Positions 1 to 25,093 of a stretch of DNA of 25,093 nucleotides are shown here, piece after piece; positions within the stretch are counted from its first letter, which is position 1; each line of letters opens with the position of its first letter. The position numbers and the translations under genes were made by a program. The stretch is from a virus: positions 1 to 25,093 of the IMG/VR virus record IMGVR_UViG_3300046733_000230. The stretch is one strand, 5' to 3'. Under the pieces are notes generated by a model. It saw only the letters and a program-made list of their open reading frames with translations. It did not search any database and was not told where the DNA came from.

Positions 1-616
1 CGTCATTATTTTCTGTATCATTGGCAAGTGTTCTTGTAGGATACTCTTCTATAAGAGGTGCGTTATCTTCTGACCCTCTATTATGAAAGGTAAAAAGACA
101 GTCGTCGATTATGTTATTCTTACTTAAATATTTGTAAGCAAAACGTCTGCCCGGTTTGTTCACACCATTAAGACAAACAAAGGAGTTTTTCTCAGTGTTT
201 AGATGTTGTTCATATGTTAGTGGTGTAATGCCTAAATTTTTCCATAAGACATATGATTGTAATTCAAAGTAAGGAAACGTAATTACATTATCAAAGTAAA
301 CGTGTTCTGTTGCTAATTGATTTGATATTAATAGAGTACTTGGCGTATCTAATTTTTTTGATAAATGAAATGTCATAATATTAGATTCGTACATTGCGTC
401 TACAAACACATGAATATTATTTTGTTCAATGTAATCTATGTATGGCGTAAACTCAGCCAGGCTATCATTAGTTAATCCATTTAAGATTACAGTATATCCT
501 TTATTAACATATTTTTTAAAATCATCAAGAGTTGCTGGACTTACAATATTTAAATCCTCGCATAAGGGCAATAGCCTAGTTAATGTTGTACCGCCTAGTG
601 TGACTATATTATACAT
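1..616 (-). CDS. Unknown phage protein, C-terminus cut by the window edge
   Basis: This open frame starts at ATG 616-614 and runs without a stop to base 1, giving about 205 visible residues. It begins MYNIVTLGG and contains a segment near residues 148-163 reading FVCLNGVNKPGRRFAY. An F-x-C-L-N-x-x-x-K/R-P-x-R arrangement like this occurs in unnamed proteins of marine T4-like phages, some loosely annotated as glycosyltransferase-like, but I cannot assign a fold. No signal peptide or membrane helix is evident. The start overlaps the stop of the upstream aminotransferase-like gene by 8 bases, so it is the last visible gene of the gp32-uvsX-uvsY transcript and is probably translationally coupled. 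Function unknown. Confidence 0.75.
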   Translation of the reverse strand, partial: MYNIVTLGGTTLTRLLPLCEDLNIVSPATLDDFKKYVNKGYTVILNGLTNDSLAEFTPYIDYIEQNNIHVFVDAMYESNIMTFHLSKKLDTPSTLLISNQLATEHVYFDNVITFPYFELQSYVLWKNLGITPLTYEQHLNTEKNSFVCLNGVNKPGRRFAYKYLSKNNIIDDCLFTFHNRGSEDNAPLIEEYPTRTLANDTENND

Positions 617-1529
617 CTGATACCAACGTTTTTAAAATTTCAACGCCGATACTATTTGCCGGAGTTGTATATATTTTACCATAAGAAAGACTAGTGCCTG
701 TATCGTATGAGGACGGTAAGTATACACTAAGTTCTTCTGTTGTTGCGATTGGTCCAAAGCCAATTATGTCTACGCCTATATCCTTGAACTTTTTACTGTT
801 TAGTAATTCATTATATGAGCATTGCTTATATACATAGCCATCTGTTGAGTGTACATATTTAATAATTTCCTTTGTAACAACTACATCCTCGGGTATAATT
901 ATTCCGGCAATAAATTCAGCAGACTGTTCGCAATGATCTTTTATTCCGTCAATATCTAATTTATTATTCTCACAGTTTACCGGCAATGAAACTGTGTGTG
1001 TTTGGTCTAACGCTCTTATGGTTTCTATGTCTGCTTGGTTAGATGTTATTATACAATCTTTATAGAATTCACTATGATGTAAATGTGACTCACGCATAAC
1101 CAAAATTGCGTTTAATTTATCTGTAAAACTATCCGAGGATTGGCAATCAACACCGTGATAACCAGATAACTTTAAAAAATGATTAATATATTCTTTATAG
1201 TTACCTAATATTTGATCTTGTATATTGGTGTTAATTGGTATTTTACTTTGATGGGATTCTGATTCTAAATATACAAACGCGGTGTCATTCCAAATCTTTA
1301 GATTGTGCTTTACGTTGGTATTATCAGTGATTGTAAAATTATGCCATTTAAAATATGATTTAAATATCTCATATGAAATTTGATCTAACTCAACTTTTAT
1401 AATACTCTTATCGGACAACTCGTCAGCAAATTGTGTTTTAAAAGTATTAATTAATTTGTGAACAATCTCTATAGCGAGATATCTTCCATGCCTGCTGTTC
1501 TCAACTTTACTATGTGTCCTATCTGCCAT
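609..1529 (-). CDS. Cysteine desulfurase/aminotransferase class V-like protein, probably lacking the catalytic lysine
   Basis: This 306-aa protein lies directly downstream of uvsY. Residues about 159-262 follow the pattern of the NifS/IscS core of fold-type I PLP enzymes: an 'IITSNQADIETIRAL' segment matching the usual EH-x-S-V-x-x-x-x-x-x-L region, then LPVN...LDIDGI, then a strand with PEDVVV where the family has NE-x-G, then HSTDGYVY at the position of the HVDAAQ PLP aspartate segment, and IGVDIIGFGP where active enzymes have D-x-x-S-x-S-x-HK. The PLP-binding HK lysine is therefore not at its expected place. The protein is shorter than the usual 380-400 aa. The ATG at 1529 overlaps uvsY by 61 bases; I see no better start. 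It may be a catalytically dead scaffold or binding protein. The family assignment rests on pattern recognition only. Confidence 0.5.
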   Translation of the reverse strand: MADRTHSKVENSRHGRYLAIEIVHKLINTFKTQFADELSDKSIIKVELDQISYEIFKSYFKWHNFTITDNTNVKHNLKIWNDTAFVYLESESHQSKIPINTNIQDQILGNYKEYINHFLKLSGYHGVDCQSSDSFTDKLNAILVMRESHLHHSEFYKDCIITSNQADIETIRALDQTHTVSLPVNCENNKLDIDGIKDHCEQSAEFIAGIIIPEDVVVTKEIIKYVHSTDGYVYKQCSYNELLNSKKFKDIGVDIIGFGPIATTEELSVYLPSSYDTGTSLSYGKIYTTPANSIGVEILKTLVSDV

Positions 1530-1927
1530 TGTTTTGTATCTAGTCCTTTCATGATACCAAGGTATTGATTTCTTAACAGACTAAATTGATTTGCTAATGA
1601 TGTTAAGTTTACTACATCATCGTCGCCATCAACATACTTGTCAGCATCTCTGCTTGTTAGTGTTCTGTTATAACTTTCTAAAAAGTTTCTAAATACCTTG
1701 CTACGAGTTTTTCTTAATTGAATATTTATATGTTCAAGAATTGCTTCTATTTCTTGTAATTGATTAAATCTGTGTTCTGTAACGCCAGGTAATGCGGCAC
1801 TATTACGTTCCACATTACCTTTAATGTAGCATTCTTTTTTGGCTTCGGATAACTCAACCTCATAGTAATCTATACAATCAATAATATTGCCTAAATTATC
1901 AGATACTTTGTTATACCATCCAGCCAT
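1469..1927 (-). CDS. uvsY: UvsY-like recombination mediator
   Basis: This 152-aa, largely helical protein is next to uvsX. T4 UvsY (137 aa) loads the UvsX recombinase onto gp32-coated single-stranded DNA. The C-terminal part, about residues 120-152, has the UvsY-like layout: a helix with NQYLGIMKGLDTKQWQ, then IGHIVKLRTAGMED, comparable to the T4 C-terminal segment with an aromatic-x-I-x-H-I-x-x-M/L-R core. A start at ATG 1927 (MAGWYNK) is chosen over the upstream in-frame ATG 1939 because it forms a TAATG junction with the stop of the preceding acidic gene, which favours coupled translation. The 3' end overlaps the next gene by 61 bases. Position and order (gp32, uvsX, uvsY in one transcript) support the call strongly. 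Confidence 0.85.
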   Translation of the reverse strand: MAGWYNKVSDNLGNIIDCIDYYEVELSEAKKECYIKGNVERNSAALPGVTEHRFNQLQEIEAILEHINIQLRKTRSKVFRNFLESYNRTLTSRDADKYVDGDDDVVNLTSLANQFSLLRNQYLGIMKGLDTKQWQIGHIVKLRTAGMEDISL

Positions 1928-2157
1928 TAGTAATCCCACTCCTCGTCATCTTCGTCGATCTCGTCAACTTCGTAATATTCTTCGATTGCCTGCTTTAACG
2001 CACCATCGCAATCATTAATACCAACTTTGTCATAATCCAATAACCCGTTTTCGTCAAACACCCTGACTAAAGAAGCACATGCGTCTGCCTTCTCCTTAGC
2101 ATTTACACAGGGTTTGACTGCTTCCCAAGTTTCGATTATAAGATTCATATCACTCAT
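1927..2157 (-). CDS. Small acidic protein between uvsX and uvsY
   Basis: This 76-aa protein is not recognised. It begins MSDMNLIIETWEAVKP and ends in a strongly acidic tail (EVDEIDEDDEEWDY). Its start overlaps the uvsX stop by 4 bases (ATGA) and its stop overlaps the uvsY ATG by one base (TAATG), so its translation is tightly coupled to both recombination genes. The acidic C-terminus resembles the tails that single-strand-binding or DNA-mimic proteins use to contact partners. A role in tuning UvsX/UvsY assembly is a guess from position only. Confidence 0.85.
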   Translation of the reverse strand: MSDMNLIIETWEAVKPCVNAKEKADACASLVRVFDENGLLDYDKVGINDCDGALKQAIEEYYEVDEIDEDDEEWDY

Positions 2158-3263
2158 TCTACGTTCTCCTCGTATACTGATGGATCATCTAATTCAGTTT
2201 CATCAAAATCATCATCGATATCTTCTGGAACTGCTTTAGGATTTTGTCCCCATTCGTCTATAATTACCTGAAGTTTTTCAGATGACCAACCTTTTCTGAA
2301 TTCTTTAATTTCTTCGCCTGTTACAGGTGATACATATAATAACTTGTTGCCCACCTTTTCAATAATGCCTTTTTGTTCAAGCATTTCTACCATACCGCTA
2401 TATGGGTCCATTCCAGTTTCATAAGGAATCTTAATCTGTACACCTTCAAACGGTTTGCTGTATCTCGACTTCATTACTTTACATGCCGCTCTAATACCTT
2501 GTACTGTAGAAACTTTGTTACCGTCTAAATCTTCTTTTAGTTTTAGTTTCTTAATAGCAACTACGATACTACTTGCGTACACAAAGCCTTGTCCTCCACT
2601 GATTTTATCATCAGGGTCAAACATATCTTGCGATGCGTATGTGTGGTTAGTACAAACTAATCCAATTGGATATGGTGCTAGTTGGTTAACTGTGTTTCTC
2701 ACTAGTGCTGTAAGAGCCTTTGGCTTTCTACCCATGTCGCCTTTCATATCACCTTTTTCAAATTGTGCTACGTCAGTTGGCGTAAGTAACATTCCCAAAC
2801 TGTCTACTACAAATAGTAACTTAGGCATTTCGTCATATTCTAAATCACCGTAGTTACTTTTATAGTCTTTCATAAACTCTGAAATAGCCTTTGCTACATC
2901 GTCAATCATTGATACACTAATTTTTAATAGTTTAGATGGATCTGTGTCAACGTTTAGTGCTTTAAGCCAATCTTCGTCTAACGCATTCTCTGAGTCAAAT
3001 AACACTACCTGACATCCTTGTTCTTGTGCGTTTCTTACTAAATTACCCGAACAGATAAAACTTTTACCTGAGCCGGACTCGCCTGCGAACACACTCACTT
3101 TACCTAGTGGTATGCCTTTGTTAAAATCACCACTGATCAAATAGTTGAGTGTGTGGTTACCTGTGCTGATCCAATCTACTGGATCGTGAAAACCAGCACT
3201 AATACCACTAATACTTTTAGTGATGCCGGTTCTAAATTTACTTAAATCAAATGGTTTTTGCAT
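2154..3263 (-). CDS. uvsX: UvsX RecA-like recombinase
   Basis: This 369-aa protein (T4 UvsX has 391) is the phage RecA/Rad51-type strand-exchange ATPase for recombination-dependent replication and repair. Walker A is GESGSGKS at residues 61-68. Walker B is in LLFVVDSLG at about 149-157. The SGGQGF segment after VCTNHTYASQDMF fits the L2 DNA-binding loop. The C-terminus is acidic (about 350-369), as in RecA-type proteins. The start ATG 3263 is preceded by CGGAG about 7 bases upstream. One base separates it from the stop of the SGNH-like gene, and its stop overlaps the next start by ATGA. It lies in the transcript that starts before gp32, matching the T4 logic of co-expressing gp32, UvsX and UvsY. 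Confidence 0.97.
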   Translation of the reverse strand: MQKPFDLSKFRTGITKSISGISAGFHDPVDWISTGNHTLNYLISGDFNKGIPLGKVSVFAGESGSGKSFICSGNLVRNAQEQGCQVVLFDSENALDEDWLKALNVDTDPSKLLKISVSMIDDVAKAISEFMKDYKSNYGDLEYDEMPKLLFVVDSLGMLLTPTDVAQFEKGDMKGDMGRKPKALTALVRNTVNQLAPYPIGLVCTNHTYASQDMFDPDDKISGGQGFVYASSIVVAIKKLKLKEDLDGNKVSTVQGIRAACKVMKSRYSKPFEGVQIKIPYETGMDPYSGMVEMLEQKGIIEKVGNKLLYVSPVTGEEIKEFRKGWSSEKLQVIIDEWGQNPKAVPEDIDDDFDETELDDPSVYEENVE

Positions 3264-3264
3264 T

Positions 3265-4011
3265 TTATACTCCGTATATATTTCTTTCTTGTAATTCTGT
3301 TTTTAATTTTTGTGCCCAAAAAGTGTGACCAGTTTCGTTAGAATGTCCGCCACTCATTTGTACACCCTGTTTTAAATGTTTGGGTGTCATAATATAACTC
3401 CAATAATCGTCTTCTAGATAGTTATTATGATTTATATTATTCAAAAAATCCTGATCTATTTTATTGGTACCGTCCCATAATTTTACATCATCGTCGCCAC
3501 TAAGTGCCGCCGCATTTCGTGTATTTCCCATTACATCAAACATAATATACGGTACGTTGTAACGTTCGCATAATACTTGGCACGAATACATCGATCTATA
3601 TTTTTGTGCTAGTAAATCGTCTGCTGTAACAATTGGTAGTATATGTTTATAACGTTCTATATCATGTTCGTCAGTTTGAGTAGGATCATACCAAGATGTT
3701 AAAACTGCGTATTCATAATTGCTGTTTTCATTAATCTCTGTACAATACTCAAATCTACCTAAAGTTGTCCACCCTATAACGACTAAGTCAGGACCTGGAT
3801 TATTGCTTACAAAATATTCAAATAATTTCCTTTCGGTTCGCATATTGCTACCACCCGATTTACCTAAGTTGACTACGTTGTCAAACTCTAGTATATCGCC
3901 TAGTTTTTGCGGATATGCATATTGAACATTTTCTTCATCATACAATCTACCCTCACCGATTATTTCGGCGCCGAATGTGTGACTGTCTCCGATTGCTAAT
4001 AATGTTTTCAT
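3265..4011 (-). CDS. SGNH/GDSL hydrolase-like protein
   Basis: This 248-aa protein has the block order of SGNH-fold esterases. Block I is GDSH at residues 8-11 with the presumptive nucleophile Ser10. It is followed by a glycine block (NLGKSGGSN, about 48-56), a strand PDLVVIGWTT (74-83) where block III normally sits, and a C-terminal GGHSNETGH (221-229) matching block V. The residue three before His223 is Ser220 instead of the usual Asp, so the catalytic triad may be altered. No signal peptide is present, so a cytoplasmic or virion location is likelier than secretion. It sits between gp32 and uvsX, one base before uvsX, an odd place for an esterase. The substrate cannot be predicted; an acyl or carbohydrate ester is possible. 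Confidence 0.75.
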   Translation of the reverse strand: MKTLLAIGDSHTFGAEIIGEGRLYDEENVQYAYPQKLGDILEFDNVVNLGKSGGSNMRTERKLFEYFVSNNPGPDLVVIGWTTLGRFEYCTEINENSNYEYAVLTSWYDPTQTDEHDIERYKHILPIVTADDLLAQKYRSMYSCQVLCERYNVPYIMFDVMGNTRNAAALSGDDDVKLWDGTNKIDQDFLNNINHNNYLEDDYWSYIMTPKHLKQGVQMSGGHSNETGHTFWAQKLKTELQERNIYGV

Positions 4012-4021
4012 AACTCTACCT

Positions 4022-4093
4022 AAATAAAAAGGTAGCCTTACTAGTTGTTTGAAATAAACAGGACCAAGTATTCAAATTCCTAAGTAAGGCTAC
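4022..4093 (-). terminator. Terminator/attenuator-like branched hairpin after gp32
   Basis: On the minus-strand RNA, GTAGCCTTACT (4093-4083) pairs perfectly over 11 bp with AGTAAGGCTAC (4042-4032). The second arm is followed directly by CTTTTTATTT. The 40-nt loop contains a smaller hairpin, TGTTT/AAACA (4060-4046). A stem plus U-run is terminator architecture, though the loop is long. It lies 10 bases after the gp32 stop and about 20 bases before the SGNH gene, so partial termination would make gp32 more abundant than uvsX/uvsY. An RNA-processing or stability element is an alternative. Confidence 0.6.
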
Positions 4094-4103
4094 GCCCCGT
4101 CAA

Positions 4104-5105
4104 TTAACTCTGACGGTTTCTAATCATCGCTAAAATATCTTCAGCGGATGCGTTAGAATCAGTAGTAGGAGTATTGGCAGAAGCCGTCTCTACAACTGGT
4201 GCTACTACAGGAGCAGGTGTTTCAACTACCTGAGCAGGTGTTTCCACTGCTGGTGCTGTTGCTGGTGCTACTGGAGTTGTGCTTTGTGCCGGTGGTGTTG
4301 TTGCTTGAACCCTAGCAGGAGCAGACATACCGTTAGGTCTGAAGTGCTCGCCGTATTTTGCGGAATCAAATAATTCACCATTTACTGAATCTTGGAACAT
4401 GTTATAAATCATGTCAACTTGTTCAGCACTCGGTTTCTTAGGTAAAAAGTCTTTAAGATCATAAAGACCATTTGTGTCAACTGCGGCAAGTTCATTCTCA
4501 TCTAATGATCTTTCTTTTCTTGCCCATTTACTTGTTGAGTAATCAGCATACTGACCTTTCATAGTTTTACTTAATCTAAAGTCTGTGCCATTTACATAAT
4601 CTGTTGGAATATTTTCCATATCTGGATCCATCAACGCACCTTTGATAATGTTAAATATCTGTGGTCCAATAATAAATCTACGGATTGGATTTTCTGGAGT
4701 GGTATCCTCCTGGAGTGGACTATCTACTACATACCCTTGAAAAATATAACTTCTTTTCTTCCAGTATTTCCTACCCATATCTTCTAATGAAGGATCTTTA
4801 AACCAAGGTCTAATTTCATTATGAACCGGACATTGTTCGCCCCACATTTCCATACAAGGTACTTGTACAGTAGTAGGTTTCATGTCTCCGCCTTTAACGC
4901 CAGGAAACTGTAAACGAATCATTTGTCGTTCTGTCCAAAAGAAAGTATTGTTGGGATCGCCGTCTGGTAAAAATCTCATTGTAGCACTAGTGCCCTCTGA
5001 GATGTTCCAAAATGGGTAGATAGCATTATCGCCACCTGTTTGTGTACCGCCTGGTTTAGTATCCATTGCGGCTAGTTTTGCTCGTATTTCAGCCAATGTT
5101 GCCAT
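4104..5105 (-). CDS. 32: gp32-like single-stranded DNA-binding protein
   Basis: This 333-aa protein (T4 gp32 has 301) coats single-stranded DNA in replication, recombination and repair. The N-terminal basic segment (MATLAEIRAKLAAMD) corresponds to the cooperativity region. The core, about residues 28-260, is rich in aromatic and basic residues. C84 and C92-P-V-H95 lie where T4 has its zinc ligands, although a fourth ligand is not obvious. Residues about 263-315 are a low-complexity A/P/V/T linker with repeated VVETPA units, encoded by near-repeats such as GAGCAGGTGTTTC at 4211 and 4232. The protein ends with a conserved-looking helix, AEDILAMIRNRQ, presumably the partner-binding tail. The ATG has a good AGGAGAA upstream. 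It is the first gene of the recombination transcript. Confidence 0.93.
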   Translation of the reverse strand: MATLAEIRAKLAAMDTKPGGTQTGGDNAIYPFWNISEGTSATMRFLPDGDPNNTFFWTERQMIRLQFPGVKGGDMKPTTVQVPCMEMWGEQCPVHNEIRPWFKDPSLEDMGRKYWKKRSYIFQGYVVDSPLQEDTTPENPIRRFIIGPQIFNIIKGALMDPDMENIPTDYVNGTDFRLSKTMKGQYADYSTSKWARKERSLDENELAAVDTNGLYDLKDFLPKKPSAEQVDMIYNMFQDSVNGELFDSAKYGEHFRPNGMSAPARVQATTPPAQSTTPVAPATAPAVETPAQVVETPAPVVAPVVETASANTPTTDSNASAEDILAMIRNRQS

Positions 5106-5161
5106 GTTATTCTCCTAAATTGCCATGTTTATGTATAAAATTATTTTTACACATGTTGCCT

Positions 5162-5190
5162 ATTATAATGCCTTTTGAGGTTAAAGTCAA
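5162..5190 (-). promoter_or_regulatory. Sigma70-type promoter for the gp32-uvsX-uvsY operon
   Basis: On the minus strand, TTGACT (5190-5185) is followed by a 17-base spacer and a perfect TATAAT (5167-5162). Transcription would start near 5155, about 50 bases before the gp32 ATG. This is the best host-type promoter seen in the window and suits early or middle expression by host RNA polymerase. Confidence 0.8.
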
Positions 5191-5194
5191 CCTC
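5177..5194. promoter_or_regulatory. Dyad overlapping the -35 element, possible operator
   Basis: GAGGTT-AAAGTC-AACCTC is an inverted repeat of 6-bp arms around a 6-bp centre that covers the -35 hexamer of the gp32 promoter. It could be a repressor or activator site. On the plus strand it is followed by TTTTTG, so it could alternatively act as a weak intrinsic terminator against antisense transcription. Confidence 0.4.
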
Positions 5195-5252
5195 TTTTTG
5201 CCATGTTATGTAATCTAATTTAAAATTTCTTTTAAACTAACTTTACAAATAT

Positions 5253-5260
5253 TATTTATT
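5253..5260 (-). promoter_or_regulatory. Possible late promoter box AATAAATA upstream of gp32
   Basis: AATAAATA overlaps the stop codon of the 421-aa gene and lies about 150 bases upstream of gp32. It differs from the GATAAATA/TATAAATA boxes elsewhere in the window only at its first base. It may give gp32 a second, late start site, but an AT-rich chance match is possible. Confidence 0.3.
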
Positions 5261-6524
5261 AATCTTCTACTATATTGTCTAGTTTTCTGGTAAAATCAAC
5301 AAATTCTAGTATTTCATCAGTTGTTTTGACTATACTTTCATTGTTAGTTTTAGAGATTAACTTCTTAATATTATTCAACGATTGCTCGTCTAATTTACTA
5401 CCTTTGCGTATTCTAGTACTACACTTTTCTACAAAATTCTTTACAACTTTATCATCTATAAACTCTGATATTTGTGTTAATTTATGAGCAATCTCAGAAT
5501 GTTTATTAGGATATTCTATTCCTTCTTCTGACATTGGCATTTGAATTTGTAGGCTGTCAATCTTAGTTGTGATATACTCGTCCATTTTTTGCTGGACTGA
5601 TAGTAGTTTATTAATTGTTGGGAACGCATTTAGTACATTATTGTCTACATGCGTTTCAACAAATAAATCTGTTAAATCTGTTTCTTCATTGGTAATTTCT
5701 AGTGAGTTAGTAAAGTCCACTGTTTCTACTGCTTTAGCATAAGACTTAGCACCACTCAATTGCTTTAGTGAATGCCTAAGTGATTGTACTGATTCTTTTG
5801 CTAGTGTTACTAGTGTACCATTTTCCTCGTTAACTAGGTTTTTGTTTTCAACATACCTAGCAAATTTTGATAGTGAGTCAATATTACTAACCATTTCGTT
5901 AATAGCACATCCAACTGTATCGTGTACTTCTCCACCGTTGTGTACATGCCTTGCCATTGCTCTAGCACCTGCTAAACTTTTATGTGGTAGCAAGAATCTT
6001 TCGTCTGCACGTTGGATGAATAACTTAGAAATTTGTCTACTTCTTGAGCCTCTTACTTCCTCGTTAACTGCTTTACCGTGTCTTACAACAATCTTTACTG
6101 CCTCTAATGGTTGGTAACTAGTTTTAGCACTACCGTACATTTTACCTAAACTTGCTTCTGTTACTTGATCTTGTTCTTGATTTTTCATTTTATTTATTTT
6201 CGCTTTATAACTTGAGTGCTTAGGTTTAATTGTTTTACCAAAAATTTTATAATCAAAAGCAAATAGGTTGTCGAGTGCTAATTTTCTAACGCCTTTATGG
6301 ATACTATCCATTCTGTCATCTTCAACATACTTAGATTTACTTAATTTAAGTTCGTTGTTTTCTTTGTCAATGGTTACCATAATATTAGGGTCATTGCTAT
6401 AAAAACGCACACCTGCTTCTGGGTCTAGGGTATCTTCGTCGAATTGGTCTGAAATACTTATAGGAATACCATGTCCTTTAAGAAATTCGAATACTCTATT
6501 ACCTAAGTCATCTTTGTTTTTCAT
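5259..6524 (-). CDS. Conserved unknown late protein next to the terminase
   Basis: This 421-aa protein has no recognised domain. The most ordered-looking part is residues about 155-225: basic (RGSRSRQISKLFIQRADERF), then ARAMARHVHNGG and a helical segment. The rest is predominantly helical and charged, with no membrane segment. It resembles unnamed proteins that sit beside the terminase in marine T4-like phages, so a structural or head-assembly role is reasonable but unproven. A late promoter box stands 5 bases before its ATG and there is no Shine-Dalgarno sequence, pointing to late, possibly leaderless expression. Confidence 0.85.
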   Translation of the reverse strand: MKNKDDLGNRVFEFLKGHGIPISISDQFDEDTLDPEAGVRFYSNDPNIMVTIDKENNELKLSKSKYVEDDRMDSIHKGVRKLALDNLFAFDYKIFGKTIKPKHSSYKAKINKMKNQEQDQVTEASLGKMYGSAKTSYQPLEAVKIVVRHGKAVNEEVRGSRSRQISKLFIQRADERFLLPHKSLAGARAMARHVHNGGEVHDTVGCAINEMVSNIDSLSKFARYVENKNLVNEENGTLVTLAKESVQSLRHSLKQLSGAKSYAKAVETVDFTNSLEITNEETDLTDLFVETHVDNNVLNAFPTINKLLSVQQKMDEYITTKIDSLQIQMPMSEEGIEYPNKHSEIAHKLTQISEFIDDKVVKNFVEKCSTRIRKGSKLDEQSLNNIKKLISKTNNESIVKTTDEILEFVDFTRKLDNIVED

Positions 6525-6529
6525 ATTAG

Positions 6530-6537
6530 TATTTATC
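6530..6537 (-). promoter_or_regulatory. T4-type late promoter box GATAAATA, 5 bases from the ATG
   Basis: The minus strand reads GATAAATA-CTAAT-ATG, ending in the start codon at 6524. T4 late promoters carry TATAAATA at about -13 to -6, so the A of the ATG would fall at +1. No ribosome-binding sequence lies between. Confidence 0.7.
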
Positions 6538-6548
6538 TAAATTATAGA

Positions 6549-8117
6549 TTATAAAACTCCTATAGGCAACGGACCATTCCAGTCGTCATCGTCATCTACA
6601 CTTGTTTCTATTTCATTATATACTGCGTCTTCGTATTGTGCTATATATGTAATCATTCTTACAGATACTAGAGTAGCCATTACTAAGTCATCGCTACCCC
6701 CTGGTTTTGCCGCAAATGTTGTGCCACGTGCTACAAACTCTTTTAATTCTCTAATTATGTTTTTACTACGCAATTTAAGTTTACCGTTTTCTATTAAACG
6801 TTTCATTGCTAATGCGCCTTCCATTTTATTTTTATGATGGGTATGAAAGCCTTTACGTCCTTTCTTGCCTTGAACTTTATTTGGCTCATGTAAGAATGTA
6901 CCTGGAAAACTTTCTTCGCCTGTGTCTCTGATGACCACAAGTGCCGCTTCGCCAATAGTATTATTCTCTACTGTCCAATATATATCGTTAGCACCATAAC
7001 TTTTTATTTCTTTTGCTATTTCCCTCAGCAGTTTAACCTGTCCTTCAATAGGTGTCTTATTGTGTTGCCACTCGCATACTTGATTCATCGTAGGTAAATC
7101 ATAACACACAATAGCCGCATTATCTCCACCTGTTCCTGTACTAGGATCAAGTGTAATTGCGTATATTTTTTTAGGATCTATCTTTTCATACCAACGTATT
7201 TGTCCACTACGTCTAATTGGGTCAACACCTTTCATGTCAACTAATTTAAGAGAGTCAATAAGTGTTTCGTCGTATATGATAAATTCGCATTCGTGTTCAC
7301 GCCTAAATCTTTCTTCGCCAATTCTACTACGTTCTGCTTTTGCCCAAAGTTCATCTCTGTCTGGGTGCTCTTGCCAATTAACACGGAATGCTTTGAATCC
7401 ATTTGTTCCTACATCTGTTTCCTCACCAAATTCATCGACTTGCTGTATTGCTTGGTGCCAAATATTAGCAAACGTGTCGTCGTCACTGTTTGGTGTGCTT
7501 GTTACAATACACTTACCGCCTGTACTTAGTGTTGGCGATAGTGCTGTCCAAAACTCAACAGCAATACGAGGCGGTACAAACGCAAACTCGTCTAAGTATA
7601 CTAATGACAAGGACATACCACGTCCAGTGTTTTCAGTTGTTGTAGCACTTACTATTCTGCTACCGTTATCAAAACTTAAACTACCTTTGTTGTATTCTGT
7701 TACACCTGCCCTTATATGATCAGGTACACTTTCATATGCGTATCTAATACGTTGCATAATTTCCTGTGCGCCTGTGTGCTTATGTGCCGCTACAAGTATT
7801 GTGCTGTCAGCGACAAACATAGCATACCAAAGTAAGTATGCGGCCGCACATGTTGTTTTACCTGTCTGTCTAGGCAACATGTTAATACTGTAACGATATT
7901 GGGAGTAGGTGTGAATTAACCTTTCCTGAAATTCAAAAGGTTCAAACTTGATTCCGCCTTTTGTTGGATGCTGAATCTTTACAAAATGTTCCATAAAGTA
8001 TGCTGGACCAGTGAGAGGGTCCATACAGTTGGAAATTTGTTCTATGTGGTCTTCGGTAAACGTTTGCTTTGCAAATGCTTTCTTCGTAAGACTAAAATCC
8101 TGCGTTCCTTGTGGCAT
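6549..8117 (-). CDS. 17: Terminase large subunit gp17
   Basis: This 522-aa packaging motor (T4 gp17 has 610) pumps DNA into the prohead and cuts the concatemer. The ATPase part shows Walker A RQTGKTT (83-89), Walker B with catalytic Glu LVYLDE (172-177) and the coupling motif STP (207-209). The C-terminal RNase H-like nuclease carries D324 in ITLDPSTGTGGDNAA, E384 in WTVENN and the D476-D477 pair in GGSDDLVMA. All the key residues expected of an active enzyme are present. The start is ATG 8117, five bases after a perfect TATAAATA. Small subunit gp16 lies two genes upstream. Confidence 0.97.
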   Translation of the reverse strand: MPQGTQDFSLTKKAFAKQTFTEDHIEQISNCMDPLTGPAYFMEHFVKIQHPTKGGIKFEPFEFQERLIHTYSQYRYSINMLPRQTGKTTCAAAYLLWYAMFVADSTILVAAHKHTGAQEIMQRIRYAYESVPDHIRAGVTEYNKGSLSFDNGSRIVSATTTENTGRGMSLSLVYLDEFAFVPPRIAVEFWTALSPTLSTGGKCIVTSTPNSDDDTFANIWHQAIQQVDEFGEETDVGTNGFKAFRVNWQEHPDRDELWAKAERSRIGEERFRREHECEFIIYDETLIDSLKLVDMKGVDPIRRSGQIRWYEKIDPKKIYAITLDPSTGTGGDNAAIVCYDLPTMNQVCEWQHNKTPIEGQVKLLREIAKEIKSYGANDIYWTVENNTIGEAALVVIRDTGEESFPGTFLHEPNKVQGKKGRKGFHTHHKNKMEGALAMKRLIENGKLKLRSKNIIRELKEFVARGTTFAAKPGGSDDLVMATLVSVRMITYIAQYEDAVYNEIETSVDDDDDWNGPLPIGVL

Positions 8118-8122
8118 GCAGT

Positions 8123-8130
8123 TATTTATA
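8123..8130 (-). promoter_or_regulatory. Late promoter box TATAAATA, 5 bases from the terminase ATG
   Basis: The minus strand reads TATAAATA-ACTGC-ATG (8130 to 8115), an exact match to the T4 late consensus. The start codon coincides with the expected transcription start, and no AGGAG-like sequence is present. Confidence 0.8.
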
Positions 8131-8154
8131 TAGGTTTTGGGTTATAAAAAGTGT

Positions 8155-8607
8155 TTACAGGCTTTTGTAACGATTCATAAGAGCGTTTAATATCTCTTTC
8201 TTATCGCCACCAATGCTGTTGTAACCTTGATCACTTTGTGGTTTGAGGCTAATAACTTTCATTTTTGGTTCTTCGCTATCACACGGTGATTCTTCTTCAC
8301 TGTGATCGTGCCCTGGGCATTCACATTCTGAACCTGGCTCGCCGCAATCATCACAAGTTTCTTCTTGTTCTTCGTGATCGTGTGCTTCTGGTTCATCTGT
8401 ACCAATACCAGCAAGTTTAAGTATTTGATGTAATTCATCCATACTGTCTGCGTTTGCTGTAGTTGTTATAGAAGCATTGCCTTGCTTTTGAGTTTTACTA
8501 TAAGTAACTCTTTCTTCACTTGAATCGTCTTGTGCGCCTGGCATGCCATATGGTGCGGCATTATAGAACGCCTCCATAATACTTCTCATTTGATCTGAAT
8601 TATTCAT
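8155..8607 (-). CDS. Unknown acidic Cys/His-rich late protein upstream of the terminase
   Basis: This 150-aa protein is not recognised. Residues about 55-75 include a helix ADSMDELHQILKLAGI, a short motif seen in unnamed proteins of marine T4-like phages. Residues about 80-113 are very acidic and contain a cluster of cysteines and histidines (CDDCGEPGSECECPGHDH, then SPCD), which could bind zinc or iron as a small knuckle. The C-terminus is a basic helix, KKEILNALMNRYKSL. The start overlaps the previous stop as TAATG, so translation is coupled. Its place between gp16 and gp17 suggests packaging or head assembly. Confidence 0.85.
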   Translation of the reverse strand: MNNSDQMRSIMEAFYNAAPYGMPGAQDDSSEERVTYSKTQKQGNASITTTANADSMDELHQILKLAGIGTDEPEAHDHEEQEETCDDCGEPGSECECPGHDHSEEESPCDSEEPKMKVISLKPQSDQGYNSIGGDKKEILNALMNRYKSL

Positions 8608-9296
8608 TATTGGCTTACCGGTCCTTGATTAATATCATATGAATTACCTTGTACATTTGGCTTATGTGCTAAACCAACTGCGTCTGCTAATCCTTTAAGA
8701 TCGTCGCCCATTAAACTACTTTTTGTTGGATAGTTACGGAAGTAATCTGCGCCTTTTTCTGCTTTGATTTTCATAAGTTCAGCAATAAATTTTTCATTAA
8801 ATTCTTCGCCATATAAACCTAATTCGTCTAAGTCTAAAAATTCGTTTTCTGCTTCGTAATGAGTCTGGTCGTCTTTAAGTAATTCAGCATCGTCCATTGA
8901 TACTTCTCTGTCTTTATCAAACTCTTCTCTATTTCTAGTAACATTATCTTCTAACTGTCTAGGTCCTTCAGTAGGTTGAATAACAATTTTACTTGGATCA
9001 ATGCCTAAGTGTACTGCTACCCATACTTCTAAAAGTCTTTCGTTAATTGGGTATTGTAATGTAACATCACAACTGCTTACTTCTGTTGGTCCTTGGACGC
9101 CTTTATTTTTAAAATCTAATGGCTCTTCCTGAATAGGAGTTCTTTTGAATGAACTTACACTTTGAACACCGTACTTACCAAGCACGTTTTCAATAAATGA
9201 TGCGTCTTGAGATCCATAGTCTCCAGCAAGTTTGATTCTGTAACTGAATGATTTTGAAAAACTTTCAGCAATATATTCTTTAAATGTTTTAGCCAT
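8607..9296 (-). CDS. Unknown late protein between terminase subunits
   Basis: This 229-aa protein is not recognised. The N-terminal ~115 residues (SYRIKLAGDYGSQ through LLEVWVAVHLGID) look like a mixed alpha/beta domain. The middle, about 117-170, is charged and acidic, and the C-terminus ends in a glycine/proline-containing tail. There is no membrane segment. It begins at ATG 9296 with AGGAG 10 bases upstream and a late promoter box 23 bases upstream, inside the end of gp16. Late timing and location suggest a virion or packaging protein. Confidence 0.85.
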   Translation of the reverse strand: MAKTFKEYIAESFSKSFSYRIKLAGDYGSQDASFIENVLGKYGVQSVSSFKRTPIQEEPLDFKNKGVQGPTEVSSCDVTLQYPINERLLEVWVAVHLGIDPSKIVIQPTEGPRQLEDNVTRNREEFDKDREVSMDDAELLKDDQTHYEAENEFLDLDELGLYGEEFNEKFIAELMKIKAEKGADYFRNYPTKSSLMGDDLKGLADAVGLAHKPNVQGNSYDINQGPVSQ

Positions 9297-9318
9297 ATTA
9301 TATAATCTCCTAACGTAC

Positions 9319-9810
9319 TTATTTATCTTTCTTGTTTAAAAATTGGAGTAATTGATTTCTATCCATTACAGCACTAGACTCATCAGAACTTGTTGAACCA
9401 CCGTCCATTGCGTCTATACGCAATTTTTTAAGTTGTAAATCTATCATACGCAATTTTTTATCTACTTTGGCATTTTTGCTATCCATTGCTATTTGTAGCA
9501 TTTTTCCTGCTGTTTCAAATATTCTACCAGCATGTGCGTCTTGTACATTCATACCTAAACTCATTAACTCTTCGTAACTATTTAAGGCTCTGTCTGCTAT
9601 GTTTTCCATATCGCCGTCGTGCTTAACAACATCTTTTACCTGTGGTAATGCTGAATCAATTTTTTCTGCGTTAGTTAGTGCTGTTGTAACTGCTACTTCT
9701 GATGGTGCTGTAGCAGGTTCTATACCAACTTCAACTACCTCTTGCTGAGATAGTTCTTTTAATTCATCCATACTTGGAAGATTAAATTCTTGTTCTAGTT
9801 TTCGAGTCAT
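9319..9810 (-). CDS. 16: Terminase small subunit gp16
   Basis: This 163-aa protein is close in length to T4 gp16 (164 aa), which forms rings that regulate gp17 and recognise DNA. The central helical hairpin, about residues 66-135, is the conserved-looking part: a first helix with ADRALNSYEELMSLG, a turn, RIFETAGKMLQIAMDSKNAKVDKKLR, then a basic helix MIDLQLKKLRID. This two-helix layout matches gp16 oligomerisation coiled coils. Flanking ends are low complexity. The ATG lies 4 bases after the gp4 stop. The call rests on length, helix pattern and the neighbouring gp17 and gp4. Confidence 0.75.
   Translation of the reverse strand: MTRKLEQEFNLPSMDELKELSQQEVVEVGIEPATAPSEVAVTTALTNAEKIDSALPQVKDVVKHDGDMENIADRALNSYEELMSLGMNVQDAHAGRIFETAGKMLQIAMDSKNAKVDKKLRMIDLQLKKLRIDAMDGGSTSSDESSAVMDRNQLLQFLNKKDK
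9320..9327 (-). promoter_or_regulatory. Late promoter box GATAAATA for the 229-aa gene
   Basis: GATAAATA overlaps the last codons and stop of gp16 (GAT AAA TAA). It is followed by 23 bases containing AGGAG before the ATG at 9296. Here the transcript would have a normal short leader with a ribosome site. Confidence 0.6.
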
Positions 9811-9814
9811 ACAC

Positions 9815-10258
9815 TTACTTACCTTTACGTTTCTTAGTATTGGCGTATATGTGATTCTCGTTTAACACTCTAAAACGTATGCCTTTACGTTGACACCATT
9901 CGTTTGCCGCTGTCCACTTGGCCATGTTTATCATTACTTGAACTTTCTCTGCTTGTCCTCTTGCTTGTTCCATAGTTGTTTGACTACCAGGTTTTATCTC
10001 AATCACTTCCATGTGTCGTTTGCCGGTCTTATCTGTATACAGAACTGTAAAGTCAGGTACATAAACTGTGTGCTTACCTGATACCGGATGCCTGTAAGGT
10101 ATCTTAATATTCTCACTTGCCCATTGTGTGATGTTTGGATGATTGTCGCACATTTTCATAAATGCTAATTCCCAACTACTACGGTAATAGGGTCTTTTAG
10201 CACCTACATACTTTTGCGTATTTTCAGGGAGAAATGTTCCTTTAAGAAATTTTGACAT
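9815..10258 (-). CDS. 4: Head completion protein gp4 (TnsA-like nuclease fold)
   Basis: This 147-aa protein, close to T4 gp4 (about 150 aa), finishes filled heads before tail joining. The visible pattern is YRSSWELAFMKMCDNHPNI (about 25-43), IPYRHPVSGKHTVYVPDF with Asp69, then EVIEIKPG with Glu87 and Lys89. E-x(n)-D-x(n)-E-x-K is the metal-nuclease layout of the TnsA-like fold attributed to this family. ATG 10258 is chosen over TTG 10264 because AAGGAG lies 6 bases before it. The junction with the upstream stop is TGATAATG. A Lys-rich tail (KKRKGK) closes the protein. Confidence 0.88.
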   Translation of the reverse strand: MSKFLKGTFLPENTQKYVGAKRPYYRSSWELAFMKMCDNHPNITQWASENIKIPYRHPVSGKHTVYVPDFTVLYTDKTGKRHMEVIEIKPGSQTTMEQARGQAEKVQVMINMAKWTAANEWCQRKGIRFRVLNENHIYANTKKRKGK

Positions 10259-10260
10259 TA

Positions 10261-10830
10261 TCAACTCCTTATGAGAGGATCAATAAATTTATTTTTGCTT
10301 CTGATTTTTTCGACTTTAAATGCTACTGCTTTAGGTAGAGTGTTATTAATAATTTCTAATGTTTCTGGATTAAGTTTAATCTTTTGTGTATCTATAGAAA
10401 TTATATTCTTGACTTTTCTGTAACTATCACTTGGATCAAACTCGTTGCCTGCGTCTGCCTCATATGTTTCTTTAGTTACAAACTCGTTATTAATCTGATA
10501 CTCGAATGTATTTTCTTTTTCTGTTAATATAGTATAATACGACGTAGGCAATCTATTATGTTGCTTGGATAAGTCAAAAAATGTATCAGCATAAAAGTTA
10601 CTGAGTTTTACTGTATATCCGCTACTTCTAAAATCGCTAAATACTTTTTCTCTTAATGGCGTATTACCACCAAATATTGTATCTGGTTTACTGCCAGTAT
10701 TTCTGTTTATAATATCTATATCTAGATCACTAATATTAATTTTTTCCCCAGTCACAGAAGTGTCAACAAACTTTCCATTATTTTCTGTTTGTGTTGTAGG
10801 AACTCCAAAATTTTTGTATATTTTACTCAT
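10261..10830 (-). CDS. Unknown late protein between tail-tube-like gene and gp4
   Basis: This 189-aa protein is not recognised. It begins MSKIYKNFGVPT and appears to be alpha/beta with no membrane segment. Near residues 75-105 it reads YTVKLSNFYADTFFDLSKQHNRLP, followed by a YYTILTEKENTFEYQI hairpin. T4 has gene 53 (baseplate wedge) next to gene 4, but I see no convincing gp53 signature. The ATG sits 2 bases after the stop of the upstream gene, with no clear Shine-Dalgarno, so coupling is likely. Probably a structural or morphogenesis protein. Confidence 0.85.
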   Translation of the reverse strand: MSKIYKNFGVPTTQTENNGKFVDTSVTGEKINISDLDIDIINRNTGSKPDTIFGGNTPLREKVFSDFRSSGYTVKLSNFYADTFFDLSKQHNRLPTSYYTILTEKENTFEYQINNEFVTKETYEADAGNEFDPSDSYRKVKNIISIDTQKIKLNPETLEIINNTLPKAVAFKVEKIRSKNKFIDPLIRS

Positions 10831-10832
10831 GA

Positions 10833-12014
10833 CTAGAAATTCAACTTATTGATGTTTTTGTTTTGTTTCTTAAACAATCCTGCTGTTGCTTCGTTTAATT
10901 TTTTATCTATTGCGTTGCCAATTAGGTTAGAGAAAAAACCACCTTGCGTTGTGCCTCCTCCAGAAGAGAGAATTGCTGGTACTTGTGATATCTCTAAATC
11001 TCTTTCCGCATCGTGCATTACTACTTGCTGTCTGGTACTGTTACGTGATTCTAAGCCAAGTAAACCTTTTACTATACCTTTTAATTTATCCTGTGATGCG
11101 TCAAATACAGGTGCTTTAGTTACATCTTCAATTAATTCTTTTAGGATATCGTCTTCTCCATAATTATAATTTAATATAGGACCGTATGCTAATTTTTCGT
11201 ATTCAATATTAAATGTTATTTCGCTTGGCACACCTGTACTAGCATAGTCTAGTTGTGTTACTTGTGCCGAAGTAAGTATTGGATTAATTGCTGTAGTTCT
11301 TGTTACTGTATCAGCATGTATTTGAAAAACGTGTATAGCATCAAAGAAGTTTTTTCTATTAATGCCATGTATGTCCATACCGTTCCGATCTGAATTAAAG
11401 GGCGACCCATCCGTATTAATAGTATAGTTATTAGCAATTAAATCAATGCCTTGATTATTATTATTTCTATTGGCTATATCATTGCCTTTGGCTTTAACTG
11501 CCTTAACGGCTGTTCCTGCTATATCATTGCCTTTATCATCTTTCTCTGCCTCTTTTGCTCTTACTCCTTTAACTTGGTCCCCTACATCAAATCTGCCGTC
11601 CATAAAATGATAATTGTAGAAGTTTTGCCATAACGCATACCACCGACTTTCTATGTCGTCATATACAGTTAAAGTGAAAGGTTTAAAATCTTTTGTTGTT
11701 ATAATTGGTTTAAGTTTGTTGTATTGGTTTTTCTTTTCAACAGTGAAATCAACACTTGGTATATCTACTGCTCTGACTAAAGATGAATATTTATAAAAAT
11801 CATTATTATTAAGAAACTGCTGACTTTCGTTTTCACCATTGACAAAAGCATATACTTGTGGATTTACCTCAAAATATACGACAAACTGAAAAGGCAAACG
11901 AGGCGGTCTACCGGTCTTAAAACTACCATACTGTTTACTAGCATGTCTAGGACCGGCTTGATATACGCCCGTTTGAACTTGTCCACCTATGACTTCTTTC
12001 CAGAATCTCCCCAT
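10833..12014 (-). CDS. Tail-tube-like structural protein (baseplate/tube junction candidate)
   Basis: This 393-aa protein lies directly downstream of tail tube gp19. Residues about 40-135 have a tube-like beta pattern: FQFVVYFEVNPQVYAF, then LVRAVDIPSVDFTVEKKNQYN, then the strand KPFTLTVYDDIESRWYALWQNFYNYHF. It resumes near 220-270 (FDAIHVFQIHA ... ITFNIEYEKLAYGP). This resembles gp19/gp54-type tube folds with a Lys/Asn-rich insertion at about 145-185. The C-terminal ~120 residues are helical and low complexity. T4 gp54 (tube initiator on the baseplate) is a known gp19 relative and is a reasonable guess, not an established match. SD is AGGAAAG before the ATG. Confidence 0.7.
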   Translation of the reverse strand: MGRFWKEVIGGQVQTGVYQAGPRHASKQYGSFKTGRPPRLPFQFVVYFEVNPQVYAFVNGENESQQFLNNNDFYKYSSLVRAVDIPSVDFTVEKKNQYNKLKPIITTKDFKPFTLTVYDDIESRWYALWQNFYNYHFMDGRFDVGDQVKGVRAKEAEKDDKGNDIAGTAVKAVKAKGNDIANRNNNNQGIDLIANNYTINTDGSPFNSDRNGMDIHGINRKNFFDAIHVFQIHADTVTRTTAINPILTSAQVTQLDYASTGVPSEITFNIEYEKLAYGPILNYNYGEDDILKELIEDVTKAPVFDASQDKLKGIVKGLLGLESRNSTRQQVVMHDAERDLEISQVPAILSSGGGTTQGGFFSNLIGNAIDKKLNEATAGLFKKQNKNINKLNF

Positions 12015-12036
12015 GGTCTTTCCTAATTACTTAGGA

Positions 12037-12657
12037 TTATACCTGAGTAGATGTGGTAGAACCAAGCGGTGAAATTAGTGGGAATGGATCACCTGCCGCT
12101 ACTTTACCACCTAATGTGTTTGGACCCGCAACATGTACAGCATTATCGTATCTTACTTGTAAATCAATATTTACAATATCACTTTGATCATATGAATGAT
12201 CGCTGTAGTTTACTTCTGCTAACATACACCCTTCTAATTCCCACTGTTCAGTAGGTTCGGCGTTTGTACCATCTAAAACTTGAATAAGTGCGTCGAACTT
12301 ATAGTCCCCGCCACTTACTGCTGTAGTCTGTTCAAAATGGTTGAACTGTCTTTGGATCTGTTGGCCGACTAATGCGGCAACACTATTAGTAATATCATCA
12401 CGTAGGCTTAGACTTATTGCGTTCCATTCATGTTTACCAGCAATGTAGGCTCTTGAGTTATAACTGTGAACTACAACTTCTTCCATTGAAAAAGTAGGTC
12501 TAGTTACACTCACTACATTTTGAGTTAGTTCGTCTGTTCTTCCACCAGCACCAAAACCTGTTAAGATTACACGGAATCTATATTTAAGTTTAGGTTGTAG
12601 AATACCAAGACGAGCGCCTTCTATTGGTACACCAAATTTATCTTTTGTTACTGCCAT
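12037..12657 (-). CDS. 19: Tail tube protein gp19
   Basis: This 206-aa protein (T4 gp19 has 163) polymerises into the inner tail tube. The core has the expected strand order: YRFRVILTGFG, VVSVTRPTFSMEEVVVHSYNSRAYIAGKHEWNAISLSLRDD (split by turns), then a helix VAALVGQQIQRQFN and a final strand pair WELEGCMLAEVNYSDHSYD ... VNIDLQVRYDNA. The S-F-x-x-E-x-V-x-x-Y-N-S segment is typical of the family. It has its own late promoter box 40 bases upstream and a strong TAGGAGT ribosome site, and is separated from gp18 by a terminator. Confidence 0.93.
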   Translation of the reverse strand: MAVTKDKFGVPIEGARLGILQPKLKYRFRVILTGFGAGGRTDELTQNVVSVTRPTFSMEEVVVHSYNSRAYIAGKHEWNAISLSLRDDITNSVAALVGQQIQRQFNHFEQTTAVSGGDYKFDALIQVLDGTNAEPTEQWELEGCMLAEVNYSDHSYDQSDIVNIDLQVRYDNAVHVAGPNTLGGKVAAGDPFPLISPLGSTTSTQV

Positions 12658-12697
12658 TTCTATTACTCCTAATTAAGTATTACTCAATCTATACGTT

Positions 12698-12705
12698 TAT
12701 TTATC
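12698..12705 (-). promoter_or_regulatory. Late promoter box GATAAATA for gp19
   Basis: GATAAATA (12705-12698) lies 40 bases before the gp19 ATG and just beyond the gp18 terminator. A TAGGAGT ribosome site (12671-12665) lies in the leader. This is an independent late transcription start for the abundant tube protein. Confidence 0.7.
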
Positions 12706-12716
12706 ATTTTACTGCC

Positions 12717-12748
12717 AAAAATAAAGGGCGGTTAAATCCGCCCTTTAT
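12717..12748 (-). terminator. Intrinsic terminator after gp18
   Basis: ATAAAGGGCGG (12748-12738 on the minus strand) and CCGCCCTTTAT (12731-12721) form an 11-bp GC-rich stem with a 6-base loop. On the minus strand it runs into TTTT. It lies 18 bases after the gp18 stop and is the clearest terminator in the window. Confidence 0.9.
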
Positions 12749-12765
12749 AATAGTTAAATTAAGGT

Positions 12766-15597
12766 TTAACTAGAGCCTGTTTGACCAAGTGTTGACTGAA
12801 TTCTGATCGGAATATAAATAAACTCAACTGCTTTAGTTGGTTGTATTGCTATATCAAGATATAATTCATTTCTGTCAATTCTAGCCGGTGTGTTATTAGT
12901 TGTGTCACAAACACTAATGAAGTCAAATAAACCTCTTAATGTTACAAGTTCTGACAACAATGAGTCAGCAACTCTCTTAACACCACTTCTTGTAATACCG
13001 TCATTTGGTTCAAATAAGAAAGGCTTAACTGCGATATCTAATTGATATCTAATGTAGTTAATCAATCTTGCTACGTTGATTCTGTCCAACGCACTTGCTG
13101 ATGGATTCAATGTCTTTTGTCCAAATACCACTAAGCCTCTTCCTGGGAAGTTTGCTATTGGGTTAATTTTATTGGAGTAAAGAGCATCTCTTTGTCCTTC
13201 ATTAAGTGATACTGGCTGGAACTCATTAGATGTATTATCTAAATAACCAACACTTGTAGCATTTTGTACAAGACCTCTTTGATATCCTGCTGGAGCAAAC
13301 CACTGATAAGCCACGTTGTCATTGAATGCCATAGTTCTTAAAGCAATATGACTAGGTGGTACCATAACGTTAGTACCGTCAAGGTTAGTAGTTAATCCTG
13401 CTGGATAGTGTACTGATACATACGGACTAGATGTAATTAATCCATCTTCCCCGTTTTCACTAGCATTGCTTGAATTCTTAGACCATGCGTTCAACGATGT
13501 TGCGTCTGATTTAAGTCTTAATGGTGCGTCACCTACAATAAATGCTACTTCTTTTTTATCAGTGTTCAAAGTAACCATTTCGTCCATTAACTCTGGATAG
13601 CCTGGTGAAGAAATTAAGTTAAAGAAGTTTACTTCACTTCTAATATCTTCATTACTTGCTATAGCAGATTGTAAACCTCTAACTACCACTTTTCTCTGAG
13701 CCTTTCTGCCCATATATGGAGTTCCGTCTACTTTGTTACCGGAATGGTCAACCCATACATTACCGTGATTGACACCACTAGTTGTATAGTTTATTTTATA
13801 CTGCTTAACATTTTTGCCTGATCCACGTTTGTTCCATGCTAGAATGTTATTTGGTACAGTTGCCGCCGCTGGTGCGTCTGTGTCTAGACCTGCTTCAGTT
13901 GTTGCTGTACTTGGGCCTAGATCTTTAAAGATAACTCCGTCGCTTGTTACTTGGTCGCCATTGTCGACTAGTTCCCATGCACTTGATCTTCTTTTATAAA
14001 TTTTTGGATAGTTTTCTAAATCATCTGAATCTACCCAAACATCGCCGTCTACTAAAGAACCACCATCGCTTTGCATAGTTGGTTCACTAGCGGCAACATT
14101 TACATCATAGTCTGCTGAGTATAATGTCCAAGTTTGAGTTCCAGCAACATTTTTGTTGTACCATAAGTTGACAGTAGCACTATCGTCATACCATAGTGTT
14201 CCGTCTGTTAACTCGCCAACTGGTGCTGTAGTACCAAAACTATAATTAACTGCTGATACAGATTGTACTGGTTTCCAGTTACTATATGTTCCTGCTGTAA
14301 TACCTAAATTACTAGGACCGTAACCAGCAACTGTTCCTGCTCTAACTCTGATATCTTTACCAGTAGTATCAGTAAGTGTTACTTTACTGCTATCGTTTGA
14401 AGCCGTTACAGTTGAAGCACCTGCGGAACTTAGAGCCGCGTTAATGTCAAGGACTAAATCATCGACACTTGCTTTACCGTTATCTGTTTCAGTTGTGAAT
14501 GTTACATTTACATTTGCTCCATGGTTTAGGTTTAACACTAAACTTACTAGACCACTATGTGGTGAAACATCGACATTACTTTGAGCCGCACTACTTTGAA
14601 CTTGTAGGCTTGTGGCACCGTTATGTCTTTTAATATTGAATTTGCCGTTAACATAAGCATCATCGTTATCTGGATCAAATTCTACAAATAAGTCACCAGC
14701 AGATGGACTGCTAATGGCTGTATATGCCGCTGATGTGTTAGCATAAGCACTTGCTGAACTGCTAACCCAAGATTTTGTTGATGAGTTATATGTTTTAACG
14801 CCATATTTTAGACCACTTGCTAATGATGTTGTTTGAATAATCAAATCGCCATTTGCTAATGCGCCACTGTCAGCCTGTACAACAGGTCTGTTTAAGTGAG
14901 TACAAACTTGGAAGTCTGTATTAACCACGTCTGTGAAACTTGTAGCATTTGTAGTCATGTCATACCATACACTTGAATACTTGTAGTAGTATGTTATGTT
15001 TGCAATGGCATTGCCACTGCTATCAACACCTAAAACTGCTATGTCGCCGTCTTTGCCGACTGAATTTTTAGGTGCTCCACCGCCCGATACATCTTCTTTC
15101 TTAAAAATGTATGGTGATGTGAATTCTTCATATTTTGAAGTTGTTGTGTTGTATTTGAAAATACCCCATTTGGTTGCTGAACTATCCAACCAAACTGTTC
15201 CGTCTGCTGGAGCAGTTGATGGAGCACTTGTTAGTGGTTTAAGTCCATTAAGATCAACATTTGCTCTAAGAACGTATGCTCTTGAAGCCAATCCTAAGAA
15301 ACTATGAGCCGCTAATAATCCATACTCATTAAGTTCATTACCATGTGAAGGTGTTCCGCCCGAACTATAAAAAGTTGGGTTTCCGTACTGTTGTAAAAGT
15401 TCTCTTTGACTTGTAATTAATTTTACTGAGTTTGCTTCCGCTACTTTAGTAAAACCAGCAATGCCGCTTCCATCAGGATTAAGTTTATCTTGATGAGTCG
15501 CAATTATAATCAAAGGTACTGTACCAGGTCCTCCCGGACTGTAAAAACTTTCGTCTGATACTGTTATATCTACACCAGGTGATACTAATGTTGCCAT
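12766..15597 (-). CDS. 18: Tail sheath protein gp18, with a large repeat-bearing insertion
   Basis: This 943-aa sheath protein is far longer than T4 gp18 (659 aa). It surrounds the tail tube and contracts. The N-terminus (MATLVSPGVDITVSDESFYSP) and the C-terminal ~320 residues (from about 625; including VAYQWFAPAGYQRGL, GRGLVVFGQKTL, NVARLINYIRYQLD and a final beta strand VEFIYIPIRIQST) match sheath proteins. Residues about 120-620 are an insertion with repeats of a G-D/T-x-W-x-D ... Y-K ... W unit and, at about 340-440, a T/S/N-rich beta domain (DLVLDINAALSSAGAS ... VTLTDTTGK) reminiscent of flagellin-type surface domains. AGGAG precedes the ATG. A terminator follows. Confidence 0.95.
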   Translation of the reverse strand: MATLVSPGVDITVSDESFYSPGGPGTVPLIIIATHQDKLNPDGSGIAGFTKVAEANSVKLITSQRELLQQYGNPTFYSSGGTPSHGNELNEYGLLAAHSFLGLASRAYVLRANVDLNGLKPLTSAPSTAPADGTVWLDSSATKWGIFKYNTTTSKYEEFTSPYIFKKEDVSGGGAPKNSVGKDGDIAVLGVDSSGNAIANITYYYKYSSVWYDMTTNATSFTDVVNTDFQVCTHLNRPVVQADSGALANGDLIIQTTSLASGLKYGVKTYNSSTKSWVSSSASAYANTSAAYTAISSPSAGDLFVEFDPDNDDAYVNGKFNIKRHNGATSLQVQSSAAQSNVDVSPHSGLVSLVLNLNHGANVNVTFTTETDNGKASVDDLVLDINAALSSAGASTVTASNDSSKVTLTDTTGKDIRVRAGTVAGYGPSNLGITAGTYSNWKPVQSVSAVNYSFGTTAPVGELTDGTLWYDDSATVNLWYNKNVAGTQTWTLYSADYDVNVAASEPTMQSDGGSLVDGDVWVDSDDLENYPKIYKRRSSAWELVDNGDQVTSDGVIFKDLGPSTATTEAGLDTDAPAAATVPNNILAWNKRGSGKNVKQYKINYTTSGVNHGNVWVDHSGNKVDGTPYMGRKAQRKVVVRGLQSAIASNEDIRSEVNFFNLISSPGYPELMDEMVTLNTDKKEVAFIVGDAPLRLKSDATSLNAWSKNSSNASENGEDGLITSSPYVSVHYPAGLTTNLDGTNVMVPPSHIALRTMAFNDNVAYQWFAPAGYQRGLVQNATSVGYLDNTSNEFQPVSLNEGQRDALYSNKINPIANFPGRGLVVFGQKTLNPSASALDRINVARLINYIRYQLDIAVKPFLFEPNDGITRSGVKRVADSLLSELVTLRGLFDFISVCDTTNNTPARIDRNELYLDIAIQPTKAVEFIYIPIRIQSTLGQTGSS
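13738..15207 (-). repeat. About six ~30-aa W/D-rich repeats in the sheath insertion
   Basis: In gp18 numbering the units are: 131-160 (DGTVWLDSS...FKYN), 182-213 (DGDIAVLG...YYKYSSVWYD), 248-279 (NGDLIIQTT...KTYNSSTKSW), 299-328 (AGDLFVEFD...NIKRHNG), 464-493 (DGTLWYDDS...LWYNKNVAGTQTW) and 516-545 (DGDVWVDSD...IYKRRSSAW). A partial unit, HGNVWVD, is at 611-617. They share G-D/T-x-hydrophobic-x-D, a turn, an aromatic-K, and usually a closing W. They probably fold as beta hairpins on the outer surface of the sheath. Confidence 0.65.
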
Positions 15598-15631
15598 AAT
15601 ATTCTCCTATTATACCTTAATTGGTTACATG

Positions 15632-15639
15632 TATTTATT
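15632..15639 (-). promoter_or_regulatory. Possible late promoter box AATAAATA for gp18
   Basis: TAATAAATA ends 34 bases before the gp18 ATG. The AGGAGAA ribosome site is in the leader. It differs from GATAAATA at the first base only. gp18 needs strong late expression and no better box is present. Confidence 0.5.
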
Positions 15640-15710
15640 AAAAAAATGCTTATTTGCGGTATTATAGAAATGTCAAATCTGTAAAATTAGACGAAAAAGA
15701 TAAATATACC

Positions 15711-16391
15711 TCAGACTATCTCAAGTCCGTTATCGTTAAATATTTGTGGTTTTTGTGGAAGTTTTTCAAGGATTTCGTCAACTTGAATATATAATTCTTC
15801 AAGTGTACCGTCGTTAGTAACAGTAAAGTCAATATCAGCACCAATCCAATCCCATTCACTGGCGTGAACGTGTTTGAAATCTCTATTCATTATGTGCCTT
15901 GCTACGGCATCGCCGGCATTGGCCTGGGACGCAATATTATACCATTCTGGTTTATCGTCACGTTGTATAAGAATTGTTGTACCGCCCATTCGCTTAATAA
16001 GTTCCAGTTCGTTTCTAAACCTACAGTCACTAATTACAACACATTCGTTTTGGTTATGTAATTTTTTTACTCTGTATTCCAGGCTGTTTAGCCAAATATC
16101 TGGATTAAAATGGTCACGCATAACGTCTGTGCCTATTAATTGCAATGCTGATCTAGGAGTAAAGTTGGGTATGCCTAGTTTTTTGCTCCAGTATAGATCT
16201 ATACCTTCTCTGAATTCTCTGCTTTCGTCTGTTTCGCCCTCAAGCATTTCTCTATCCCAACCAAATACACTTGTACATAAGTCTTTAATTGGTCCCGCGA
16301 ATGATGTTGGAATACAGCCTTTGGTTGCTAGATACTGTGCTACTGTGTTCTTGCCCGAACCGATATTACCTAAAATTCCTATTGTGTTCAT
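15711..16391 (-). CDS. 1: Deoxynucleoside monophosphate kinase (gp1-like)
   Basis: This 226-aa protein (T4 gp1 has 241) phosphorylates dNMPs to dNDPs to supply replication. The P-loop is GNIGSGKNT at residues 8-16. Residues F31-A-G-P-I-K and LCTSVFGWDREMLEG follow as in gp1-type kinases. TPRSALQLIGTDVMRDHF (78-95) is the conserved substrate helix region. The SDCRFRNELELIK segment (120-132) matches the Walker B/arginine region of this family. Its ATG directly abuts the gp13 stop (TAA-ATG) with AGGAT as a modest ribosome site, so it is cotranscribed with gp13, unusual for a nucleotide-metabolism gene. Confidence 0.92.
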   Translation of the reverse strand: MNTIGILGNIGSGKNTVAQYLATKGCIPTSFAGPIKDLCTSVFGWDREMLEGETDESREFREGIDLYWSKKLGIPNFTPRSALQLIGTDVMRDHFNPDIWLNSLEYRVKKLHNQNECVVISDCRFRNELELIKRMGGTTILIQRDDKPEWYNIASQANAGDAVARHIMNRDFKHVHASEWDWIGADIDFTVTNDGTLEELYIQVDEILEKLPQKPQIFNDNGLEIV

Positions 16392-17147
16392 TTATCCTAT
16401 TATAAAGCCGTAGTTTCTATTACCTTCTTCCATATTAATTATTGATTGTAATAATCTTTCTTTATCAGAAGCGGCCTCTTGCTTTAATGCCTCGCCGTTT
16501 AACTGTACAGCACCGCCTGGTCCTGGCAACCCTGAAGAATATTTACTTCTTGCTTCGCCTAGCATCATTTTTGATTCTGCTAAGGCCCAGTCTGCCATCC
16601 ATGGTCTAGTATAATCGTTTTGTAATAAACTTTGTTCGGGGACTAAGTTTGATACTTGCATCATTATATCTTCTGCTACGGATATTTTTCTTAGAATTTT
16701 TAATACTTTGGTGTTAGAGTTAAATGTAAAATCGTATTCGCCACCAAATATTCTATTGAGTGTTTCTTTATATTGTGTAAATGCGTCATAGTTTGCTAAT
16801 CCACCTACAACACCAGCATTAATCAAATAAGTGTTTTGGAAAGCAACATCGAAAGGATCAAAGTTTGTACCTGTTCCTATATTTCCGCCTCCAACACCGC
16901 GTCTATATATACGCCTAATATTTAATATCTCGCTAGGTAATGTATATTCTTGTGTATCCACTTGGGTTAGTAGAAATGTATAACTCTCTTCTACTGCGGC
17001 ATCACTTCTACTGCGAAGTGTTTGTATTGCTCTATCTATAGCAAGGTTATAATGTTCTGGATCTAACTCCACGTCAACCATGCCGTCACCTAAACGGAGT
17101 TTTAGTTCATTGATTAATTTATCTCTTGGGGTTTCAGTTGCACTCAT
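16392..17147 (-). CDS. 13: Neck protein gp13
   Basis: This 251-aa protein (T4 gp13 has 309) forms the head-tail neck with gp14. The N-terminal region reads DKLINELKLRLGDGMVDVELDPEHYNLAIDRAI across turns, followed by TLRSRSDAAVEESY and YTLPSEILNIRRIYRRGVGG. The C-terminal part WMADWALAESKMMLGEARSKY then GLPGPGGAVQLNG is typical of gp13 in marine T4-like phages. A late box GATAAATA lies 6 bases before the ATG without a Shine-Dalgarno sequence. In T4, genes 13, 14 and 15 are adjacent and co-oriented; here gp14/gp15 are on the other strand beyond two other genes. Confidence 0.9.
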   Translation of the reverse strand: MSATETPRDKLINELKLRLGDGMVDVELDPEHYNLAIDRAIQTLRSRSDAAVEESYTFLLTQVDTQEYTLPSEILNIRRIYRRGVGGGNIGTGTNFDPFDVAFQNTYLINAGVVGGLANYDAFTQYKETLNRIFGGEYDFTFNSNTKVLKILRKISVAEDIMMQVSNLVPEQSLLQNDYTRPWMADWALAESKMMLGEARSKYSSGLPGPGGAVQLNGEALKQEAASDKERLLQSIINMEEGNRNYGFIIG

Positions 17148-17153
17148 ATTAAC

Positions 17154-17161
17154 TATTTATC
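17154..17161 (-). promoter_or_regulatory. Late promoter box GATAAATA, 6 bases from the gp13 ATG
   Basis: The minus strand reads GATAAATA-GTTAAT-ATG. The box overlaps the stop codon of the upstream 385-aa gene (TTTTTGATAAATAG). There is no AGGAG-like sequence before the ATG. Confidence 0.7.
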
Positions 17162-18317
17162 AAAAAGTCTTAAGTATAATAGTATGCTCGTTGAATCTAC
17201 CGTTCATTTTAGTAGAAGTTGTGGTTAATTCCTCAAACGATTTTTTACATTTCTGTTTTCCTGCTTCAAATAGTTTAAGCATCTCTGCTGGTTTCCTGAG
17301 TGTTTTTTGTAAACTTGAATCTTCATTAAATTCTTGTAGTGTAGTACCTTTTACCATAATACCAGTACCTGGTCTTTGCATGTTTCTAGGATCTACAGTT
17401 TTAGCATGATATACGCCAATCTTTCTAGTCTTAGTATTGTATACCCAAACTTCATTGGCATACACAATATCTGTTGGCGGTAAACTTGCTAAAGCAAATT
17501 GCGGATCATTAACTTGATACTTTAATTTCTTCACGATAGCCTCTTTAGACCGTGCTTTAGGCTTACGAGCCTTGCGTGTAGTCGCTTTTGTTTTGATAAT
17601 GGTATCACAAGCAGTATTAATCGTTTCGTAGTACTGTACGAAGGCTTTACGCATTTTAACATCAAAGTGACTGTATGCTTCTTTTAGTTCTTCGTCTTTC
17701 CATTCTAGTACTTCTAGTGCTTCAGCATGTTGAGCCGCAAATTCTTCTTTTATAATTTTAGCATGTGGGCCTTTAATTTCAGGTTGGTATGACATCATCA
17801 TTTTATAAGGATCAAAATCTTTAACTGTTTTAGCACCGTCAACCATCTCGTCTAAGAAGCCTTCAAAGTCACCGCATAAATCACTTACCTGTTCTTTCAT
17901 TCTGTCTTGAATGCTGATTACCGGCTTTGCTTTCTGTTCTTCTAGTTTATCTTTCTTTTCCAGTAGACATTTTTTACCACGCTCAATCCATTCGGATTTT
18001 CTTTTCTCGTAGTGTTCTCTGATCTTCTCCGGCATATAACCTAGCATGTGGTGTATGTATATTGAAGTAGAATACGAACTAAATGCCCAATCAGGATTAG
18101 CAAGTATAATTTTTACTTCTTCTGGTGTCCACCCGGAATGTTTCTTGACCCATTCTTTTACAATGGGCATTGATTTTGTTTTGTTTATTTCTGTACGCAC
18201 AAAGTATTCACAACTACGGAATGCTACTGCTTGTTCCTCAAGGTCAGTGAGGAGTTTCAGTTCTTTCCATTTAGGTTCAACTGTAATGTATACTGATCTT
18301 ATTTTCTTCTTAGCCAT
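17160..18317 (-). CDS. Conserved unknown charged protein upstream of gp13
   Basis: This 385-aa, Lys/Glu-rich protein is not recognised. Residues about 80-140 form a basic helical region (MPEKIREHYEKRKSEWIERGKK ... EEQKAKP). About 250-275 is strongly basic (KATTRKARKPKARSKEAIVKKLKY). The C-terminal part has a beta-rich signature, ANEVWVYNTKTRKIGVYHA, followed by GTGIMVKGTTLQEFNED and SLQKTLRKPAEML, which I associate with unnamed proteins of marine T4-like phages. The basic stretch could bind DNA. No ribosome site stands out before ATG 18317 (ATTATTGGT precedes it). Function unknown. Confidence 0.85.
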   Translation of the reverse strand: MAKKKIRSVYITVEPKWKELKLLTDLEEQAVAFRSCEYFVRTEINKTKSMPIVKEWVKKHSGWTPEEVKIILANPDWAFSSYSTSIYIHHMLGYMPEKIREHYEKRKSEWIERGKKCLLEKKDKLEEQKAKPVISIQDRMKEQVSDLCGDFEGFLDEMVDGAKTVKDFDPYKMMMSYQPEIKGPHAKIIKEEFAAQHAEALEVLEWKDEELKEAYSHFDVKMRKAFVQYYETINTACDTIIKTKATTRKARKPKARSKEAIVKKLKYQVNDPQFALASLPPTDIVYANEVWVYNTKTRKIGVYHAKTVDPRNMQRPGTGIMVKGTTLQEFNEDSSLQKTLRKPAEMLKLFEAGKQKCKKSFEELTTTSTKMNGRFNEHTIILKTF

Positions 18318-18371
18318 ACCAATAATTACTCAATTTTAAAACTATATATAATTTTTCTGGCAAAAACGGTG

Positions 18372-18563
18372 TCAAATAGAATCTTTATGTAATTCTACTG
18401 AGCGAATTTGCGGATCTCTTTTACGTGGTTTGCCCATTGACCAGAGCCTATCCCACATCATATTAGCACCTATGCCGATGCCTTCCTTTAAACCAATGTT
18501 GTACGAGGATATGCCAATGCCTAACATACACACACCAAAAATCATGTATTCTAATATTTCCAT
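18372..18563 (-). CDS. Small single-span membrane protein
   Basis: This 63-aa protein starts at ATG 18563 (MEILEYMIFG). Residues about 7-34 form one hydrophobic, glycine-rich helix (GVCMLGIGISSYNIGLKEG, with small-x3-small spacing that favours helix packing). The tail is basic (KPRKRD), so the C-terminus is probably cytoplasmic. An upstream in-frame ATG at 18599 would lie inside the -35 element of the promoter described at 18571-18599 and is rejected. It could be a holin-like, spanin-like or host-membrane protein; there is no sequence evidence for any one of these. Confidence 0.6.
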   Translation of the reverse strand: MEILEYMIFGVCMLGIGISSYNIGLKEGIGIGANMMWDRLWSMGKPRKRDPQIRSVELHKDSI

Positions 18564-18570
18564 AAACAGT

Positions 18571-18599
18571 ATAATAACAAATTTATGATCAGTTGTCAA
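18571..18599 (-). promoter_or_regulatory. Sigma70-type promoter for the small membrane protein
   Basis: On the minus strand, TTGACA (18599-18594), a 17-base spacer and TATTAT (18576-18571) are followed by ACTGTTT and the ATG at 18563. The expected start point falls on or next to the start codon. It is back to back with the plus-strand late box at 18603. Confidence 0.6.
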
Positions 18600-18602
18600 T
18601 CT

Positions 18603-18610
18603 GATAAATA
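18603..18610 (+). promoter_or_regulatory. Late promoter box GATAAATA, 5 bases from the gp14 ATG
   Basis: The plus strand reads GATAAATA-CAGTT-ATG with the ATG at 18616. There is no Shine-Dalgarno sequence. The geometry is the same as before gp17 and the 421-aa gene, here on the opposite strand. Confidence 0.75.
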
Positions 18611-18615
18611 CAGTT

Positions 18616-19689
18616 ATGCCAAGAATAAGTTTATGGAATCCAGTTAAAAGAAACGACTACAAGTTTGTAGACGGTATTGTTGCGGAAAGTATATACGCAG
18701 GCGGTACTGGTGTGAATGTTCACAAATACCTAGGTGTACACAGCCAAGGAGACACAAACGACTTCACACAGCCACTAGAAGAAAATAATTATGGTTCAGA
18801 CGGAGACCAAAGAACAGGCGAAACATTTATACAAGATGTTCTATTCTTAGAAAATAGAGATAGAAAGTATAGCGACGATATTTATGAATTGCGTGGAGCA
18901 TATAATGTTGGTGATAACGACTTTGATCTAACGCAATTTGGTATGTTCCTATCTAACGATACACTTTTTATGAACTTCCATATTGAAACAATGGTATCTA
19001 CTATAGGTAGAAAATTAATGGCAGGCGATGTTATAGAATTACCGCATTTACGAGATGATTTATTACTAGATGAACGCAAAGATGCTGTTAACCGATTCTA
19101 TGTTGTAACAGATGCCAGTAGGCCAGCCGATGGATTTGATCCAAATTGGTGGCCTCATATGTGGAGATGTAAGTTAGGCCCAATATCCGACTCACAAGAG
19201 TACAGAGATATTATTGGGTATGGTGACGAAGAAGACGATTTACGAAATGTTATTAGTACATACAAAGACGAAATCGATATATCTGATGCTATTGTACAAC
19301 AAGCAGAAAATAATGTACCAAACGATCCGTACTTTGCCGAAGGCGCTCATTTATTTGTAGATGAAAATGCTAAAGGTAAGCCATTTATAGGCACAATAGA
19401 AGGTGCGCCAAATGGTGCTACATTGTTAGGTAGCGGTATTTCGTTTCCATTATCATCAGCAGAAGGCGATTATTTTTTAAGAACAGATTTTAATCCTAGT
19501 AGAATATTTAAAAAGCAAGGTACTCGATGGGTTAAAGTAGCAGACGATAACAAAAGAGTGTTCTCTAGTGCTAATAGAATCCTAGATGGATTCATAAATA
19601 ATACCACACAAACGACAAATACTGATGAATCTTCATCCGATGAGAGAACGTATGTTAGTAAAATCGTTAAACCAAAAACGGATAATTAA
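18616..19689 (+). CDS. 14: Neck protein gp14
   Basis: This 357-aa protein (T4 gp14 has 256) is the head-tail connector partner of gp13. The diagnostic region is residues about 103-162: FDLTQFGMFLSNDTLFMNF, ETMVSTIGRKLMAGDVIELPHLRDD and AVNRFYVVTDASR, followed by WWPHMWRCKLGPISDSQEY. The C-terminal extension carries one copy of the G-D-x-F-x-x-D ... I-F-K ... W-V-K repeat (283-310), like the units in the sheath. The tail is Ser/Thr/Asn-rich. It is the first plus-strand gene after the strand switch and is followed by gp15 after 2 bases. Confidence 0.88.
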   Translation: MPRISLWNPVKRNDYKFVDGIVAESIYAGGTGVNVHKYLGVHSQGDTNDFTQPLEENNYGSDGDQRTGETFIQDVLFLENRDRKYSDDIYELRGAYNVGDNDFDLTQFGMFLSNDTLFMNFHIETMVSTIGRKLMAGDVIELPHLRDDLLLDERKDAVNRFYVVTDASRPADGFDPNWWPHMWRCKLGPISDSQEYRDIIGYGDEEDDLRNVISTYKDEIDISDAIVQQAENNVPNDPYFAEGAHLFVDENAKGKPFIGTIEGAPNGATLLGSGISFPLSSAEGDYFLRTDFNPSRIFKKQGTRWVKVADDNKRVFSSANRILDGFINNTTQTTNTDESSSDERTYVSKIVKPKTDN

Positions 19690-19691
19690 TA

Positions 19692-21050
19692 ATGCAGTAC
19701 TGGTATGATGAACAAGTTAGACGGTATATTCTACAATTTATAAGAATATTTCATGCTTTTAAGGTAGCAGAAGGCGGACGCAATGGTGAAGATATTAGAT
19801 ATAATACTGTTCCTGTGCGATATGCTGATCCAAGCAGAATGGTTTCTCATTTACTTAGAGAAAATTCAGAAAACGTAATTAACAGCACACCTTTTATGGG
19901 TGTAAGCATTGCTAGTTTACAATTGGCTAGGGATAGAACACAAGATCCGTTCTTCACAGATACAAAAAGTGTGTCAGAGCGTAAGTTTAATAACGACACA
20001 CAGACCTATAGTGCCGAACAAGGCAATCAATATACTATTAATAGGTATATGCCTGTTCCTTTTAATCTAAGTATGCAAGTGGATATTTGGACACCTAATA
20101 CTGATACTAAATTACAGTTAATGGAACAAATATTAGTATTATTTAATCCTACCATACAGTTACAGCAAAACACTAATCCGTTTGATTGGACGCAGATTGT
20201 AGAAGTAGAGTTAACCGATATACAGTTTAATAATAGAACATTGCCGCAAGGTGTCGATGAGAATATCGACGTTTCAACATTAACGTTTCAGTTGCCTATT
20301 TGGATTAATCCACCTGCTAAAGTTAAACGCCAGAGTATTATACACGAAATTCAAACAAATGTATTTGCTGATTTTGATGGTCAAAATCTTACTGACTTAG
20401 GATATGATGATGACATTTATGATTTCTTTAGAAATTTTGATCTAACATCTAGAGTAATTGTTACTCCAGGTAATTTTAAAATTCAAGTTATTGACGGTGC
20501 TGTAACCCTATATGATTCCGCTGGTATAAATACCATGAAATGGAAAGACCTGCTAGAATCGTATGATAAGAATTTAAAGGACAATGTTAGTTTATTAAAA
20601 TTAAAATTAATAGATGACCTGGATGACGATACGCAAGATGTAGCAGGAACTATAGCAGTTAATCCTTTAGACGATACACAACTCATATTTACATTAGACG
20701 CCGACACACTTCCGATATCAACGATAGGTGATGTAGCAAAAATTATTGATCCTACAAAAAATACCCCAGGAGATAATACGTTGCCTGCTTTAGAGTATGG
20801 TCAACGTTACTTAATTACAGAAGATTTAGGTTCAGGTTATTTAGGATGGAACGTTTCTGCTTCGGCAAACGATATTATTGAGTACGGCAGTGATGGTTGG
20901 TTTGTATCATTTGATGCTTCAGCCAAGTCTGATACTGTTGCAACCAGTAAGAACTTAAATACTAATAAAGTTTATAGGTGGACAGGAAAACAATGGATGA
21001 GCATTTACGAGGGCGAGTACAATCCGGGGTATTGGACTCTAGTCCTATAG
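19692..21050 (+). CDS. 15: Tail sheath stabiliser / tail completion protein gp15
   Basis: This 452-aa protein is much longer than T4 gp15 (272 aa), which caps the tail and joins it to the neck. The N-terminal ~220 residues follow the gp15 pattern: YWYDEQVRRYILQFIRIFHAF, a strand NTVPVRYADPSRM, then NRYMPVPFNLSMQVDIWTPNTD and KLQLMEQILVLFNPTIQLQ, ending with FQLPIWINPP. The extra C-terminal ~180 residues are acidic and end in a beta hairpin, KVYRWTGKQWMSIYEG, like the sheath repeat. The start is 2 bases after the gp14 stop and has no clear ribosome site. The 3' end overlaps the Nudix gene by 58 bases. Confidence 0.85.
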   Translation: MQYWYDEQVRRYILQFIRIFHAFKVAEGGRNGEDIRYNTVPVRYADPSRMVSHLLRENSENVINSTPFMGVSIASLQLARDRTQDPFFTDTKSVSERKFNNDTQTYSAEQGNQYTINRYMPVPFNLSMQVDIWTPNTDTKLQLMEQILVLFNPTIQLQQNTNPFDWTQIVEVELTDIQFNNRTLPQGVDENIDVSTLTFQLPIWINPPAKVKRQSIIHEIQTNVFADFDGQNLTDLGYDDDIYDFFRNFDLTSRVIVTPGNFKIQVIDGAVTLYDSAGINTMKWKDLLESYDKNLKDNVSLLKLKLIDDLDDDTQDVAGTIAVNPLDDTQLIFTLDADTLPISTIGDVAKIIDPTKNTPGDNTLPALEYGQRYLITEDLGSGYLGWNVSASANDIIEYGSDGWFVSFDASAKSDTVATSKNLNTNKVYRWTGKQWMSIYEGEYNPGYWTLVL

Positions 21051-21508
21051 ACCCATTTACAGGCATTACAGGTGTCGGTACATTGTTTTTATCACTAAAA
21101 ACCAACAGAGTACTACTACAGTTTAGAAACAGCGACAAACGACAAAAACACACTTGGGGATTTTGGGGCGGCATTATTGAAGCCGGCGAGTCACCGTACG
21201 AAGCACTTATTAGAGAAGTACAAGAAGAGTTGGGAATAGTACCTGATATTAATAAACTTAATCCAATAGATGTGTATCAAAGCAAAGACAGAAATTTTAT
21301 GTATTATAGTTTTGTAGCAGTAATTGAAGACGAGTTTTTACCTACATTAAACAGCGAAAGTTGTGGTTATGCGTGGGTAAACATAGGTAATTGGCCAAAG
21401 CCATTACACGAAGGTGCTAGAGCAACTTTACTTTATAATAAAGGAAAAGATAAATTACAAACTATATTGGAGTTGCATAAACAAAATGTCGGATATAATA
21501 GACTTTAG
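20993..21508 (+). CDS. Nudix hydrolase
   Basis: This 171-aa protein hydrolyses a nucleoside diphosphate linked to another group. The Nudix box GGIIEAGESPYEALIREVQEELG is complete (about residues 59-81): G-x5-E-x7-R-E-x2-E-E-x-G, with all metal-binding glutamates present. ATG 20993 is preferred over GTG 20978 because AGGA lies 6 bases before it. The gene overlaps the end of gp15 by 58 bases and the next gene by 23 bases. The segment TWGFWGG and the lack of an extra domain do not fix the substrate; ADP-ribose, mutagenic dNTPs or NADH are possible. T4 itself has a Nudix enzyme, NudE, but this is not clearly the same. Confidence 0.93.
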   Translation: MDEHLRGRVQSGVLDSSPIDPFTGITGVGTLFLSLKTNRVLLQFRNSDKRQKHTWGFWGGIIEAGESPYEALIREVQEELGIVPDINKLNPIDVYQSKDRNFMYYSFVAVIEDEFLPTLNSESCGYAWVNIGNWPKPLHEGARATLLYNKGKDKLQTILELHKQNVGYNRL

Positions 21509-22109
21509 ATATGTTAGATTTGAAACACTATTAATTAAATTTGCTAGAACAAATGAGATACCTAACGAGTTTATCGATGGTACAATGGATATCGAAGAAC
21601 TATCGGCAACTTATAAGAGTACGTTATCCGACTATCATAAAAAAATTCTTAATAAACTTAGACGCATACTAACAAGTAGAATAAAAAAAAGTTCTGATCA
21701 AGTTCTTGTTTCATTCATGGAAGAATACTATTATTTTTATACTAATCAATGTACCAAGGAAAAGAAATGGTATCATGAAATTGTTATGTCTAAATATAGG
21801 AAAAATCTAAATCCTATAAGAGCGTTATATTATGAAATACTTAATATAATGAGTGCCTATAATCCGCAGTCAGAAGTACATCAATTTGTTGTAGATTTAT
21901 TTTCTGATGCCGAATGGCGCAACTCTATTGTAAGATGTATATCAAAAGATATAAGAGTGATTGATAAAATTACATCAACATATAATTATCCATTAAACAA
22001 AATAGGGGATAAGCCGTTTGAATTTTTATACCTTGTAGAACTAAAGAAAGATTTGACTTCTGCTAGAGGTGTGTTTAGAGCAATGGCGCACTGGTCACCG
22101 GACGAATAA
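21486..22109 (+). CDS. Unknown helical protein
   Basis: This 207-aa protein starts at ATG 21486 (MSDIIDFRYVRF) and overlaps the Nudix gene by 23 bases. GGAG lies 13 bases upstream, so initiation may rely on coupling. It is almost wholly helical, basic and rich in Tyr/Ile/Lys, with segments KKILNKLRRILTSRIKKSS, VSFMEEYYYFYTNQ and LYYEILNIMSAY. No domain is recognised. Helical character recalls helicase loaders such as gp59, but no specific motif supports that. It meets the oppositely directed oxygenase-like gene with a 15-base 3' overlap. Confidence 0.75.
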   Translation: MSDIIDFRYVRFETLLIKFARTNEIPNEFIDGTMDIEELSATYKSTLSDYHKKILNKLRRILTSRIKKSSDQVLVSFMEEYYYFYTNQCTKEKKWYHEIVMSKYRKNLNPIRALYYEILNIMSAYNPQSEVHQFVVDLFSDAEWRNSIVRCISKDIRVIDKITSTYNYPLNKIGDKPFEFLYLVELKKDLTSARGVFRAMAHWSPDE

Positions 22110-22619
22110 TTGCTGTACGCCTGTGTTAGGCATAATTAAGTCTTGTTGATCTGTTATATCAAATCCTATGGTTATCCGTGGTTGGTCTGTTCTATCACAT
22201 AATACTTTATGTTTTAGATACCCTGGGCCAATGTAAATATTACCAATTAAATTATCTATTTTAAAATCTTCAAATTGTGTCTTGCTGTTTAATGGATCTA
22301 TACTTATATATCCGTGATACGGCCATTCGTGTGTATGCCAGTCTAGTAATTGATGTTCCATGTGGTAATTTAGCCAACTCTGATAACATAAATCTTTATC
22401 GTTGCCAATAAAGTCTACAGCACACTCTCTTAATTCTTTATATAATTCTGTCCATATGCGTTTTGGCGAAGCATATGAAAATATATTATACTGGCCGTAT
22501 GCCCAAGTAGTATCAATTGTTTTTAAATTTTTTGCTATATTTTTAAATATTATACCGCAATCCTTGACAAATTCCTCATGGTTATCTATCACTGTTTGCG
22601 ATTTATAAATCTTATACAT
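22095..22619 (-). CDS. 2-oxoglutarate/Fe(II) oxygenase-like protein
   Basis: This 174-aa protein has the spacing of a small double-stranded beta-helix oxygenase. A metal-site segment DWHTHEWPYHGYISID lies at about 93-108, the distal His137 in GPGYLKHKV, and R148-I-T-I-G-F-D as the 2-oxoglutarate-binding arginine strand. The first metal motif reads H-T-H rather than the usual H-x-D/E, so metal binding could be altered. Such oxygenases are common in marine T4-like phages and are thought to modify proteins, nucleic acids or surfaces; the substrate here is unknown. It starts 4 bases after the cyclase stop and is the last gene of that cassette. Confidence 0.65.
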   Translation of the reverse strand: MYKIYKSQTVIDNHEEFVKDCGIIFKNIAKNLKTIDTTWAYGQYNIFSYASPKRIWTELYKELRECAVDFIGNDKDLCYQSWLNYHMEHQLLDWHTHEWPYHGYISIDPLNSKTQFEDFKIDNLIGNIYIGPGYLKHKVLCDRTDQPRITIGFDITDQQDLIMPNTGVQQLFVR

Positions 22620-22623
22620 GCTG

Positions 22624-24489
22624 TTACTTATAAAGTTTTCTTACTTCGCCGTTAAACAATGGTGCGTAAATCTTAACAGGTTCTTCCTTACCTTTAACTG
22701 TAACTTCTCCCATTTTACCAAATGCTATATCATTACATTGTAGATATGTAAATTCAGAAACTAAAATAGGTGTATCTTCCTGCCTTGTTTGTGCTTCTAA
22801 TCTAGCACCTAAGTTTACAGCATCGCCTACAACACTATAATCTAATCTAGTTTCAGCACCCATGTTACCAACAATACATGTACCTGTGTTTACACCTGTG
22901 CCAAATTTCACTCTTGGTAAGCCACGTTCTTCCATTTCTTTTTCTAGTTCGTCGCCAAGCAGTTCAATTTCTATTGCTGTTTTAACTGCCATCTCAGCAT
23001 GGTTATCACAAGGTAATGGAGCATTCCAAAACGCCATGATACAGTCGCCCATGAACTTGTCTATGGTGCCACCATTCTTTAAAACTATCTTAGTCATTTT
23101 ATCTAAGAAGCCGTTAATTAATTCTACTAATCCTTCAGGATCATCTTCCTTCATATACTTTTCTGATATGGGTGTAAAGCCGACTATGTCAGCAAACATA
23201 AAACTCATTTCTTTTCTTTCGCCACCTAATTTCATTAAACTAGGGTCTTTAACTAACATATCAACATAGTCTGGGGATATGTAAGTACCAAACTGCCCTT
23301 TGATTTGTTGACGCAATTTGTATTGTTTATAGAAGTTATTAAATGCTGATTGTGTAAACACTAAAAAGCCACTTAGTACAGGATATGTAGCATCTAATAA
23401 TACTAATTTATTTTGATATAACCATACACTTCCGTATGCTTCGCCACCTAATATTAGCAGTGAAATAGGTGCTGTCCACAGTAAAGGTAACTTATACACC
23501 GCTAAGGCTATTAAAATCATGCCACACAACGCACACAGAAGTTCTATAAGCGACGATAACTGGTTACGGGTGATGTTACTACCATCTATAAAGTTTTGTA
23601 GCATGTGTGCTTGTATATGCTGTGGATAGAGGTTGCCTCTTGGTGTGGGCACAGGGTTAGCGATTCCCTCTGCTGTAACACCAACTATAACAAACTTTCC
23701 TCCCATGTTAGGTAAACTGTTTATGTCAGTGTATTCTACTTCTTCAAATGTGTTGTTGTAACGTATATACGCATCGCCTTTTGGTAATGTTACTATTGGT
23801 TCAAATGGTGGTACAGCAAATTCGTTAATACCTATTTCTGTTGTTTTAATTATGTAACTGGGTTTACCTGTTTGTGCTCTTAACATTTCTATAGCAAACG
23901 AAGGATATATTTTTCCTTCTACGCCTATTGCTAATGGGTATGTTCTTGTTACAAAATCAGGCTGTGGTGCTGACGCATTTACTCCTATGCCTAGTGCTTC
24001 TACTTCTAGTTCAGATATGTTTGTTACTAGGTTTGGCCACGTGAGGAGATAGTCCTGTGCTTTTGTAGGGCCGATCACTCCTGTACCAATGTGAGGACCT
24101 GTAGTCTTTATTCCTCTGGTAGACGGGGTCTGGCTTAAAACTATTCCGTTCCCCTTCAACCAACTTGCCAGTGTCGGATCTCCGCCGAACCTGTCCGTCT
24201 CCGGAAACATCACTGTAAGTCCAATTATACCTTGATTCTTCTGTCTCAAATCGTGAATCATCTGAGCAAAGTTTTGTCTTGGCCATGGCCATTGCCCCCA
24301 TTGTTGTAAACTTTTTTCACCTATATTAACAATAACAACTTCGTTGCTTTGTTTGATTTCGTCTAGTTGCTGATAAGCATCAAACGTTTGATTTCTTATA
24401 TTCTGTAGTGGCGTAGGATCTGATACTTTGAGTGCTGTGAGTAATAATATTGAAATTATTACAGCATAGCCACTGTATAACCATTTCAT
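22624..24489 (-). CDS. Membrane CHASE2-class III adenylate cyclase
   Basis: This 621-aa sensor enzyme makes cyclic AMP. An N-terminal membrane helix (residues 5-21) precedes an extracytoplasmic CHASE2-type sensor (about 30-305; IRNQTFDAY, VVIVNIGEKSLQQWGQWPWPR, NMGGKFVIVGVTAEG are characteristic). Three membrane helices follow (about 315-332, 335-357, 363-380), then a linker and the cyclase domain (about 425-610). The domain has metal aspartates D434 (FADIVGFT) and D482 (MGDCIMAFW), adenine-selecting K478 and D550 (DYSVVGD), and N559 and R563 (AVNLGARLE), so it should be active and ATP-specific. The start overlaps the SH3-like gene by ATGA. This domain set is bacterial in style and rare in a phage; the sensed signal is unknown. 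Confidence 0.93.
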   Translation of the reverse strand: MKWLYSGYAVIISILLLTALKVSDPTPLQNIRNQTFDAYQQLDEIKQSNEVVIVNIGEKSLQQWGQWPWPRQNFAQMIHDLRQKNQGIIGLTVMFPETDRFGGDPTLASWLKGNGIVLSQTPSTRGIKTTGPHIGTGVIGPTKAQDYLLTWPNLVTNISELEVEALGIGVNASAPQPDFVTRTYPLAIGVEGKIYPSFAIEMLRAQTGKPSYIIKTTEIGINEFAVPPFEPIVTLPKGDAYIRYNNTFEEVEYTDINSLPNMGGKFVIVGVTAEGIANPVPTPRGNLYPQHIQAHMLQNFIDGSNITRNQLSSLIELLCALCGMILIALAVYKLPLLWTAPISLLILGGEAYGSVWLYQNKLVLLDATYPVLSGFLVFTQSAFNNFYKQYKLRQQIKGQFGTYISPDYVDMLVKDPSLMKLGGERKEMSFMFADIVGFTPISEKYMKEDDPEGLVELINGFLDKMTKIVLKNGGTIDKFMGDCIMAFWNAPLPCDNHAEMAVKTAIEIELLGDELEKEMEERGLPRVKFGTGVNTGTCIVGNMGAETRLDYSVVGDAVNLGARLEAQTRQEDTPILVSEFTYLQCNDIAFGKMGEVTVKGKEEPVKIYAPLFNGEVRKLYK

Positions 24490-24734
24490 TCTTTAGGATA
24501 TCCTGCGTACCATTCTTGAATAGTATTTACTCGTACATCTCTCCATGCTTTTTTATCTAAAGCATAACATATTACTGTGTCTGGACTAGAATATTTTTCT
24601 ATGGTTACCTTTTGTTTGTGTAGATTTTTATTAAGTGTACACGGCATAGTTCTTATTTCGCCTGTATCTATTTTTTCAAATACTATTGTTACTACACCTT
24701 CAAATAGTGCTTTTATTAAATCGTTACTATTCAT
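24486..24734 (-). CDS. Small SH3/Sm-fold-like phage protein (DUF2693-like)
   Basis: This 82-aa protein begins MNSNDLIKALFEGVVTIVFEKIDTG. The alternating strands VVTIVFEK, IRTMPCTL, VICYALDKKAWR and VRVNTIQEWYAG resemble the small beta-barrel viral family formerly DUF2693 (WYL_2, Sm/SH3-like), common in T4-like phages and of unknown function. ATG 24734 is chosen over the upstream in-frame TTG (24737) because it forms a TGATG junction with the reductase stop. Its stop overlaps the cyclase ATG (ATGA). It links the reductase and cyclase genes into one translated unit. Confidence 0.75.
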   Translation of the reverse strand: MNSNDLIKALFEGVVTIVFEKIDTGEIRTMPCTLNKNLHKQKVTIEKYSSPDTVICYALDKKAWRDVRVNTIQEWYAGYPKE

Positions 24735-25093
24735 CAATCTACGAATGCTCTTTCTAACATAAAGTCTCCCATATCACCTGTGTTGCCTTCTGACCAGTTT
24801 AATGTCTTAAACATAGTTCGGCATTCTTTATTCATTTCTGGAGAACCGCACACCATTATGCCGTCTCTTTCTTTAAGGAATCCACTTGGCAAGAAATCTT
24901 CAACATATTGCCAAAAGCGGCCAGTTCTACCGAAATCCTCTCTTGTTACTGTAGGAATATATGTAAACGGTAAATCTTCTTCAATAGTATTTAGCGATTC
25001 TATGTATGCTAATTCGTTTACATTTCTTACGGTGTGAAACAAATATACAAAACCAAATCTTTCATAAGTTGCCGGGTCATGTGCTATACTTAT
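24734..25093 (-). CDS. Ferredoxin/flavodoxin-NADP+ reductase, 5' end cut off
   Basis: The frame is open to the right edge, giving 119 C-terminal residues of an FNR (Fpr-type, normally about 250 aa). The visible part starts ISIAHDPATYERFGFVYLFH, the segment after the NADP-binding glycine motif, followed by TVRNVNELAY, IPTVTRED and the signature VCGSPEMN. It ends with DFMLERAFVD, matching the E-R-A-F-V-E/D ending of bacterial Fpr, which stacks near FAD. The enzyme transfers electrons between NADPH and ferredoxin or flavodoxin. The FAD-binding half lies outside the window. Its stop overlaps the next start as TGATG, so it is cotranscribed with the cyclase. Confidence 0.92.
   Translation of the reverse strand: MSIAHDPATYERFGFVYLFHTVRNVNELAYIESLNTIEEDLPFTYIPTVTREDFGRTGRFWQYVEDFLPSGFLKERDGIMVCGSPEMNKECRTMFKTLNWSEGNTGDMGDFMLERAFVD

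Follow-up and report, generated by a model that had tools for sequence, protein, structure and literature searches.

Genes and late boxes in the window

The DNA studied here, referred to below as the window, is a 25,093-base fragment of a T4-like myophage taken from IMG/VR. Its gene set includes UvsX, a single-strand binding protein, the terminase, the tail tube and sheath, a gp13-like adaptor, a gp14-like protein and gp15. Among named terminases, the closest to that of the window come from the PA5oct group (58.8%), Phosso (49.7%) and GAP32 (44.3%). The major capsid gene, gp23, was found neither in the window nor in G001, a 130-kb sequence of the same clade whose terminase (in L024) is 93% identical; both are fragments. 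A 621-aa protein encoded at 22624-24489 (minus strand) carries a CHASE2 domain (PF05226) and an adenylate/guanylate cyclase domain (PF00211), which is unexpected for a T4-like phage. The genes and promoter elements that bear on late expression are as follows.

5259..6524, minus strand: gene for a 421-aa virion structural protein (phrog_13484), predicted leaderless
6537-6530, minus strand: late box GATAAATA, 5 nt ahead of the ATG (6524) of the 421-aa gene
6549..8117, minus strand: terminase large subunit gene, predicted leaderless
8130-8123, minus strand: late box TATAAATA, 5 nt ahead of the terminase ATG (8117)
9320..9327, minus strand: late box GATAAATA, 23 nt ahead of a 229-aa gene (8607-9296), with AGGAG; leadered
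9816..9823, minus strand: degenerate box GGTAAGTA, 5 nt ahead of the ATG of a 163-aa gene (9319-9810)
12698..12705, minus strand: late box GATAAATA, 40 nt ahead of the tail tube gene (12037-12657), with AGGAG; leadered
15632..15639, minus strand: late box AATAAATA, 34 nt ahead of the sheath gene (12766-15597), with AGGAG; leadered
16392..17147, minus strand: gp13-like head-tail adaptor gene (phrog_211), predicted leaderless
17161-17154, minus strand: late box GATAAATA, 6 nt ahead of the gp13 ATG (17147)
18571..18599, minus strand: divergent sigma-70-like promoter TTGACA-17-TATTAT (11/12), adjoining the gp14 late box
18603-18610, plus strand: late box GATAAATA, 5 nt ahead of the gp14 ATG (18616)
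18616..19689, plus strand: gp14-like neck gene (phrog_11591), then gp15 (PF16724), predicted leaderless

The first-pass annotation had placed four boxes 5, 5, 6 and 5 bases before ATG codons and had set them against late genes of the window that are led by a Shine-Dalgarno (SD) motif, namely the 229-aa, tube and sheath genes; reading the sequence directly shows both statements to be exact. The 8-bp box NATAAATA stands upstream of late genes, as in T4-type late promoters, and the SD motif is absent at all four close-box ATGs, as in leaderless mRNAs. The window holds an ordinary number of boxes (for KATAAATA, 11 vs 7.25 +/- 2.90 in shuffled sequences). The gp13 box and the stop codon of the preceding gene overlap. 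The gp14 gene is alone on its strand, with no co-directional gene directly upstream; its label comes from its placement ahead of gp15 and from a virion-protein profile, with no gp14 profile behind it. For the 163-aa gene, NTAAATA stands at this spacing in orthologs from other lineages, and the orthologs of the sister clade described below have the full box. A further family, represented at 24734-25042 (minus strand) by a gene cut by the contig end, shows a GTG 5 nt after NATAAATA in 10/13 members and is a possible case of a leaderless GTG start.

Spacing between boxes and start codons

Spacing was taken as the distance from the nearest NATAAATA to the first ATG of each open reading frame of at least 80 aa, in the window and its relatives (L009-L132). 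The 354 boxes found over 1426 such frames comprise 133 at spacing 5, 21 at spacing 6 and 8 at spacings 7-16, in a redundant set, with seven contigs present in duplicate and many loci closely related, where the first ATG was taken by rule as the start and many starts are predictions. On the same frames, 20 letter permutations of the motif gave at most 7 occurrences at spacing 5-6. Eight gene families have at least one start at this spacing and five have at least ten: gp14 (43/71), the 421-aa family (41/44), gp13 (40/59), the terminase (27/42) and the GTG family cut by the window end (10/13).

A spacing histogram over a whole genome had been named beforehand as the refuting test of the idea, and in G001 it has its peak at 5-6. 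There, 35 boxes lie within 60 nt of a gene start: 20 are at spacing 5-6 and 13 at 17-45, and the range 7-16 is empty. For 20 permuted motifs at the same gene starts, the mean at spacing 5-6 is 0.4 and the maximum 2. Moreover, when gene calls are left aside, 27 copies of NATAAATA are found 5-6 nt from an ATG, vs a mean of 2.9 and a maximum of 8 in 20 Markov-1 simulations, and the total of 71 boxes is not above the simulated mean of 74.5. It is the spacing of the boxes, not their number, that departs from chance.

Two individual loci of G001 deserve mention. At L138:4865-5161 (plus strand), a 98-aa frame, which we take to resemble a ClpS-type adaptor, has GTAAATA 6 nt before its ATG. At L136:4758-5000 (plus strand), a sigma-70-like TTGACA-17-TATAAT overlaps a AATAAATA located 5 nt before the ATG, and an early and a late start may possibly lie there a few bases apart.

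Two classes of late genes

Spacing and SD content go together. With AGGA, GGAG or GAGG at -20 to -4 counted as SD-like, such a motif accompanies 1/164 boxes at spacing 5-6 vs 159/182 at 17-45 in the window and its relatives. The same split is seen in the sister clade (1/59 close vs 62/64 at spacing 12-45), in a more distant set of loci (0/47 close vs 42/61 far) and in G037, an uncultured contig of 328 kb (0/18 close vs 33/49 far). The near-empty zone at 7-16 is what would be expected if a leader had to be either absent or roomy enough for an SD motif. With the bimodal spacing, these counts support the earlier proposal that two classes of late message exist.

The bases downstream of the box indicate where transcripts would begin. 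In the 62 distinct leadered boxes from G001 and G037, the strongest position is box+6, with A in 71%, and T stands at box+5 in 55%; the A at box+6 reaches 67% over 276 distinct leadered boxes from the uncultured sets. This T-A signature of the leadered class coincides with the place that the A of the ATG occupies in the close class. Of 150 distinct boxes at spacing 5, 90% carry T at box+5 and 9% carry C, and in 17 distinct spacing-6 boxes the A is again always preceded by T or C, shifted one base downstream; over G001 ATGs at large, the preceding base is C or T in 45%. In T4, the late box is placed at -13 to -6 in the portion of PMC1524935 consulted, and about one helical turn upstream of the start in that of PMC2988020. 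With this geometry, spacing 5 would put +1 on the A of the ATG. The predicted start of late transcripts at that A draws support from the spacing peak and the gap beside it, from the SD content of the two classes, from the T-A signature, from the conservation of the spacing among orthologs with diverging flanks and from the orthologs that share the start codon.

Conservation and switching among orthologs

Orthologs were counted without selecting for the box, those with 80% identity or more being termed close. A box at spacing 5-6 precedes 38/38 close orthologs of gp14, 40/40 of gp13, 27/29 of the terminase and 3/3 of the 421-aa gene. For the last of these, orthologs below 80% keep the arrangement as well (34/35, or 37/38 overall). 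One terminase, that of L041, has a far box, and a box is absent in 4/26 distinct terminases. Below 80% identity, 5 gp14 orthologs are leaderless and 24 leadered (24/29 boxes at 12-45), and the gp13 orthologs are all leadered (0 leaderless; 19/19 boxes at 12-45).

The distant gp13 and gp14 orthologs shown in the alignments mostly have an SD motif and start at the equivalent residue. Distant gp14 proteins with a box at 18-20 and an SD motif begin with MPRLSLW, and the leaderless ones with MPRISLW or MPKISLW; in gp13 the start position is likewise shared and the N-termini are more divergent. Protein trees indicate one change of state in gp13 and two in gp14, the exact number being unsure as some branches are long. 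As read from their sequences, orthologous gp13 and gp14 genes switch between the close and the leadered arrangement with the start codon unchanged.

In some gp13 members (L114, L116, L118 and L120, by a presumptive locus assignment), a terminator-like hairpin, CCTCCGGTAG...CTATCGGAGGCTTTTT, holds the late box CTAAATA in its loop. The 3' arm of this hairpin, CGGAGG, would serve the new transcript as an SD motif, so that termination of the upstream message and initiation of the following one could both depend on a single element.

Occurrence in uncultured and cultured phages

A search with an alignment of ten terminases yielded 78 further loci. In the sister clade (27 loci, 60-68% terminase identity), 59/135 boxes are at spacing 5-6, and each of the 27 loci has at least one box-like site (NTAAATA) at this spacing. 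In the distant set (51 loci, 56-60% identity), 47/128 are at spacing 5-6, with 7 more at spacing 4 and 11 at spacing 7. Across lineages the flanks upstream of the box diverge freely, and the box and its spacing are kept.

Among larger uncultured contigs, spacing 5-6 accounts for 18/79 boxes in G037 and 6/21 in G003 (5/20 when analysed in pieces). The leaderless share drops in more distant lineages, with 2/22 in G038, 2/15 in G039, 1/13 in G004 and 1/12 in G007. In cultured phages only 1/176 boxes has this spacing: T4 0/24, Syn9 0/14, PA5oct 1/34, GAP32 0/35, S-PM2 0/24 and, from partial sequences, Phosso 0/29 (358 of 469 kb) and KVP40 0/16 (199 of 245 kb). Compared with this cultured set, Fisher tests give 1.3e-17 for G001, 2.3e-9 for G037, 0.03 for G038 and 0.02 for G039. 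The division into leaderless-type and leadered late genes would be best explained as a stable trait of this uncultured T4-like lineage. A divergent pair of leaderless-type genes with facing late boxes and a short spacer was also observed in G037 (L430:15615-15890, minus strand, and 15923-16423, plus strand), and a similar pair occurs at 16.3 kb of G003.

A gp55-type sigma factor is encoded in G037 (E = 1.6e-73), together with gp23, and also in G038 and G039, which like G037 carry the close-box trait; G004 and G007 have a gp55 homolog. None was found in G001, which is a fragment. The gp33 profile PF16805 gave 0 matches in 15 records and matched nowhere. A scan with five gp55 relatives, intended to place gp55 in the clade of the window, returned 80 loci with few late boxes (10 at spacing 5-6); none could be linked to this clade, and 20 of the larger gp55 contigs are without enrichment for close boxes.

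How the close-box genes may be expressed

Taken together, the data make it very probable that the four close boxes are T4-type (gp55-type) late promoters giving leaderless mRNAs, and that they belong to a leaderless late class typical of the lineage. Transcripts from them would have their first base on the A of the ATG or at most one base away, so that leaderless mRNAs would direct the synthesis of the terminase, the 421-aa virion protein, gp13 and gp14. Initiation would dispense with the SD motif and would depend on ribosomes that accept a 5'-terminal AUG. For the sheath, the tube and the 229-aa gene, a like box 17-45 nt upstream would instead yield a leader with an SD motif.

Alternatively, the close boxes may be real promoters with translation proceeding mostly by termination and reinitiation on polycistronic RNA, the leaderless RNA being incidental. 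In G001, 17/20 leaderless-type genes have a same-strand upstream neighbour, so that most could also sit on read-through RNA, and the median distance over all 20 is 22 nt. However, the neighbour is on the opposite strand for gp14 and two others of the 20, and for gp14, which diverges from its upstream neighbour, such a mechanism cannot account. Moreover, incidental promoters would leave the exact 5-6 spacing, the T or C before the ATG and the empty 7-16 gap unexplained, and we regard this alternative as improbable. Considerably less probable is the proposal that the octamer at the ATG acts at the RNA level, as an initiation element standing in for the SD motif on longer mRNAs. It would fit the occurrence of the octamer where the SD motif is missing, but the identical octamer is found 17-45 nt before SD-led genes in the same genomes, with the T-A signature at box+5/+6, and in T4, S-PM2 and KVP40 it is established as the late promoter, according to the consulted parts of PMC1524935 and PMC2984593. 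Finally, the mechanical choice of the first ATG leaves a very slight chance that real start codons lie elsewhere and that the ATG beside the box is in frame by chance or belongs to the promoter, but SD-led orthologs share the first residue (gp14 MPRLSLW) and codon position 3 is least conserved directly after the ATG in all four families, this being the only result used from a conservation profile whose rows were picked for having the box and whose gp13 row is off register for spacing-6 members.

A possible function of the split

If leaderless late mRNAs are indeed produced, read-through RNA from upstream may be poorly translated at the close-box genes, since their AUG is internal to it and lacks an SD motif. 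It can tentatively be proposed that only RNA begun at the gene's own late promoter is well translated, by which these genes would be kept late-only and at modest output, and that very abundant virion proteins would retain SD leaders. In the window, the leaderless-type terminase, gp13 and gp14 are packaging or neck proteins, and the sheath and tube are leadered, though this split between low-copy and high-copy proteins is based on very few genes with known function. In T4 virions, sheath and tube are far more abundant than the terminase, gp13 and gp14. The major capsid gene in G037, G038 and G039 has an SD-like leader and no close box, which fits the abundance idea, for three genes only. The leaderless-type genes of G001 are mostly without an informative profile; examples with one are glutaredoxin-like (thioredoxin domain), cytidyltransferase-like and 2OG-oxygenase-like.

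On a genome-wide scale, two translation regimes may perhaps exist, although we hold this with less than even confidence: a leaderless one for packaging, neck and many unknown genes, gated by each gene's own late promoter and responsive to 70S ribosomes and initiation factors, and an SD-dependent one for abundant virion parts. In that case a widespread uncultured lineage would use leaderless translation throughout the genome, as an additional level of control over late expression. A coupling of leaderless output to the state of the host ribosomes, as the first-pass annotation had suggested, is possible and speculative.

Other features of the leaderless-type genes were considered. Several of them start alike (M-K/R-hydrophobic-acidic), and capsid-targeting N-termini were rejected as an explanation because what we take to be the prohead-protease motif is not enriched: it occurs in 1/22 leaderless, 1/18 leadered and 2/95 genes without a box in G001, and in 1/22, 1/55 and 12/332, respectively, in G037. 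Terminators lie just upstream of 22/72 leaderless vs 5/91 leadered promoters in the distant group, an association that stays a lead since related terminase genes inflate the first count; elsewhere they precede 2/22 leaderless promoters in G001, 1/22 in G037 and 5/68 in the sister clade. RNA folding over the first 40 nt differs little (median -1.25 vs -2.3) and was left unused.

Relation to known late promoters and leaderless mRNAs

Leaderless translation and T4-type late promoters are each known, and their systematic combination appears to be a variant of T4-type late expression; within the open-access literature searched, no description of T4-type leaderless late promoters was found. Late transcription in T4 is textbook knowledge, and the boxes of the seven cultured phages almost always leave room for a leader. 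A large group of environmental relatives appears to have shifted many late promoters to an exact spacing at the start codon. The switching among orthologs would offer a natural experiment on when leaderless translation gets chosen, and the arrangement supplies a simple rule by which starts and late genes of such contigs can be annotated, together with a sharp prediction, that 5' ends lie at the ATG.

The resemblance to the gp55/gp33/gp45 system of T4 lies in the octamer [N]ATAAATA, placed ahead of structural and packaging genes, and in the gp55-type sigma of trait-carrying relatives. The difference lies in the distance to the ATG, nearly always 12-45 nt in cultured T4-like phages and 5-6 nt here for a large share of genes. 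Even the PA5oct-like, GAP32-like and Phosso jumbo phages, whose terminases are the nearest named ones, lack the leaderless class (1, 0 and 0 sites, respectively).

With leaderless bacterial and phage mRNAs such as lambda cI, the close class shares an expected 5'-end start codon and the absence of an SD motif (PMC9031893, in the part consulted). However, lambda cI is a single leaderless gene, whereas here one late promoter class of a lytic T4-like phage would yield many. As an idea, leaderless phage RNA is not new, given a remark in the accessible part of PMC5312081 that phage transcripts are often leaderless, yet the AR9 leaders given there measure 26-491 nt.

Late-only translation is also known in T4: for gene e and I-TevI, RNA from the late promoter is translated well and longer RNA is not, as described in the part of PMC3014915 consulted. 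In these cases, as in soc and gene 49, an inhibitory hairpin forms in the read-through RNA and the SD motif is present, whereas here the SD motif is absent. If the purpose that we favour, with some hesitation, is the right one, this absence could restrict proteins to late RNA more simply than the hairpins of T4.

What the first reader, a model, noticed from the sequence alone, without database searches (positions are those of the whole stretch)
22624..24489. A phage-encoded membrane CHASE2 adenylate cyclase with all catalytic residues
The protein combines an extracytoplasmic CHASE2 sensor, three membrane helices and a class III cyclase domain in which both metal aspartates, the K/D purine selectors and the N/R transition-state pair are all visible. 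T4 core genes lie on the same contig within 1.5 kb. A phage making a signal-sensing cAMP synthase would be able to reset host catabolite or stress signalling from the inner membrane. I know this architecture from bacteria, not as a standard phage gene.
Basis: partly seen in the sequence, partly recalled or inferred. Interest (0 to 1): 0.8.

Follow-up and report, generated by a model that had tools for sequence, protein, structure and literature searches.

The report
Phage curli-linked membrane adenylate cyclase
A marine T4-like phage really carries a complete membrane-bound cAMP-making sensor enzyme. It is a widespread and already published kind of phage gene that sits at the end of a phage-borne amyloid-fibre (curli) secretion cluster, and its sensor and enzyme halves have been repeatedly shuffled between phages.

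Summary
ORF 22624-24489(-) encodes a 621-aa protein: one N-terminal helix, a periplasmic CHASE2 domain, three more helices and a class III cyclase domain. Two details are wrong: there are four membrane helices, and the purine pair is K478/S552 (class IIIb), not K/D. It is a genuine phage gene: at least 80 IMG/VR contigs encode it, nearly all beside the same nudix and gp15 genes, and cultured phages HTVC008M and Melnitz carry it.

The idea is not new. Wittmers et al. 2022 (PMC9599517) described adenylate cyclase plus FecR in phage curli (T8SS) clusters.

The window stops short of its own cluster. In close relatives the same array continues CsgG-curlin-FecR-curlin-...-reductase-WYL_2-cyclase, and all 10 contigs reaching at least 10 kb upstream carry CsgG.

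Added here: FecR lies directly beside homologous CHASE2 cyclases in many bacteria, often inside giant RTX/cadherin surface adhesins. The sensor and catalytic halves have recombined repeatedly. Both are under purifying selection. None of 18 phage records searched encodes a cAMP-binding domain.

Best explanation: an envelope sensor coupled to FecR and the phage-made curli apparatus, signalling through host cAMP receptors. Enzyme identity is strong; the coupling is inferred.

The parts
22624..24489 (-). CHASE2 class IIIb adenylate cyclase, 621 aa
24421..24471 (-). membrane helix 1 (residues 7-23)
   Evidence: AlphaFold2 helix; hydrophobic segment 2-28
23512..24447 (-). CHASE2 domain by Pfam (residues 15-326); the ectodomain between helices 1 and 2 spans about residues 24-311
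23287..23556 (-). membrane helices 2-4 (residues 312-401), the last running on towards the cyclase; recombination breaks lie near here
22681..23214 (-). class III catalytic domain (residues 426-603): metal Asp D434 and D482, K478, S552, N559, R563
24486..24737 (-). WYL_2 (Sm-like) small protein; its TGA overlaps the cyclase ATG (ATGA), suggesting translational coupling
24734..25093 (-). FAD/NAD oxidoreductase, 3' part only, cut by the contig end; overlaps WYL_2
   Evidence: full-length relative L021:5013-5753
22095..22619 (-). 2OG-Fe(II) oxygenase-like protein between cyclase and structural genes (phrog_2696); present in some relatives only
21414..22109 (+). conserved unknown protein 'x231', beside the cyclase in 81 of 85 loci
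20978..21508 (+). nudix hydrolase, conserved neighbour
19692..21050 (+). gp15 tail sheath stabiliser, marks the locus as phage

Best explanation
It is a phage-encoded transmembrane receptor adenylate cyclase, and the last gene of a phage curli (T8SS) operon. SHOWN by sequence: complete domains and catalytic residues, purifying selection on both halves, and conserved linkage to CsgG, curlin repeats and a FecR-domain protein in relatives. INFERRED: the protein sits in the inner membrane as a dimer, with CHASE2 in the periplasm. CHASE2 reads the state of the envelope or of the fibre export apparatus, probably through the FecR-domain protein. This changes the dimer through helices 2-4 and the coiled linker and turns the class IIIb catalytic domains on or off. 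The product is most likely cAMP (K478/S552). It is read by a host CRP-type receptor, because none of the phage records searched encodes a cNMP-binding domain. The infected cell's regulation is thereby matched to whether the phage-made surface structure is being exported.
For: Domain and residue evidence: (best solved catalytic homologues include P. aeruginosa CyaB and Spirulina CyaC, class IIIb adenylate cyclases). Cluster: HTVC008M and Melnitz have CsgF-CsgG-curlin-FecR-curlin-cyclase in a row. The window's near relatives have the same array with small genes, a reductase and WYL_2 in between. All 10 contigs with at least 10 kb upstream carry CsgG. Pfam confirms FecR, CsgG and a reductase in L021. 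Stop/start overlaps suggest an operon. The FecR partnership is older than the phages: FecR lies directly beside the homologous cyclase in 22 of 40 bacterial loci with full flanks, and 30 of 37 FecR hits are within 250 nt. In an independent draw 17 of 55 CHASE2 cyclases had it within 400 nt, mostly Myxococcota. Campylobacterota have the same pair (PMC9239204). S. meliloti cyaD1 lies next to FecR gene smc02177 and to clr, and the CHASE2-deleted CyaD1 is constitutive (PMC5498481). Selection: dN/dS 0.04-0.2 in both domains. No PF00027 in 18 records, including a 250-kb contig and two complete genomes.
Against: The window itself holds no curli or FecR gene; the contig ends at 25093, so the linkage is read from relatives. 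No direct FecR-CHASE2 contact is shown. In S. meliloti the FecR gene smc02177 was not required for sensing the plant signal tested (PMC5498481). Co-divergence of FecR and CHASE2 is weak (Mantel r 0.19, p 0.042, 13 loci). In Desulfobacterota most CHASE2 cyclases show no FecR in the short flanks seen. Host and host cAMP receptor are unknown. Enzyme activity has not been tested.
Confidence: 0.55

Rival explanations
1. An adenylate cyclase that raises host cAMP on its own account, as an auxiliary metabolic gene acting on host catabolite or stress genes; the curli cluster is only a travelling companion in a shared variable region.
For: Complete catalytic domain. Several unrelated genes lie between FecR and the cyclase in the window lineage. 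The catalytic domain recombines independently of FecR (Mantel 0.01).
Against: The ectodomain is under purifying selection and is retained in all 77 full-length homologues aligned. The FecR pair recurs in bacteria. The linkage to curli is kept across distinct phage lineages.
Confidence: 0.25
2. Feedback control of the curli cluster: cyclase and FecR regulate expression or assembly of the phage T8SS genes themselves through host CRP, by analogy with cAMP control of csgD in enterobacteria (proposed by Wittmers et al. 2022).
For: Same operon and orientation; the published analogy (PMC9599517).
Against: The cyclase is encoded last in the operon it would control. No CsgD homologue is known in these phages (PMC9599517). 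No CRP-site analysis was made here.
Confidence: 0.15
3. A cyclic-pyrimidine (Pycsar-like) or other non-cAMP cyclase involved in defence against competing phages or in counter-defence.
For: PADLOC PycC models hit the catalytic domain (best E 5.4e-22).
Against: These are hits at the level of the shared class III fold. K478 and S/T552 match CyaB/CyaC adenylate cyclases. Bacterial relatives are CHASE2 receptor cyclases in FecR loci. No Pycsar effector (TIR or membrane) was seen next to the gene.
Confidence: 0.04
4. Assembly chimera or host contamination.
For: The window is a 25-kb metagenomic fragment.
Against: The same junctions occur in dozens of independent contigs, and the gene is present in cultured phages.
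Confidence: 0.01

Closest known systems
Pelagiphage T8SS/curli clusters with FecR and adenylate cyclase (Wittmers et al. 2022, PMC9599517; HTVC008M YP_007517885; Melnitz QZI95054)
   Same: CHASE2-cyclase at the end of CsgF-CsgG-curlin-FecR-curlin; the phage catalytic domains form one clade (98/90), nested among mostly alphaproteobacterial homologues; Melnitz sits apart on a long branch, but membership is not rejected
   Different: Window protein is 42.5% and 34.5% identical to these. Its phage belongs to another T4-superfamily branch: terminase 58.8% to PA5oct-type jumbo phages, UvsX 66% to a Sinorhizobium jumbo phage. A lipoprotein-like gene, DUF5658-like gene, reductase and WYL_2 lie between FecR/curlin and cyclase in relatives
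Bacterial FecR + CHASE2 receptor adenylate cyclase pairs (S. meliloti CyaD1; Campylobacterota cluster; Bradyrhizobium)
   Same: Same domain order, same catalytic residues, FecR gene alongside
   Different: Bacterial proteins are longer (about 700-800 aa). The FecR partner is often a giant RTX/cadherin/Big adhesin rather than a curli-cluster protein. No CsgG, CsgF or curlin in the first set of bacterial loci and no CsgG in the second
Class IIIb adenylate cyclases CyaB (P. aeruginosa, 3r5g) and CyaC (Spirulina, 1wc0)
   Same: Catalytic fold, TM-score to target 0.83-0.89; K and S/T purine residues
   Different: The solved chains matched are catalytic domains, whereas the phage protein is membrane-bound behind a CHASE2 domain

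Membership tests
CHASE2 receptor | CHASE2 domain after one N-terminal helix and followed by three helices | tested here: met
   Pfam PF05226 E 3.5e-38; helices 7-23, 312-333, 336-361, 368-401
Class III adenylate cyclase | two metal Asp, transition-state Asn and Arg | tested here: met
   D434, D482, R563 in 77/77 and N559 in 76/77
Class IIIa (K/D purine pair) | Asp at the adenine-selecting position | tested here: not met
   S552; S 56, T 20, D 1 (Melnitz only)
Class IIIb (K with Thr/Ser) | Lys plus Thr/Ser at the purine site | tested here: met
   K478, S552; nearest solved catalytic relative CyaB has T in the aligned DYT motif
Adenylate cyclase (activity) | makes cAMP from ATP | not testable with these tools
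   needs an enzyme assay
Phage T8SS-linked cyclase (Wittmers et al. 2022) | encoded in the CsgF-CsgG-curlin-FecR cluster | tested here: met
   Met in relatives: CsgG in 10/10 contigs with at least 10 kb upstream, FecR/curlin in L011, L021, L023, L028, L048. Not visible in the window, which ends first
Phage T8SS-linked cyclase (Wittmers et al. 2022) | monophyly of the phage cyclases | tested here: met
   catalytic domains of all phages but Melnitz in one clade 98/90; including Melnitz not rejected (AU p 0.615)
Pycsar PycC | pyrimidine cyclase next to a Pycsar effector | tested here: inconclusive
   PycC models hit the fold; purine-type K478 and no effector seen speak against; product untested

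The most novel reading that the evidence does not exclude
FecR plus CHASE2-cyclase is a general, undescribed sensor of secreted surface matrix. In bacteria it is built into or beside giant adhesins, and in marine phages it is tied to curli, so that infected cells report fibre export to the host's cAMP circuit. Phages diversify this sensor by swapping ectodomains and catalytic cassettes at the membrane linker.
Probability: 0.3. Interest if true: 0.75.

Novelty: new member of a known kind. Interest (0 to 1): 0.5.

Why it matters
Phages are seldom credited with membrane receptors that make second messengers. This family is common in marine phage contigs and well conserved, so many infected ocean bacteria may have their cAMP signalling connected to a phage-built surface organelle. 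The FecR + CHASE2-cyclase pairing seen here in bacteria gives a concrete testable partner (FecR) for the phage enzyme. The swapped halves offer natural chimeras to test which signal and which output each carries.

Tried and rejected
Chimera/contamination: rejected. Chance ORF: rejected. Phage-encoded cAMP receptor: not found in 18 records. Second cyclase gene in the phages: none, one PF00211 match per record in 10 records. Riboswitch or other known RNA in the window: none; the only hit in six sources was a tRNA in L038. Curli genes beside bacterial homologues: none of CsgG, CsgF or curlin in 80 loci, no CsgG in 60 more. FecR/CHASE2 co-evolution by distance matrices: weak and inconclusive. Acinetobacter 'phage' hit H7: a bacterial chromosome fragment under a phage name, discarded. 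Literature on a Pelagibacter cAMP receptor: nothing relevant.

Full report
OBSERVATION. The minus-strand ORF 22624-24489 is real: 621 aa, ATG, CHASE2 15-326 and Guanylate_cyc 426-603, full-length match to phrog_35576 (E 6.9e-175). The AlphaFold2 model (mean pLDDT 87.8; 63 sequences) shows one N-terminal membrane helix (7-23), an alpha/beta ectodomain, three helices (312-333, 336-361, 368-401) and the cyclase fold. Foldseek places the catalytic part on class IIIb adenylate cyclases CyaB and CyaC (TM-score to target 0.83-0.89) and on guanylyl cyclase Cya2. Aligning 77 full-length phage homologues gives D434, K478, D482 and R563 invariant and N559 in 76. The adenine-selecting position is S552 (S 56, T 20, D 1), so the pair is K/S(T), not K/D; 59 bacterial homologues show S 50, T 9. 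The single D and the single loss of N559 are both Melnitz.

IT IS A PHAGE GENE. tblastn in cultured phages finds HTVC008M (42.5%, 98% covered) and four Melnitz phages (34.5%). IMG/VR has at least 80 relatives, many above 90% identity. Gene-order analysis of these loci shows cyclase > x231 < nudix < gp15 in nearly all (81 of 85 loci have each of x231, nudix and gp15). Window neighbours are gp15, a gp14-like head protein, sheath, terminase, UvsX and SSB. The phage is not close to HTVC008M: sheath and terminase are closest to PA5oct-type jumbo phages (44%, 58.8%) and UvsX to a Sinorhizobium jumbo phage (66%). The cyclase was not found in PA5oct. One relative (L080) lies on a 250-kb contig, consistent with a large genome. 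The host is unknown.

CLUSTER. In HTVC008M and Melnitz the cyclase is last in CsgF-CsgG-curlin-FecR-curlin-cyclase; the HTVC008M 'hypothetical' gene in the FecR position is homologous to the Melnitz FecR protein. The window contig ends 604 bp upstream of the cyclase start, inside a reductase gene. In relatives with cyclases 73-93% identical (L011, L021, L023, L028, L048) the array continues with CsgG, curlin, FecR, curlin, mostly small membrane, lipoprotein-like and DUF5658-like genes, reductase, WYL_2 and cyclase, on one strand; the shorter of these contigs stop before CsgG. CsgG is present in all ten contigs with at least 10 kb upstream of the cyclase (L021, L028, L032, L035, L038, L046, L058, L072, L078, L080; positions, CsgG). 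The reductase/WYL_2/cyclase genes overlap at stop and start (ATGA), which suggests translational coupling.

PRIOR ART. Zaragoza-Solas et al. 2020 reported phage CsgF/CsgG (PMC7029224). Buchholz et al. 2022 proposed a lysis role for the pore and do not mention the cyclase (PMC9004378). Wittmers et al. 2022 reported FecR and adenylate cyclase in these clusters in podo- and myophages, with a tree and an alphaproteobacterial origin (PMC9599517). My tree agrees: all phage catalytic domains except Melnitz form one clade (98/90) nested among mostly alphaproteobacterial homologues; adding Melnitz is not rejected (AU p 0.615).

WHAT IS ADDED HERE. (1) FecR beside a CHASE2 cyclase is a bacterial pairing in its own right. 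In the 80 best bacterial loci, 30 of 37 FecR hits lie within 250 nt of the cyclase; of 40 loci with at least 6 kb on both sides, 27 have FecR and 22 have it adjacent. Many of these are Bradyrhizobium, so they are not independent. A separate draw by CHASE2 domain found FecR within 400 nt in 17 of 55 cyclases, common in Myxococcota and rare in Desulfobacterota, with only about 1.4 kb of upstream sequence seen. The pair is reported for Campylobacterota (PMC9239204) and is visible in S. meliloti at cyaD1/smc02177, where CHASE2-deleted CyaD1 is constitutive but smc02177 was not needed for the plant signal tested (PMC5498481). Six of the ten bacterial FecR partners scanned also carry RTX, cadherin, Big or similar adhesin domains. 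No curli genes were seen in the first set of bacterial loci and no CsgG in the second. Wittmers et al. [quoted passage not shown] that stands, but FecR and cyclase probably came as an older sensing pair (inference).

(2) Sensor and enzyme halves are shuffled. Phage catalytic domains fall into a short type (like the window) and a long type (about 677-690 aa, C-terminal extension). Each is one side of a branch in the catalytic-domain tree (95/84 and 70/61), but the types are scattered in the CHASE2 tree, with at least 5 changes forced by well-supported branches; holding the long type together is rejected (AU p 8e-8). They are also not single clades in the gp15, x231 and nudix trees, with fewer changes. 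Nucleotide identity shows the breaks: L029 is 89-93% to L078 over residues 1-300 and 61-67% over the catalytic domain, while it is 59-80% then 94-96% to L011. L015 and L048 are 93% over residues 1-60, 43% over 61-120, 65-78% over 121-300 and 95-100% beyond 300. The window and its nearest relative L005 have dS 0.07 in CHASE2 but 0.46 in the catalytic domain. Some contigs are short and single chimeric assemblies are possible, but a group of similar contigs (L049-L055, 15 bases to 52 kb contexts differing) share one gene arrangement, and those in the trees share one mosaic type. (3) Both halves are under purifying selection (dN/dS 0.04-0.2). (4) No cNMP-binding protein in 18 phage records, including two complete genomes, and one cyclase per record in the 10 tested.

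MECHANISM. Shown: architecture, residues, conservation, linkage in relatives. Inferred: inner-membrane dimer, CHASE2 as periplasmic input, FecR as intermediary to the curli apparatus, cAMP as product, host receptor as reader. About 0.85 that it makes cAMP; about 0.55 for the full coupled model.

VERDICT. It is a new member of a known kind in another phage branch, with an informative bacterial parallel and clear domain shuffling.

Noticed in passing
L015:42-1907 and L048:4953-6839: CHASE2 residues 61-300 appear to have been replaced (43% nucleotide identity at 61-120) between genes that are 95-100% identical from residue 301 on: ectodomain exchange.
   Followed up: partly
L032, L046, L047, L031, L041, L043: In these relatives a large gene (c68, up to about 1,087 aa) and a 144-aa gene (c69) lie directly upstream of the cyclase; not identified.
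   Followed up: no
CAKLQH020000011.1 and CAKLQF020000009.1 (L003): Records named 'Acinetobacter phage MD-2021a': the one opened (L003) carries bacterial housekeeping genes (mfd, isc operon, hupB) and looks like a mislabelled chromosome fragment.
   Followed up: partly
window 3265-4011 (-): 248-aa protein with a GDSH motif near the N-terminus, like GDSL/SGNH hydrolases, between UvsX and SSB; no PHROG or PADLOC hit.
   Followed up: no
window 24734-25093 and L021:5013-5753: Ferredoxin-NADP-reductase-like FAD/NAD oxidoreductase translationally overlapping the WYL_2 gene ahead of the cyclase; its role in the cluster is unclear.
   Followed up: no
L002 (Melnitz) 8001-10052: Melnitz cyclase has Ser for the transition-state Asn and Asp at the purine position, on a very long branch; it may be less active or altered.
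   Followed up: partly
window 18616-22109 (+): Strand switch: this block of structural and nudix genes is on the plus strand, with opposite GC skew, between minus-strand blocks.
   Followed up: no
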